DNA of 64,000 bases from an uncultured Hoeflea sp. (GTDB taxonomy: Bacteria; Pseudomonadota; Alphaproteobacteria; Rhizobiales; Rhizobiaceae). A model generated the notes under the pieces. The model ran no database searches, was not told where the DNA came from, and was given only the letters and a program-made list of their open reading frames with translations. The DNA lies in contig NZ_CANMVK010000001.1 of the NCBI RefSeq assembly GCF_947501405.1, positions 1,612,001 through 1,676,000 of the forward strand. The letters run 5' to 3'. Each line of letters opens with the position of its first letter. The first letter of the stretch is position 1. Positions 1-64,000 of this stretch are shown one piece after another. Made by a program: the position numbers and the translations under genes.

Positions 1-459
1 AGTACTCGCGCAGCCGCTCGTCGAACACTTCGGCATTGTCGTCCTTGCGGACCGGCTTGCCGGCGGCAGCGGCCTCTTCGGCGCGCTTGATGATCCGGCC
101 CACCAGAGCCTTGTCGTCGACCACAAGTTCGATCACGCTGTCGAGCTTCATGTCCTTGCCGGCGAGCATTGCCTCCACGGCATCCGCCTGCACCAGTGTG
201 CGCGGATACCCGTCAAGGATGAAGCCGCGCTCGCAATCGGGCTGATCGATGCGCTCGGAGACGATGGCGTTGACGATGTCGTCGGAGACGAGTTCGCCTG
301 CGTCCATCACCGCCTTGGCGCGCTTGCCGACCTCGGTTCCCGCGGCGACGGCGGCGCGCAGCATATCGCCAGTCGACAATTGCGGAATGTTGTGTGTTTC
401 GACCAGGCGCTCGGCCTGTGTGCCCTTGCCCGCTCCCGGCGGCCCCAAAAGAATTAGTC

Positions 460-463
<4 letters not shown>
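1..463 (-). CDS. adk: Adenylate kinase, 3' end cut off by the window edge
   Basis: Adenylate kinase interconverts ATP, AMP and ADP in the cytoplasm. About 154 N-terminal residues are visible. They open with [20 protein letters not shown], which contains the P-loop GPPGAGKGT, followed by the [10 protein letters not shown]-binding segment and the [10 protein letters not shown] motif. The visible part after the LID position runs straight on without a four-cysteine zinc insert, as in the short alphaproteobacterial form. The ATG overlaps the secY stop as ATGA, so the two genes are translationally coupled at the end of the spc operon. The C-terminus lies outside the window. Confidence 0.97.
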
Positions 464-1800
<1,337 letters not shown>

Positions 1801-1960
1801 TCACGTTCTCCGCGAGGCCCTTCCGGCGCCCGATGAACCCGATCATCTCCGGAGGGTCTGAGTTGGTGTCACCGGACGTTGCGGCCTGACCGTGTCTGCG
1901 GTCGTCGGCGGCTGCCCCGGCCGCCGCTGTCTAGCGCGCCGACCGATCCCATATGGGATG

Positions 1961-1990
1961 AAAACCGCCCGATGTGAAGCACCGGGCGGT
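1961..1990 (-). terminator. Terminator-like hairpin between rplO and secY
   Basis: On the minus strand ACCGCCCG and CGGGCGGT (1983-1990 and 1964-1971) form an eight-pair GC-rich stem with an 11-base loop, directly followed by TTT. It lies 10 bases after the rplO stop. It looks like an intrinsic terminator or attenuator that could reduce read-through into secY-adk. A GC-rich inverted repeat (CGGCGGC/GCCGCCG near 1908-1928) and the palindrome ATCCCATATGGGAT near 1947 lie in the same spacer. Confidence 0.55.
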
Positions 1991-2000
1991 CACAATTTTC

Positions 2001-2480
2001 TTACTCTTCGGTCGCGGCCGGAGCTGCGAGCAGCTTGATCGACCCGCCGGCCTTTTCGACCTTGTCGATCGCAGTGCGCGAGGCGCCGGCAACTTCGAGA
2101 GTGAGCTTGGCCTTGAGCTCGCCGTCGGCGAGAACGCGCACGCCGTCCTTGATGCGCCGGATTACGCCGGCGGCCTTGAGCGCTGCGGCATCGACCGTGG
2201 CCTTGCCGTCGAGCTTGCCAGCATCGATGGCGATCTGGATCCGGCCAACCGACACGACATTGAAGTCGCTCGAGAAAATGTTGTTGAAGCCGCGCTTGGG
2301 AAGACGCCGGTAGATTGGCATCTGGCCGCCTTCGAAGCCGTTGATGGCGACGCCCGAACGGGACTTCTGACCCTTGACGCCACGACCACCGGTCTTGCCG
2401 GTGCCCGAACCGATGCCGCGACCAACGCGTTTGCGGTCCTTGGTTGCGCCTTCGTTGTCGCTGATATCATTGAGTTTCAT
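2001..2480 (-). CDS. rplO: 50S ribosomal protein L15 (uL15)
   Basis: Large-subunit protein that binds 23S rRNA late in assembly. The 159-residue product has the diagnostic start [12 protein letters not shown], the glycine-rich [25 protein letters not shown] block and the [18 protein letters not shown] motif. It lies 16 bases downstream of rpmD, in standard spc-operon order, and is the last ribosomal protein gene before secY. Confidence 0.98.
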
Positions 2481-2496
2481 GACAGTTCACTCCCAC

Positions 2497-2697
2497 TCAC
2501 TGCTCGTCGACGACGCGAACGAGGTGGCTGACCGAACGGATCATGCCACGAACGGACGGCGTGTCCTCGAGGGTCCGGCGGCGGTGCATCTTGTTGAGAC
2601 CCAGGCCGATCAGCGTCTGACGCTGGACGGCCGGGCGGCGAATCGGGCTGCCGATCTGTTCGACTGTGATCGTCTTGCCCTTTTTGTTGTCAGCCAT
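2497..2697 (-). CDS. rpmD: 50S ribosomal protein L30 (uL30)
   Basis: Small 66-residue large-subunit protein. The family signature is visible as [21 protein letters not shown] followed by [20 protein letters not shown], which matches bacterial L30 in length and content. It lies between rpsE and rplO as in the normal spc operon, 40 bases after rpsE. Confidence 0.97.
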
Positions 2698-2737
2698 GGT
2701 CTTGGCTCCCTAATTCGGAAATAAGGCAGAGGCCCGA

Positions 2738-3298
2738 TTACTCTTCGCCGCCAGCGACAGGGCCGCGGCGTGCCTGGAGCGTGGAATATTTGAGGCTGCG
2801 CTGAGCCGCGATGTCCTTGGGGTGCATCTGGTTCTTGAGCGCATCAAAGGTGGCACGGACCATGTTGTACGGGTTGGAAGACCCGGTCGATTTGGCCACC
2901 ACATCCTGCATGCCCAGCGTCTCGAACACAGCGCGCATCGGACCACCGGCGATGATGCCGGTACCCGGCTTGGCCGAGCGAAGCAGCACCTTGCCGGCGC
3001 CGTGACGGCCATGCACGTCGTGGTGCAGTGTCCGGCCCGAACGCAGCGGCACGAAGATAAGGTCGCGCTTGGCCGATTCGGTCGCCTTGCGGATGGCTTC
3101 AGGCACTTCACGCGCCTTGCCGTGACCGAAGCCAACGCGGCCCTTCTGGTCTCCGACAACCACCAAGGCTGCGAAACCGAAGCGGCGGCCGCCCTTGACG
3201 ACCTTGGCAACGCGGTTGATGTGAACGAGCTTGTCGACGAATTCGCTGTCGCGCTCATCGTCCCTGCCGCGGTTGTCGCGGCGACCTTCCTTGGCCAT
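2738..3298 (-). CDS. rpsE: 30S ribosomal protein S5 (uS5)
   Basis: Small-subunit protein at the mRNA entry side, important for decoding accuracy. The 186-residue product has the S5 N-terminal dsRNA-binding fold ([20 protein letters not shown]) and the C-terminal [15 protein letters not shown] block. An extra basic and acidic N-terminal extension ([19 protein letters not shown]) is usual in Rhizobiales. It sits between rplR and rpmD. Confidence 0.98.
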
Positions 3299-3343
3299 TG
3301 TCCTGTTCCTTATTCTTTTCCGGAATCAATCGGCTGTGTTGAC

Positions 3344-3706
3344 TTAGAAGCTCAGACCGCCTTCGCGGGCTGCTTCGGCGAGGGCCTTGATGCGGCCGTG
3401 ATAGATAAAGGCGCCGCGGTCGAAGACCACTTCGGTAACGCCGGCCTTGGATGCGCGCTCGGCAATCAGCTTGCCGACGGCAGCGGCGGCCGAAATGTCG
3501 GCGCCGGTTTTCAACTCACTGCGAAGACCGCCATCCAGGGTCGATGCGGCTGCGAGCGTATGGCCCCCGGCGTCATCGATGATCTGGGCGTAGATGTTCT
3601 TCGACGAGCGATGAACCGACAGGCGCGGACGGCCATTGGCCACCGCCTTGAGCTGGCGGCGGACACGGTCGGACCGACGCGTAAGGGATTGTTTCCTGCT
3701 AGCCAT
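3344..3706 (-). CDS. rplR: 50S ribosomal protein L18 (uL18)
   Basis: L18 binds 5S rRNA together with L5. The 120-residue protein starts [19 protein letters not shown] and carries the typical [20 protein letters not shown] segment and the C-terminal [23 protein letters not shown] block. Length and order (rplF, rplR, rpsE) are canonical. It starts 12 bases after the rplF stop. Confidence 0.98.
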
Positions 3707-3718
3707 TTCGCGTCTTCC

Positions 3719-4252
3719 TTACTTCTTCTTGCCTTCTTTGCGGACAATCCGCTCTTCAGCATATTTGACGCCCTTGCCCTTGTAGGGCTCGGGGCTGCGG
3801 TAGGCGCGGATCTCGGAAGCCACCTGGCCCAACACCTGTTTGTCGATGCCGGTCAGCACGATTTCGGTCGGCTTCGGGCAAGCAATGTTGATGCCTTCCG
3901 GCGGCTGGTAGACGACATCATGGCTGAAGCCAAGCGCCAGTTGCAGATTGCGCCCCTGCATGGCCGCGCGGTAACCCACGCCGTTGATTTCGAGCTTGCG
4001 CTCGTATCCGTCCTTCACCCCGGTGAGGATGTTGGAGATCATGGTGCGCGACATGCCCCATTTGGAGCGGGCATTTTTGGAGTCGTTCACGGGCGAAACG
4101 GTGATCGCGTTGTCCTCGAGCTTGAGCGCGACTTCGTCGTTTGCAACGAAGCTCAACTCTCCCTTGGGACCCTTGGCGACCACTTTCTGGCCGTCAATCG
4201 TCGCGGTGACACCGGCGGGAACCGGAACGGGCTTTTTACCGATACGAGACAT
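3719..4252 (-). CDS. rplF: 50S ribosomal protein L6 (uL6)
   Basis: L6 binds 23S rRNA near the sarcin-ricin loop and the factor-binding site. The 177-residue product begins [15 protein letters not shown] and has two similar beta-rich halves, ending in the signature [19 protein letters not shown] with a lysine-rich tail. It is 38 bases downstream of rpsH in normal spc order. Confidence 0.98.
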
Positions 4253-4290
4253 TGTTCAACCTGTCTGTTCGAGTTGGAGGCTCTGCACGA

Positions 4291-4689
4291 TCAGAAGATC
4301 GAGCAGAGAACCTCGCCACCAACATTCTGTTCGCGCGCGGAATGATCGGCCAAAACGCCTTTCGGAGTCGAAAGGATCGTGATGCCGAGACCGTTGGCGA
4401 CCTGCGGAATGGACTTGACGGAGACATAGACCCGCCGGCCCGGCTTGGAGACGCGGGCGATCTCGCGGATCACCGGCCCGCCTTCATGATACTTGAGCTC
4501 GATGCTCAGTTCAGACCGGCCGTTGTCATACGCCACCTCGGTGTAGCCGCGGATGTAACCTTCGGCTTCCAGGACGTCGAGAACACGGGCGCGCAGCTTG
4601 GATGCAGGCGTCGAAACCGACGACTTGCGGCGAGCGACACCGTTGCGAATACGGGTGAGCATATCACCCAAAGGATCAGTCATTGCCAT
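4291..4689 (-). CDS. rpsH: 30S ribosomal protein S8 (uS8)
   Basis: S8 binds helix 21 of 16S rRNA early in assembly and, in enterobacteria, represses the spc operon. The 132-residue product starts [17 protein letters not shown] and ends with the usual RNA-binding C-terminal half ([29 protein letters not shown]). It lies between rpsN and rplF. Whether it autoregulates here is not visible in the sequence. Confidence 0.98.
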
Positions 4690-4701
4690 ATTGCGCGCTC
4701 C

Positions 4702-5007
4702 TTACCAGCTCGACTTGACCAGGCCGGGCACCTTGGCCAGCGACCCGAGCTCACGCAAAGCGATACGCGACATGCCCAGCTTACGGTAGTAAGCGCGCGG
4801 GCGGCCGGTGACTTCGCAGCGGTTGCGAACGCGAACCTTTGCCCCGTTGCGCGGCATTTCGGCCAGCTTCAGGGTTGCGCGGAAGCGTTCCTCGATCGGA
4901 AGCTCCTGGTTCTGGATGATCGCCTTCAAAGCGGCGCGCTTACCGGCGTCGCGTGCGACCAGCTTGCGGCGGCGCTTGTTTTTTTCAATTGCGCTGACTT
5001 TCGCCAT
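4702..5007 (-). CDS. rpsN: 30S ribosomal protein S14 (uS14), zinc-free form
   Basis: S14 is a late-assembling head protein of the small subunit. This is the long, 101-residue form. It lacks the CxxC...CxxC zinc ribbon: only one cysteine, in [20 protein letters not shown], is present. The signature [19 protein letters not shown] is intact. It lies between rplE and rpsH, 12 bases before rpsH. Confidence 0.98.
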
Positions 5008-5041
5008 GATCAGTTATCCTTTTCCACGAATGCCGTTACGA

Positions 5042-5599
5042 TTACTGACGGAACGGGAAGTTGAACTCTTTAAGCAGAGCCCGTGCCTCGTCGTCCGTTT
5101 TCGCCGTCGTACAAACGATGACGTCCATGCCCCAGATCTGGTCAACCTTGTCGTAGTTGACCTCCGGAAACACGATGTGCTCCTTGATGCCCATGGCGAA
5201 GTTGCCGCGGCCGTCAAAGCTCTTCGGGTTCAGGCCGCGAAAGTCACGAACGCGCGGCAGCGCGATGGTAACCAGACGGTCCATGAATTCGAACATGCGA
5301 TTGCCGCGCAGCGTCACCTTGGCGCCGATCGGCATCTGCTCGCGCAGCTTGAAGCCGGCGATGGAATTGCGTGCGCGGGTGATGACAGGCTTCTGACCGG
5401 CGATTGCCGCCAGGTCCTCAGCCGCCACAGCGGGCTTCTTGGAATCGGCAGTGGCCTCGCCAACGCCCATATTGATGACGATCTTGTCCATCCGCGGGAT
5501 CTGCATCTCGTTCGCATAGGCGAACTGTTCCTGCATGGCCTTGCGGATGCGCTCGACATACTCGGTCTTGAGCCGCGGTTCGTACTTCGCCTCAGCCAT
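5042..5599 (-). CDS. rplE: 50S ribosomal protein L5 (uL5)
   Basis: L5 binds 5S rRNA and contacts the P-site tRNA. The 185-residue protein shows the [15 protein letters not shown] signature, the [19 protein letters not shown] block and the C-terminal [20 protein letters not shown] segment. Its ATG overlaps the last eight bases of rplX, which implies translational coupling. Confidence 0.98.
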
Positions 5600-5903
5600 C
5601 GATCACTTCTCCAGAACGCTTTGCCACGCGCACCTTCTTCTCGCCCTCGATGCGGAAACCGACGCGGGTCGGCTTGCCGTCCTTGGGGTCTGCAACCGCG
5701 AGGTTGGAGAGATGAAGCGGGGCTTCCTTGTTGATGATGCCGGCTTCCTGGGTCTGGGTCTGGCGCTGGTGGCGCTTGACCATGTTCAGACCGCGGACCA
5801 CGGCCCGGTCTTCCTTGGGCATCACGGTGATGACTTCGCCGGTACGGCCCTTGTCCTTGCCAGCCAGAACGACGACCTTGTCGCCTTTGCGGATCTTTTG
5901 CAT
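5592..5903 (-). CDS. rplX: 50S ribosomal protein L24 (uL24)
   Basis: L24 starts large-subunit assembly by binding the 5' end of 23S rRNA. The 103-residue protein carries the KOW motif [20 protein letters not shown] near its N-terminus and the conserved [13 protein letters not shown] segment. It overlaps rplE by eight bases and follows rplN by 11 bases. Confidence 0.98.
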
Positions 5904-5914
5904 CGGTTCGTTCC

Positions 5915-6283
5915 TTACAGCACTTCAGGAGCCAGGGAGATGATCTTCATGTGGCTCTTGGCGCGCAATTCGCGCGGAACCGGTCCGAAGATGCGGGTGC
6001 CGATCGGCTCTTTCTTGTTGTCGATCAGGACGGCTGCGTTCCGGTCGAACCGGATCACGCTGCCATCGGCGCGACGGATGTCCTTGGCAGTGCGCACGAC
6101 AACTGCCTTCATCACATCGCCTTTCTTGACGCGGCCGCGCGGAATGGCTTCCTTGATCGAGACGACGATAACGTCGCCGATGGAAGCATATTTCCGCTTC
6201 GAACCGCCCAGAACCTTGATGCACATGACACGACGGGCGCCGGAATTGTCGGCCACGTCGAGGTTTGTTTGCATCTGAATCAT
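5915..6283 (-). CDS. rplN: 50S ribosomal protein L14 (uL14)
   Basis: L14 lies at the subunit interface and contacts 16S rRNA. The 122-residue product has the full signature [28 protein letters not shown], the [15 protein letters not shown] motif and the C-terminal [20 protein letters not shown]. Unlike most genes of this cluster it is separated from the upstream rpsQ by a 235-base spacer. Confidence 0.98.
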
Positions 6284-6518
6284 ATCAGGCCGCCTTCTTG
6301 TTTATACCGGCACGCCAAAGGCCTCTGGCCCGGCATGCCGGCTTATGAGTCAATTCTTTTGTGCGCTGGAAAGGGATTTGCCAAGGTGGTTTCCCCGAGG
6401 GGACCTTCCATGCGCTGAAAGCAGAAGAACGCCCGATTCCGGGGCGTTCCGCGCCAATGGCCTGCTTCATACAGGATTCCGGCCAAGGTGCAAGTGCCCC
6501 TGGCCAAATCCGCTTCAA
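6284..6518. other. Unusually long spacer between rpsQ and rplN
   Basis: No convincing gene. A 77-codon minus-strand reading frame fills the gap, but its product resembles no ribosomal or other family and is rich in random-looking Trp, Pro and Arg. The spacer holds imperfect inverted repeats: CCGGCA (6307-6312) with TGCCGG (6336-6341), and AAGGT...CCCC with GGGGACCTT near 6382-6407. It may be an RNA processing or attenuation site, or an old insertion remnant. Confidence 0.4.
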
Positions 6519-6758
6519 TTAAGCCTGGGCTGTCTCGATGACGGTCCAGCGCTTATCCTTGGAGACGGGCGCGCATTCCTGAATGGAAACCTCGTCGCCC
6601 ACCTTGCAATTGTTGTTTTCGTCATGCGCCTTGTAGTTCTTGGTGCGACGAACGATCTTGCGCATCACCGGGTGCGCAAAACGGCGCTCCACGCGGACAA
6701 CCACGGTTTTTTCGTTCTTGTCACTGACTACAGTGCCCTGCAGAATGCGTTTTGGCAT
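6519..6758 (-). CDS. rpsQ: 30S ribosomal protein S17 (uS17)
   Basis: S17 is a primary 16S rRNA binder of the small-subunit body. The 79-residue protein shows [19 protein letters not shown] and the [23 protein letters not shown] motif. It lies 12 bases after rpmC. It is the last gene before the long spacer that precedes rplN. Confidence 0.98.
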
Positions 6759-6770
6759 TTTCTTCGGTCC

Positions 6771-6971
6771 TTAGGCCTTGGCTTCTGCCGCCTTCTGGCG
6801 GGCAATGGTCTTGATGCGAGCGACATCGCGGCGGATTTCACGTACCCGCGAGGTCTTTTCAAGCTGACCGGTAGCGCCCTGAAAGCGCAGGTTGAACTGC
6901 TCTTTCTTCAGCTTGGCGAGCTCATCATTGAGTTGGTCAACGCTCATGGCGCGAACATCTGCGGCTTTCAT
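6771..6971 (-). CDS. rpmC: 50S ribosomal protein L29 (uL29)
   Basis: L29 is a small helical protein near the peptide exit tunnel, where targeting factors dock. The 66-residue product has the family pattern [36 protein letters not shown] and a [14 protein letters not shown]-terminal helix. It sits between rplP and rpsQ, 11 bases after rplP. Confidence 0.97.
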
Positions 6972-6982
6972 GATCGCTCTCC

Positions 6983-7396
6983 TTAATCTGCGATGCGCTG
7001 GACGAAGCGGGTCTTGACCGAAAGCTTGGCGGCGCCAAGGCGCAGCGCTTCACGGGCGAGCTCTTCGCTAACGCCGTCGATTTCGAACATGATCCGGCCC
7101 GGCTTGACCTTGGCCGCCCAGTAATCCACCGAGCCCTTGCCCTTACCCATGCGGACTTCCGTCGGCTTGGAGGTCACCGGGACATCGGGGAAGATGCGGA
7201 TCCAGACGCGGCCGGCACGTTTCATGTGACGGGTGATGGCACGGCGGGCGGCCTCGATCTGGCGTGCGTTGACGCGATCGGGCTCCTGCGCCTTCAAGCC
7301 GTAAGAACCGAAATTCAAGTCCGAGCCGCCCTTGGCGACGCCCTTGATGCGGCCCTTGAACTGCTTGCGGTACTTGGTACGCTTTGGCTGCAACAT
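6983..7396 (-). CDS. rplP: 50S ribosomal protein L16 (uL16)
   Basis: L16 lies near the A site and is needed for peptidyl transferase maturation. The 137-residue product opens [16 protein letters not shown] and contains the signature block [20 protein letters not shown] followed by [17 protein letters not shown]. It lies 36 bases downstream of rpsC. Confidence 0.98.
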
Positions 7397-7432
7397 TGTC
7401 TAATTCTCCGAATTGTCTGCCTGGCGCAAAAG

Positions 7433-8137
7433 TCAGGCGTTTTCGCGCCGGCGATTGCCGCCCGAAGCGTCGCCTTCCGTGGCGCGGCGTTCCGAGGCCA
7501 TGGGATCGTGCTCGAGGATTTCGCCCTTGAAGATCCAGACCTTGACGCCGCAGATGCCATAAGCGGTTTTGGCTTCGGCGGTGCCGTAGTCGATGTCGGC
7601 ACGCAGCGTATGAAGCGGCACACGGCCCTCACGGTACCATTCGGTCCGCGCGATCTCCGCGCCGCCGAGACGGCCGCCGCAGGTGATCTTGATGCCTTCG
7701 GCACCCAGACGCATGGCTGCCTGCACCGAGCGCTTCATGGCGCGGCGGAAGGCAATGCGGCGTTCGAGCTGCTGGGCGATCGACTGCGCAACCAGGGTTG
7801 CGTCGACTTCCGGCTTGCGCACTTCAACGATGTTGAGGTGGGTTTCCGAATTGGTCATCTCCGAGAGCTTGCGGCGCAGCTTTTCGATGTCCGCACCCTT
7901 CTTGCCGATGATCAGCCCCGGACGCGCTGCGTGAATGGTCACGCGGCACTTCTTGTGGGGACGCTCGATGACGATCTTGGAAACGCCGGCCTGCTTCAGC
8001 TCGTTCTGCAGGTACTTGCGGATCTTGAGATCCTCATGCAGCAGCTTGCCGTATTCGGCATTGTCAGCGAACCAGCGGCTGTCCCAGGTACGGTTGATGC
8101 CGAGGCGGAAACCGATCGGATTGATTTTCTGACCCAT
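7433..8137 (-). CDS. rpsC: 30S ribosomal protein S3 (uS3)
   Basis: S3 lines the mRNA entry channel and has helicase activity with S4 and S5. The 234-residue protein begins [20 protein letters not shown], then has a KH domain ([27 protein letters not shown]-like region) and the C-terminal domain with [19 protein letters not shown]. The ATG overlaps the last base of the rplV stop (TAATG arrangement). Confidence 0.98.
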
Positions 8138-8526
8138 TACGCGGCCTCCTCTTGGGCTTCCACTTCACGCACGACAATGGTCAGGTGCGCGAACGGCTTT
8201 TCAATGCGCGAGGCGCGGCCGCGGCCGCGGGCGTGAAAGCGCTTCATGACGATGGACTTGCCGACATAGGCTTCGGCGACGACCAGCGAATCGACGTCGA
8301 GGTCGTGGTTGTTCTCGGCGTTCGCGACCGCAGATTCAAGCGTCTTCTTGACGGTCGATGCGATGCGCTTGCGCGAAAACTCAAGTTCGGCCAGAGCCTG
8401 CTCGACCTTCTTGCCGCGGATCAACGCGGCAACCAGGTTGAGCTTCTGCGGGCTGATGCGAAGCGTGCGGGCGACTGCCTGCGCTTCATTGCCCTTGAGC
8501 CGGCGTTCGGTTTTTGCCTTGCCCAT
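8137..8526 (-). CDS. rplV: 50S ribosomal protein L22 (uL22)
   Basis: L22 lines the exit tunnel, and its long beta hairpin contributes to macrolide and arrest-peptide responses. The 129-residue product shows [20 protein letters not shown], the A(E)[19 protein letters not shown] hairpin base and the [20 protein letters not shown] signature. It overlaps the rpsC start by one base and follows rpsS by two bases. Confidence 0.98.
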
Positions 8527-8528
8527 TG

Positions 8529-8807
8529 TTACTTCCTCTTCGCTTTCTTGTCGGCGCCGTGGCCATAATAGGTCCGCGTCGGGGAGTATTCGCCAAACTT
8601 CTGGCCAACCATGTCTTCCGACACATTGACCGGAATGTGCTTGCTTCCGTTGTAGACGCCGAAGGTCAGGCCGACGAACTGCGGCATGATGGTGGAGCGG
8701 CGGCTCCAGATCTTGATCACTTCATTGCGGCCGCCTTCGCGCACCTTCTCAGCCTTCTTGAGAAGATAGCCGTCAACAAACGGACCTTTCCAAACTGAAC
8801 GAGCCAT
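8529..8807 (-). CDS. rpsS: 30S ribosomal protein S19 (uS19)
   Basis: S19 lies in the head of the small subunit and forms bridges with the large subunit. The 92-residue product starts [20 protein letters not shown] and contains the motif [19 protein letters not shown] with the GHKLGEFSPTR-like [17 protein letters not shown] end. It is 15 bases after rplB. Confidence 0.98.
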
Positions 8808-8822
8808 TGGAGACTTCCTCTC

Positions 8823-9659
<837 letters not shown>

Positions 9660-9698
9660 TTTCCTGTTCCCTTTTGAGGGCTTGTTCCCGCCCGGTCC

Positions 9699-9992
9699 TT
9701 ACAGACCGGTTGAGACGTCGATCGACTGGCCTTCGGCAAGCGTCACATACGCCTTCTTCACATCCGACTGACGGCCCGAAATGCCGCGGAAGCGCTTGGT
9801 CTTGCCCTTGCGCAGCAGCGTGTTGACCGCGGTGACCTTGACACCGAACAGCGCTTCGACCGCAGCCTTGATTTCAGGCTTGGTGGCGCGCCGGGCGACA
9901 TTGAAGACAACCTGGTTCTGCTCGGAGACCAGCGTCGACTTTTCGGTGATTGCCGGCGAGACAATCACATCATAGTGGCGAAGATCCGTCAT
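9699..9992 (-). CDS. rplW: 50S ribosomal protein L23 (uL23)
   Basis: L23 is the docking site for trigger factor and SRP at the exit tunnel. The 97-residue protein contains [19 protein letters not shown] and the basic loop [15 protein letters not shown]. Its start codon overlaps the rplD stop by four bases. Confidence 0.98.
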
Positions 9993-10609
9993 TTGAAGCG
10001 CTCCTCCAGAGCCGCAACCGCGTCCTTGGACAAGACCAGCTTGCCGCGGCGCAGAATGTCGTAGACGTTAATGCCCTGAACCGGCAGCACATCCACATTG
10101 GGGATGTTCTTGGCGGCGAGGCTGAAGTTCTTGTCGAGTTCGGCGCCGCCGATGAACAGCGCGTTGGTCAGACCCAGCTTGCCCAGCGAACCGGTCAGCG
10201 CCTTGGTCTTTGCTTCCGAAGCGCTCAGGCTGTCGACGACGATGATGTCGGAAGCCTGGGCCTTGGCCGAAAGCGCATGGCGCAGTGCAAGCGCGCGAAC
10301 CTTCTTGGGCAGATCATGGGCGTGGCTGCGCACGTTGGGTCCATGAGCCTGGCCACCGCCACGGAACTGCGGCGCACGCGCCGAGTGGTGACGGGCGCGG
10401 CCGGTGCCCTTCTGCTTGAACATCTTGGCGCCGGTGCGCGAGATTTCCGAGCGGCCGAGCGCCTTGTGGGTGCCCTGCTGCTTCTTTGCCAGCTGCCAGC
10501 GCACGATGCGCTGGATCAGATCCTGGCGCGGGTCGAGACCGAAGATCGTCTCGGAAAGCGAAATCTTTCCGGCGTCCTTGCCCTCGAGAGTGGTGACGGT
10601 GAGATCCAT
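9989..10609 (-). CDS. rplD: 50S ribosomal protein L4 (uL4)
   Basis: L4 lines the exit tunnel and, in enterobacteria, represses the S10 operon. The 206-residue product has the internal basic loop [20 protein letters not shown] and the [18 protein letters not shown] motif. It overlaps rplC by one base and rplW by four bases, so these three genes form a tightly coupled block. Confidence 0.98.
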
Positions 10610-11313
10610 TATTCGGCTCCCTCATTCGATACGTTGGCTGCAGCGCGGATGGCCGCAGGAAGAGGCGCATCAGCCGGGATGCCGGACTTGACGGCGTCGC
10701 GGACGACAATCCAGGCTCCCTTGGAACCAGGAACCGCGCCCTTGATCAGGATCAGGCCGCGATCGACGTCGGTGGACACGATTTCGAGGTTCTGCGTGGT
10801 CACGCGGGTCTGGCCCATGTGGCCGGCCATCTTCTTGCCCTTCCACACCTTGCCCGGATCCTGGTTGGAACCGGTCGAGCCGTGCGAACGGTGGGAGACC
10901 GAGACGCCGTGGGTGGCGCGCAGACCGCCGAAGCCGTGGCGCTTCATGGCGCCAGCAAAGCCCTTGCCCTGGGTGATCCCGGAAACGTCGACCAGCTGAC
11001 CGGTGACGAAATGATTGGCCGAGATCTCGGAGCCGACATCAATCATGTTGTCCGAGCTCACCCGGAACTCGACGACCTTGGCCTTGGGTTCGACCTTGGC
11101 GATGGCGAAGTTGCCGCGCATGGCCTTGGACGTGTTCTTGACCTTGGCGACGCCGGCGCCGAGCTGAACGGCGGTGTAGCCGTTCTTTTCCTCGGTCCGC
11201 TGTGCCACGACCTGGCAGTTTTCCAACCGCAGGACGGTCACGGGGACATGCTCTCCGGCGTCGTTGTAGACCCGGGTCATTCCCACTTTTTGTGCAATCA
11301 CACCTGAACGCAT
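10609..11313 (-). CDS. rplC: 50S ribosomal protein L3 (uL3)
   Basis: L3 is one of the first proteins to bind 23S rRNA, and its extension reaches the peptidyl transferase centre. The 234-residue product starts [21 protein letters not shown] and shows [19 protein letters not shown], then [20 protein letters not shown] with [16 protein letters not shown]. It is longer at the C-terminus than the E. coli protein (209 residues), as is usual in alphaproteobacteria. Confidence 0.98.
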
Positions 11314-11391
11314 CGGTTCATTCCTCTTGAGATGAGCCTGTCGGGGCCCTGCCCCTTCATGCCTCGTTCCCTGTGCTGAAGACGCCTGGCC

Positions 11392-11700
11392 TTACAGCTT
11401 GATTTCCACATCAACGCCCGCGGCGAGATCCAGCTTCATCAGCGCATCTACGGTTTGCGGGGTCGGATCGACAATGTCGAGAAGACGCTTATGGGTGCGC
11501 ATCTCGAATTGCTCGCGGCTCTTCTTGTCGATGTGCGGCGACCGGTTGACCGTGAATTTCTCGATCCGGGTCGGCAGCGGGACCGGGCCGCGGACGCTTG
11601 CGCCGGTCCGCTTTGCCGTCGACACGATTTCGCGCGTGGAGGCGTCAAGGATCCGGTGATCAAACGCCTTGAGGCGGATACGGATGTTCTGGCCGTTCAT
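11392..11700 (-). CDS. rpsJ: 30S ribosomal protein S10 (uS10, NusE)
   Basis: S10 is a small-subunit head protein. As NusE it links the ribosome or antitermination complex to NusG. The 102-residue product begins [19 protein letters not shown] and has the [29 protein letters not shown] signature spread over its centre. It is the first gene of the S10 cluster. A GC-rich stem-loop separates it from the upstream tufA. Confidence 0.98.
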
Positions 11701-11728
11701 TCGACTTGTCCTTGCTTGTGTGAGGAGC

Positions 11729-11755
11729 GCGCGATCCGGATAGTCCGGACCGCGC
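11729..11755 (-). promoter_or_regulatory. GC-rich stem-loop between tufA and rpsJ
   Basis: GCGCGATCCGGA (11729-11740) and TCCGGACCGCGC (11744-11755) pair with one mismatch around a three-base loop. No long T-run follows on the minus strand, so it looks more like an RNA processing or partial attenuation element between the str and S10 gene groups than a strong terminator. Confidence 0.45.
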
Positions 11756-11771
11756 GACCTGACCCGATTTG

Positions 11772-12947
11772 TTACTCGATGATCGAAGCGACGATGCCGG
11801 CGCCGACGGTGCGGCCGCCTTCACGGATGGCGAAGCGCAGCTTCTCTTCCATGGCGATCGGCACGATCAGCGTCACGTCAGCCGAGATGTTGTCGCCCGG
11901 CATCACCATTTCCGTGCCTTCCGGCAGTGTCACAACACCGGTCACGTCGGTGGTGCGGAAGTAGAACTGCGGACGGTAGTTGGTGAAGAACGGCGTGTGA
12001 CGGCCACCCTCTTCCTTGGTCAGGATGTAGGCTTCGGCCTTGAACTTGGTGTGCGGCTTCACCGAACCCGGCTTGCACAGCACCTGGCCGCGCTCGACGT
12101 CCTCACGGCCAACGCCGCGAAGCAGCGCGCCGATGTTGTCGCCGGCCTGGCCCTGATCGAGCAGCTTGCGGAACATCTCGACGCCCGTGCAGGTGGTCTT
12201 CTGGGTGTCGCGGATGCCGACGATCTCGATTTCCTCGCCAACCTTGATGATGCCACGCTCGACACGGCCGGTCACAACCGTGCCGCGGCCCGAGATCGAG
12301 AACACGTCTTCGATCGGCATCAGGAACGGCTGGTCAACCGGACGCTCGGGCGTCGGGATGTAGTCGTCAACAGCCGCCATCAGCGCGCGGATCGCGTCTT
12401 CGCCGATTTCCTTGTTGGAATCTTCCAAAGCCGCAAGCGCCGAACCCTTGACGATCGGAATGTCGTCGCCAGGGAACTCGTAGGACGACAGCAGTTCGCG
12501 CACTTCCAGCTCAACCAGCTCGAGAAGCTCTTCGTCGTCGACCTGGTCGACCTTGTTCAAGAACACCACCAGGCTCGGCACGCCGACCTGACGGGCCAGA
12601 AGGATGTGCTCGCGGGTCTGGGGCATCGGGCCGTCGGCGGCCGAAACAACCAGGATCGCGCCGTCCATCTGCGCCGCACCGGTGATCATGTTCTTCACAT
12701 AGTCGGCGTGGCCGGGGCAGTCGACGTGGGCGTAGTGACGGCCATCGGTCTCATATTCGACATGGGCTGTCGAAATGGTGATGCCGCGGGCCTTTTCCTC
12801 AGGCGCAGCATCGATCTGGTCATAGGCCTTGAAATCACCGAAATACTTGGTGATCGCAGCCGTCAATGACGTCTTGCCGTGGTCAACGTGACCAATCGTG
12901 CCGATGTTCACATGCGGCTTATTGCGCTCGAACTTACCCTTTGCCAT
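11772..12947 (-). CDS. tufA: Elongation factor Tu, first copy
   Basis: EF-Tu delivers aminoacyl-tRNA to the ribosomal A site in a GTP-dependent way. The 391-residue product has the G motifs [16 protein letters not shown] and NKVD and the C-terminal [15 protein letters not shown]. It is the last gene of the str cluster (rpsL, rpsG, fusA, tufA). A second copy with nearly identical DNA lies at 33,037-34,212. Similarity between the two stops close to the start codon and soon after the stop codon. Confidence 0.99.
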
Positions 12948-13047
12948 CTTCGGCTCTCCATTCTCATTCAGCCCTTGCCGGGCAGATTTCAGTTTCGGTC
13001 TCCGGTCCGGGCCGGCGTCTTAGACGCGGTCCCGGCAGTCCGGCAAA

Positions 13048-15138
13048 TTATGCGTATTTCGCCTGGATCTCCTGGGAGACGTTCGACGGAACCGCGGCGT
13101 AATGATCAAAGGTCATCGAGTACTGCGCACGGCCCTGGGACATAGAGCGCAGCGTATCGACATATTTGAACATGTTGGCCAGCGGCACATGGGCGGAGAT
13201 GACAACGGCAATGCCGCGCATTTCCTGGCCCTGGATCTGGCCACGGCGGGAGTTGAGGTCGCCGATCACGTCACCGACGTAATCTTCCGGCGTGATCACC
13301 TCAACGGCCATGATCGGCTCAAGCAGTTGCGGACCCATGAACTTCGAGTTTTCGCGGAAGCAGGCGCGACCGGCGATTTCGAAGGCGAGGACGCTCGAGT
13401 CCACATCGTGGTAGGCGCCATCGACCAGGGTCGCCTTGATGCCGAGCATCGGGAAGCCCGCAAGCGGACCCGAATTCATGACGCTGTCGATGCCCTTCTG
13501 GACGCCGGGGATGTATTCCTTCGGCACCGAGCCGCCGACGATCTTGCTTTCGAAGATAAATTCTTCGGTCTCGTCGTTGGGCTCGAAGCGGATCTTGACG
13601 CGGGCGAACTGACCCGAACCACCCGACTGCTTCTTGTGGGTGTAATCGGCTTCGTAGGCCTTGGTGATCGATTCCCGGTAGGCCACCTGCGGTGCGCCGA
13701 CATTGGCCTCGACCTTGAATTCGCGCCGCATACGGTCGACCAGAATGTCGAGATGCAGTTCGCCCATACCGGCGATGATGGTCTGGCCCGATTCTTCGTC
13801 GGTCTTGACGCGGAACGAAGGGTCTTCGGCCGCCAGGCGGTTGAGCGCGAGGCCCATCTTTTCCTGGTCGCCCTTGGTCTTGGGTTCAATGGCGATCTGG
13901 ATCACCGGATCGGGGAATTCCATGCGCTCGAGGATCACCGGCTTGAGCGGATCGCACAGCGTGTCGCCCGTGGTGGTTTCCTTGAGGCCGGCAAGCGCCA
14001 CGATGTCGCCTGCGTAGGCTTCCTCGATGTCTTCCCGCGAGTTCGAGTGCATCTGCAACATGCGGCCGACGCGCTCGCGCTTTTCCTTGACAGTGTTCAT
14101 CACCGAGGCGCCCTTGTCGATCTTGCCCGAATAGATACGGGCAAAAGTGAGCGAGCCGACGAAGGGGTCGTTCATGACCTTGAAGGCCAGCATCGACAGC
14201 GGCTCGTCGTCAGAAGCCTTGCGGGTGGTCTCGGTTTCGGTCTTGACATCGATACCTTCGATGGCCGGAACGTCGACCGGGCTCGGCAGGAACTCGACAA
14301 CGGCGTCGAGCAGCGGCTGCACGCCCTTGTTCTTGAAGGCCGAACCGCAGAACATCGGGAAGAACTGCACGGCGATCGTGCCCTTGCGGACCAGCGAACG
14401 GATCTCGTCATTGTCGGGCATTTCGCCTTCGAGATAACGCTCCATGGCAGCTTCGTCAGCTTCAACCACGGTCTCGATGAGAAGTTCGCGGTACTCTTCG
14501 GCCTTGTCCTTGAGATCGGCGGGAATTTCAACGACGTCCCACTGGGCGCCGAGCGATTCATCACGCCAGACCAGCGCGTTCATCTCGATGAGATCAACCA
14601 CGCCCTTGAATTCGTTTTCAGCGCCGATCGGCAGCTGCATGACAACCGGGATAGCGCCGAGGCGCGACTTGATCATCGAAACCGAGCGATAGAAATCGGC
14701 GCCGGTCTTGTCCATCTTGTTGCAGAAGATCATCCGCGGGACGTTATACTTGTCAGCCTGACGCCAAACCGTTTCAGTCTGCGGCTCGACGCCGGCATTG
14801 GCGTCCAGCAGCGCGATGGCGCCGTCGAGCACGCGCAGCGAGCGTTCGACTTCAATGGTGAAGTCGACGTGACCTGGCGTGTCGATGATGTTGAAACGGC
14901 AGATCTTGCCAGTGCGGCCTTTCCAGAAGGTGGTGGTCGCAGCCGAGGTGATGGTGATGCCGCGTTCCTGCTCCTGCTCCATCCAGTCCATGGTGGCAGC
15001 GCCATCATGGACTTCACCGATCTTGTGGGACTTACCGGTGTAGTAAAGCACCCGCTCGGTGGTCGTGGTCTTGCCGGCGTCGATATGCGCCATGATGCCG
15101 AAATTGCGGTAGTCTTCGATATTGTATTCGCGGGCCAT
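13048..15138 (-). CDS. fusA: Elongation factor G
   Basis: EF-G drives tRNA-mRNA translocation and ribosome recycling. The 696-residue product has G motifs [20 protein letters not shown] and [10 protein letters not shown] in the N-terminal GTPase domain, followed by domains II-V with the conserved [18 protein letters not shown]. It lies between rpsG and tufA, 100 bases before tufA. The usual length and order support the housekeeping paralogue rather than a specialised EF-G2. Confidence 0.99.
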
Positions 15139-15168
15139 CGTATGTGCCTTTCGGAAACGTGTCTTGAA

Positions 15169-15639
15169 TTACCAGCGGTAATGCGAGAAAGCGCGGTTTG
15201 CGTCGGCCATCTTGTGGGTGTCTTCGCGTTTCTTCACCGCGCTGCCACGGTTGTTGGCAGCATCCATGAGTTCGCCCGACAGGCGCTCGATCATGGTGGT
15301 TTCGTTGCGCTTGCGCGCAGCGGCGATCAACCAGCGGATGGCGAGAGCCTGACGGCGCTCGGGTCGCACGTCGACCGGCACCTGGTAGGTGGCACCACCA
15401 ACACGGCGGGAGCGCACTTCCACATGCGGAGCGACATTGTCGAGCGCCTGATGGAACATCGGCACCGGCTCCTGCTTTGCGCGCTCCTCGATCTGATCAA
15501 GCGCGCCATAAACGATCTGCTCGGCAACGGACTTCTTGCCATGCATCATGATGGCGTTCATGAATTTGGACAGAACCAGGTCGCCGAACTTCGGATCCGG
15601 GTTGATTTCACGCTTTTCTGCACTGTGACGTCGTGACAT
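15169..15639 (-). CDS. rpsG: 30S ribosomal protein S7 (uS7)
   Basis: S7 nucleates assembly of the 30S head. The 156-residue product starts [20 protein letters not shown] and shows [20 protein letters not shown] and the [15 protein letters not shown] motif. It lies between rpsL and fusA as in the str operon, 30 bases before fusA. Confidence 0.98.
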
Positions 15640-15707
15640 GCTTTTCGTCTTTCAACTGATGGGTCGAAACAACAGGCCGCATGCAACGATGCGGCCAGCC
15701 GATACAA

Positions 15708-16079
15708 TTACTTCGGACGCTTGGCGCCGTATTTCGAGCGGCGCTGCTTGCGGTTCTTGACGCCCTGGGTGTCGAGAACGCCGCGGATGATGTGGTAGCG
15801 CACGCCGGGAAGGTCCTTGACGCGGCCGCCGCGGATCATCACCACGGAGTGTTCCTGCAGGTTGTGCCCCTCGCCGGGAATGTAACCGATCACTTCATAG
15901 CCGTTGGTCAGGCGGATCTTGGCAACCTTACGAAGCGCCGAGTTCGGCTTCTTCGGGGTCGTGGTGTACACACGGGTGCAAACGCCGCGCTTCTGCGGAT
16001 TCTGCTCCAGCGCGGGAACCTTGTTGCGCTTTACCGGCGCCTGGCGCGGCTTGCGGATCAGCTGGTTTACAGTTGGCAT
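15708..16079 (-). CDS. rpsL: 30S ribosomal protein S12 (uS12)
   Basis: S12 monitors decoding at the A site. The 123-residue product is full length. Lys43 (in [13 protein letters not shown]) and Lys88 (in GGRVKDLPG) are both wild type, so the sequence gives no sign of the classical streptomycin-resistance substitutions. The [12 protein letters not shown] motif is present. It is the first gene of the str cluster. A candidate promoter lies about 120 bases upstream. Confidence 0.98.
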
Positions 16080-16201
16080 GTAACCATCCCTTTAGAATTC
16101 ATGTTTCGCCCTTTCGGGCCACCATGCACACCAAACCATATGCGCAAAACAAGGGCCGGATCCGGTCTGACCGGAGGGCCCAAGAAAGCAGAGGACGCCA
16201 A

Positions 16202-16230
16202 ATAAAGCGTCATGCGTGCAGCATTGTCAG
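16202..16230 (-). promoter_or_regulatory. Candidate promoter of the rpsL (str) operon
   Basis: On the minus strand CTGACA (16225-16230) and CTTTAT (16202-16207) are separated by 17 bases, a good fit to alphaproteobacterial housekeeping promoters. The predicted leader before rpsL would be about 115 bases and includes a short CCGGT/ACCGG hairpin. This is pattern matching only. Confidence 0.4.
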
Positions 16231-16589
16231 TTCGCAGTGCAGTCAGAAACCTTGTTTGAGGCAACTTTCAGGACGAGTCGTCCCGAAGAAAAGCGCCTCA
16301 CATCGATCTCGGTGGCCGGTTCCTACTGATTTCCCCCCACTACGTCAAGGCCGTAGCGGCGAAAATCGACATTGCGGAGCGGCCGCAGCTTGGCCGCGCG
16401 CCAGTGCGACATATTGTTGTGCGACGAGGCCTTTTTGAAGGTCTTTGTTGCTAAGCAGCAAATGGCCAGCCGTATCCGCAGCCACGACGAAGCGGTTCCA
16501 CAGAATCACCGCCGCGACAACACCTTCGCCCCAGGCGCCCTGCCCGGCCGGGTTCCGGCGCAAAGGCCTTCGAATCGGAAGTCCGGACG
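16231..16589. other. Intergenic region upstream of the str operon
   Basis: No gene is supported. It contains the perfect palindrome GGACGAGTCGTCC at 16,271-16,283 (six-base arms around one base), just upstream of the candidate str promoter, which could be a protein-binding site. No RNA gene was recognised in the remainder. The overlapping frames are low-complexity shadows. Confidence 0.4.
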
Positions 16590-16847
16590 TTAGCCGCGCC
16601 CTTTGACCAGACCGATGACGAACAGCAGGATCACCGCACCGACGGTGGCGTTGATGATGGAGCCGATGAGACCGCCGCCGATGGAGATGCCGACCGCCGG
16701 CAATATCAGTCCGGCTACGAATGCACCGACGATGCCGACGATTATGTTGCCAAACAGGCCAAAGCCGTTGCCCTTCATTATGAGCCCGGCCAGCCAACCG
16801 GCGAGCGCGCCAACCAGCAAAAAGACCAAAAGACCGCCAATTCCCAT
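16590..16847 (-). CDS. GlsB/YeaQ/YmgE family small membrane protein
   Basis: An 85-residue, glycine-rich protein made of three hydrophobic segments: GGLLVFLLVGALAGWLAGLI, then LFGNIIVGIVGAFVAGLIL, then a glycine-rich turn and SIINATVGAVILLFVIGLV, ending in the basic KGRG. This is the pattern of the transglycosylase-associated or GlsB/YeaQ/YmgE stress-response family. The biochemical role of that family is not established. It stands alone, with no operon partner on its strand. Confidence 0.85.
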   Translation of the reverse strand: MGIGGLLVFLLVGALAGWLAGLIMKGNGFGLFGNIIVGIVGAFVAGLILPAVGISIGGGLIGSIINATVGAVILLFVIGLVKGRG

Positions 16848-17092
16848 GTCCGCTTTCCTCCAAACGGCGCGATCACCGCCGCATATCTTGATTCAGGCTA
16901 TGGTGCGGATCGGCACCATCCGCCAATCCCTCAACCGGCTCAAACCGGATACCGGTAGCCAATCATGGACTGGACAGTCTGACAAGCGCTCCGGGCTTTT
17001 TGGCGCACCGGTGTGGGCAGGATGAAAGCGCATTGCCTCGCCACAGGCAACGTGAGACACCGGTTCGAAGACAGCGTGAAAGGATGTCCGCA

Positions 17093-17407
17093 ATGAACTC
17101 AGACAATGACAATGGCGCCGGTCCCATGGATGGTGGCGATGAAGCCGAAAGCCCGGCGATCTTTATCATCCTCGGCCAGGTCAGCCGGCAAAAGGGCGGC
17201 GATATGCGTCCGGTGCATGTGCTGCTTGCTGCGCCAGATGAGGACACCGCTGTGCGGCTTTGCCTGGACGCGCTTTCGGCCAAATCCTTCGCGGAAGCCG
17301 ACCTCGACCAGATCGGCGTGCTCGACGAGATGCCTGACGATGAACCGCATGCATCGGCCTATCAGGGCGCGCTGGAAGGCGAAGTGGCCGTCATCGCGTT
17401 CGACTGA
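17093..17407 (+). CDS. Small acidic hypothetical protein
   Basis: A 104-residue acidic protein with no recognised family. The ATG at 17,093 was chosen because AAAGGA lies eight bases upstream; the ATG at 17,084 would leave no spacing. The N-terminal 20 residues are Asp, Asn and Gly rich. The rest alternates short hydrophobic strands (AIFIILGQV, VHVLLAAPDEDTAVRLCLDAL) and ends EGEVAVIAFD, suggesting a small alpha-beta fold. No signal peptide is seen. Codon use looks like the neighbours, so it is probably real. Confidence 0.6.
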   Translation: MNSDNDNGAGPMDGGDEAESPAIFIILGQVSRQKGGDMRPVHVLLAAPDEDTAVRLCLDALSAKSFAEADLDQIGVLDEMPDDEPHASAYQGALEGEVAVIAFD

Positions 17408-17574
17408 GCGACCGCGTCATCACGATTCCAGCGATCACGATTGCGTGCGGGCGGCGATCGGGTCGTGATTTGGCCCGGGATCGCGGCCATAATTCCGGTG
17501 GGGGCGAGATCAGCAGAAGCGGCAGCCGCGTTTCGATATGCGTAGCGGCCGAGACCCAAATGGAGACGTTCTAA

Positions 17575-18036
17575 ATGACCTTTTCGAAACACCTCGCCGC
17601 GCTTGCCGTCATTGGCCTTTTGTCTACTACCGCACTGCCCGCCCTCGCCCAGGACGGCTGGATCGTCAAAGACAGCGGCGCCTCTGTCGAAGCGACGGCG
17701 GACAAGCTGGTTTCCGCGGTCGAAAACGCCGGAGCCAAGGTGTTTGCGCGCGTCGATCATGCCGCCGGAGCCGAGAGCATCGGCGAAGACCTGCCCGGCA
17801 TGACCATGGTGATGTTCGGCAACCCGAAAATCGGAACACCGATCATGAAAGCCTCACCACAGGCCGGCATCGACCTGCCGTTGCGGGTGCTGATCTGGGA
17901 CGAAGGCGGACAGACACGGATCGGCTATCTCGATCCGGCCGAATTCGCGGCCCGGTACCAGGTTGAGGGCGCCGATGCCGCGCTGGCCGCGATGACCAAG
18001 GCGCTCGGCAATCTCACGGACGCCGCAGCTCAATGA
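17575..18036 (+). CDS. DUF302 family periplasmic protein
   Basis: A 153-residue protein with a clear Sec signal peptide (KHLAALAVIGLLSTTALPALAQ, cleavage near residue 25). The mature part fits the DUF302 fold: GASVEATADKLVSAVENAGAKVFARVDHAAGA, then MTMVMFGNPKIGTPIM, then GIDLPLRVLIWDEGGQTRIGYLDP. DUF302 proteins bind small ligands or act as accessory periplasmic factors, but no reaction is established. It is convergent with rpoC and shares a bidirectional terminator with it. Confidence 0.85.
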   Translation: MTFSKHLAALAVIGLLSTTALPALAQDGWIVKDSGASVEATADKLVSAVENAGAKVFARVDHAAGAESIGEDLPGMTMVMFGNPKIGTPIMKASPQAGIDLPLRVLIWDEGGQTRIGYLDPAEFAARYQVEGADAALAAMTKALGNLTDAAAQ

Positions 18037-18070
18037 CCTGCTGAACAGCAGTAGCGCTTGATCGGAACGT

Positions 18071-18100
18071 AAAAGGCCGCCCCGAAGGGCGGCCTCTTTT
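18071..18100. terminator. Bidirectional terminator between the DUF302 gene and rpoC
   Basis: AGGCCGCCC (18074-18082) and GGGCGGCCT (18087-18095) form a perfect nine-pair stem with a CGAA loop. AAAA flanks the left side and CTTTT the right, so it can terminate transcripts from both directions. Confidence 0.85.
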
Positions 18101-18121
18101 GTTTCTATCCGAAAGCGCGGC

Positions 18122-22330
<4,209 letters not shown>

Positions 22331-22521
22331 GCCTGTCTCCTTTTAGGGCTCGAAGCCCTTGACTTGCGACGGCGCCGGCAGACCCCCGGCAACAGGCCAT
22401 CGCCTGAAATTCATGTTTCCCGCTTTAACTCGCGGGCCTCATCTCCGCTGCGCGAACATTTCGCGGAACGGAAGATGGCGCGGGGAAGCTCGAAAGCCTG
22501 CCCCCCCGCGCCTTCCAGGCT

Positions 22522-25500
22522 TTATTCAGCCGCGTCGGGCAACTCATCCGGCTCGGCAACGTCGTCGATCTTGGCGGATTCGAGTTCGACATTGAGGCCA
22601 AGCGAACGCATTTCCTTGACGAGCACGTTGAAGCTTTCTGGGATGCCCGCCTCGAACGTATCGTCGCCGCGCACAATGGCTTCGTAGACCTTGGTGCGGC
22701 CGGCCACGTCGTCGGACTTGACCGTCAGCATCTCCTGCAGCGTGTAGGCGGCGCCATAGGCTTCCAGCGCCCAGACCTCCATCTCGCCGAAGCGCTGACC
22801 GCCGAACTGCGCCTTACCGCCCAGCGGCTGCTGGGTGACGAGCGAGTACGGTCCGATCGACCGGGCGTGGATCTTGTCGTCGACCAGGTGGTTGAGCTTG
22901 AGCATATAGATGTAGCCCACCGTCACCGGACGGTCGAAGGTTTCACCCGTACGCCCGTCAAACAGCGTCGACTGACCCGAAACATGGAGACCGGCCTGCT
23001 CAAGCATGACGTTGACATCGGCCTCGACCGCGCCGTCGAACACCGGCGTGGCGATGGAAACGCCGCGGCGGGTCTGTTCGGCAAGGCGGACGACCGACGG
23101 ATCGTCATAGTTCTTGATCGGCTCGCCCTTCGGACCGGTGCCGATGACACTGTCGATGGTCTCGCGCAACGGCTTGATGTCTCCGCCCGCATTGTAGGCG
23201 TCGAGCATGTCGCCGATCTGCTTGCCCATGCCGGCGCAGGCCCAACCCAGATGGGTTTCCAGGATCTGACCGACATTCATGCGCGACGGCACGCCCAACG
23301 GGTTGAGCACGATGTCGACATGGGTGCCATCTTCGAGGAACGGCATGTCCTCGCACGGCAGGATGCGTGAAACCACGCCCTTGTTGCCGTGACGGCCGGC
23401 CATCTTGTCGCCCGGCTGGATCTTGCGTTTCACGGCAACGAAGACCTTGACCATCTTCATCACGCCAGGCGGCAGTTCGTCGCCGCGCTGGACCTTCTCG
23501 ACCTTGTCCATGAAGCGGCTTTCGAGCAACTTCTTGGAATCGTCGTACTGGGTCCTGAGCGCTTCGATCTCGCCCTGCAGCTTCTCGTCCTCGACGGCGA
23601 ACATCCACCATTGCGACCGCGGATATTCGGCAATCGCCTCTTCGGTGACTTCGGCGCCCTTCTTGAACCCCTTGGGACCGGCGATTGCCGCCTTGCCCTT
23701 GAGCATGTCCGAAAGACGGCCATAGACGTTGCGGTCAAGGATCGCCTGTTCGTCGTCGCGGTCCTTGGCAAGGCGTTCGATCTCCTCGCGCTCGATCGCC
23801 ATGGCGCGCTCGTCCTTTTCCACACCGTGGCGGTTGAACACGCGCACTTCGACGACGGTGCCGTAGGTTCCGGGCGGCATCCGCATCGAGGTGTCGCGGA
23901 CGTCTGACGCCTTTTCACCGAAGATGGCGCGCAGAAGCTTCTCTTCCGGCGTCATCGGGCTTTCACCCTTGGGCGTGATCTTGCCGACCAGAATGTCGCC
24001 CGGCTGAACTTCGGCGCCGATATAGACGATGCCGGCCTCGTCGAGGTTGCGCAGCGCTTCTTCCGACACGTTCGGGATATCGCGGGTGATTTCTTCCGGT
24101 CCGAGCTTGGTGTCGCGCGCCATCACCTCGAACTCGTCGATGTGGATGGAGGTGAACACGTCGTCGGAGACGATGCGCTCGGACAGAAGGATCGAGTCCT
24201 CGTAGTTGTAGCCGTTCCAGGGCATGAACGCGACAAGCACGTTGCGGCCCAGCGCCAGATCGCCCAGATCCGTGGACGGTCCATCGGCGATGATGTCACC
24301 CTTGTTGATGACGTCACCGACGGTGACCAGCGGACGCTGGTTGATGCAGGTGTTCTGGTTGGAACGCTGGAACTTCTGCAACCGGTAGATGTCAACGCCG
24401 GAGCGCGAAGCCTCAAGCTCCTCGGTGGCGCGGATCACGATACGGGTCGCGTCGACCTGGTCGACAACACCGCCGCGGCGGGCGGCAATCGCCGCACCGG
24501 AATCGCGGGCCACGATCGGCTCCATACCGGTGCCCACGAAGGGCGCCTCAGCACGAACCAGTGGCACCGCCTGGCGTTGCATGTTCGAGCCCATGAGCGC
24601 GCGGTTGGCGTCGTCGTTTTCCAGGAACGGGATCAGCGCGGCAGCAACAGACACGAGCTGGCGCGGCGACACGTCCATCAGGTCGATGTTGTCACGCGGG
24701 GTCATCATCACGTCGCCGGCGTGGCGGCAGACGATGAACTCGTTGACGAGCGAACCATCATCTCCAAGTTCGGCATTGGCCTGGGCGACGTGGAACTTCG
24801 CCTCTTCCATGGCCGAAAGGTAGATCACCTCTTCGGTGACCTTGCCGTCCTTGATCTTGCGGTACGGGCTTTCGATGAAGCCGTATTTGTTGACCCGGGC
24901 GAAGGTTGCCAGCGAGTTGATCAGACCGATGTTCGGGCCTTCCGGCGTCTCGATCGGGCAGATCCGGCCGTAATGGGTCGGGTGCACGTCGCGAACCTCA
25001 AAGCCGGCGCGCTCACGGGTCAGACCGCCCGGTCCAAGCGCCGAAAGGCGGCGCTTGTGGGTGATCTCGGAGAGCGGGTTGACCTGGTCCATGAACTGCG
25101 AAAGCTGCGAGGAGCCGAAGAACTCACGCACGGCAGCGGCGGCCGGCTTGGCGTTGATCAGATCCTGCGGCATCACGGTGTCGATTTCGATCGACGACAT
25201 GCGCTCCTTGATGGCGCGCTCCATGCGCAACAGACCCAGACGGTACTGGTTCTCCATCAATTCGCCGACCGAACGCACCCGGCGGTTGCCCAAGTTGTCG
25301 ATGTCGTCGATTTCGCCCTTGCCGTCGCGCAGCGACACCAGGGTCTTGACGACTGCGAGGATGTCGTCCTTGCGCAGCACGCGCACGGTGTCCTCAGCGT
25401 CGAGATCGAGACGCATGTTCATCTTGACGCGGCCCACGGCCGACAGGTCGTAGCGCTCGGAATCAAAGAACAGCGACTGGAACATGGCTTCCGCCGATTC

Positions 25501-26664
25501 CATGGTGGGCGGCTCGCCCGGGCGCATCACCCGGTAGATGTCAAACAGCGCGTCCTGGCGGCTTTCATTCTTGTCGGCTGCCAGCGTGTTGCGGATATAG
25601 GCGCCGATATTGATATGGTCGATATCGAGCACCGGGATTTCATCAAGGCCGGCTTCAGCCAGAACCGGAAGCGTCTTTTCGTCGATTTCGTCACCGGCTT
25701 CGAGGAAGACCTCGCCGGTTTCGGGATTGACGATATCCTCGGCAAGATAGGCGCCGTAGAGGTCTTCGTCGCTGGCCTTGATCGACTTGACGCCCTTTTC
25801 GGTGAGTTGGCGAAGCAACCGCGGGGTCAGCTTCTTGCCGGCTTCCACGACGACCTCGTCGCTGTCGGCGTCAACCATGTCGGTGATCGCCTTGGAGCCC
25901 TTGAGCGTGTCGGGCTGGAACGGAATCCGCCAGCCTTCGCCATCGCGGCTGTAGACCGAGTGGGTGTAGAAGGTCGACAGGATTTCCTCGGCATCCATGC
26001 CGAGCGCCATCAGCAGCGATGTCGCGGGGATCTTGCGGCGGCGGTCGATGCGCGCATGCACGATGTCCTTGGCGTCGAACTCGATGTCGAGCCAGGAACC
26101 GCGATAGGGAATGACGCGGGCCGCAAACAGCAGCTTGCCCGAGGAGTGGCTCTTGCCCTTGTCGTGATCGAAGAACACGCCCGGCGAACGGTGCATCTGG
26201 GAGACGATGACGCGCTCGGTGCCGTTGACGATAAAGGTGCCGTTGTCGGTCATGAGCGGCATGTCGCCCATGTAGACGTTTTGTTCCTTGATGTCCTTGA
26301 TCGACTTGGCGCCGGTGTCCTCATCGATATCGAACACGATCAGGCGCAGCGTCACCTTGAGCGGCGCCGCATAGGTCAGATCGCGCTGACGGCATTCCTC
26401 AACGTCGAACTTCGGCGGCTCGAATTCGTAGGACACGAATTCCAGCATCGCGCTGCCGGAAAAGTCGGAAATCGGGAACACCGACTTGAAGACTGCCTGC
26501 AATCCCTCATCCGGACGGCCGCCATCGGGCTCGTCCACCATCAGGAACTGGTCGTAGGATGCCTTCTGGACCTCAATGAGGTTCGGCATCTCTGCGACTT
26601 CTGGGATTTTTCCGAAAAACTTGCGTACGCGCCTGCGACCATTGAAGGAAAGGGTCTGAGCCAT
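22522..26664 (-). CDS. rpoB: RNA polymerase beta subunit
   Basis: The 1380-residue beta subunit shows the rifampicin region [20 protein letters not shown] and [19 protein letters not shown]. Residues matching E. coli Asp516, His526 and Ser531 are wild type, so no common resistance change is visible; the Val at the Asn518 position is probably lineage-typical. The [15 protein letters not shown] motif is intact. It is preceded by a 258-base spacer after rplL that contains a long perfect hairpin. Confidence 0.99.
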
Positions 26665-26827
26665 CGTCGCTCCTTGTCAATTTGCATCCGGGCCTGCAAC
26701 AGACGGTCGCCGCTGGCCAAGCGACTCCGTCATATAAATGAACTCGTTCAAACTCGTCTCACAATCCAGAGCGGCGCGGCCGGAGTGCCTTGGCAGCCTG
26801 GAAGGAAACCATCCTCTTGAAGAACCC

Positions 26828-26862
26828 ATTACCCAAAAGCCGTTTTCAGGCTTTTGGGTAAT
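26828..26862 (-). promoter_or_regulatory. Long perfect hairpin between rplL and rpoB
   Basis: ATTACCCAAAAGCC (26828-26841) and GGCTTTTGGGTAAT (26849-26862) form a 14-pair perfect stem with a seven-base loop. The position matches the rplL-rpoB gap, where E. coli has a partial terminator and an RNase III site that set the ratio of ribosomal protein to polymerase. There is no classical T-run, so RNA processing or attenuation is more likely than full termination. Confidence 0.6.
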
Positions 26863-26922
26863 CCGTTCGTCAGCGGCGAAATTCCGGGGACGGATGACCC
26901 GCCCCCGGAAAGCAGCAATGCC

Positions 26923-27300
26923 TTACTTGACGTCGACCTTGGCGCCGGCGTCTTCAAGCTTCTTCTTGATTTCGTCAGCTTCGCCCTTGGACACGCCTTC
27001 CTTGACGGCCTTCGGAGCGGCTTCGACCAGATCCTTGGCTTCCTTGAGGCCGAGACCGGTGATGGCGCGGACTTCCTTGATGACGTTGATCTTGTTGGCG
27101 CCGGTTTCGGTCAGGACCACGTCAAATTCGGTCTTTTCTTCAGCGGCTTCGGCAGGTGCGCCAGCGCCGCCAGCGGCAGCGACAGCCACCGGAGCAGCGG
27201 CGGAAACGCCCCACTTTTCTTCAAGCATCTTGGACAGCTCGGCGGCTTCCAGGACGGTGAGGTTGGAAAGGTCTTCCACGATTTTGGCGAGATCAGCCAT
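26923..27300 (-). CDS. rplL: 50S ribosomal protein L7/L12 (bL12)
   Basis: L7/L12 forms the multimeric stalk that recruits translation GTPases. The 125-residue product has the N-terminal dimerisation helix ([24 protein letters not shown]), an Ala, Gly and Pro rich hinge around residues 35-55, and the globular C-terminal domain with KTEFDVVL and [21 protein letters not shown]. It follows rplJ by 60 bases. Confidence 0.99.
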
Positions 27301-27360
27301 TTCTATCTTCCTTGTATACGGTTCGAACCGATTTTGAACAATTCACAGCGAAGGTCCGCC

Positions 27361-27879
27361 TTATGCGGCTTCGTCCTTCCGGGCATGTGCGCCGATGACG
27401 CGCGCCACCGCACCCGCGGGCGCGCTGACGATCTGTGCGATGCGGGTGGCCGGTGTGTTGACCATGCCCACGATCTTTGCACGCAACTCATCAAGCGACG
27501 GCATCGTGGCAAGCGCCTTGATCCCATCTGCATCAAGAGTCGTCGGCCCCATCGCGCCGCCAAGAATGACCAGATTGTTGCTGATCTTGGCGAACTCGAC
27601 GGCGATCTTCGGAGCGGTCACCGGATCATCGCTGTAAGCGATGAGCGTCTGACCGTTGAAGAGGTTTGCGGCCTCTTCTGCCTCCGTGCCCTGAAGAGCG
27701 ATCTTGGCAAGGCGGTTCTTCGCGACCTTGACGGTGCCTCCGGCTGTGCGCATGCGCGACCTCAGGTCGTTCATTTGCGCAACCGTCAGACCGGCGTAGT
27801 GGGCCACGACAACCGAGCCGGCGTTGGTGAAAACACCGTTCAGTTCCGCGACGAATTCGCGTTTTTCCGCTCTATCCAC
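27361..27879 (-). CDS. rplJ: 50S ribosomal protein L10 (uL10), GTG start
   Basis: L10 anchors the L7/L12 stalk and in many bacteria represses its own operon by binding the leader. A GTG at 27,877-27,879 is chosen as start because GGAG lies seven bases upstream and the product then begins [14 protein letters not shown], giving 172 residues as in other rhizobia. Starting at the upstream ATG near 28,014 would add about 45 Arg-rich residues with no family match. [16 protein letters not shown] and the C-terminal L12-binding helix are present. Confidence 0.97.
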
Positions 27880-28212
27880 TGCGTTTCTCCAGTTGGCAGG
27901 CGATGCATGCACCACCTGCCGGGTTTGCCTATGCCGCAAGGGATTCCAAAGAACCCGCAAGCGACGCTTGAGGATCCTGTCCCCTCGCGCCGACACCCGT
28001 TGGGGACGCGGCACAAGGCAAGCGAGGTTCGAACCGTCAAGCGCCGGAGCGCTGAAAAACGGTACGTACCCGTCTCATGCAGGCCTTTCGATTAAGGCGA
28101 ACCACCTGCAGTCTCGGACAGGGAGCCCGGGGTTTTGCCCGGACCTTTCCGGCCCGAAGGCCGGAAACTTGAGAAAACCGGAGCATGGCCCCGGTTTTCC
28201 GAATTTCTGCGA
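27880..28212 (-). promoter_or_regulatory. rplA-rplJ intergenic region: rplJL-rpoBC leader
   Basis: This 333-base gap has no gene. On the minus strand CTTGAC (28036-28041) and CCTTGT (28013-28018), 17 bases apart, form a weak candidate promoter. The roughly 130-base leader that would follow is where L10-L12 autoregulatory binding sites lie in other bacteria; the specific kink-turn was not resolved by eye. Confidence 0.4.
28146..28199 (-). terminator. Two stem-loops after rplA
   Basis: Just after the rplA stop, GAAAACCGG (28173-28181) pairs with CCGGTTTTC (28191-28199) over nine base pairs and ends in a U-rich arm. A second nine-pair stem, TTTCCGGCC with GGCCGGAAA (28146-28167), has a TTCG tetraloop on the minus strand. 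Together they resemble a terminator or attenuator between the rplKA and rplJL units. Confidence 0.55.
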
Positions 28213-28911
28213 TCAGGCGACGCTGAGCGACGACGGATCGATCTTGACGCCAGGACCCATGGTCGAGGAAATCGCCACGCGCTTGACGTAGTTGCCCTTG
28301 GCGCCGGCCGGCTTGGCCTTGACCACGGCATCAGTGAAGGCGCGGATGTTTTCCTCGATCTGGTCGGACCCGAACGAGGCCTTGCCGACGCCGGCATGGA
28401 CGATGCCAGCCTTTTCGACGCGGAATTCGACGGCGCCGCCCTTGGACGCCTTGACGGCGCCGGCGACATCGGCGGTTACGGTGCCAACCTTGGGGTTGGG
28501 CATCATGCCGCGCGGGCCGAGAACCTTACCGAGACGGCCGACCAGCGGCATCATGTCCGGGGTGGCGATGCAGCGATCAAAATCGATGTCGCCGCCCTGC
28601 ACCTTCTCGACCAGCTCTTCCGCGCCAACCACGTCGGCGCCGGCTTCGCGGGCTTCGTCGGCCTTGTCGCCGCGGGCAAAGACGGCAACACGAACGCTGC
28701 GGCCGGTGCCGTTGGGCAAGTTGACGACGCCGCGGACCATCTGGTCGGCGTGACGCGGATCGACGCCGAGGTTCATCGAGACTTCGATGGTCTCGTCGAA
28801 TTTGGCGACGGCACGGTCCTTGATCAGCGAAACAGCTTCGCCGAGCGGGTAGTGCTTGTTGCGGTCAATGCCTTCATTGACCTTCTGCATGCGCTTAGCA
28901 ATCTTGGCCAT
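28213..28911 (-). CDS. rplA: 50S ribosomal protein L1 (uL1)
   Basis: L1 forms the mobile stalk near the E site and in many bacteria represses the rplKA operon. The 232-residue protein starts [21 protein letters not shown] and shows the [21 protein letters not shown] and [20 protein letters not shown] signatures. It begins four bases after the rplK stop. Confidence 0.98.
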
Positions 28912-28915
28912 GGTC

Positions 28916-29344
28916 TTATCCCGTCACTTCCAGGCCCATGGAGCGGGCGGAGCCCTCGACCATGGCCATCGCGCCGTCGATATCGGCTGCGTTGAGGTCC
29001 TTCATCTTGGCTTCGGCGATCGTGCGGATCTGATCGCGCGTGACCGAGCCGGCCTTCTCCTTGCCCGGCGCCTTGGAGCCGGACTTGAGCTTGGCTTCGC
29101 GCTTCAAGAAGAAGCTCACCGGGGGCTGCTTCATCGCGAAGGTGAAGGACTTGTCCTGGTAGTAGGTGATGACGACCGGAATCGGCATGCCCTTTTCCAT
29201 TTCCTGCGTGGCGGCGTTGAACGCCTTGCAGAATTCCATGATGTTGATGCCGCGCTGACCAAGAGCGGGGCCGATCGGGGGCGACGGGGTCGCCGATCCG
29301 GCCGGAACCTGCAGCTTGAGCTGGCCTGCAACTTTCTTAGCCAT
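28916..29344 (-). CDS. rplK: 50S ribosomal protein L11 (uL11)
   Basis: L11 is part of the GTPase-associated centre and is needed for RelA signalling. The 142-residue product has the N-terminal [22 protein letters not shown] motif region and the RNA-binding C-terminal domain with [20 protein letters not shown]. It is separated from nusG by 200 bases that include a terminator-like hairpin, so rplKA may have its own promoter. Confidence 0.98.
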
Positions 29345-29492
29345 TGTCTCTCTGCCTTTCGTTACGGCGACGGCCTGGCGTCACCCTGATGCCGGACCTT
29401 GCCGGCGGCTGCGGTTGCGTGGTGCGGCTCACCGGACCGGCAAAAGCCCGCCTGCCTCCCACGCGATCGCGGCACCTGATATGTGGCACCGC

Positions 29493-29534
29493 AAAACCCC
29501 GCCTCGCGACCTGAATTCGGTCACACAAGCGGGG
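29493..29534 (-). terminator. Branched terminator-like hairpin after nusG
   Basis: On the minus strand CCCCGC and GCGGGG (29529-29534 and 29497-29502) close a stem followed by TTTT. The loop contains a smaller GACC/GGTC stem. It lies about 10 bases after the nusG stop and could end or attenuate the secE-nusG transcript. Confidence 0.55.
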
Positions 29535-29544
29535 ATAGTCCTTA

Positions 29545-30075
29545 TCAGACCTTTTCGACCTGACCGTATTCAAGCTCGACCGGTGTTGCCCGGCCGAAGA
29601 TCGAAACCTCGACCTTGAGACGCGAGCGCTCTTCGTCGACTTCCTGGACGGTGCCGTTGAACGACGCGAAGGGGCCGTCGGACACCCTCACCTGCTCACC
29701 GATTTCAAAGGCAATCGACGGCTTGGGCCGTTCGACACCTTCCTGCACCTGGGTCAGGATCCGGTCGGCTTCCGAATCGGGGATCGGAACCGGCTTGGAA
29801 TCGCTGCCAAGAAAGCCCGTCACCTTGGGCGTGTTCTTGATCAGGTGAAACGCCTCGTCGGTCAGGTCGGCGCGCACCAGCACATAGCCCGGAAAAAACT
29901 TCCGCTCGGCGTCGACCTTGCGGCCGCGGCGCACTTCGACAACCTTTTCGGTCGGCACCAGGATCTTCTCGAAGAGATGGCTCAAGCCTTTCTGGCGAGC
30001 TTTTTCCTCGATCGATTCGGCAACCTTCTTTTCGAAATTCGAATAGGCGTGGACGATGTACCAGCGTGCTGTCAT
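29545..30075 (-). CDS. nusG: Transcription elongation and antitermination factor NusG
   Basis: NusG binds RNA polymerase through its N-terminal domain and Rho or ribosomal S10 through its C-terminal KOW domain. The 176-residue protein starts [20 protein letters not shown] and shows [14 protein letters not shown]-like ([20 protein letters not shown]) and the KOW segment [23 protein letters not shown]. It is 13 bases downstream of secE. Confidence 0.99.
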
Positions 30076-30088
30076 GTCGCTCCCCGCC

Positions 30089-30289
30089 TCAGGCGCCGAT
30101 GTTCAGGATGAGCGAGATGACCCAGCCCAATGCCTGATCGGCAGCAAAAAAGAACAAGGATGCCAGCAGCACCATCACGAGAACCATGACCGTCGAGATC
30201 GAGGTTTCGCGGCGCGACGGCCACTTGACTTTCGCAGTTTCGGAGCGAACCTGCTGAATGAATGTAAACGGATTTGTCTTGGATGCCAT
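30089..30289 (-). CDS. secE: Preprotein translocase subunit SecE
   Basis: SecE clamps the SecY channel in the inner membrane. The ATG at 30,289 gives the usual short alphaproteobacterial form of 66 residues, beginning [26 protein letters not shown]. It has one transmembrane segment ([20 protein letters not shown]) and the conserved amphipathic [10 protein letters not shown]. Upstream in-frame ATGs would add a basic, unconserved stretch. It is transcribed with nusG. Confidence 0.97.
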
Positions 30290-30509
30290 TGTCTGTCCAC
30301 GCTTATACGGCGCGTAAAGCCGGTCTCCCAGCCTCACGCACCGCGTGTCTGTTACGGTCTACATAAAGCTCGATTCGTGAAATCACAAGAGGGTATCGGG
30401 CTTTTTTGCTGTGACTTGCCTAAACTGGCCCAAACCTTGCTCTTGGGAAGCTTGCGGCCGGTTCCGCCGGCCCGAAAAGTGCGTTTGCCAAGCCGGCGAT
30501 TGTGCGAAA

Positions 30510-30585
30510 TGGCAGGGGCAGCAGGACTCGAACCTGCGACCTACGGTTTTGGAGACCGTCGCTCTACCAACTGAGCTATACCCCT
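30510..30585 (-). tRNA. tRNA-Trp (anticodon CCA)
   Basis: The minus strand folds into a standard 76-base tRNA with encoded CCA end. The acceptor AGGGGTA pairs with TGCCCCT, the anticodon loop reads CTCCAAA, and the T-arm is GCAGGTTCGAGTCCTGC. Lying upstream of secE-nusG is the conserved position of this tRNA. Confidence 0.98.
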
Positions 30586-30880
30586 ATTCCGGTGGACCGG
30601 GCACCAAAGCGCGCCAAACCCGCCTGACAGCCGTTTTTCGTGTTGCGCAACCCACCCGACGACACTTCGCCGCGCGGCCCCGCCAACAGGCCGATGGCGG
30701 CTCTGATAGCGCCAAACCGTACGGCAATGCAAGAAAGAATAAGCGCAAGCCGGCCAAGGACGCGGGCTTTTTTCGCAAAGCCTTCAAGGAACCGGATTTG
30801 CGGCCGCTGCAACCGCCGCGTCGCGGCCTGGAAGCTCATGCTCTCAAGGTAAGCTCAGCATCCGCGCCGGCACCTAGGTT
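30586..30880. other. Non-coding gap upstream of tRNA-Trp
   Basis: Nothing convincing was seen in these 295 bases. Short Arg-rich frames occur on both strands but have no family resemblance and overlap the tRNA. The promoter of the tRNA-Trp-secE-nusG transcript is expected here. Confidence 0.4.
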
Positions 30881-31969
30881 TCAGCGCGGAACAGGCGCTG
30901 CCACCCAGCGGCGGATGCGGCCATTCAAAAGAAGCGCATACACGGCAACCAGCATCGCGATCAGAAACTCGCGGACCTCGGAAAATTCGTGGCCGTCCTC
31001 CATTCCTCCACCCAACATCAGGAACAGCGCTTGCGTGCCGACAATGAGGGCGATCATAAAGAGACCCGAAAGACGCCATGTCCCGGTCATGGTGCGCATC
31101 AGGTCTGCGGCCACCAGCAGGCCGAGGAAGAACCAAATCTGATAGGGAACGATGTTCCAGTCATTGTACCAAAGGCCGGACAGTGCCACGCCCGCCAGCG
31201 CCAGTCCAGGCGGCGGCACGAAGACCGCAAGCGGCGCCAACCGAGGGTGCGGCGCGCGCGGCCAGGCCCAGGGCAGTATCACGAAAAGAAAAAAGGCGGT
31301 TGTGTAATAAACGGCTTCAAAGCGATGGGTCGCGAAATTGTGCAGATTGGTCTCATTCTGCTCATTGGCGGCAAAGACCTCACCGGCCTCCCAACCGATC
31401 CAGTGCTGCCCCCACGACATTTCTTCCATGACGATGAGGAAGGCGACGCCAAACATCCCCCAGATCGCCAGACGGGGCGATATGCCGAAAAACCGCGGAT
31501 CTACGAGATGGCGTCCGACCCATGCCGTATGCAACAAAAAGCCAAGCGCTATTACGAAGACAACTTCCGTCTTGATGCTGAGTGGCTTTCCTTCGCGGAC
31601 CAGATTGCCGATCTCATGGGGAATCGTTGCAACAGCGATCGCGCTCAGGATCAACATGACAGCCATGCAAAAGGTCGTCACGGCGACAATCGTGGCGACA
31701 CGGGGCTCCCCGAAGACCGCGCGCCGGCTGGCATCCGAGGGCCGCAGCGCCAGAAAGAACAGCAACGCTACAGATGCTGTCACTGCTTTGCGCATCCATC
31801 CGACCACAGTGAGGTCCGGTGCATATTTATACAGCAGATCCCGATCGAGCAGCACATCGCCCGCGACGACGAGGATCGCGGCGATAACCACACCCGCTGT
31901 CATCATTGCGATCCGCGGCATCATCCCGTCCACCAAACTCGAAATCGGTTTGTCCAAACTTGCAGGCAT
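30881..31969 (-). CDS. Multi-pass membrane protein with EEMSWGQH and NEQNETNLHN motifs, function unknown
   Basis: A 362-residue integral membrane protein with about nine or ten hydrophobic segments (for example residues 23-40, 63-75, 93-115, 136-150, 168-181 and four more after residue 220). After the fifth span comes EEMSWGQH (182-189) and then NEQNETNLHN (202-211) and H215. I recall similar EExSWGQ...NLHN patterns in uncharacterised bacterial membrane proteins; the acidic pair and histidines could bind metal, but no reaction is known to me. It stands alone between tRNA-Trp and tufB, where many relatives have no gene. Confidence 0.75.
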   Translation of the reverse strand: MPASLDKPISSLVDGMMPRIAMMTAGVVIAAILVVAGDVLLDRDLLYKYAPDLTVVGWMRKAVTASVALLFFLALRPSDASRRAVFGEPRVATIVAVTTFCMAVMLILSAIAVATIPHEIGNLVREGKPLSIKTEVVFVIALGFLLHTAWVGRHLVDPRFFGISPRLAIWGMFGVAFLIVMEEMSWGQHWIGWEAGEVFAANEQNETNLHNFATHRFEAVYYTTAFFLFVILPWAWPRAPHPRLAPLAVFVPPPGLALAGVALSGLWYNDWNIVPYQIWFFLGLLVAADLMRTMTGTWRLSGLFMIALIVGTQALFLMLGGGMEDGHEFSEVREFLIAMLVAVYALLLNGRIRRWVAAPVPR

Positions 31970-32208
31970 TGCGTCCCCAAACTTTGTCTCAATTCCCGAG
32001 CCTTCGGCGAATAATAATGCCTTTTGGGGCTTAAGAGATCGTAAGCTTGCAATATGCTTAATTCAGGTGGTGAATCTCGATGTCACAACCATGTTGTCCG
32101 AAGCTGCAATCTGAGCGGTTCGGTGGTTGCGTGCCGGTCCGCCGGGGAACAAGGTTGATGATCCGACGCACGGAAACCGGAGTTATGGAGATTGATCAGG
32201 CCGCATTC

Positions 32209-32526
32209 TCACTCGGTCGACCCGCGGAGCGCACATTCGCGGTTGAGCCCGGTACCCGGCGCGTTCTCGAAGGTGCAGCGGCTCGTGGGCGGGTCGCCGC
32301 ATTCGGCAGCCAGCGCCTGGTAGCCAACGCATTGCCCGGTTGCATGGCTGCGGTAGCCCGGGCCGCCCTTGCAGCCGCACCCCTCGCAGGGCGGACGTTC
32401 GGGACAGCCCGCAGCGTGGGCGGTCAATGGTATGGTCAGCGGCATGTGCTGGGGCATGAACAAGGGTGATGCCATGATGGCGGCCGCCATTGTGACGGTT
32501 ACAACAGCCCTCCTCCAATCCGCCAT
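32209..32526 (-). CDS. Cysteine-rich secreted protein, function unknown
   Basis: A 105-residue protein with a signal-like N-terminus (VVTVTMAAAIMASPLFM, mature part probably from about residue 38) and eight cysteines at 41, 47, 50, 52, 66, 76, 84 and 98. The pattern CPERPPCEGCGCKGGPGYR is followed by a second half ending CTFENAPGTGLNRECAL. An even cysteine number in an exported protein suggests four disulfides. The ATG at 32,526 has GAGGG five bases upstream; an in-frame ATG at 32,559 is an alternative start. It lies downstream of tufB and its decayed terminator repeats. Confidence 0.65.
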   Translation of the reverse strand: MADWRRAVVTVTMAAAIMASPLFMPQHMPLTIPLTAHAAGCPERPPCEGCGCKGGPGYRSHATGQCVGYQALAAECGDPPTSRCTFENAPGTGLNRECALRGSTE

Positions 32527-32841
32527 CTCCGCCCTCACCCATTGTCCAACAACAACCATAAGTATGCAGAATACCGGTGCCGCCGCCAAGCCACGTCGCC
32601 TCGAACATCCGCGGGTGGTGCTTCCGCCGGAAGACAAAGTTGGACCGTCTTGAATCGCCCGCAGCGTTCGGCCTATTGAGGAATCGCCTGGGCGGGAGAC
32701 GATCAATTGCGCCAAGGGCCACGCGCGTGCCCTGCCTGGATGGCGAAACGGGCATCTGGGTGGAAATGCCCGGTGCGCAATCCCTGCTTTATGAGATCAA
32801 ACGCTTTCCGATATCTGGAACCGATTCCCGCCACCGGATAC

Positions 32842-32868
32842 AAAAAACGCGCCTTGCGGCGCGTTTCT
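32842..32868 (-). terminator. Outer terminator downstream of tufB
   Basis: On the minus strand AAACGCGCC and GGCGCGTTT pair over nine bases around a four-base loop, then TTTTTT follows. It is one of two related terminators, 114 bases apart, each located downstream of a tuf 3' end sequence. Confidence 0.8.
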
Positions 32869-32912
32869 CAGTGTTCTTCCACCGGTGGGCTCAGGCCCTG
32901 CCGGACCGATCA

Positions 32913-32950
32913 GCGATTACTCGATGATCGAAGCGACGATGCCGGCGCCG
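32913..32950 (-). pseudogene. Remnant of a duplicated tuf 3' end
   Basis: These 38 bases are identical to 33,033-33,070, the last bases of tufB with its stop codon, displaced by exactly 120 bases. Beyond the left edge the two copies have diverged. Both copies are followed, in transcription direction, by a related terminator. It is a broken tandem duplicate rather than a gene. Confidence 0.9.
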
Positions 32951-32955
32951 CCAAC

Positions 32956-32982
32956 AAAAAACGCACCTTGCGGCGCGTTTTT
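32956..32982 (-). terminator. Inner terminator of tufB
   Basis: On the minus strand AAACGCGCC pairs with GGTGCGTTT (one G-U pair) around a GCAA loop and is followed by TTTTTT. It lies about 55 bases after the tufB stop and should be the functional terminator. Confidence 0.8.
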
Positions 32983-33036
32983 CGTCGTTCTTGTTGCCGT
33001 CGGCAGGCTTGCGCCATCGCCAAATCAGAACTGCGA

Positions 33037-34212
33037 TTACTCGATGATCGAAGCGACGATGCCGGCGCCGACGGTGCGTCCGCCTTCGCGGATGGCGAAG
33101 CGCAGCTTCTCTTCCATGGCGATCGGCACGATCAGCGTCACGTCAGCCGAGATGTTGTCGCCCGGCATCACCATTTCCGTGCCTTCCGGCAGTGTCACAA
33201 CACCGGTCACGTCGGTGGTGCGGAAGTAGAACTGCGGACGGTAGTTGGTGAAGAACGGCGTGTGACGGCCACCCTCTTCCTTGGTCAGGATGTAGGCTTC
33301 GGCCTTGAACTTGGTGTGCGGCTTCACCGAACCCGGCTTGCACAGCACCTGGCCGCGCTCGACGTCCTCACGGCCAACGCCGCGAAGCAGCGCGCCGATG
33401 TTGTCACCGGCCTGGCCCTGATCGAGCAGCTTGCGGAACATCTCGACGCCCGTGCAGGTGGTCTTCTGGGTGTCGCGGATGCCGACGATCTCGATTTCCT
33501 CGCCAACCTTGATGATGCCACGCTCGACACGGCCGGTCACAACCGTGCCGCGGCCCGAGATCGAGAACACGTCTTCGATCGGCATCAGGAACGGCTGGTC
33601 AACCGGACGCTCGGGCGTCGGGATGTAGTCGTCAACAGCCGCCATCAGCGCGCGGATCGCGTCTTCGCCGATTTCCTTGTTGGAATCTTCCAAAGCCGCA
33701 AGCGCCGAACCCTTGACGATCGGAATGTCGTCGCCGGGGAACTCGTAGGACGACAGCAGTTCGCGCACTTCCAGCTCAACCAGCTCGAGAAGCTCTTCGT
33801 CGTCGACCTGGTCGACCTTGTTCAAGAACACCACCAGGCTCGGCACGCCGACCTGACGGGCCAGAAGGATGTGCTCGCGGGTCTGGGGCATCGGGCCGTC
33901 GGCGGCCGAAACAACCAGGATCGCGCCGTCCATCTGCGCCGCACCGGTGATCATGTTCTTCACATAGTCGGCGTGGCCGGGGCAGTCGACGTGGGCATAA
34001 TGACGGCCATCGGTCTCATATTCGACATGGGCTGTCGAAATGGTGATGCCGCGGGCCTTTTCCTCAGGCGCAGCGTCAATCTGGTCATAGGCCTTGAAAT
34101 CACCGAAATACTTGGTGATCGCAGCCGTCAATGACGTCTTGCCGTGGTCAACGTGACCAATCGTGCCGATGTTCACATGCGGCTTATTGCGCTCGAACTT
34201 ACCCTTTGCCAT
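33037..34212 (-). CDS. tufB: Elongation factor Tu, second copy
   Basis: A 391-residue EF-Tu with the same protein sequence as the tufA copy as far as read, with only a handful of silent DNA differences (for example at 33,069, 33,078 and 33,406). The start at [17 protein letters not shown] matches tufA; upstream in-frame codons are not conserved. Divergence begins immediately outside the coding region. It is separated from tRNA-Trp by about 2.5 kb and from tRNA-Gly and tRNA-Tyr by about 20 kb of accessory DNA. Confidence 0.98.
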
Positions 34213-34585
34213 CGTCCTGTATCCTGTAATTCTGTTGGCAGACTGTGGATCCGGAAGCCATAGACCCGGGACCCGCGAGGAGTCCCCGCGACATAAGGCT
34301 TTCGCTCTGGTTTCGCAAGTTAAAAAACTTGACAGCCTCAATCCCGCAAAATCAGGCTTTTGGCGGCGTTTTGTGCTGATTGCAGGCACATGCGGCCCCT
34401 CCAGCGGCTGTCAAAGCCGCCAACAGATGATGCCTGGCTTCCGCGACCCCATGGCGCCCGCTTGTGCGCCGGCACACGACGGCCGGCAGCGGTATTCGCG
34501 TGTATTTGGTCTTTGTGGAATTACTTCTGATTGCATGATATGCTTACCACCTACCAATGCGAGCCCCTAAACCAAGGAGAAGATC
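34213..34585. other. Gap upstream of tufB and of a plus-strand small gene
   Basis: No gene is supported in these 373 bases. It should hold the tufB promoter on the minus strand and a promoter for the plus-strand gene at 34,586. Small inverted repeats occur (GGACCCGCGAGGAGTCC-type at about 34,268; GGCCGG near 34,481) without terminator features. It is also the junction between core genome and the accessory block; no copy of the tRNA-Gly 3' end was seen here. Confidence 0.4.
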
Positions 34586-34906
34586 ATGCGTGAGGCGATG
34601 GCGATTACCGGATATGTGCCCGACAAGCTCGCGGCAAAGATGAAGTCTCTTGAGTTTGTCGATGTGATGCCCGAGCGGGACGTGAACGATGTCGTGATGC
34701 GGGTGGCAACCTCCGACATCGAGGACGCGCGGATCGGAAGCACCGACAAGAGCAATCTGACCATGGTTCAGTTGATCCTGCGCGACAACACGAAGGTGGA
34801 GACCATCTTTCGCTCCAACACCAGTCCCGAAGGTATGCGCGCCTTTAACGACCCGGTGCTCAACCGCGTCCGCCAGGAGGCGACGACCCGGGTGATCATG
34901 ATCTGA
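34586..34906 (+). CDS. Hypothetical protein of 106 residues, upstream of a radical SAM gene
   Basis: The ATG has a strong AAGGAGA five bases upstream. The product has no cysteine, no signal peptide and no membrane segment. It reads as mixed alpha-beta, with a central strand pair LTMVQLILRDNTKVETIFRS and a C-terminal helix plus hydrophobic end (RVRQEATTRVIMI). No family was recognised. It ends 114 bases before the radical SAM gene on the same strand, so the two may be co-expressed. There is no obvious leader-core layout of a modified peptide. Confidence 0.6.
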   Translation: MREAMAITGYVPDKLAAKMKSLEFVDVMPERDVNDVVMRVATSDIEDARIGSTDKSNLTMVQLILRDNTKVETIFRSNTSPEGMRAFNDPVLNRVRQEATTRVIMI

Positions 34907-35020
34907 TGCACGCGGCATTCGCCCCGGACGATCCGGCCCCGCGCGTCCAAAAGCACCGTGGTGCGATCTCGCCACCCGCTACATGTGGCGCCGGGTCGGC
35001 GATGTGACCGGGAGCAGTTA

Positions 35021-36859
35021 ATGCGGATTCTGTTTGCCGCGCCGCCGCTCACTCCGCTTGGCGACATCCAGCCGCCGGTGGGCTTGGCGGCGCTTGCCGC
35101 CTGGGCAAAAACCAACGGGCATGACGTCTGCGTGCTTGATCTCGATCTGGCGCAGCGGCTGCTTGGCCGGCAGGATTGGCCCGAGTGCCTGAGCCTGTTC
35201 CGGCAGGCCATGGCACAGTTCCGCCCCGAAGTCGCCGCGGTGACCTCGATGTACTCCAACAGCCTGCAGGCCGAACGGCTGATCGACCTGGCAAAAGACT
35301 GCGATCCGGACATCGTCACGCTGGCCGGCGGCAGCCATTTCGGCGCGCTGCCCGTGCAGGCGCTCGAACGCCAGCCCAATCTGGATTTTGCCATCAAGGG
35401 CGAGGGAGAAAGCGCGCTACTCGCACTTCTGACGCAGCTTGAAGGCGACCGCGACTGGGCCGGGGTTCCGTCGCTTGCCTGGCGCGACGGCAACCAGGTG
35501 AAGCTCAATCCGGCCGCGGAACTCATTGATCTGAACCTGCTTCCGAACCCTTGGGCGGTTCTTGAGGACGAGTTGCCGGTCCGCAACTACATCGACGCCA
35601 TTGATGGCGAGCCGATTGCCTATGTGGAGGCCGGCAGAGGCTGCCCCTTCGCCTGCAGCTTCTGTGCGACCGCTCCGTTCTGGGAGCGGCGGTTCCGGGT
35701 TAAAACGCCCGTGCAGATCGTCGAGGAAATCCGCAGCCTGCACGGCGTCGGCTATGAGAAATTCGTGCTGGTGCATGATTTGCTGACGGTCAATCGCAAG
35801 TTCATCGCCGCATTTTGCGAGGCGATGCTCGAGTCCCGGCTGCCGGTGCAATGGATGGCCAATGCCCGAACCGATCTTCCGATGGATGGCCTGTTGCCGC
35901 TGATGAAGGCCGCGGGATGCTGGAAGCTGTTTTTCGGCATCGAATCGGCCTCGTCCCGGGTCCAGACCGCCATTGCAAAGGATCTCGACGCGGAGCAATC
36001 GACACGCCTCATCCGCGATCTGGGCCAGCACGGGCTGACATCGACCTGCTCCTTTGTCATCGGATTTCCCGATGAGAGCGTGGAGGAGCTCAGCCGCTCG
36101 GTTCAACTCGGCGCTCGCCTAAAGATGCTTGGCGCGGAAACGGTGCAGTTTCACCGGCTCAGGATCTGGCCGCCGGCCCCGTTGTCGTTTCTCGAGATGG
36201 CACGCCAATTCGATCAGGCATCGCTGCAGATCGAATATCCCTATTTCAAGGTGGTCGAGGAGGATCTGGAGGCAATCCGCAACGATCCGGCGTTTTTCGG
36301 CGGATATTTTCCGCCTGACTGCAGAGCCGCCGCACCATGGCAGATCTCGCAACTGGAAATGTTTGCCCATCATTCCGTCGCGCTTGCGCCGATGACGATC
36401 TATGCGATGGAAGCGCTTCGGCCCGGCCAGCTGGTTCGGCATTTTTTCAAAAGCCTCGATGAGGACGGGCCCATACCCCGCCAATCGCTGGATCTCGATG
36501 GCGGTGACATCGGCCTGAACTGGCGGACCATCAGGCACCGGATCGCGCTGATTGCCGACCGGCTCGATCTGACCGGATCCGACAGGCTGGTGTATGAAGG
36601 CCTGCTTGAATATGAGCACAAGCGTACAGAGTTCACCCAGACCGCCAAGGTCGCGCGCCCGGCGGACAAGCCTTCAGCAATGTTCAGCGTTGCGGTCGAT
36701 ATCGGCAAATCCATAGATGCGATCATCGCCGATGATCTGGATCCTGATGTGCTTTTGTCCCCGACGCTGATTGCCTTTACCACCGGCAGCCATGGCCGGC
36801 ACATGGTGCACGCGGGGCCGTCGGGCAACGCGATCGGGCGACATACGGGATCAGTTTGA
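35021..36859 (+). CDS. Cobalamin-binding radical SAM protein
   Basis: A 612-residue protein. Residues 1-140 resemble the B12-binding Rossmann domain (MRILFAAPPLTPLGDIQPPVG, then SLYSNS-like and GGSHFGALP segments). The radical SAM barrel starts near 200 with GRGCPFACSFC, giving a CX3CX2C cluster at Cys208, Cys212 and Cys215, and continues with FFGIESASS and FVIGFPDESVEEL. About 200 further residues form an unassigned C-terminal region. Members of this class are often C- or P-methyltransferases or ring-forming enzymes; the substrate cannot be told. The start at 35,021 has GGGAG nine bases upstream. It is convergent with the GntR gene. Confidence 0.88.
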   Translation: MRILFAAPPLTPLGDIQPPVGLAALAAWAKTNGHDVCVLDLDLAQRLLGRQDWPECLSLFRQAMAQFRPEVAAVTSMYSNSLQAERLIDLAKDCDPDIVTLAGGSHFGALPVQALERQPNLDFAIKGEGESALLALLTQLEGDRDWAGVPSLAWRDGNQVKLNPAAELIDLNLLPNPWAVLEDELPVRNYIDAIDGEPIAYVEAGRGCPFACSFCATAPFWERRFRVKTPVQIVEEIRSLHGVGYEKFVLVHDLLTVNRKFIAAFCEAMLESRLPVQWMANARTDLPMDGLLPLMKAAGCWKLFFGIESASSRVQTAIAKDLDAEQSTRLIRDLGQHGLTSTCSFVIGFPDESVEELSRSVQLGARLKMLGAETVQFHRLRIWPPAPLSFLEMARQFDQASLQIEYPYFKVVEEDLEAIRNDPAFFGGYFPPDCRAAAPWQISQLEMFAHHSVALAPMTIYAMEALRPGQLVRHFFKSLDEDGPIPRQSLDLDGGDIGLNWRTIRHRIALIADRLDLTGSDRLVYEGLLEYEHKRTEFTQTAKVARPADKPSAMFSVAVDIGKSIDAIIADDLDPDVLLSPTLIAFTTGSHGRHMVHAGPSGNAIGRHTGSV

Positions 36860-36947
36860 GACGCAGGCGTAGCTGGCGCATCCGCGTCTTGCGGGGCGGT
36901 GCTTCACCGCGCGCTGATGCGGCCTGGCGAGCGTCAGTGGCGGTGCG

Positions 36948-37667
36948 TCAGGATTTTCCGGGTTCCGGGCTCCGATAGAGTTCGCTCGCCCGGGTCAAAT
37001 GGTGAGCCATGGCGTCGGCCGCAGTTGCCGGATCGCCTGATGCAATCGCCTCGATGATCGCCCGGTGCTCGGAGACGGTCAGCGCCTCCTTGCCCGGGAC
37101 AGAGACCAGATTGACATAGAAGTCGCTCAACCAGCGAAACAGCGCCTCCGACAGCGCCGGCCAGATCGGATTGCCGCTGATGGCGGCGATCTCGCGATGG
37201 AATTTTCCATCGAATTCCTTGAAGCGCCCGATGTCGCCCTGGGCCGCCTCCTGTTCATCCACCGTCCTGCGCAGCCGTTCGAGATCGCCGGGACTGTGCC
37301 GCTTGGCCGCAAGGCGGGCCATTTCCAGTTCGAACGCCAGACGGGCTTCCTTGAGATGATCAAGATTTGCCGGGGAGTGGACCAGCATCTGCTTCATGCT
37401 CTCGGAGATCTGGTCGATCATCCGCCCCATGGTCGGGGTCACCACCCTCGCCCGTTCGCCGTGACGGATTTCGATCAGGCCGGAGCGCTGCAACGCCTGC
37501 ATCGCCTCGCGGATTGCCGGGCGGCCGACGCCGAGGCTTTCCATCAGTTCACGTTCGGACGGCAACGCGTCGCCGGGCTGGACTTCCCCCTCGGCGATTA
37601 CTTCAAGCAAACGCTGCCGAACGTCTTCCGAGAGTTTTCGTTTCTGGATCGGTGCGCCTTCAAACAT
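36948..37667 (-). CDS. GntR/FadR family regulator, NanR-like
   Basis: A 239-residue regulator with an N-terminal winged helix (KLSEDVRQRLLEVI, PSERELMESLGVGRPAIREAMQALQRSGLIEIRHGERARV) and a C-terminal FCD ligand domain. The HTH region closely resembles the E. coli sialic acid regulator NanR, but the nearby genes point to apiose or a related sugar as effector. It is divergent from the plus-strand ABC importer, so it most likely controls that operon and perhaps the convergent apiose operon. The start at 37,667 was chosen over 37,715 because the family homology begins there; both have weak ribosome-binding sites. Confidence 0.9.
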   Translation of the reverse strand: MFEGAPIQKRKLSEDVRQRLLEVIAEGEVQPGDALPSERELMESLGVGRPAIREAMQALQRSGLIEIRHGERARVVTPTMGRMIDQISESMKQMLVHSPANLDHLKEARLAFELEMARLAAKRHSPGDLERLRRTVDEQEAAQGDIGRFKEFDGKFHREIAAISGNPIWPALSEALFRWLSDFYVNLVSVPGKEALTVSEHRAIIEAIASGDPATAADAMAHHLTRASELYRSPEPGKS

Positions 37668-37722
37668 TTCGCCTACTCGTCTCGCTGTGACCGGACCATA
37701 GTGACCGCAGCCCATTTCTGTC

Positions 37723-37740
37723 TGACGATCTTATTCGTCA
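37723..37740. promoter_or_regulatory. Palindromic candidate operator TGACGA-N6-TCGTCA
   Basis: A perfect inverted repeat with six-base arms around TCTTAT, located 55 bases upstream of the regulator start in the divergent intergenic region. It could be an operator for autoregulation. It was not found in the apnO promoter region. Confidence 0.4.
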
Positions 37741-37791
37741 AGCCGGGCGGGCGAAAGCGGGAAAATGAGCACCTTGCCGAGCTCGACCAAC

Positions 37792-37803
37792 TGGTGTAAT
37801 GAG
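37792..37803 (+). promoter_or_regulatory. Candidate shared operator, copy 1 (TGGTGTAATGAG)
   Basis: This 12-mer matches TGGTATGATGAG at 53,357-53,368 in 10 of 12 positions. The two lie in the two divergent promoter regions of the sugar island, 59 and 27 bases before the nearest plus-strand start codon. They may be binding sites for the GntR regulator; the match is by eye only. Confidence 0.35.
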
Positions 37804-37861
37804 TTTATATGTATTGAGCATAACAGCAAGACATTTTGTGGTGGAAACGGGAGGATACCCT

Positions 37862-38881
37862 ATGAAAAGCAGGATTTTGCGTATGTTTGCGGTGCTGGCG
37901 GGGTGCAGTGTCGCGTTTCCGGTCATCGCGCAGGCCGACGGCCCGGTGGTAGCGCTGTCGAACTCGTTTTTCGGCAATACCTGGCGGCAACAGATGGTTA
38001 CGGCCTTCGAGGAAGCCGGCAATCAGGCGAAATCGGAGGGATTGATCGGCGACTATATTGTCATGAACGGCGATGGATCAGTGGTGCAGCAAAACAGCCA
38101 GATGGCTGAACTGATCCTGCGCGGCGTAGACGTGATCGCCATCAACGCGGCCTCCGAGACCGCGCTCAACGGCGTCATCGAAAGCGCCTGCCAGGCTGGA
38201 ATCACGGTCATCAGCTTCGATTCGGTCGCCTCGGCTCCCTGCAATTACCAGCTCAATTTCGATTTCAAAGGCTACAAGGCCGCCCAGGCCCGTGCAGCAC
38301 TCGACATGGTCGGCGGCAAGGGCAACGCCATAATCGTGCGCGGAGTGGCGGGCTCGGCGCCCGATGAAGCCATGTATGCCGCCCAGCAATTGGTGCTGGC
38401 GGACTATCCGGACGTCAAAGTGGTCGCCGAAGTCTACGGGCAGGCAACCGCGGCCACGGCGCAAAGCGCCATCGCCAACGTGCTGCCAAGCCTGCCGCGG
38501 GTCGATGTGGTGCTCGCCCAGGGTGGCAGCGACGACATCGGCATTGCCCAGGCCTTCCAGCAATATGGCGGCGAATATGCTGAAAAGATGCCGGTGATCG
38601 AAGGCGGCGGCGGCACCGATTTTGTCAAATGGTGGGCCGAGGAAAATGTCAAGAACGGCTACCAGACGGTCTCGATGAACACCACGCCGGGTATTGGCGG
38701 TGCGGTGCTTTGGCTGGCCGCAGCGATGCTGAAAGGCCAGGAGGCACCCAAGGAAATGATCATGCCGGTGGCAACGGTCGATGCGGACAATCTGCAGGAC
38801 TACGCCAAGCTTCCGGCGGGGCAGATCATCAGTCCGAGCTATTCCATGCAATGGGTTCAGGATAACCTGCTGAAGAATTAA
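37862..38881 (+). CDS. Periplasmic sugar-binding protein of ABC importer 1
   Basis: A 339-residue class I (ribose-type) periplasmic binding protein. The signal peptide is MKSRILRMFAVLAGCSVAFPVIAQA, with cleavage near residue 25. The mature part has the two-lobe pattern PVVALSNSFFGNTWRQQM, LILRGVDVIAINAASETAL, GITVISFDS and DVVLAQGGSDDIGIAQAF. GGGAGG lies upstream of the ATG. The following ATPase-permease fusion and permease complete the importer. The ligand is unknown; given the neighbours it may be apiose, an apiose-containing compound or another plant sugar. Confidence 0.93.
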   Translation: MKSRILRMFAVLAGCSVAFPVIAQADGPVVALSNSFFGNTWRQQMVTAFEEAGNQAKSEGLIGDYIVMNGDGSVVQQNSQMAELILRGVDVIAINAASETALNGVIESACQAGITVISFDSVASAPCNYQLNFDFKGYKAAQARAALDMVGGKGNAIIVRGVAGSAPDEAMYAAQQLVLADYPDVKVVAEVYGQATAATAQSAIANVLPSLPRVDVVLAQGGSDDIGIAQAFQQYGGEYAEKMPVIEGGGGTDFVKWWAEENVKNGYQTVSMNTTPGIGGAVLWLAAAMLKGQEAPKEMIMPVATVDADNLQDYAKLPAGQIISPSYSMQWVQDNLLKN

Positions 38882-38887
38882 TGTTCC

Positions 38888-38921
38888 GACGGGTGGTCCG
38901 CGTTGCTACGGGCCGCCCGTC
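38888..38921 (+). promoter_or_regulatory. Intercistronic stem-loop after binding protein 1
   Basis: GACGGGTGGTCC (38888-38899) and GGGCCGCCCGTC (38910-38921) can form a 12-pair stem with two G-U pairs and a 10-base loop. Its place between the binding protein gene and the membrane components is typical of stems that protect the 5' cistron and raise its level. Confidence 0.55.
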
Positions 38922-38939
38922 CTGATCGGCAGAAAAAGC

Positions 38940-41369
38940 ATGGCGGACGATCTGAACACGGCGCAAGCCGACGCTTCCGGCACACCCATTGTTTCGCTCG
39001 AAGCCATCACGAAAGTCTATGGCCCCACACGTGCCAATGACGGTATCGACCTGGAGATTGCGCCCGGCGAGGTGATCGGCCTGGTGGGCGGCAACGGTGC
39101 CGGCAAATCGACATTGATGCGGATTCTGTGCGGCGTCGAAACGCCCGATGCCGGTCGTATCATGGTCGATGGATCGCTGGCGCCACCGTCCTATGGCGCC
39201 GCAGAAGCCCAAGCCCACGGCATCCGCATCGTGCATCAGGAACTGTCGCTGTGCACCAATCTGACGGTCGCCGAGAATTTCTTCATCGAAGCCCCCGGGC
39301 ACACGCGCGCGACGCCCGGATGGCGCGCGCCGTTTCGCGCCCGCGCTAGCGCGGCGCTTGAACGGGTGTTTCCCGGCCACGGCATCGACCCCGACGCTCT
39401 GGTCGGCACGCTGACCATTGGCGAACGGCAATTGGTGGAGATCGCCCGCGCCATCGCCACGCCGGGGGTGCGGCTGATCATTCTTGACGAGCCGACGTCC
39501 TCGCTGTCGGCCAACCGTTCGGCGCAACTGATCTCCTTCGTCCATGATCGCGCCGCCGAGGGGCTGGCCTTCATCTTCATCAGCCACAAGCTCAAGGAGA
39601 TCACCGAAATCGCCACATCCGTGGCGCTGTTGCGCAATGGTCAACTGGTGTGGCGCGGCCACGCCAACGACACATCCGCCGATCACCTGATCGACCTGAT
39701 GGGCGGCAGCAAGCAGGCGCTGTTCGACAGCCCGTCCGGAAATGCGGGCCTTGAAGAAAAGGTCATCGAAATCGGCGCGCCCTATTCAGACACGCCGATT
39801 GCCTTGGCCCGCGGTTCGATCATCGCTCTGGCGGGGCTGGAAGGAAGTGGGCAGCAGCCATTCCTGCGCGCACTCTACCGCAACGGCCAAGGCGCCAAAC
39901 GGCGACTGCCGGCGGCCTTTGTGGCGGGTGACAGGCAGAAGGAAGGCGTGTTCCCGCTCTGGTCGGTGCTTTCCAACATCTCGATCGGCCGGCTTGCCGG
40001 CCGCCAGGCGCTCGCGACGGTCGACCGGCGCACCGAACTTGAGGCGGTGGAAACACCAGCGGCGCAGTTGCGGCTCGACGCCGCGCGGTTTGACGCACCG
40101 GTGCTCGAGCTAAGCGGCGGCAACCAGCAAAAGGCGCTCGTGGCCCGGGCGCTGGTCGGCCAGGCACCGCTGATCCTGCTTGATGACCCCACTCGCGGCG
40201 TCGACATCGCCACCAAGCAGGATTTCTATCAGTTGCTGCGCCGGATCGCCGATGCCGGGCGAACCATCATCTGGAACACGACGGAAGACGCCGAGCTGGT
40301 GTTTGCCGACCGGGTGCTGGTGTTTGCCGGCGGCCGGATCGTTGCAGATTTAACCGGCGCCAACATCACCGCTTCGGCCGTGCTCGCGGCCTCCTTCGCA
40401 AGCGCCGACAAGGCGGCCGAAACCGAGATGACGCCGTTTGCGCGCATCGGCCGGTTGCTGACGGCCCTCTTGCCCTATGCATCTCTGGCAATCGTGCTCG
40501 GTCTTATGTTCAATGCCAATCCGATCACCGCCACGTCTTTCGGCCTCGATCTGCTGTTGATGCCGGCGGTGGCGCTGTCACTGATCGCAGTGGCGCAGAT
40601 GTTCATCATCGGTGGCAGCGAGATCGATCTGGGCGCCGGGGCGTTTGCGGCGCTGGTCTCGGTGCTCGCCGCAACAATTCTGTTCGACATCACCATTTTC
40701 GGGCTGATTGCCGTGGCGCTGGCGATTGCCGCCTATTCATCGATCGGCGCGCTGATCCAGATCCGTAAAATCCCTGCAATCGTGGTCACGCTGGGCGCGT
40801 CCTTCATCTGGCTCGGCATCGGCTTTACGATCCAGCCAACTCCGGGCGGCAGCGCACCGGCCTGGGCGCAAGCCCTGGTCAGGTGGAAACTGGGCGGTCT
40901 GCCAACGTCGATACTCTTGATTGCCGGTATCGCGGCTGTGGCGATCATCATCGATCGCACACCCCTTGGAGTGGTGCTGCGCGGTTTCGGCAACAATACC
41001 CATGCCATGCGACTGAGTGGCTGGTCGGCGTTGCGCTATGCGGTCATCCGCTACGCCATCGCCGGTCTGTTCGCAGCCACCGCGGGGCTTGTGCTGACTG
41101 CGATCAACACGGCCTCTGACATCAATTCGGGCAATTCCTACACTTTGCTCAGCGTTGCGGCGGTGGTGATGGGCGGAGCTGCGCTGCTCGGCGGCGTGAT
41201 CTCGCCACTGGGCGCCGTGGTTGGCGCCGTCACGCTCACGCTGATTGGCGCGCTGTTGGGAATGATGAATATTCCGAGCGTGTTCAATCCTGCGACCCAG
41301 GGTCTGCTGCTGCTGATGATCCTGGCGATCCGCAGCCTTTCGATGCGATCGGGGGATGAAACGGGATGA
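38940..41369 (+). CDS. Natural fusion of sugar ABC ATPase and permease
   Basis: An 809-residue protein joining two normally separate subunits. Residues 1-490 are a tandem RbsA-type ATPase. The first half has Walker A GGNGAGKST (50-58), LTIGERQLVEIARAI and LIILDEPTSSLS. The second half has a degenerate P-loop (GLEGSGQQP), LSGGNQQKALVARAL and LLDDPTRGVDI. Residues from about 500 to the end are a RbsC-type permease with eight or more spans, including IIGGSEIDLGAGAFAALVS. No stop or frameshift separates the parts. The stop overlaps the start of the next permease as ATGA. Confidence 0.93.
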   Translation: MADDLNTAQADASGTPIVSLEAITKVYGPTRANDGIDLEIAPGEVIGLVGGNGAGKSTLMRILCGVETPDAGRIMVDGSLAPPSYGAAEAQAHGIRIVHQELSLCTNLTVAENFFIEAPGHTRATPGWRAPFRARASAALERVFPGHGIDPDALVGTLTIGERQLVEIARAIATPGVRLIILDEPTSSLSANRSAQLISFVHDRAAEGLAFIFISHKLKEITEIATSVALLRNGQLVWRGHANDTSADHLIDLMGGSKQALFDSPSGNAGLEEKVIEIGAPYSDTPIALARGSIIALAGLEGSGQQPFLRALYRNGQGAKRRLPAAFVAGDRQKEGVFPLWSVLSNISIGRLAGRQALATVDRRTELEAVETPAAQLRLDAARFDAPVLELSGGNQQKALVARALVGQAPLILLDDPTRGVDIATKQDFYQLLRRIADAGRTIIWNTTEDAELVFADRVLVFAGGRIVADLTGANITASAVLAASFASADKAAETEMTPFARIGRLLTALLPYASLAIVLGLMFNANPITATSFGLDLLLMPAVALSLIAVAQMFIIGGSEIDLGAGAFAALVSVLAATILFDITIFGLIAVALAIAAYSSIGALIQIRKIPAIVVTLGASFIWLGIGFTIQPTPGGSAPAWAQALVRWKLGGLPTSILLIAGIAAVAIIIDRTPLGVVLRGFGNNTHAMRLSGWSALRYAVIRYAIAGLFAATAGLVLTAINTASDINSGNSYTLLSVAAVVMGGAALLGGVISPLGAVVGAVTLTLIGALLGMMNIPSVFNPATQGLLLLMILAIRSLSMRSGDETG

Positions 41370-42388
41370 GACCGCAGCTTGCGTCATTTCTTCATGCCAA
41401 CCGCTGGGTCTGGACGGCAATTGCCGTCGTGCTGTTGTGGCTGCTTTTGTCGACCGTTACCGGCCGCTGGAGTCTTGCGAGCCTGAGCGGCATCGTCACT
41501 TCGGCGTCGTTCCTGACGCTGGTGGCGCTGGGTCAGATGCTGGTGGTGACGACCGGGCGCGGCAACATCGACCTGTCGGTGAGTGCGGTGATGACCTTGA
41601 GCGCCTTTCTGGCGCTGCTGGTCATCCAGGGCGACGATGGCCGGATCTGGATCGGCCTTGCCGCAACACTGGCGTTGGGTGCAGGGATCGGACTGGTCAA
41701 CGGCTTTTTGGTTATCGGGCTGCGCATTCCGGCCATTATCGCCACCCTGGCGACCGGCTACATTCTCGCAACGGCCGCGCTGATGGCCAATGCGGCAGTG
41801 GTTGCGCCCAAGGTCAGCCCCGGTCTGCGCTGGGTCGCCACCGGACGGATTGCGGGGGTGCCGGTGATCATCCTTGTGACACTGCTTGTGGTCATCGCCA
41901 TCGCCCTTGTCCTGCGTCGCAGCGTTTTCGGCCGGCAATTGTCAGCCACCGGTCAAAACCGGACAGCCGCCGCACTGGCCGGTGTGCCGGTCAACCGGGT
42001 GCTGATGACCGCGTTTGTGGCAAGCGCAATGCTGGCCTCGCTGACCGGGCTTATTCTCGGCGCCTATGTCGGCGGTGCGTTTTTGGAGCTGGGCCAGCCC
42101 TATCTGCTGCAATCAGTGGCGGCAGTGGTTTTGGGCGGCACCTTGATCACCGGCGGCCTGGCGAGCGCCTTCGGCGCATTCTTCGCCGCCATCCTGCTCA
42201 TCCTCATGGTGACAATCATGCAGATCATGGGCTTGCCCCGGGGAACCCAGGACATGGTCCAGGGCGCAGCCGTGATCCTGGTGCTGGCCTTTGCCTCCCG
42301 GAGCGCAATGACGCGCGCATCCCCGGCCGGACCGGCGAAAGGTGATGGGAATAACACAAACCAATCCGCCGCGACATCCAAATCCTGA
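41366..42388 (+). CDS. Sugar ABC permease of importer 1
   Basis: A 340-residue RbsC-like permease (branched-chain amino acid and ribose permease family) with about nine spans. The signature region VTTGRGNIDLSVSAVMTLSAFLALLV and the C-terminal AVVLGGTLITGGLASAFGAFFAA are typical. It starts inside the stop codon of the fusion gene, so it is translationally coupled to it and probably pairs with its permease half. It ends 15 bases from the convergent operon. Confidence 0.93.
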   Translation: MRPQLASFLHANRWVWTAIAVVLLWLLLSTVTGRWSLASLSGIVTSASFLTLVALGQMLVVTTGRGNIDLSVSAVMTLSAFLALLVIQGDDGRIWIGLAATLALGAGIGLVNGFLVIGLRIPAIIATLATGYILATAALMANAAVVAPKVSPGLRWVATGRIAGVPVIILVTLLVVIAIALVLRRSVFGRQLSATGQNRTAAALAGVPVNRVLMTAFVASAMLASLTGLILGAYVGGAFLELGQPYLLQSVAAVVLGGTLITGGLASAFGAFFAAILLILMVTIMQIMGLPRGTQDMVQGAAVILVLAFASRSAMTRASPAGPAKGDGNNTNQSAATSKS

Positions 42389-42403
42389 ACTGCCAATCCC
42401 GGT

Positions 42404-43393
42404 TCAGGCATTCTCCAATGGCCGGATGGTGCGCTTGAGCCGGCTGAGAAGACGTTTCTCGCGCAGCCCGTCGGCAAACACCGCCAGGAAAATGATGATG
42501 CCCTGCATGATCGGCTGCAGGTAAAGATTGACCCCGGTAAAGACCAGACCGAGCTTGACCGTCTGGATCAGGGTTGCGCCCACCACGGCGCCGAAGGCCG
42601 AGCCGACGCCGCCCATCAGGCTGGCGCCGCCCAGCACAGCCGCGGCGATCACATCGAATTCACGCCCCTCCCCGAATGCCACATCAAGCCTGCCAATCTG
42701 GGCAATCAGCACAAATCCCGAAATGGCGGCGCAAACCGAGCAGATCACATAAACCCGCGCCTGGAGCCATTGGGTGTTGATGCCCGACTTGCGGGCCGCC
42801 TCGGGATCATTGCCAAAGGCGTAGATCTGGCGGCCGAAAGTGGTGTGCGCCAGGATGATGTGGGCGATCAGCGCGACAATGGCGAAAATGACAATCGGCG
42901 TCGGAATTCCGACAACGCTCGACAGGCCAAAGCTGCGCATGTCTTCAGAGAAGTCGAACTGGGTGGAACTGGTAAGCCAGGTCCCGAATCCGCGGAACAG
43001 AAACAGAGATGCCAGCGTGACGATGAAGGGAATGACCCGGAGCCAGGCAACGAAAAGGGCATTGATACCACCGAGCACCACACCGGCCAAAACGGCGACG
43101 ACAAAGCCGAGCCACACCGGCAATCCATATTCGCGCATGGCGAAACCGGCAATCAGCGGCGCCAGGAACATCACCGAACCAACGGAAAGATCAATGCCAC
43201 GGGTGAGAAGCACGAAGGTCATCCCCAGTGCGGCAATCCCGATAAATGAGGCTTGCTTGACGATGTTGGCCAGGCTCTCGGGCATCAAAAACCCGGGCGA
43301 TTGCAGGCCGAAATACAAAAGCACGCAGGCAAAGATCAGATAGGTGGCGTTGCGCACCGCAAAATCGAAGGCGCGATCTGTGGATGGTTTCAT
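42404..43393 (-). CDS. Sugar ABC permease B of importer 2
   Basis: A 329-residue RbsC-type permease with about nine membrane segments and the motif LLTRGIDLSVGSVMFLAPLIAG, plus the C-terminal AAAVLGGASLMGGVGSAFGAVVGA. It is the last gene of the nine-gene minus-strand operon. Its start overlaps the ATPase stop by four bases. It probably forms a heterodimer with the permease at 44,886. Confidence 0.94.
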   Translation of the reverse strand: MKPSTDRAFDFAVRNATYLIFACVLLYFGLQSPGFLMPESLANIVKQASFIGIAALGMTFVLLTRGIDLSVGSVMFLAPLIAGFAMREYGLPVWLGFVVAVLAGVVLGGINALFVAWLRVIPFIVTLASLFLFRGFGTWLTSSTQFDFSEDMRSFGLSSVVGIPTPIVIFAIVALIAHIILAHTTFGRQIYAFGNDPEAARKSGINTQWLQARVYVICSVCAAISGFVLIAQIGRLDVAFGEGREFDVIAAAVLGGASLMGGVGSAFGAVVGATLIQTVKLGLVFTGVNLYLQPIMQGIIIFLAVFADGLREKRLLSRLKRTIRPLENA

Positions 43394-44889
43394 GCCGCCT
43401 GCTCCCGGAATGACATGGCCAGAATGCGCTCCTGGTCGAAATCTCCGCGAGGGAACTCGCCCATGATCTCGCCCCGGTTCATCACCACAATGCGATCAGC
43501 GACACCCATAAGCTCCTCGAGCTCGGAGGAAATCATCAGGATGCCGCCGCCGCCGGCGGCCAGACGGTCGACGAGGGTGTAGATTTCATACTTTGCACCG
43601 ACATCGACACCGCGGGTCGGCTCGTCGAGAATGAAGAGCCTGGGATGTTCGAGCTGCCATTTGCCGATCACCACCTTCTGCTGGTTGCCGCCTGAAAGCG
43701 CCTTGACCGGTTGCCGGCTGATGTCGCCGGCCTTGATCGACATGTCCTGTCGCGCAGCTTCCGTGCGCTCCAACAGGCGATCGCGATCAATGAGAAACAA
43801 TGGCGGGCGCCCGAATTCGCTGATCGCCACCAAAGCGAGATTGTCGGCGATGGTGGCATCCATCATCAGCCCCTCCTCGCGCCGGTTTTCGGTAACGAAC
43901 GCCATTCCAGCAGCGATGCGGGCGCGTGCGCCGGCGGCCAGTTCGGCATCGTTTAAAAGCACCGTGCCCTGGTCGCAGGGATCAAGCCCGAACAGGATCC
44001 GCGCGAGTTCGCTGCGCCCCGAGCCCATCAATCCGAACAGGCCGACAATCTCGCCGTCGCGCACAGTGATCGAGACATCCTTGAGTACGCCCGGATGGGT
44101 TAGGCCACGGGCCTTGAGTACCGCGGTGTCTCCCGGTTGGCCGGTGCGTTGGGGAAAGAGGCCGCCCAGATCGCGCCCGATCATCGACCGGATCATCCGC
44201 GGAATCGGGAAATCCGCTTCGGGCCCCTGATCGACCAATTGCCCGTCACGCAGCACGGCGATGTCGTCAGCGAGCCGCTTCACGTCACCGAGAATGTGCG
44301 AGATGTAGATGATGGTCCGGCCTTCAGCGCGCAGGGTGGCGATGGTTTCGAACAATCGCTCGGTCTCACGCGGCGTCAGCGAGGTGGTCGGCTCGTCAAA
44401 GATCAGCAGGCTTGCCTCATTGTGCAACGCCTTGGCGATTTCTACCAGTTGCCGCTCGCCCGGCGACAGATGGCCGACTTCGGTTGCGGGATCGACATCA
44501 AGGGAAAGCCTGTCGAGGATTGACCGGGCGCGCTCATTGATCGCGCGCCAGTCGATCAACCCCATGCGCCGCGGAAAGCCGTCGATATACATGTTTTCGG
44601 CGACCGACAGATTGGTGAACAGGTTGAGCTCCTGGTGAATGAAGGCGATCCCGGCGGCGCTGGCATCAGCGGCTGATTGCGGACGGTAGGGTTTGTCGCG
44701 CCACAGCATGTCTCCGGCGCTCGGAGCCACAATGCCGCCAATCATGTTCATCAGCGTGGATTTGCCTGCGCCGTTCTGGCCGATCAGCCCCAAAAGCGAG
44801 CCCTGACGGACCCCTAGCGACAGATCGCTGACGGCCGGGACGCCGAACCAGGATTTTCCCAGATGGCGAAGGGTTAGAAGATCACTCAT
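43390..44889 (-). CDS. Sugar ABC ATPase of importer 2
   Basis: A 499-residue tandem ATPase of the RbsA/MglA family. The first half has Walker A GQNGAGKST, LSPGERQLVEIAKAL and LLIFDEPTTSLT. The second half has GLMGSGRSELARIL, LSGGNQQKVVIGKWQ and LFILDEPTRGVDVG. It overlaps permease genes by four bases on both sides. It drives import of the ligand bound by the periplasmic protein at 46,129. Confidence 0.96.
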   Translation of the reverse strand: MSDLLTLRHLGKSWFGVPAVSDLSLGVRQGSLLGLIGQNGAGKSTLMNMIGGIVAPSAGDMLWRDKPYRPQSAADASAAGIAFIHQELNLFTNLSVAENMYIDGFPRRMGLIDWRAINERARSILDRLSLDVDPATEVGHLSPGERQLVEIAKALHNEASLLIFDEPTTSLTPRETERLFETIATLRAEGRTIIYISHILGDVKRLADDIAVLRDGQLVDQGPEADFPIPRMIRSMIGRDLGGLFPQRTGQPGDTAVLKARGLTHPGVLKDVSITVRDGEIVGLFGLMGSGRSELARILFGLDPCDQGTVLLNDAELAAGARARIAAGMAFVTENRREEGLMMDATIADNLALVAISEFGRPPLFLIDRDRLLERTEAARQDMSIKAGDISRQPVKALSGGNQQKVVIGKWQLEHPRLFILDEPTRGVDVGAKYEIYTLVDRLAAGGGGILMISSELEELMGVADRIVVMNRGEIMGEFPRGDFDQERILAMSFREQAA

Positions 44890-46070
44890 CCCGAACGCTC
44901 CCGCATCAGCCGGGTTCGGAACACATCCAGCAACGCCGCACCGAGGATCACTGCGCCCTTGACCATATCGACCTGAAAGCTCGACAGGTTCATCAGGTTG
45001 AGCGTGTTGGACAGCAACACGAAAAACAGCACGCCGAAAAAGGTCCAGAGGATCTTCGCCTTGCCGCCAAACAGGCTGGTGCCGCCAATCACCACCGCGC
45101 CGATGACGTCGAGCAGGAAGGTCCCCTCACCCAGCGTCGGCCGCCCCGCTTCAAGCCTGGCCGAGTAAAGCAGGGCGCCAATGGCGGCGCAGGCTGCTGA
45201 CAGCATGTAAACGGTGACGATGATGCGGCGGACCGGGACGCCGGAGATTTCTGCGGCCTTGCGGTTGATGCCGATCGCCAGCACATAACGGCCGAACACG
45301 GTGCGATTGAGCAACAGATGCATGGCGATCGCCAGGCTGACGGCGATGACCATCGGATAGGAAATGAAGGAATATATGGTGCGCCGCGCGATCTGCGATT
45401 CTTCCTTGGCGCCGAAATAGACCGAGACGATGTCGCCCTTGCCCAGCCGCACATATTCGGCGGGAAGCCGGGCGATGTTTTCCGACTGGGTCAGATAGAT
45501 CGCCAGCGCGCTGAAGGTGATCATGCTGACCAGAGTGACCATGAAGGCCGGCATGTTGAGCATGGCCACCGCCGCGCCGTTCAAAAGACCGATCAGCATG
45601 GCGACCATGATCATAACGAGGATGGCTGCGAGCAGGCTGCCGGTCATCCCGTTCAAAAGCCCGCCGTCCTCGGCGATCAGAACGCCCCAGATCGGCGCAT
45701 TGGACAGCACAACCGGATTGGCGACCGTGGCAATCAGCGCTGCGCCGATGACCGATGTCATGGCGACAACCGAACCCTGGCTGAGATCGATGCCGGCGAT
45801 CGCCAGAACGAAGGTCTGGCCAACGGCCACGGCCAGCAGCGGCCACATGTTCGACATCACGTTGACGATGTTGGCCGGCAACAGCAGCGTCGGCAAAAAC
45901 GGAGCCAGCACCGCCACATAGGCCAGCGACATGTAGAGAACGAAGTAATCGGACAGCACCAGATCAGCAAGCCGTCCGACAAGCTTCCTTGGATTTGGCC
46001 GCGGCGGCTCATCGGATGGGCGCGATACTGCGACCTCGGCGGCCGGATCCCTGGCGGGCATAGTGTTCAT
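44886..46070 (-). CDS. Sugar ABC permease A of importer 2
   Basis: A 394-residue permease of the same family, longer than its partners because of an N-terminal cytoplasmic stretch of about 40 residues rich in Pro and Arg and an inserted loop around residues 205-235. The family motif is AIAGIDLSQGSVVAMTSVIGA, and the C-terminal AVVIGGTSLFGGKAKILWTFFGV is present. It follows the binding protein gene after a stem-loop spacer of 58 bases. Confidence 0.94.
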   Translation of the reverse strand: MNTMPARDPAAEVAVSRPSDEPPRPNPRKLVGRLADLVLSDYFVLYMSLAYVAVLAPFLPTLLLPANIVNVMSNMWPLLAVAVGQTFVLAIAGIDLSQGSVVAMTSVIGAALIATVANPVVLSNAPIWGVLIAEDGGLLNGMTGSLLAAILVMIMVAMLIGLLNGAAVAMLNMPAFMVTLVSMITFSALAIYLTQSENIARLPAEYVRLGKGDIVSVYFGAKEESQIARRTIYSFISYPMVIAVSLAIAMHLLLNRTVFGRYVLAIGINRKAAEISGVPVRRIIVTVYMLSAACAAIGALLYSARLEAGRPTLGEGTFLLDVIGAVVIGGTSLFGGKAKILWTFFGVLFFVLLSNTLNLMNLSSFQVDMVKGAVILGAALLDVFRTRLMRERSG

Positions 46071-46091
46071 CGGGGTGTCCTTGACAAATCA

Positions 46092-46115
46092 GCCCGGCCG
46101 GAAAGCCGGCCGGGC
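46092..46115 (-). promoter_or_regulatory. Intercistronic stem-loop after binding protein 2
   Basis: GCCCGGCCGG (46092-46101) and CCGGCCGGGC (46106-46115) form a perfect ten-pair stem with a four-base loop, between the binding protein gene and its permease gene. It mirrors the stem-loop after binding protein 1 and probably stabilises the upstream message. Confidence 0.65.
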
Positions 46116-46128
46116 CTGAAGCTGCGGC

Positions 46129-47133
46129 CTAGTTTTTCAGGAAACCCTCAGACAGCAGGACACAGCCCCACATGTCCATCTCGCGGTCTGCGAGATTGGC
46201 GGAGGTGAGCGCAAAACCGGGGTCTTCGATCACCTCGTTGGGCTGGGCATTGCCTTCCTCGACGGCCTTTAGAATTGCCGTCATCGCGCTGTCAGCCTCG
46301 AAGTAGAGATCCTGAACGCCGGTGGCGGAGACAAAGCCGTCCTTGATGAGCTGACAGGCGGTCGCATCGCCATCCAGCCCGGCTAACGGAATGTGGCCCT
46401 CTTCGCCCGCCTTCTTCCACATGCCACGCGGCTCAAGCACCGAGCGGATGGTGGGGAACAGGAAATCGGACGAGGTGAACATCATATCGATTTCCGGATT
46501 GGCCGTAACCGCCGCCTCGAGATTGGCGAGCGCGGTTGCGGCGTCCCATTCGGAAGCGACCTCGATCACATTGAAGCGGTCCTCGTGCTTGTTGATTGCG
46601 GCGTAGAACCCGTCCTTGCGGCCAACCGCATTGGGATCACCCAGATCGCCGACGATGATCAACGCATTGAGCTTTTCATCGCCGGAGGTGCTTTCCAGCG
46701 CCTGGCCGACGACGAAATCCGTGGCCTGTTCGGCGATGGTGGCGTTGTCGGCCACGACAATGATGCCCTTGGACAGATCCGACGGCGGCCGGTTGAAGAC
46801 CGCGATCGGAACGTCGGCGGACTGCGCCTCATTGACGATGGTCACAGCGCTTTCGCCATCCTGGGGAATGATGATGATCCCATCGACACCCTGCGCGACG
46901 CAGTCACGCACCTGTTCGAGCTGTCGGTTGGCGTCCTCGTTGGCGTTGCGCTCGATCACCGTGTGACCGGCCTCGGTCAGCGTCGTGGTGATTGCCTTGT
47001 GTCCCGCGATCCAGAATTCCGTCTCCAGATCCTGAAACGCGAAACAGATTGTTGCGGCCTGGGCGCTGGTTGCATAACCGGCTCCCGCAATGGCCAGCAA
47101 TGCGGCAGTGGCTGTGTTGATCAACAATTTCAT
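46129..47133 (-). CDS. Periplasmic sugar-binding protein of importer 2, probably for D-apiose
   Basis: A 334-residue ribose-type binding protein. The signal peptide is MKLLINTATAALLAIAGAGYATSAQA (cleavage about residue 26). The two-lobe pattern follows: TICFAFQDLETEFWIAGHKAI, CVAQGVDGIIIIPQDGES, VPIAVFNRPPSD and IDMMFTSSDFLFPTI. The ATG has GGGAGG nearby upstream. Because it sits inside the catabolic operon, 33 bases after oiaK, D-apiose or its oxidised forms are the likely ligand; this is inference from context. Confidence 0.94.
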   Translation of the reverse strand: MKLLINTATAALLAIAGAGYATSAQAATICFAFQDLETEFWIAGHKAITTTLTEAGHTVIERNANEDANRQLEQVRDCVAQGVDGIIIIPQDGESAVTIVNEAQSADVPIAVFNRPPSDLSKGIIVVADNATIAEQATDFVVGQALESTSGDEKLNALIIVGDLGDPNAVGRKDGFYAAINKHEDRFNVIEVASEWDAATALANLEAAVTANPEIDMMFTSSDFLFPTIRSVLEPRGMWKKAGEEGHIPLAGLDGDATACQLIKDGFVSATGVQDLYFEADSAMTAILKAVEEGNAQPNEVIEDPGFALTSANLADREMDMWGCVLLSEGFLKN

Positions 47134-47166
47134 AGATACCTCCCATGGTGTGATGAAATGATCGGT

Positions 47167-48534
47167 TCAGGCGTGGCCTGCCGTAGCGGCCTCCTTTCCG
47201 TGGCGGATCAGGCCAAACAGGTTTTCCGGCCCCATCTGACCGCCCTTGACGACGAGTTCGAAGGGCGGTTTGGCGGGGTCGGCGAAATGCACATTGAGTA
47301 GCGGCACGGCAGGCGCGATCTCCGCTGTGGCAGTGACCGCAACCGCACCGAGTTCGGCGGTGGCGTGGCTTGATGTGTCACCGCCTGCGATGACCGCGCG
47401 CGACAGCCCGGAGCGGTAAAGCCCGCCAAGGATCCGGCCGAAGCCGCGGCCCAGTGCCTCCGCGGCGTCCCGGGCCGATTGACCAGCCGCATGCTGTGCC
47501 GCGCGCGCGGCCGCAATGGCCGGGTCTTCCGGCCCGAGAGCGGAATGGATCAACGGGCTTACGCCCCGATCCAGACTTGCCCGCGCCATGCGCTCGATGC
47601 GGGTGCATTCCTCGTTCCAACGTGACGCATCGATAGTAAGGGCCGCATCGATGTGAATGAGATCGAAACCGGCCTTCGCCGCGGCCTCGATCTGGCGCGC
47701 CGTATCAGGCGAACAGGAGCCGGAGAGAACCGCGATCCGGCCCGTTCCCGCAACCTGCTGCGGCGGCGGAGCCCGGTGCCCTGCCGCGTGCCAGACGGCA
47801 ATCAACGCATCCTCGAGACCCTGGGATCCGAGCGCGAACAATTGCGACTTCATCGCCTCGTCCCAAATGACGCCTCCGGCCTCAATCAGCGATGCAGAGT
47901 CCATCAGATCGAAAGAGACGATGCGCGCGCCGCGGGCCCGTTCGCGCTTCAGCGCCGCAGCTCCCTGCCCCGACTGCAGATCAAGGATGGTTACAAGTCC
48001 CGCGGGCAACTCGGTCTGGCATGCCAGGTGACGCACGAGATCGCTCTCATCCATCGGCGTGACCGGATGCACCGACATGGTGGGATGCCGGTCGAGCCGG
48101 GCGATGCCGCCGGGGTGCCGGGCGAACAGGTTGCCGAACACCTGCCAGCGCCCGATCCGCGGCGCGGCCGTCACCAGCGGCGCCCAGTCGCCAATCCCCA
48201 GTTCGGCGGCGCGGCCGATGGAGCCGGTCCCGGGCGCGCTGTCGAATGTCGAGCAAAGCTTGTAGTGCACAAGCGGCGCACCGGTGGCGCGAAGCGCCGC
48301 ATAAATGGCGGGTAAATGGGCGTCCATCCATTCGGGCGGGCGGGTGCGGGCGTCGCCGGCAAAACCAATGCAGCGGCAATGCGAAAAGCGCGACATCAAC
48401 GCCTGATCAGGCAGGCCGATAAACAGCACCGAGGCAAAGCCTGCAAATTCCAGAACCTCCATCACCGAGGCGGCGCCGGTAAAATCATCACCATACCAGG
48501 CGACAAGCGGGCCCTGATCCGGCAGCGGGGTCAT
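47167..48534 (-). CDS. oiaK: 3-oxo-isoapionate kinase, four-carbon acid sugar kinase family
   Basis: A 455-residue protein of the former DUF1537 family. The N-terminal substrate domain starts with the motif WYGDDFTGA (13-21), followed by VHYKLCSTFDSAPGTGSIG. The C-terminal nucleotide domain includes AVIAGGDTSSHATAELG and ELVVKGGQMGPENLFGL. The family phosphorylates four- and five-carbon acid sugars. The neighbouring apiose enzymes make 3-oxo-isoapionate the likely substrate. Its start overlaps the stop of the RuBisCO-like gene by four bases. Confidence 0.85.
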   Translation of the reverse strand: MTPLPDQGPLVAWYGDDFTGAASVMEVLEFAGFASVLFIGLPDQALMSRFSHCRCIGFAGDARTRPPEWMDAHLPAIYAALRATGAPLVHYKLCSTFDSAPGTGSIGRAAELGIGDWAPLVTAAPRIGRWQVFGNLFARHPGGIARLDRHPTMSVHPVTPMDESDLVRHLACQTELPAGLVTILDLQSGQGAAALKRERARGARIVSFDLMDSASLIEAGGVIWDEAMKSQLFALGSQGLEDALIAVWHAAGHRAPPPQQVAGTGRIAVLSGSCSPDTARQIEAAAKAGFDLIHIDAALTIDASRWNEECTRIERMARASLDRGVSPLIHSALGPEDPAIAAARAAQHAAGQSARDAAEALGRGFGRILGGLYRSGLSRAVIAGGDTSSHATAELGAVAVTATAEIAPAVPLLNVHFADPAKPPFELVVKGGQMGPENLFGLIRHGKEAATAGHA

Positions 48535-49781
48535 GTGCCGAACCTTCCCAAAGCCGCAGCCAGTGCCGGGCTTTCGCTTGCGGCCTGTTGCAGTCCGATA
48601 CCGGCCATGGCCGCGTCCCAGGCATCGCGCAGGGAACGGACCCCGCCCTCAGGTCCGTCGGGATGCCCCATAATACCGCCGCCAGCGGCAAAAATCAGAT
48701 CGGCTGTGCCCAGCGCCGCCCAGGTCTCGTGCACCTGCAACGCGGACTGGCCGGAGGAAAACACCGGCATCGCGGTCGCGGGCTGCTCCGCCGTGAGCGG
48801 ACTCATCAATGAGCGAGCCGAGGCGATGACGCTGTCGTCAGGCTCGCAGAACTTGTTCCTAAGCCCGTTGACGTGCAGATGGTCGGCGCCGGCGAGGCGC
48901 CAGAGCTTCGACCATGCCACATAGCTAAAGCCAAGTGCGGGGTGCCGGGACAGATAGCCCCAGCCGTTGCGGTGCACATGCAACGGCAATTCCGCGTGCC
49001 GACGGAGCGCCAGCATGCCGGTCAGGCCGACGGAATTGGCGCTGGCCATGACACAGGTTCCGCCCTGTGCCCGCACCAGATCATGGCGGGCGCGCATCTC
49101 ATCAACCTCGCCCGTCAAGTTGAAGGCAAACATGACCTTTCCGCCGCTGCGTTCGGCATGATCGTTGATCACCCGCATCACCGCGCGCACCCTTTCGTCA
49201 AAAGGGCAATGGGGACCATCGGCCTGCAATTCGTCGTCCTTGATGAAGTCGATGCCGGCTTCGCACAGGGTCTTGACCATATCAGCTGTCCGCTCGGGGC
49301 TGAGGCCGACCGACGGCTTGATGATGGTGCCAACCAGCGGCCTGCCTTCAACCCCCGTCAGTTGCCGGGTTCCCTGAACCGCAAATGCCGGGCCCGGACA
49401 CGCAGCTACAAAGGTGGACGGGAACCGGAGATCCTCCAGTTTCAACCCGGCCACGCATTTGAGTTCAAACAGGTTTCCGGCAACAGCGGCGAGCAGATTG
49501 GGCAGGCTCGGGCCGAAATTGGCCACCGGCCAGGAGATGGTGACGCGGGCGCGGCGGTGCTTCTCCCCCGCCCTGCCCGCACCGGGCAGCGATGGTTTCT
49601 CAACCGGTCCGAGGTCTTCAATATGCTCAACCCGTGCGGCAGCGCGGGCCTTGAGTTCCGGGGTTTCGCCCGGCAGGGCGATGAAGGTTCCGGAGGATTG
49701 CTCGCCGGCAAGCGTGGCCGCCGCCTCCTCAAGCGGATAGGCGGTTTCGAGCGTATAGTCGGCTTCAATCCGGTCCATCAT
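48531..49781 (-). CDS. oiaX: RuBisCO-like protein (type IV), probably 3-oxo-isoapionate-4-phosphate transcarboxylase/hydrolase
   Basis: A 416-residue homologue of the RuBisCO large subunit. The TIM-barrel keeps GTIIKPSVGLS (Lys155, matching spinach Lys175), FIKDDE (Lys181, Asp183 and Glu184, matching the carbamylated Lys201 with Asp203 and Glu204), LHVHR (His270 for His294), SSGQ and AAGGGIMGHPDG. Ser157 replaces the catalytic Lys177, and RNGWG replaces RAMHA, so carbon fixation is not expected. In the apiose pathway two such proteins are known, a transcarboxylase/hydrolase (OiaX) and a decarboxylase. Adjacency to oiaK supports this pathway, but sequence alone does not separate the two. Both neighbours overlap it as ATGA. 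Confidence 0.85.
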   Translation of the reverse strand: MMDRIEADYTLETAYPLEEAAATLAGEQSSGTFIALPGETPELKARAAARVEHIEDLGPVEKPSLPGAGRAGEKHRRARVTISWPVANFGPSLPNLLAAVAGNLFELKCVAGLKLEDLRFPSTFVAACPGPAFAVQGTRQLTGVEGRPLVGTIIKPSVGLSPERTADMVKTLCEAGIDFIKDDELQADGPHCPFDERVRAVMRVINDHAERSGGKVMFAFNLTGEVDEMRARHDLVRAQGGTCVMASANSVGLTGMLALRRHAELPLHVHRNGWGYLSRHPALGFSYVAWSKLWRLAGADHLHVNGLRNKFCEPDDSVIASARSLMSPLTAEQPATAMPVFSSGQSALQVHETWAALGTADLIFAAGGGIMGHPDGPEGGVRSLRDAWDAAMAGIGLQQAASESPALAAALGRFGT

Positions 49782-50815
49782 GGCGCGCCTTTCGCGGAAT
49801 GCTCAGGCGCCAAGGCGCTGCCGGTCCGCGCTGACTCGATGGCCGCAAGCATTATGGCGAGTGTGCCGAGATTGTGAGCGCCTGACGGCTGCGGATTGTC
49901 CCGGCCCGCCAGAACGTCAACGACATGGGATTGAAAGGCGGTTACTGAATCCTGCACCAGATGCCAGGGCCGTTCACCCCAGGCGGGGACGGCCGGATCC
50001 ACATCGGTCTCGCTCACTTCGCCGCCACGATGAAGCCGCAGAACGCATCCCTCCAGAAGCTCAAGCGTACCGCTGGTTCCCTCGATGCGCGCCAGGGTTT
50101 GCGGGAACGGATCGGGGGTAAGGTGGCTGTAGAAACTGCATTCGACGCTGGTCACCGCGCCCGACCGGTGCCGCAGCAACGCGGCAAAGGCATCCTGACC
50201 GCTGACTTTCGGATTGAGTGACTGGGTCTCGCAGGAGACCCGTTCGACCCCGCCGTGGAGGAAAACAGCGAGGTCGAACAGGTGAAGGCCCACGTCGGTG
50301 AGGGCCAGGTCCTGCACCCGGGCGAGATAGGGCTGGTTGGCATAGATATCGAATGCGTGGCGGAAGCTGAGCCGCAGAAAGTGTGGATCGCCGATCGCGC
50401 CCGCGTCGAGTTGCGACTTGAGCGCGCGAAACGGTGCCTGCCAACGGAAATTTTCATGAATGATCAACGGGATCGCCGCCGCTTCGCAGGCCGCAACCAT
50501 GGCGTGACCGTCGGCCAGCGTTTCGGCGAAGGGTTTTTGGCAAATCACTGCCCGGCTATGGCGCGCCGCCAGTTCAACAAGCGATCGATGGGTGGCCACG
50601 GTGGTGGCGATGTCGGTGAAATCGGGCTTGACCTCCTCGAGCATGCGCGCGGCGTCGACATAGGCGGTCGCGCCGAATTCGTCTGCAAAGGCCTGCGCCT
50701 TGGCCGGATCAATGTCGCAGACTGCGACGATGGAGGCCTCCTGCAGTCCGGCCCAGGCCTGCATGTGATTGCGCGCAAAAAAGCCGCAGCCGATGAGCAC
50801 GCCACGCCAGTTCAT
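49778..50815 (-). CDS. apsD: D-apiose dehydrogenase, Gfo/Idh/MocA family
   Basis: A 345-residue NAD(P)-dependent oxidoreductase. The N-terminal Rossmann fold has GVLIGCGFFARNH, the EKP motif appears as CQKPFAETL, and the catalytic region reads DVGLHLFDLAVFL. The ATG at 50,815 is chosen: GGGGGGAG lies upstream, and it makes an ATGA overlap with the preceding lactonase gene. An earlier ATG at 50,842 lacks this. The context (lactonase, apionate oxidoisomerase, kinase, RuBisCO-like protein) makes oxidation of D-apiose to apionolactone the best assignment. Confidence 0.85.
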   Translation of the reverse strand: MNWRGVLIGCGFFARNHMQAWAGLQEASIVAVCDIDPAKAQAFADEFGATAYVDAARMLEEVKPDFTDIATTVATHRSLVELAARHSRAVICQKPFAETLADGHAMVAACEAAAIPLIIHENFRWQAPFRALKSQLDAGAIGDPHFLRLSFRHAFDIYANQPYLARVQDLALTDVGLHLFDLAVFLHGGVERVSCETQSLNPKVSGQDAFAALLRHRSGAVTSVECSFYSHLTPDPFPQTLARIEGTSGTLELLEGCVLRLHRGGEVSETDVDPAVPAWGERPWHLVQDSVTAFQSHVVDVLAGRDNPQPSGAHNLGTLAIMLAAIESARTGSALAPEHSAKGAP

Positions 50816-52449
50816 GACAGCTCCCCCCAGACAATGGCGCATTCCGCGGCGATACTCCGGTTCTTGAAATCGAGGGCATCCCCGCTCAGGTTCGCCGCCA
50901 TTCCGCCACCCTGGCCCTCGATCACGATCAGGTCCTGATCGTGCGTCACCGTAACCGGGCTGCCCGACAGCGCATGCGCATGCCGGATGAGGGCTTCGAG
51001 CGGACGGCCATTCGCGCCGAGCGGACCGTCCGGCATCGCCAATGCGAGGCTTTCCACGCCCGCTTCAGCAGCGGCCGCCAACACGCCAACGGCATAGGCC
51101 GCGGCGAATTCGGTGGATTGACGGGGGTCATCCATGGCCATCGCCATCCTGATACGATCAGGATTAGCGGCGACCGCATCGCCATAGGGGTTTGAGCGCA
51201 TCCCGATTGACAGCAATCCCAGATGCAGCGGCTTGCCCGACGCAATGTGGCGGGCCGAGGCAAAGATATCGGGCAATGCCTCAAGCGTTTGCCGAACCGA
51301 CAAATCATCGGCGGCATGAACGATGGCAGTGTTGCCGAAAGTGACGAAATCCACAGCATCCGGATCCGGCCTGCAGCGATTCAACTCGGTGAAATTGGTG
51401 AGACTTCCACCGCCGATGGCCGCACCGGGAAAGGCTGTCCGCAGCACTTCTAGTCCGGCATGGGGCGGAACATCCGGCCACGGCCCGTCAGGCTGGTGGC
51501 TCTTCAGATAGGCAGCCTGCAAGGCCACGATCCGTTGCGGCGTAAGACCGGCCTGGCTGCACCGGGTGGTCAAGCGCTCGAGATCGTCCTCATCTTCGTA
51601 GACGATTTCGAGCGTGGCCGGGCCATGGACCGCAATTGCTTCAAGATCGGCCGTGGCCGTGTGACCGGAGCAACGGAATTGAACCGGGAGGCCCGCGAAA
51701 TCCGCGAGGGCCGCCGGGGTGGATAGACTAGGCTCATGGGCCAGCATGATCTGCGGCAGCGCACCCTTTATGGTTTGCGCCGCGGCGGTATCGGTGATTG
51801 CGCCATCGTTTGCGCTGGAAAGCGACACACGCACGCGCTGGTGCAAGGTATCGCCGTGCTTGACCGCAAAAGGCCGGGGCCGCGAAAGCGGCCGGCAATA
51901 AGTCTTGTAGGAAGCGTCGGACCAGTTGCGTTGGTCCTCCATCTCGAAGGTTTCGCCTTCCATGGCGATGGACACGCGCACATCGCCGATATCATGCGCC
52001 AGACCGACGATGTCGACTGCCGGCTGTGCAGGACTTATCAGACGGGGAAACTTCACCTGCTTGGTGCCGCCATCGGAATGGGTGATTGTCATCGCCGTGC
52101 CCGCCACGCCTTTGATCGGATGAAGCAGCGTGAAGCCTGCGCGGTTGATCATCATGTTGGCTTCGAACCGGATTTCTACATCCGCCGCGAGGTGACGGTC
52201 ATCCGTCAGTTCGGCGCGGAACGTGCCGGAAAACCGGCCCAAACGGTCAGCAAAATCACGCTCATAAATGTTGGGGCCGGTGCGCTCGGTGACGGTGTCG
52301 ACCAGGCAGGTGCCCCAGTCCGCGTCGCGCACCGGGTAGCTCAGGCCGCGCAGCACTTCGGTCCCGGAGAGGACCACCGTCCGGATATCACCGCCGGCAA
52401 TGACCACCGAAAGGCCGCCATTCAGGAGCGTTGGTTCGCTGCCACCCAT
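50812..52449 (-). CDS. apnL: D-apionate lactonase
   Basis: A 545-residue protein. The N-terminal half is beta-rich and has NRAGFTLLHPIKGVAGTAMT and the highly conserved-looking FEMEDQRNWSDASYKTYCRPL. The C-terminal half looks like a TIM-barrel. These features match my memory of the ApnL family, which hydrolyses apionolactone to D-apionate. No signal peptide is seen, so it acts in the cytoplasm. It lies 13 bases after apnO and overlaps apsD by four bases. Confidence 0.8.
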   Translation of the reverse strand: MGGSEPTLLNGGLSVVIAGGDIRTVVLSGTEVLRGLSYPVRDADWGTCLVDTVTERTGPNIYERDFADRLGRFSGTFRAELTDDRHLAADVEIRFEANMMINRAGFTLLHPIKGVAGTAMTITHSDGGTKQVKFPRLISPAQPAVDIVGLAHDIGDVRVSIAMEGETFEMEDQRNWSDASYKTYCRPLSRPRPFAVKHGDTLHQRVRVSLSSANDGAITDTAAAQTIKGALPQIMLAHEPSLSTPAALADFAGLPVQFRCSGHTATADLEAIAVHGPATLEIVYEDEDDLERLTTRCSQAGLTPQRIVALQAAYLKSHQPDGPWPDVPPHAGLEVLRTAFPGAAIGGGSLTNFTELNRCRPDPDAVDFVTFGNTAIVHAADDLSVRQTLEALPDIFASARHIASGKPLHLGLLSIGMRSNPYGDAVAANPDRIRMAMAMDDPRQSTEFAAAYAVGVLAAAAEAGVESLALAMPDGPLGANGRPLEALIRHAHALSGSPVTVTHDQDLIVIEGQGGGMAANLSGDALDFKNRSIAAECAIVWGELS

Positions 52450-52462
52450 CCCCGCAGCTCCG

Positions 52463-53305
52463 TCAGGTCTTGCCGTGGACGATCAGTTCCGCAGCCTTGC
52501 GAATGACGGCGGGCGAGAGTGCGACGCGCCAGTCATCGCGCATGATCTTGGATTTGCCGAATTCCAGCAGACGCAACGCGGCGTCGGACGGCACCTTGGG
52601 CGAAAAGCCGAACCACATGGCGATTTCAACGTTGAGATGGCCGATCAGGAAATCCTGCGCGGCTTCCCGGGGAATGCCGTATTTCTTCTCGCATTCATCC
52701 ACCGCTTCAACCATCACATCGATCATGCACATGGCCAGCATCTCCGACAGGCCCGGCTCAAGGATCGCCAGTTGCTCGACCGTGACACGGTGGGTCTTGG
52801 TGACCGGCGACCACATCGCCTCGCAGATTTCTGCGCCGATGGCGTAATGCTCTTCCGGTCCCTGCATCAAGGCGCAGACGATCGCCTGTTTGGCCACGCC
52901 GCCATGGTAATCGCGCCGCGCCTCGATCTCGGTTTCATCATTGTAAAGAGGGGGATGGCAGGGATGGCCGATGAAGTAGGTGAGATCCGAGCGGTCCTTT
53001 GGAAGAACGTCCGCATAGGGAGCTGCGGCGTCGAGAATCAACAGCATCGTCCCGGCCGGCAGTTTCGGCGCGATGTCGGCGGCAACCTGGCCGATGAGAT
53101 TGTCGGGCAGCGCCAAGACCACCACGTCGGCGCCCGACAGGCCAACCTCCTCGGTCACCGCGGTGATGCCGGCTTCGGCCAGGCGCTGCTTGCCTGTTTC
53201 GCCGATTTCGATGGCGCGCAAATCATAGCCGGCCTCGAACAACTTCCTGGTGATGCGAAATCCCATCTTTCCGCCGGCACCCAACACCGAAACCGAACGC
53301 TTCAT
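52463..53305 (-). CDS. apnO: D-apionate oxidoisomerase
   Basis: A 280-residue NAD-dependent enzyme of the 6-phosphogluconate dehydrogenase-like group. The N-terminal dinucleotide site is VSVLGAGGKMGFRI (5-18). YFIGHPCHPPLYNDE and the helical C-terminal domain match the ApnO family, which oxidises D-apionate with migration of the hydroxymethyl group to give 3-oxo-isoapionate. It is the first gene of the nine-gene operon, and the divergent TIM-barrel gene starts 91 bases away. Confidence 0.87.
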   Translation of the reverse strand: MKRSVSVLGAGGKMGFRITRKLFEAGYDLRAIEIGETGKQRLAEAGITAVTEEVGLSGADVVVLALPDNLIGQVAADIAPKLPAGTMLLILDAAAPYADVLPKDRSDLTYFIGHPCHPPLYNDETEIEARRDYHGGVAKQAIVCALMQGPEEHYAIGAEICEAMWSPVTKTHRVTVEQLAILEPGLSEMLAMCMIDVMVEAVDECEKKYGIPREAAQDFLIGHLNVEIAMWFGFSPKVPSDAALRLLEFGKSKIMRDDWRVALSPAVIRKAAELIVHGKT

Positions 53306-53356
53306 TGTTCATCCTCCCACAAGATCGCAATCCGTTCTGGATTATCACTTATGTAA

Positions 53357-53368
53357 TGGTATGATGAG
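53357..53368 (+). promoter_or_regulatory. Candidate shared operator, copy 2 (TGGTATGATGAG)
   Basis: This matches TGGTGTAATGAG at 37,792 in 10 of 12 positions and includes the half-site ATGGTAT, which fits GntR/FCD-type operators. It lies between apnO and the divergent TIM-barrel gene, where it could control both. Confidence 0.35.
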
Positions 53369-53395
53369 TACACAGAGTCAAGCCCGAGGTTGCAC

Positions 53396-54241
53396 ATGCT
53401 GACGCAGATCGCGTTTTCGACAGTTGTTTTTGACGGGTATTCGTTTGAGGAGGGCATCGCCCTGCTTGCCAAGGCCGGGGTCCGCAATATCGAACCGGCC
53501 TATATCGAGGGCTATACGCCGTTCTCCGAAGACACCTTCACCGAGGCCAAAGGTGCGGCGCTGAAGTCAGTACTGGAGCGACTGGGCGTGCGCGCCCGGG
53601 CTCTGTCAGCCCATATCGACCTTGGCCAGCCAGACAGCCTCGAAAGGTTGCTGCGCCGCGTCGATTTCGCCGCCGGTCTGGGGGTCGCAACGCTGATCTC
53701 CAATGCAACGCGCGCGGACAGGCTTGAAGCTTTTGACGCCACCATCAATACCGCCCTGCCGCTAATGGCCGAGGCGGGAATCGTGTTGGCGGTGGAAAAT
53801 CCAGGCCATGGCGTTGGCGCGCTGGTTCCCGACGGCGCGGCTGGCGCCCGGCTCGTCAGCCGCTATGACAGCCCGTTTCTGCGGCTCAATTATGATTTTG
53901 GCAACGCCCTCACCTATGCGCGCGGCGACATCGATCTCCGTGCCGATCTCAACGCCGCGCTTCCCCATGCCCGGCGTCTCCATCTCAAGGATGTGCGGGA
54001 GCAAAACGGCGATTGGCATTTCTGCCCGATTGGGGACGGCATCGTCGGCTATGGCGGGCGCGTAACCCTCAACGGCGCGGTAAACCAGGCCGGCCTGGCA
54101 GTCGAGCACCCGCTGCGCCTGTGGCGGCCAGGCCGAAGCGACCCGGTGCGCCGCGCCGAGAAGCCCTCAACCGGTGACATCCAGCATGCAGTCGCAAAAA
54201 GCCTGCGGTTCCTGTCGGAATCGCGGATCTTTGAGGACTAG
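53396..54241 (+). CDS. Xylose isomerase-like TIM-barrel protein of the apiose island
   Basis: A 281-residue protein of the sugar phosphate isomerase/epimerase (AP endonuclease 2) fold. Likely metal ligands are Glu in VLAVENPGHGV, Asp in NYDFGNALTY, His in RRLHLKDVR and Glu in AVEHPLRLW. The ATG at 53,396 with GAGG upstream is preferred over the TTG at 53,390. It is divergent from apnO. It may be an isomerase for an apiose-derived sugar or a non-phosphorylating 3-oxo-isoapionate decarboxylase, an activity I recall in this fold; the sequence does not decide. Confidence 0.82.
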   Translation: MLTQIAFSTVVFDGYSFEEGIALLAKAGVRNIEPAYIEGYTPFSEDTFTEAKGAALKSVLERLGVRARALSAHIDLGQPDSLERLLRRVDFAAGLGVATLISNATRADRLEAFDATINTALPLMAEAGIVLAVENPGHGVGALVPDGAAGARLVSRYDSPFLRLNYDFGNALTYARGDIDLRADLNAALPHARRLHLKDVREQNGDWHFCPIGDGIVGYGGRVTLNGAVNQAGLAVEHPLRLWRPGRSDPVRRAEKPSTGDIQHAVAKSLRFLSESRIFED

Positions 54242-54286
54242 GCATGACTTCGATCGCGCCACCCCCCCGCGGCGCTTTCATCGAAA

Positions 54287-54535
54287 ATGAAGATGCGCTG
54301 GTGCGGCCGATTTCCAGACCGTTCGCCGGGATTTCCACTCCTCGCACGAAGCTACCGGCTCAAACAGCTCTATGCGCAGGATCTTGCCACTCACAGCAGC
54401 CCAAAGATGACCCGTTACTATGCCCGTAGGAGCGGTCTTGAACAGCCCGGGCGTGTTGTCGAGGTATGGGTGATGATGAGAGGAGAGAAGATCTTACACT
54501 ACCCGATTGATCCGCGTGTAACGCGTCATTTGTAA
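54287..54535 (+). pseudogene. Possible tyrosine recombinase (integrase) C-terminal remnant
   Basis: The frame contains QDLATHSSPKMTRYYARRSG, which resembles the end of phage-type integrases, where a GHSSxKxTxxY segment carries the conserved His and the catalytic Tyr. Nothing upstream in the frame looks like the rest of an integrase, so it would be a decayed fragment. It lies beside the 3' end of tRNA-Gly, the usual place for an island integrase. The resemblance is short and could be chance. The other bases between 54,242 and 54,549 show no other feature. Confidence 0.35.
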
Positions 54536-54549
54536 ATCATTGATTTTAC

Positions 54550-54623
54550 TGGAGCGGGTAGCGGGAATCGAACCCGCATATTCAGCTTGGAAGGCTGCTG
54601 CTCTACCATTGAGCTATACCCGC
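54550..54623 (-). tRNA. tRNA-Gly (anticodon TCC)
   Basis: A 74-base tRNA on the minus strand with encoded CCA. The acceptor GCGGGTA pairs with TACCCGC, the anticodon loop is CTTCCAA, and the T-arm is GCGGGTTCGATTCCCGC. Its 3' end faces the accessory block. tRNA-Tyr lies 19 bases upstream of it in the same transcript. Confidence 0.98.
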
Positions 54624-54642
54624 ATTCACGACCCGCCGGCGG

Positions 54643-54727
54643 TGGTGGAGGAAGTTGGATTTGAACCAACGTAGGCGAAGCCAACGGATTTACAGTCCGT
54701 CCCCTTTAACCACTCGGGCATTCCTCC
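54643..54727 (-). tRNA. tRNA-Tyr (anticodon GTA)
   Basis: An 85-base class II tRNA on the minus strand with encoded CCA. The acceptor GGAGGAA pairs with TTCCTCC, the anticodon loop is CTGTAAA, and the long variable arm is TTGGCTTCGCCTAC. It is transcribed ahead of tRNA-Gly, the same tRNA order as in the E. coli tyrU-glyT-tufB cluster. Confidence 0.98.
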
Positions 54728-55034
54728 AGACCAGCCGCCAGGATCGTGCATCCAAGTTGGATAGCCCGATTTCGTCGGGCAGTGCGGGTTAGGCGACCGG
54801 TAAAAATCGCCCCATCCGCGGTCGGCGTTATGACGTTGCGCGCCCTGTGTGTCAACACAGATCGCCAGAAAAACAACCGTCCGGGCGCAACTGTTTCCAG
54901 GTGTTTGCCGGCCCAGCCCGGTTGCAGACAAAACGGGCCGAGTGCAAGCAGCGTTTTGGAGGGAAACTCCGGCCAATTCCGATGGTTTGCGGGCATCCGA
55001 TTGCCTCGGGCCAGAATTGGCGTATAAGCGCGCG

Positions 55035-55934
55035 ATGAGCAAAGATGACGACGCCGGTTCCGCCGGATCCAACCGCGACACCCATTACGCCAAGCTGCGG
55101 CGGGCGCATCGCGACGCCAAGCGCGAACGCGACGGCCTGCCACCGGCCGGGCCGCGCGGCAAACGCGATCAGCCGGCCCGCAAGGGCACGCTTTTTGGCG
55201 AACGCACGGCGCCCGATACGGTCTATCTCTATGGGCTGCACACCGTGCGTGCGGCGATCGACAATCCGGCTCGGCGCATCACATCGCTCAAGGCCACCCG
55301 CAATGCGCTGATGCGGATGGAGATTGCCGAAGACGCCGCCCTGCCCTTCGCGCTGGAAATCGTCACCCCTCAGGAGATCGACCGGCTGCTTGGCGATGAC
55401 GCGGTGCATCAAGGTGCGCTTCTGGAAGCCGCGCCGCTGACGCCGCGGCCGCTCACCGATCTCGGCGCATCCGGGCTCATCATCATTCTCGACCAGGTTA
55501 CCGATCCGCACAATGTCGGCGCGATCATGCGCTCGGCGGTGGCCTTCGATGCAGGTGCGCTGATCACCACTCAACGCCACAGCCCCCAGGAATCAGGCGT
55601 TCTGGCCAAATCGGCCTCCGGTGCGCTGGAGCTGATCGATCATATCGGGGTGCGCAATCTCGCCGCCGCGATCGAGGAGATCAAGGCGCAAGGATTTTCC
55701 ACCATCGGGCTCGATTCAGAAGGCCCCGAACCGATCGAGGCAGGTTTCACCGGTGCGCGGATAGCCTTGGTGCTCGGTGCGGAAGGTAAGGGATTGCGGC
55801 AGAAAACCCGCGAGACCGTGGATATTCTGGCGCGGCTCGAACTGCCGGGTGCGATCAAATCGCTCAATGTCTCCAATGCCACGGCGATCGCGCTTTACGC
55901 GGCGCGTCAGCATCTCGACCGCAGCGGCAGTTGA
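55035..55934 (+). CDS. rlmB: 23S rRNA 2'-O-methyltransferase RlmB, SpoU family
   Basis: RlmB methylates the 2'-OH of G2251 (E. coli numbering) of 23S rRNA using SAM. The 299-residue protein has a basic N-terminal tail, the substrate-binding domain (YGLHTVRAAIDNPARRI) and the knotted SPOUT domain with LDQVTDPHNVGAIMRSA, LVLGAEGKGLRQKTRE and LNVSNATAIALYAA. The ATG at 55,035 fits the family start; earlier in-frame codons overlap the tRNA leader. It is divergent from tRNA-Tyr. Confidence 0.94.
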   Translation: MSKDDDAGSAGSNRDTHYAKLRRAHRDAKRERDGLPPAGPRGKRDQPARKGTLFGERTAPDTVYLYGLHTVRAAIDNPARRITSLKATRNALMRMEIAEDAALPFALEIVTPQEIDRLLGDDAVHQGALLEAAPLTPRPLTDLGASGLIIILDQVTDPHNVGAIMRSAVAFDAGALITTQRHSPQESGVLAKSASGALELIDHIGVRNLAAAIEEIKAQGFSTIGLDSEGPEPIEAGFTGARIALVLGAEGKGLRQKTRETVDILARLELPGAIKSLNVSNATAIALYAARQHLDRSGS

Positions 55935-56199
55935 GCGCAGCAAGAATTCCGTCGCCCCGGATCCAATTCTCCGGTCCAGGCACGCGTGATTTGATTGATG
56001 CGGGACTGCCCGCGGACAGGCTCCGCGTGATCCGCCCGCACAGGCCACGCTTCGCGGGATGGGTCGATGGCGCCTGGCACCGACCGGCACTGGCTTGTTC
56101 CGGCGTCGCAAAACAGGCCGGATGTGTGGCCGCGGCACGGCGCCATTCACGCGTTTTTTGCTTTACAGCCGTCCTGAATATGCTATCGCCATCCGCGCT

Positions 56200-56275
<76 letters not shown>

Positions 56276-56413
56276 GCTCTTCAATTCCGGATTGTTTGTT
56301 TTCAGGCAGCTTCGCGGTTGCCTCTCCGCCGGCACCATTTTCCTAGAAGTCTCGGCAATGCCGCCTTTCCGCAGCCGAACCCGAATTGGCCGGGCGCTGG
56401 CGGCGTATCCGGT

Positions 56414-57247
56414 TCAGGCGAGCGCCATCAGCGCCTGGCGGGTTTCCTCGTCGGCGGGGAACAGCAATTCAATCCGCAGTTCGGAAAGCACCACATCTTC
56501 GGCGGTGCCGAAATGCGAGATGGTTGAAAACAGCGACAGCCGCATGCCTCCGGCGCTGTAGATCGCGGGAATGACCGGCGACGGCGCCGGTTGCGGGTCC
56601 GGTGCGGATGCGCTGCCTGAAAGCAGAGCCAGCATCCGGTCGCGGCCTCGTTGCAACACCGGATCAGGGCCGAAATGAGCGATTTCGGTGTTGAGCCGGG
56701 CCGCCAGATAGCGGCGCAACTGATCAAGATTCTCGATGCTTTGGGCGACGGGTCCATTGTCGCACAACGCATCGAGCATGCTGTCGCCCTCCCCCAGCCC
56801 AACCATCGCGAAGAGCGTCCGGGCAGCACCATTGAGGCTTACCAGGCGCCAGTGCCGGTCAAGTGTGAGGGCCGGATAAGGGTGATGGCGCTCGAGCATC
56901 CAGTCGATGGCGGCGTGTGCGGGTCTCATATCGGTGCGGTCGGCCGGACGCGCGTCATACTGGGGCGCAAGGCCCGCGGCAACGAGAAGCTGGTTGCGGG
57001 CCTGAAGCGGCAATTCAAGCCGTTCGCACAGTCTGAGAACCATGGCCCGGCTTGGCTGCGACCGGCCGGTTTCCAGAAACGAGATATGGCGGGCTGAGAT
57101 GTCAGCCTCAAGCGCCAGATCAAGCTGGCTCAGCCGACGCCGTCCGCGCCAGTCCCGCAGGCTCGCGCCGAACTCCGATGCCTGGACCTGGTGTCTCACC
57201 GCACTCTCCTCCACCTTGACGCTGATGCGCCCATTCTGAGTGATCAT
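56414..57247 (-). CDS. XRE family regulator with MmyB-like ligand domain
   Basis: A 277-residue regulator. Residues 23-80 form a helix-turn-helix (FGASLRDWRGRRRLSQLDLALEADISARHISFLETGRSQPS). The rest resembles the MmyB-type C-terminal domain (DWMLERHHPYPALTLDRHWRLVSLN), a PAS-like ligand-binding fold. The ATG at 57,247 has only a weak AAGG upstream, so the start is uncertain by some residues. It is divergent from the membrane protein gene at 57,395 and may regulate it. Confidence 0.85.
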   Translation of the reverse strand: MITQNGRISVKVEESAVRHQVQASEFGASLRDWRGRRRLSQLDLALEADISARHISFLETGRSQPSRAMVLRLCERLELPLQARNQLLVAAGLAPQYDARPADRTDMRPAHAAIDWMLERHHPYPALTLDRHWRLVSLNGAARTLFAMVGLGEGDSMLDALCDNGPVAQSIENLDQLRRYLAARLNTEIAHFGPDPVLQRGRDRMLALLSGSASAPDPQPAPSPVIPAIYSAGGMRLSLFSTISHFGTAEDVVLSELRIELLFPADEETRQALMALA

Positions 57248-57394
57248 AGCCTTATGCGTCACCAATTCACTTACCTCAAAGGTAATTGCCTGGCGACGCC
57301 GGTTGCGTCCAATTGCCGGGGTCAGCCGCGTCCTCAAAACGTCATTTGTGCTAGTTTGGGTCGGCGCGGCGCCCCACACGTCAAGGAGACCGAT

Positions 57395-57829
57395 ATGTCA
57401 CATTCCGCAAGCATTCTGGCTCTTAAAATCGGCTGCGAGAGCTTCATCCTCATCGGCATCGCCATGGTGCTTTCAGTGTTCACACCACTTGGCGCTGTGC
57501 TGGAGTTGTTTTTGGATCTGGCGGTATGGCCGGGCGACGGCGCACAGACGCTGGATGCGGTGGAAACGCGGCTCGGCATCGCGATTTCGGGCGGGCTGCT
57601 GGCCGGCTGGGCGACCATGATCCTGATGGTCGTCACCCATGTCTACTCGAAGGACAAAGCGCTTGGCGGGCGGATTATCGCCGTCTCTGCGCTGGTCTGG
57701 TTCGCGCTCGACAGTTTCGGCTCGGTGATGGCCGGCGCCGCGATGAATGTGGTGTTCAACCTGGGTTTTCTGCTGGTGCTGCTCGTGCCGCTGGCGTTGG
57801 CGCGCGAGCGACGCGTGGCCGCTGCCTGA
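57395..57829 (+). CDS. Small four-span membrane protein, function unknown
   Basis: A 144-residue integral membrane protein with four hydrophobic segments (about 12-38, 66-86, 96-116 and 118-136) and a basic C-terminus [15 protein letters not shown] lies seven bases upstream of the ATG. No family is recognised with certainty. It is divergent from the XRE regulator and separated by 147 bases. Confidence 0.75.
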   Translation: MSHSASILALKIGCESFILIGIAMVLSVFTPLGAVLELFLDLAVWPGDGAQTLDAVETRLGIAISGGLLAGWATMILMVVTHVYSKDKALGGRIIAVSALVWFALDSFGSVMAGAAMNVVFNLGFLLVLLVPLALARERRVAAA

Positions 57830-57926
57830 TCCACACACCGGAACCGGCGACCCGCCGGTCTCGCCCCTTGCATCCCGGCTTGGCAGCCGCCATTGTCGGG
57901 ATAGCAGCGGGAGCCAGTACCAGTTC

Positions 57927-58691
57927 ATGACACCGAAGTTCAGTTTCATCGCCTCAGGCGCACCCGACGCCCAGGCCGCGGCCAAGCATCTGGCCGCGCT
58001 TTATGGCAATAGCCGCCAGGACGAAGCCGATGTGATCGTGGCGCTGGGCGGTGACGGTTTCATGCTGCAGACGCTGCATGAACAGATGAACTCCGGCCGC
58101 ATGGTCTATGGCATGAACCGCGGTTCGGTCGGCTTTCTGATGAACGACTATTCGGATGCGGACCTGACCGGCCGCATCGACGCCGCGGTGGAAAACATCA
58201 TCCGTCCGCTCGAAATGAGCGCCACCGACGGTCACGGCGTGGTCCACAAGGCCTTTGCCATCAACGAGGTCTCGCTGCTCAGGCAGAGCTATCAGGCGGC
58301 CAAGATCCGGTTGTCAATCGATGGTGAGGAGCGGATGGAGGAACTGATCTGCGACGGCATCATGGTGGCGACGCCGGCGGGCTCAACCGCCTATAATCTG
58401 TCAGCACACGGGCCGATCCTGCCGCTTGACGCGCAATTGCTGGCGCTTACGCCGGTAAGCCCCTTCCGACCCCGGCGCTGGCGCGGCGCGCTGCTGCCCA
58501 ACAAGGTCACCGTCACCATGGATGTGCTGGAGCCCGAAAAGCGGCCCGTCAACGCGGTGGCAGACCACACCGAGGTCAAATCGGTGGTGCAGGTGGTGGT
58601 CGCCGAATCCCAGGATTTCACGGCGCGGATTCTCACCGATTCCAGCCATTCCTGGAACGACCGGATTCTGGCCGAACAATTCTTGTACTGA
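57927..58691 (+). CDS. nadK: NAD kinase
   Basis: NAD kinase phosphorylates NAD to NADP using ATP or polyphosphate. The 254-residue protein is of the short alphaproteobacterial type. It has the GGDGFML motif near residue 41, GMNRGSVGFLMNDY, the NEVSL segment and the GSTAYNLSAHGPI motif. The start at MTPKFSFIASG fits the family; GGGAG lies upstream at a long distance. Confidence 0.96.
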   Translation: MTPKFSFIASGAPDAQAAAKHLAALYGNSRQDEADVIVALGGDGFMLQTLHEQMNSGRMVYGMNRGSVGFLMNDYSDADLTGRIDAAVENIIRPLEMSATDGHGVVHKAFAINEVSLLRQSYQAAKIRLSIDGEERMEELICDGIMVATPAGSTAYNLSAHGPILPLDAQLLALTPVSPFRPRRWRGALLPNKVTVTMDVLEPEKRPVNAVADHTEVKSVVQVVVAESQDFTARILTDSSHSWNDRILAEQFLY

Positions 58692-58732
58692 GGATTTATG
58701 CCCAACTCTGCCCCGTTCGAAAGGTTATGCCC

Positions 58733-59320
58733 ATGGCCCTCTCCCCGCTTAAAAGTCTCGCCGCCGCAGCGATTGCCTTGGGTCTGGCCGCCGCACCGGC
58801 AGCGTCACAGGAGTCAATTACCGAGAGCCTGTCGGAGCGGGTGCTGTTTGTGACCAGTGGCGGCTATTGGGAGGAGATTGCCGAACCAGAGGAACCGGCG
58901 GAGACGGCGGGCGCAGCGAGCGCCGACAATGGTGAAGACGGCGGCCAGACTTCCGCAGAGGACGGCTCTGATTCACCGGCCGATGCGGCGGCTGCGGAAG
59001 ACGCCCCGGTGCTTGTGCGCGGCTATTACCGGCTGATCGCCATACGCGGTCAAGACAACCGTTCGCAGCTCGAATTGCAGCAGATCACACTGACGCCCGA
59101 AGGTCCGCAACTGGCGATGTCGATCGGCGTCGAGGAGATCAATGCGCTGGGCGCCGATATCACCGACATCCGGCCGGAGAACTCGACCGGCCGCTCTTCG
59201 GGACCGGGTTTCGCCGCCTTCATCTATCTCAAGACCGCCCCGGAGGTGGTCGAGCCCGAAACCTGGGCGCTGTTCATCGATGAGTTCGGCGACATCGTGG
59301 TTGAACCGTCGAGCAATTGA
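58733..59320 (+). CDS. Acidic periplasmic hypothetical protein
   Basis: A 195-residue protein with a signal peptide (LKSLAAAAIALGLAAAPAASQ, cleavage near residue 24). A low-complexity acidic Ala, Glu, Asp and Ser rich linker covers about residues 45-85. It is followed by a folded part of about 110 residues with alternating strands (LVRGYYRLIAIRGQDNRSQLELQQITL, AFIYLKTAPEVVEPETWALFIDEFGD). No family was recognised. AAAGG eight bases upstream supports the ATG at 58,733 over 58,727. It follows nadK by 41 bases. Confidence 0.75.
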   Translation: MALSPLKSLAAAAIALGLAAAPAASQESITESLSERVLFVTSGGYWEEIAEPEEPAETAGAASADNGEDGGQTSAEDGSDSPADAAAAEDAPVLVRGYYRLIAIRGQDNRSQLELQQITLTPEGPQLAMSIGVEEINALGADITDIRPENSTGRSSGPGFAAFIYLKTAPEVVEPETWALFIDEFGDIVVEPSSN

Positions 59321-59353
59321 TGATCGACGGCATATTGCAGTCAGGGGGAACAC

Positions 59354-59974
59354 ATGGGTGGATTTGAAAGTCTGATGGCAATCGCCGCAGCGTTTTTCGT
59401 GGTCACGGTGTCGCCCGGTCCGGCCAACATCGCCGTGGCCGCTGTGGCGATGCATTCAGGGCGCGGTCCTGCGCTGCGGTTCGGGCTCGGCCTTTCGCTC
59501 GGCCTGGCCTTCTGGGGCGTCGTCGCGGCGACCGGCCTGGGCATTGTTCTGCAAAGCGCGACCACCGTGCTGACCGCGCTCAAAGTGCTGGGAGGTCTGT
59601 ATCTTTTATGGCTGGCACTGCAGTCGGCCCGTTCAGCGTCGCGGTCTGGCGCCGAGGCGCCCTCGCCGGGCCGGCAAGGCAGATGGTTTGCGCGCGGCCT
59701 GGTGCTCAACCTGTCCAATCCGAAGGCCGTGGTGGCATGGATGGCCGCCCTTTCCATGGGGCTCGGTCAGGATACGAACCTAAGCTCGGTGTTCGCGGCT
59801 ACGGTTTTGTGCATGGCGTTGGGGGTTGGCAATTACATCGGCTACGCTGTGACCTTTTCCCTGTCTGGCCTGATGGCCGGATATCGCCGCTGGCGGCGCT
59901 GGATCGACGGGGTGGTCGCCGGCTTGTTCGCACTGGCCGGCTTCAGCCTGATCCGCTCCGCCTTCGTTAGGTAG
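59354..59974 (+). CDS. LysE/RhtB family amino acid or metabolite exporter
   Basis: A 206-residue protein with about six membrane segments. The N-terminal signature AAFFVVTVSPGPANIAVAAVAMHSGR matches the LysE family GPN motif. ARGLVLNLSNPKAVVAWMAAL corresponds to the second conserved NPKA motif. The substrate cannot be told. It starts 33 bases after the acidic periplasmic protein gene, with GGGG upstream of the ATG, so the two may be cotranscribed. Confidence 0.9.
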   Translation: MGGFESLMAIAAAFFVVTVSPGPANIAVAAVAMHSGRGPALRFGLGLSLGLAFWGVVAATGLGIVLQSATTVLTALKVLGGLYLLWLALQSARSASRSGAEAPSPGRQGRWFARGLVLNLSNPKAVVAWMAALSMGLGQDTNLSSVFAATVLCMALGVGNYIGYAVTFSLSGLMAGYRRWRRWIDGVVAGLFALAGFSLIRSAFVR

Positions 59975-60049
59975 CAGAAGCGTTCAGATCCGCCCGCGAA
60001 GGCCAATTGGTGGTCTGAGCGACAGATAACCTGGCCGGTGCGGCGCGCC

Positions 60050-61178
60050 TTAGTCGATGTCGGCCACTTCCTCACCGCCGCCATAGACGCGCTGGGCAAG
60101 CGCTGCTTCCATGAAATCATCGAGCTTGCCGTCCAGCACGTCCTGCGGGCTGGTGCTTTCGGTGCCGGTGCGCAGATCCTTGACCAACTGATAGGGCTGC
60201 AAGACGTAGGAGCGGATCTGGTGACCCCAGCCGATCTCGGTCTTGGAGGCGGCCTCTTCATTGGCGGCCTCCTCGCGCTTTTTCAGCTCTGCCTCATAGA
60301 TGCGGGCGCGCAGCATGTCCCAGGCCTTGGCGCGGTTTTTGTGCTGCGAGCGTTCCTGCTGGCACTGAACCACGATGCCGGTTGGTACATGGGTGATGCG
60401 GACCGCCGAATCGGTGGTGTTGACGTGCTGACCGCCGGCGCCGGATGCGCGATAAGTGTCGATCCGGCAATCGCTTTCATTGATCTCGACGTCGATCGAA
60501 TCGTCGATCACCGGATAGGTCCAGATGCTGGAAAACGAGGTATGCCGCCGCGCCTGGCTGTCATAGGGCGAAATCCGCACCAGCCGGTGGACGCCTGACT
60601 CGGTCTTGAGCCAGCCATAGGCATTGTGGCCCTTGACCAGAAGGGTCGCGGATTTGATGCCAGCTTCCTCGCCGTCATGAATTTCGAGCAGTTCCACCTT
60701 CATGCCACGGCGCTCGGCCCAGCGGGTGTACATGCGCAACAGCATGTTGGCCCAATCCTGGCTTTCGGTGCCGCCGGCGCCGGAGTGAACCTCGAGATAG
60801 GTGTCATTGCCATCCGCTTCGCCCGACAGCAGCGATTCGATCTGCTGCTTGGTGACTTCGGTGCGAAGCTCTTTCAGCGCCGTTTCGGCTTCGCCGACGA
60901 TCTCGCTGTCGCCCTCTTCCTCGCCCATCTCGATCAGTTCGAGATTGTCGGAAAGCTGGGCCTCGAGACGCTTGAGACCATTGATGGAGTCATCGAGTTG
61001 CTGGCGCTCGCGCATCAGCTTCTGGGCTTCCTGGGGATCGTCCCAGATCGCCGGGTCCTCAGCCTTGGCGTTTAGCCAATCGAGCCGTTTTTGAGCTGGA
61101 TCCCAGTCAAAGATGCCTCCTCAGCAGGCTTATGGCCTGCTTGATTTCGTCGACAACGACCTGGGTTTCTGCGCGCAT
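60050..61178 (-). CDS. prfB: Peptide chain release factor 2, made by programmed +1 frameshift
   Basis: RF2 releases the peptide at UGA and UAA. The gene starts at ATG 61,178, reads 23 codons to CTT, meets an in-frame TGA at 61,109-61,107, and continues in the +1 frame with [19 protein letters not shown]. The shifted product has about 375 residues, the normal length. The GGQ motif is in [15 protein letters not shown]. The stop-recognition tripeptide reads SPY rather than the E. coli SPF. It is not a pseudogene: the shift site is the known autoregulatory one. mrcA lies upstream on the same strand. Confidence 0.97.
61107..61121 (-). promoter_or_regulatory. RF2 programmed frameshift site
   Basis: AGG AGG CAT CTT TGA: a Shine-Dalgarno-like AGGAGG three bases before the CTT slippery codon and the TGA stop, which is then followed by C. 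When RF2 is scarce the ribosome slips +1 on CTT-T and completes RF2. Confidence 0.97.
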
Positions 61179-61300
61179 GGATGTTGGTTCCGTCAGGTTG
61201 GCTTTATCCGGCGAAGTGCCGAAGCGGGCGGACCATAAGGTCCGCATCCGGCGATGTAAAGCCGCCGGATGCGGGCTATGCGCGGCCTTTGGTGATGGGC

Positions 61301-63751
61301 TTAGTAAAGTCCGCCGACCCCGGTGTTGACGGCCTGGTTGGCTTGCGGCGAGATCTCCATGATCTCCTCACCGGTAGCGTAATCCTCAAGCCCGATGACC
61401 GAATAGACATCTGATGGTCCGGTGCCCGGTTTAAAGGCTTCCATGATGACCCCGGCTTCGCCCTCAAAGGCCTGCATGCCGGTCTTGCGGTTGATGGCGA
61501 TCAGTTTCATTCCCTCTGGCACGCGGAAATCGGCGGGGCGTGTTTCCTCGAGCGCGGCCTGCATGAACTCGTTGAACACAGGCGCGGCAAGCGCACCGCC
61601 GGTCGAGCCGCGGCCCATGGGGGTGGGTGTGTCAAAGCCGATGAAGACGCCCGCCACCAAGTCGGCTGTGTAGCCCACGAACCAGGCGTCCTTCTCATCA
61701 TTGGTGGTGCCGGTCTTGCCGGCGGTCGGGCGATCAAGCTTGACCTTGCCAGCCGCGGTGCCACGGGTGACGACACCCTCCATCATCGAGGTGATCTGAT
61801 AGGACGTCATCGGGTCGAGAACCTGTTCGCGGTTGTCGACGACGTCCGGCTCTTCCTGGGACAGCCATGCGGTGGCGACGCAGGCGTCGCAACTGCGCTC
61901 CTCGTGCTTGAAGATCGTCTTGCCGTAGCGGTCCTGAATGCGGTCGATCAGCGAGGGCTTGATCTGCTTGCCGCCATTTGCCAGCACCGAATAGGCAGAG
62001 ACCATTTTCATGACCGTGGTCTCGCCGGATCCCAACGACATCGCCAACACCGGCATCAAATCATCGTAGACGCCGAAGCGCTCTGCATACTCGGCCACCA
62101 GGTTCATGCCCATGTCCTTGGCTAGGCGGACTGTCATCTGGTTTCGCGACCGTTCGATGCCAAGCCGCAGCGTCGACGGGCCGGCGGAACCACCGCCATA
62201 GTTCTTGGGCTTCCACAATTCACCGCCAGACACCACCTCGATGGGCGCGTCAAGCACCACGGATGCCGGCGTGTAGCCATTGTCGAGAGCTGCCGCATAG
62301 ACGAAGGGCTTGAAGGACGATCCGGGCTGACGCTGCGCCTGGGTGGCGCGGTTGAACTCCGACTGGGCAAACGAGAACCCGCCGACCAGCGCCAACACGC
62401 GGCCGGTGTGCGGATCCATGGCGACCAGGGCGCCCTGAACCTTCGGCGGCTGGCGCAGGCGGAGCCGGGCCGCGCCCTCTTCCTCAAAGGGCTCGACATA
62501 GACCACGTCGCCGGGCTTGAGGACGTCAGCGACCGATTTGACATTGCGCCGCTTGTCGTCAGGCAGATTGAGGCGGAACGCCCATTTCATATCGTCGGCA
62601 AGGATCGTTCTGGTGTCGCGTTCCGCGCCAATGGCACCGGAGGCCTCGCGGCCAGGCCGCATGCCGACCTCGGCCTGACCCTCGTCGGCGGCCAGCACCA
62701 CGGCGAGCGTCCACTCGGGCACGTCGCGCAAGGGGCGGATATCGCCCAGTTGCACGCCCCAATCACCGGCAATATCGATCCTTTGCACCGGACCGCGGAA
62801 TCCGCGTCGTTCATCGTAGTTGAGCAGCCCCTTGTGCAACGCCTTGCGAGCCACGGCCTGCAGCTTGGGATCAAGCGTGGTGCGCACCGACAGCCCGCCC
62901 CGGTAGAGTGCGTCCTTGCCGTAGCGGTCGATCATTTCACGGCGGACTTCCTCGGCGAAGAACTCCGAGGCGAACAGATAGGAGCCGGTGCGGCGCGGAT
63001 TGACGCCCAGCGGCAGCGCCTTGGCGTCGGCGCCATCGGCCTGGCTGACATAGCCGTTCTCGACCATGCGATCGATCACCCAGTTGCGGCGGTCGATCGC
63101 GCGTTCGGTGTTGCGAAACGGATGGTAGTTGTTGGGCGCCTTGGGAAGCGCTGCGAGATAGGCAGTCTCGGAAATCGTCAACTCATTGACCGACTTGTTG
63201 AAGTAAGTCAGCGCGGCGCCGGCGATGCCATAGGAGTTCAAGCCGAAGAAGATCTCGTTGAGATAGAGTTCGAGAATCCGGTCCTTGGAATAGGCCTGTT
63301 CGATGCGGAAGGAGAGGATGGCTTCCTTGATCTTGCGCTCATAGGTCTGATCGGAGGAAAGCAGAAAGTTCTTTGCGACCTGCTGGGTGATGGTCGACGC
63401 GCCCTGGCGGCCGCCGGTGCGGATGTTATTGACCACGGCCCTCGCCAGACCAACAGGATCGACGCCGGGATGGCGGTAGAAATTCTTGTCTTCAGCGGAC
63501 AGGAACGCCGCCTTCACCCGGTCGGGGATTGCCTGGATCGGCAGGAACAGACGCCGCTGCTCCGCATATTCGGCCATCAGATCCCCGGAGGCGGCATGCA
63601 CCCGCGTGGTAACCGGCGGCTCGTAGCTGTTGAGCACCTCATAGTCGGGCAGATCCTTGGAGACGTCGCCAATGTACCAGGCAACACCTGCTGCGACGAC
63701 CAGGAACAGCACGGTCCCGATCCCGAAGAAATATCCAATCAATCGTACCAT
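61301..63751 (-). CDS. mrcA: Penicillin-binding protein 1A, bifunctional transglycosylase/transpeptidase
   Basis: An 816-residue class A PBP that polymerises and cross-links peptidoglycan in the periplasm. One N-terminal span (LIGYFFGIGTVLFLVVAAGVAWYI) anchors it. The glycosyltransferase domain has EDKNFYRHPGVDP and GASTITQQVAKNF. The transpeptidase domain has the catalytic SSFK (in QPGSSFKPFVYAAAL), SRN (RSRNQMTVRLA) and KTGTTN motifs. The middle holds an OB-like insertion of about 120 residues, as in other PBP1A proteins. prfB follows on the same strand after 122 bases. Confidence 0.97.
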   Translation of the reverse strand: MVRLIGYFFGIGTVLFLVVAAGVAWYIGDVSKDLPDYEVLNSYEPPVTTRVHAASGDLMAEYAEQRRLFLPIQAIPDRVKAAFLSAEDKNFYRHPGVDPVGLARAVVNNIRTGGRQGASTITQQVAKNFLLSSDQTYERKIKEAILSFRIEQAYSKDRILELYLNEIFFGLNSYGIAGAALTYFNKSVNELTISETAYLAALPKAPNNYHPFRNTERAIDRRNWVIDRMVENGYVSQADGADAKALPLGVNPRRTGSYLFASEFFAEEVRREMIDRYGKDALYRGGLSVRTTLDPKLQAVARKALHKGLLNYDERRGFRGPVQRIDIAGDWGVQLGDIRPLRDVPEWTLAVVLAADEGQAEVGMRPGREASGAIGAERDTRTILADDMKWAFRLNLPDDKRRNVKSVADVLKPGDVVYVEPFEEEGAARLRLRQPPKVQGALVAMDPHTGRVLALVGGFSFAQSEFNRATQAQRQPGSSFKPFVYAAALDNGYTPASVVLDAPIEVVSGGELWKPKNYGGGSAGPSTLRLGIERSRNQMTVRLAKDMGMNLVAEYAERFGVYDDLMPVLAMSLGSGETTVMKMVSAYSVLANGGKQIKPSLIDRIQDRYGKTIFKHEERSCDACVATAWLSQEEPDVVDNREQVLDPMTSYQITSMMEGVVTRGTAAGKVKLDRPTAGKTGTTNDEKDAWFVGYTADLVAGVFIGFDTPTPMGRGSTGGALAAPVFNEFMQAALEETRPADFRVPEGMKLIAINRKTGMQAFEGEAGVIMEAFKPGTGPSDVYSVIGLEDYATGEEIMEISPQANQAVNTGVGGLY

Positions 63752-64000
63752 CAGTCAGCTACCGTTTGTTTTTTGACGACCGGTCCGGGATTGCTCGGTG
63801 CGGTCATTTGATTATGCCGTCCGGTTAGCCCGGACAATGTGCAGAAAATAGGGCCTGCCCCAGGATTGTGGGCAACAGCGGCATTTGTAGATCCGGTCGT
63901 TGCCAATCTATCACACCGACGGCCGCGCACCCAAGCCATCCATGACGCACGCCCGCTCATGGCCGGCCCGCCATAATGGTTTCACGATACTCAACGACCG
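63752..64000. other. Region upstream of mrcA at the window edge
   Basis: No gene is supported in these 249 bases. A 69-codon minus-strand frame ends just before mrcA but has no family resemblance. The mrcA promoter is expected here. Confidence 0.4.

Follow-up and report, generated by a model that had tools for sequence, protein, structure and literature searches.

A probable OiaT-branch locus for taking up and degrading D-apiose in a Hoeflea-type bacterium

The 64,000-nucleotide stretch of DNA analysed here (the window) carries five predicted enzyme genes that form one minus-strand operon with the genes of an ABC importer. The whole locus spans positions 36948 to 54241 and also holds a divergent TIM-barrel gene, a GntR/FCD regulator gene, a second importer and a shared DNA motif. 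Its features are as follows.

36948 to 37715, minus strand: GntR/FCD regulator (PF00392, PF07729; NanR-type model NF003011, 290.2 bits against a cut-off of 260)
37792 to 37804, plus strand: predicted operator TGGTGTAATGAGT in the gntR/importer 2 intergenic region; exact motif match
37862 to 38881 (ORF extends to 37799), plus strand: importer 2 binding protein (PF13407)
38940 to 41369, plus strand: importer 2 fused ATPase-permease (two stretches of PF00005 and PF02653 in a single ORF of 809 amino acids)
41366 to 42388, plus strand: importer 2 permease (PF02653)
42404 to 43393, minus strand: importer 1 permease B (PF02653)
43390 to 44889, minus strand: importer 1 ATPase with two ABC domains (PF00005, two stretches)
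44886 to 46070, minus strand: importer 1 permease A (PF02653)
46129 to 47133, minus strand: importer 1 periplasmic sugar-binding protein (PF13407)
47146 to 47158, plus strand: possible weak operator in the intergenic region of oiaK and the binding-protein gene; two mismatches, not significant alone
47167 to 48534, minus strand: OiaK-like 3-oxo-isoapionate kinase of the four-carbon acid sugar kinase family (NF042436, 440.7 bits; 39% identity to R. etli OiaK)
48531 to 49781, minus strand: RuBisCO-like protein (RLP) of OiaT type, predicted 3-oxo-isoapionate-4-phosphate transcarboxylase/hydrolase
49778 to 50815 (ORF to 50842), minus strand: ApsD-like D-apiose dehydrogenase, Gfo/Idh/MocA (PF01408, PF22725; 45% to R. 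etli ApsD)
50812 to 52449, minus strand: ApnL-like D-apionolactonase (NF049900, 363.5 bits against a cut-off of 750; 38% to R. etli ApnL)
52463 to 53305, minus strand: ApnO-like dehydrogenase, here named ApnO2 (PGDH_C family; PF16896, 208.4 bits), predicted to act as D-apionate oxidoisomerase or as the oxidising half of that enzyme
53357 to 53369, plus strand: predicted operator TGGTATGATGAGT in the apnO2/TIM intergenic region; exact motif match
53396 to 54241, plus strand: TIM-barrel isomerase/epimerase-like protein, divergent from apnO2 (PF01261)

The initial annotation had described a complete operon at 47167 to 53305, with apnO, apnL, apsD, an RLP gene and oiaK consecutive and overlapping or nearly touching. 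The ORFs lie just so, with 4-base overlaps between the RLP and ApsD genes and between the OiaK and RLP genes, and with 13 bases between ApnO and ApnL. The full importer that it placed after the enzyme genes is likewise present downstream of oiaK, beyond the coordinates it gave, as four genes (binding protein, permease, ATPase, permease; 47133 to 42404). The enzyme operon stands, within a larger locus of which the TIM gene, the regulator and the second importer had been missed; these three (importer 2 at 37862 to 42388) recur elsewhere beside RLP genes of the same group. For ApsD, a start at 50815 is more likely than one at 50842, as judged from its ATGA overlap with ApnL and its agreement with the R. 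etli ApsD start, and the importer 2 binding protein was assigned its start at 37862 from a GGGAGG sequence and a signal-like N terminus. RLP, ApnO, ApnL, ApsD and OiaK occur together in 17 of the 80 related loci (stretch read, up to 10 kb on each side), and the gene set is therefore not a chance grouping.

Each of the five enzymes has a match in the R. etli CFN 42 cluster, with identities of 38 to 49%, and this homology, together with the gene context, supports the D-apiose route that had been proposed for the operon. The individual assignments differ in closeness. The ApnL model is the sole NCBIfam match of the window lactonase, which scores below the family cut-off where R. etli ApnL reaches 1049.7 bits, and we file it as ApnL-like. 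OiaK falls short of the cut-off of 700 for its model, as does R. etli OiaK (473.2 bits). ApsD contains PF01408, and no ApsD-specific model was among its NCBIfam matches.

The RLP had been assigned an OiaX activity with 3-phosphoglycerate and glycolate as expected products, and OiaX, as its NCBIfam model is named, is a decarboxylase. That model (NF042437) is the top NCBIfam match both for the window RLP (446.2 bits) and for the Xanthobacter RLP (430.9 bits); neither reaches the cut-off of 700, which R. etli OiaX passes at 783.9. The Xanthobacter RLP (genome G458) is probably the X. autotrophicus Py2 protein, which we take to be the characterised OiaT. The window RLP is 59% identical to it and 43% identical to R. 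etli OiaX. The window and Xanthobacter RLPs fell into one clade without OiaX, with a starred support of 97 in a tree of 93 rows and 92/94, unstarred, in a tree of 13 rows, and a clade uniting the window RLP with OiaX was rejected (p-AU 0.0235). The larger tree left out L001, L002 and all but five of the short-flank loci L084 to L143, many, not all, of which represent the same genes as the longer loci L144 to L203.

As the criterion for OiaT type we set the retention of the RuBisCO carboxylation residues. The window RLP keeps E60, N123, K175, K201, D203, E204, H294, R295, H327, K334 and S379, which are presumably the catalytic residues needed for carboxylation, and departs from RuBisCO at two positions, with S for K177 and W for H298. 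E60, N123, H327 and S379 are kept in all 124 non-OiaX rows and changed in all 15 OiaX rows; residues common to the non-OiaX RLPs may be ancestral, because on the rooted tree these proteins surround OiaX. The four positions provide a residue test by which the OiaT type, with its carboxyl transfer, can be told from the OiaX type, which decarboxylates. The closest solved chain, 3nwr, was considered as an OiaT structure and set aside: it has N at position 177, where the window and Xanthobacter RLPs have S, and it agrees in this with an RLP clade at 50% identity in which 10 of 10 rows have N.

The OiaX product route uses an RpiB-type isomerase. A profile search of the window genome, which detected 7 of 14 controls, did not find the RpiB family (PF02502); a DerI query found no match there, and the only LerI-like match is a triose-phosphate isomerase. 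At the locus itself, LerI and DerI occur in none of the 80 related loci compared with 3 of the 15 OiaX loci (stretch read), a difference that is weak alone because so few OiaX loci carry them, and we dropped it as proof against OiaX. It is improbable that the RLP is an OiaX decarboxylase giving L-erythrulose 1-phosphate and CO2: OiaX is its best NCBIfam model and the operon partners are identical in kind, but the score below the cut-off, the missing OiaX-specific residue changes, the tree test and the genome search for RpiB all argue against it. The RLP looks like an OiaT-type transcarboxylase/hydrolase rather than OiaX, which corrects which of the two RuBisCO-like reactions this RLP group likely runs. 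Elsewhere in the genome, glcD, glcE and glcF are adjacent, GlcE and GlcF scoring above their cut-offs and GlcD below both GlcD cut-offs. Since the RLP fits OiaT, and since the genome has glcDEF and no RpiB was found in it, the end products predicted in the initial annotation stand, under the name OiaT; as for naming, the RLP is OiaT-like rather than OiaX, and ApnO belongs to a sister clade.

Three known systems resemble the locus. A D-apiose/apionate pathway with OiaT, the RLP of Xanthobacter autotrophicus ATCC BAA-1158, is mentioned in PMC6302742 (citing Carter et al. 2018). The Xanthobacter locus (L193) shares with the window an OiaK-like kinase, an RLP of the same group with the same RuBisCO residues, and an adjoining ApnO; unlike the window, its ApnO is canonical and no TIM gene, ApsD or ApnL was found in the stretch read (about 9 kb on each side). 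The R. etli CFN 42 p42f cluster (L083) shares ApsD, ApnL, ApnO, OiaK, an RLP, an ABC importer and a NanR-type regulator, whereas its RLP is OiaX, LerI and DerI adjoin it, and its binding protein is unlike that of importer 1. In PMC11747546, Rhodobacteraceae strain LCG007 is reported to grow on D-apiose and to have a cluster with a lactonase, dehydrogenase, oxidoisomerase, kinase and 3-oxoisoapionate-4-phosphate enzyme; compared by annotation, the difference is that this final enzyme is given as a decarboxylase (EC 4.1.1.121).

The ApnO-like protein is 49% identical to R. etli ApnO. The initial annotation had taken best matches of ApnL and ApnO outside their families as evidence against its pathway, and this condition holds in part: ApnL stays below the cut-off of its sole model, and ApnO lies outside the clade of R. 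etli and Xanthobacter ApnO, in a separate sister clade of 11 members with a starred support of 100 (the tree left out the same short loci as the RLP tree and four rows below 250 amino acids, L055, L175, L180 and L183). A TIM-barrel gene is present at the locus in 11 of 11 rows of this ApnO2 clade, and six loci have canonical ApnO, ApnO2 and TIM together. Homologues of the RLP, apnO2 and TIM genes are present in Sinorhizobium meliloti LMB1 (L236). The TIM protein model has a pLDDT of 91.6, with UlaE and D-tagatose 3-epimerase as its nearest folds; Foldseek indicated only broad isomerase/epimerase kinship, at 12 to 20% identity among the best 50 rows. E134, D167, H196 and E237 are invariant in 20 of 20 proteins. 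ApnO2 and TIM could plausibly be an undescribed two-gene module that stands in for canonical ApnO or bypasses it, accompanied by an importer and a regulator of its own and sometimes lacking an RLP, in which either oxidation and hydroxymethyl migration would be split between the two proteins or TIM would decarboxylate 3-oxo-isoapionate as an RLP-free exit. In our literature search, beyond whose reach most subscription papers lay, neither the pair nor the motif was a title or abstract subject among the papers listed. The two proteins would form an unstudied enzyme pair that is directly testable.

In genome G766, ApsD, ApnO2 and the TIM gene occur along with importer 1; no RLP was found there, and the kinase match was only 32%. 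About 7.7 kb past its TIM gene, beyond a LacI regulator and a further importer, is a kinase of DhaK/DhaL type. The occurrence of this set in a genome where no RLP was found counts against the reading of the locus as a D-apiose locus of the OiaT branch. DhaK/DhaL also comes after related TIM genes in R. tropici and Shinella plasmids, and before them in Pasteurella; an Erwinia plasmid groups RpiB, a kinase of the DhaK family, a protein of the TPI family and a TIM barrel with an ApnO homologue. These arrangements would suit a TIM protein that serves, beside the kinase and OiaT, as a second exit, namely a non-orthologous 3-oxo-isoapionate decarboxylase making L-erythrulose. Such a role, which is compatible with the OiaT pathway, is possible yet rather doubtful, as the Erwinia TIM barrel did not match the window TIM protein at E 1e-3 and RpiB was not found in the window genome. 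From the Erwinia cluster we infer that the enterobacterial OiaC may be a TIM barrel; the window TIM protein as that OiaC was rejected on the same missing match.

The binding protein of importer 1 has homologues of 75 to 82% identity in L008, L035, L037, L067 and L080. It shares only 24% identity over 233 residues with its R. etli counterpart and does not qualify as an orthologue of it, and for this reason D-apiose is only its putative ligand. Homologues of the importer 2 binding protein adjoin RLP genes, as do homologues (50 to 59%) of its fused ATPase-permease. The dissimilar binding protein, the six loci with both canonical ApnO and the ApnO2/TIM pair, and a further genome (G785), which has ApnO2, TIM and an importer besides an OiaX apiose cluster located elsewhere, raise the alternative that the substrate is not D-apiose but another branched sugar or sugar acid, which would enter at the ApnO2/TIM step. 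This is unlikely, given that the operon includes ApsD and ApnL homologues and that no second ApnO copy was found in the window genome (R. etli ApnO query, E 0.001).

D-apiose catabolism through the OiaT branch is the probable function, as judged from gene content and homology. The pathway itself is known, its reaction chemistry reportedly having been described by Carter and co-workers in 2018, and the variant points are the OiaT-type RLP and the ApnO-like/TIM pair. One or two CUT2-type importers would bring in D-apiose, which ApsD would oxidise to a lactone and the ApnL-like enzyme would open to D-apionate. Oxidation of D-apionate and migration of its hydroxymethyl group would then fall to the ApnO-like enzyme, possibly together with the TIM-barrel protein, giving 3-oxo-isoapionate for phosphorylation by OiaK. 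The OiaT-type RLP would decarboxylate this product, re-add the carboxyl to the neighbouring carbon as in RuBisCO, and hydrolyse the result to 3-phosphoglycerate and glycolate, the latter presumably being handled by the glycolate oxidase of the glcDEF genes.

The GntR/FCD regulator shares 46% identity with the R. etli cluster's regulator and would bind TGGTRTRATGA in both divergent promoters. Among 148 of 236 loci, short and duplicate ones being left out, this motif has 104 sites in 70 loci, compared with an average of 1.1 and at most 20 for 200 permuted motifs, and 85 of 98 sites lie near the start of a cluster gene. Like the enzyme pair, this motif common to the apiose loci is open to direct test.

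The initial annotation had placed five apiose genes followed by an ABC importer in this region, and this gene set was confirmed, with families assigned by Pfam and the names ApnL, OiaX and OiaK supplied by NCBIfam. Within the first two blocks below, ORFs overlap or are separated by gaps of at most 58 bases.

53305-47167, minus strand: five ORFs, in this order
First ORF, minus strand: Pfam PGDH_C (ApnO-like, here called ApnO2; 53305-52463)
Second ORF, minus strand: NCBIfam ApnL, score below the curated cut-off; no match in the Pfam search
Third ORF, minus strand: Pfam Gfo/Idh/MocA
Fourth ORF, minus strand: Pfam RuBisCO large (RuBisCO-like protein, RLP); NCBIfam OiaX, below the curated cut-off
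Fifth ORF, minus strand: Pfam two-domain four-carbon acid sugar kinase; NCBIfam OiaK, below the curated cut-off
47133-42404, minus strand: four ORFs, sugar ABC importer by Pfam (importer 1)
37862-42388, plus strand: importer 2
36948-37715, minus strand: GntR/FCD regulator
53396-54241, plus strand: TIM-barrel isomerase/epimerase-like (TIM) protein, divergent from ApnO2

In importer 2, the ATPase and one permease are fused in a single 809-aa protein (38940-41369), 50-59% conserved in related loci. The assignment to apiose catabolism stood, in that all five enzymes have matches in a Rhizobium etli cluster, but the RLP name OiaX was corrected to the OiaT type. On these sequence comparisons, the locus, with that gene renamed and its extent enlarged, is probably an apiose pathway of the OiaT branch. 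Most of the case is already known, the novelty lying in the ApnO2/TIM pair. Where the papers cited here do not give them, the names and chemistry of the reactions are those reportedly described by Carter et al. 2018.

The reference cluster, on R. etli CFN 42 plasmid p42f, comprises ApnL, ApsD, an importer, ApnO, DerI (RpiB), LerI (TPI family), OiaK and OiaX, of which OiaX alone is named in the record, the others being assigned here by family and position. Identities to the window are 49% for ApnO, 38% for ApnL, 45% for ApsD, 43% for the RLP, 39% for OiaK and 24% for the binding protein. As controls, R. etli OiaX (783.9, cut-off 700) and ApnL (1049.7, cut-off 750) pass their NCBIfam models; the OiaK cut-off of 700 is uninformative, because R. 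etli OiaK itself scores 473.2. PMC11747546 reports growth on D-apiose by a Rhodobacteraceae strain with a similar cluster, and PMC13001218 describes a different apiose route, involving transketolases.

RLPs of the OiaT (transcarboxylase/hydrolase) and OiaX (decarboxylase) types were compared. Genome G458, found within the family of a Xanthobacteraceae locus (L019), holds a single RLP at E 1e-60 or better, which we take to be the OiaT of Xanthobacter autotrophicus Py2. On the OiaX model it scores 430.9 and the window RLP 446.2, and the window RLP is 59% identical to it versus 43% to R. etli OiaX. A quick 146-row tree, for which the program warned that long branches meet between OiaX and a 50%-identity clade, puts the window RLP together with the Xanthobacter one in a clade of 93 rows (support 97, starred) containing none of the 15 OiaX rows, which form their own clade (100, starred). 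A careful 50-row tree places both in a 13-row clade (92/94, not starred). A forced window-OiaX grouping was rejected on the careful tree (p-AU 0.0235), the tested group having been named after sight of the first tree. A review (PMC6302742) gives two activities for RLPs from A. radiobacter K84 and X. autotrophicus. We read these as respective to the two proteins, in agreement with what Carter et al. reportedly found. Rooting on form I RuBisCO, itself a very long branch, leaves OiaX surrounded by non-OiaX rows, and OiaX may therefore derive from non-OiaX RLPs. Another RLP clade, at 47-53% identity (L166, L167, L171, L177 and L196-L201), stands apart: its members carry N at RuBisCO position 177 and are accompanied by a distant kinase resembling OiaK, with no ApsD, ApnL or ApnO matches in the stretches read.

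Residues were compared with form I RuBisCO (L210), with KDDE as the anchor for spinach numbering and local motifs serving for the later sites. E60, N123, H294, R295, H327, K334, S379 and the histidine two before H327 are kept in 124/124 non-OiaX rows, and K175, K201, D203 and E204 in 123/123, the window row being outside that count and identical. The 15 OiaX rows have D at 60, G at 123, Q at 327 and G or C at 379. In RuBisCO these residues have known catalytic roles; a carboxyl-transferring enzyme would be expected to keep carboxylation residues, and a pure decarboxylase to lose them.

LerI and DerI are required by the OiaX route and are not known to be needed by the OiaT route. In the window genome (99.99% complete), neither PF02502 (RpiB), positive in 7 of 14 control genomes, nor a DerI query found a match, and the sole LerI-like match is triose-phosphate isomerase (169.4 bits, cut-off 130.6). 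A glcD-glcE-glcF run is present, with GlcE (309.7, cut-off 284) and GlcF (478.4, cut-off 333) above and GlcD (462.2, cut-off 567.9) below threshold. A second RuBisCO-family match (G000:C1:802882-803682, locus L002) is 28% identical to the window RLP (E 1.2e-17).

The 80 RLP loci from genome contigs counted here (L003-L082) were the best of a larger number, and some of the contigs were short. OiaK occurs in 71 of them, an ApnO homologue in 60, a GntR-type regulator in 59, ApnL in 31, ApsD in 26 and the full enzyme set in 17; LerI and DerI occur in none of the stretches read. That absence is weak evidence, because just 3 of 15 OiaX loci have LerI and 3 of 15 DerI. Homologues (75-82%) of the importer 1 binding protein adjoin these enzymes in L008, L035, L037, L067 and L080, and importer 2 recurs in L006, L009, L014, L031, L043, L064, L075 and others. 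A same-genus genome (G203) has an RLP identical to that of Hoeflea sp. YIM 152468 (L066), and such an RLP was not found in at least three other genomes of the genus. With 74-76% identity to Rhodobacteraceae RLPs and 63% to that of YIM 152468, the window RLP is closer to the former, which suggests transfer.

TGGTRTRATGAGT has exactly two exact copies in the window, at 37792 and 53357, both in divergent promoters; allowing two mismatches gives six sites, three outside the locus, versus a shuffle mean of 1.75. TGGTRTRATGA was spotted in the window first and counted afterwards. Across 148 related loci (2.75 Mb) it has 104 sites, spread over 70 of them and non-independent since the loci are related, versus a mean of 1.1 and a maximum of 20 for 200 letter-permuted motifs. 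Where genes were called, a cluster gene starts close to 85 of the 98 sites. We infer that the GntR protein binds this predicted operator motif.

In a 102-row PGDH_C tree, ApnO2 falls in a clade of 11 (100, starred), separate from the other 91, which include R. etli and Xanthobacter ApnO. Within the stretches read, a TIM homologue accompanies 11/11 ApnO2-clade rows versus 6/91 others, each of those six being a second copy alongside an ApnO2-type gene at its locus. These loci had been drawn by RLP, and the TIM protein alone was therefore searched separately: among 397 genomes of the order (E 1e-25), four besides the window's matched, all with ApnO2 (72-82%) and three without an RLP at the TIM locus in the stretch read. 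G843 has an RLP of 62%, G785 an OiaX-type RLP elsewhere, and G766 no RLP at E 1e-10, with no kinase match beyond 32%. Of the three TIM loci lacking an RLP, two (L217, L218) also lack TGGTRTRATGA. One region of S. meliloti LMB1 (L236) carries RLP and TIM together with ApnO genes of the two types. Fourteen near-fixed positions distinguish ApnO2 from canonical ApnO, while residues that the two types have in common are retained.

TIM proteins adjoining ApnO2 form one clade (n=15, 96/93), and five relatives, with dihydroxyacetone-kinase-type or transketolase genes nearby, fall outside it. Of 20 matched plasmid records, six loci were read: those of the five relatives and L236. The TIM AlphaFold model (pLDDT 91.6) resembles UlaE and D-tagatose 3-epimerase, and E134, D167, H196 and E237, the metal and acid-base residues typical of this fold, are invariant in 20/20 proteins. 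Candidate functions are a partner isomerase, a decarboxylase or entry of another substrate. An Erwinia sp. E602 plasmid (L234) groups RpiB, a DhaK-family kinase, a TPI-family protein, a TIM barrel and an ApnO homologue, an arrangement suggestive of an apionate route that passes through L-erythrulose without an RLP. After the window TIM gene lie tRNA-Gly and tRNA-Tyr (54550-54727), where the locus may have integrated.
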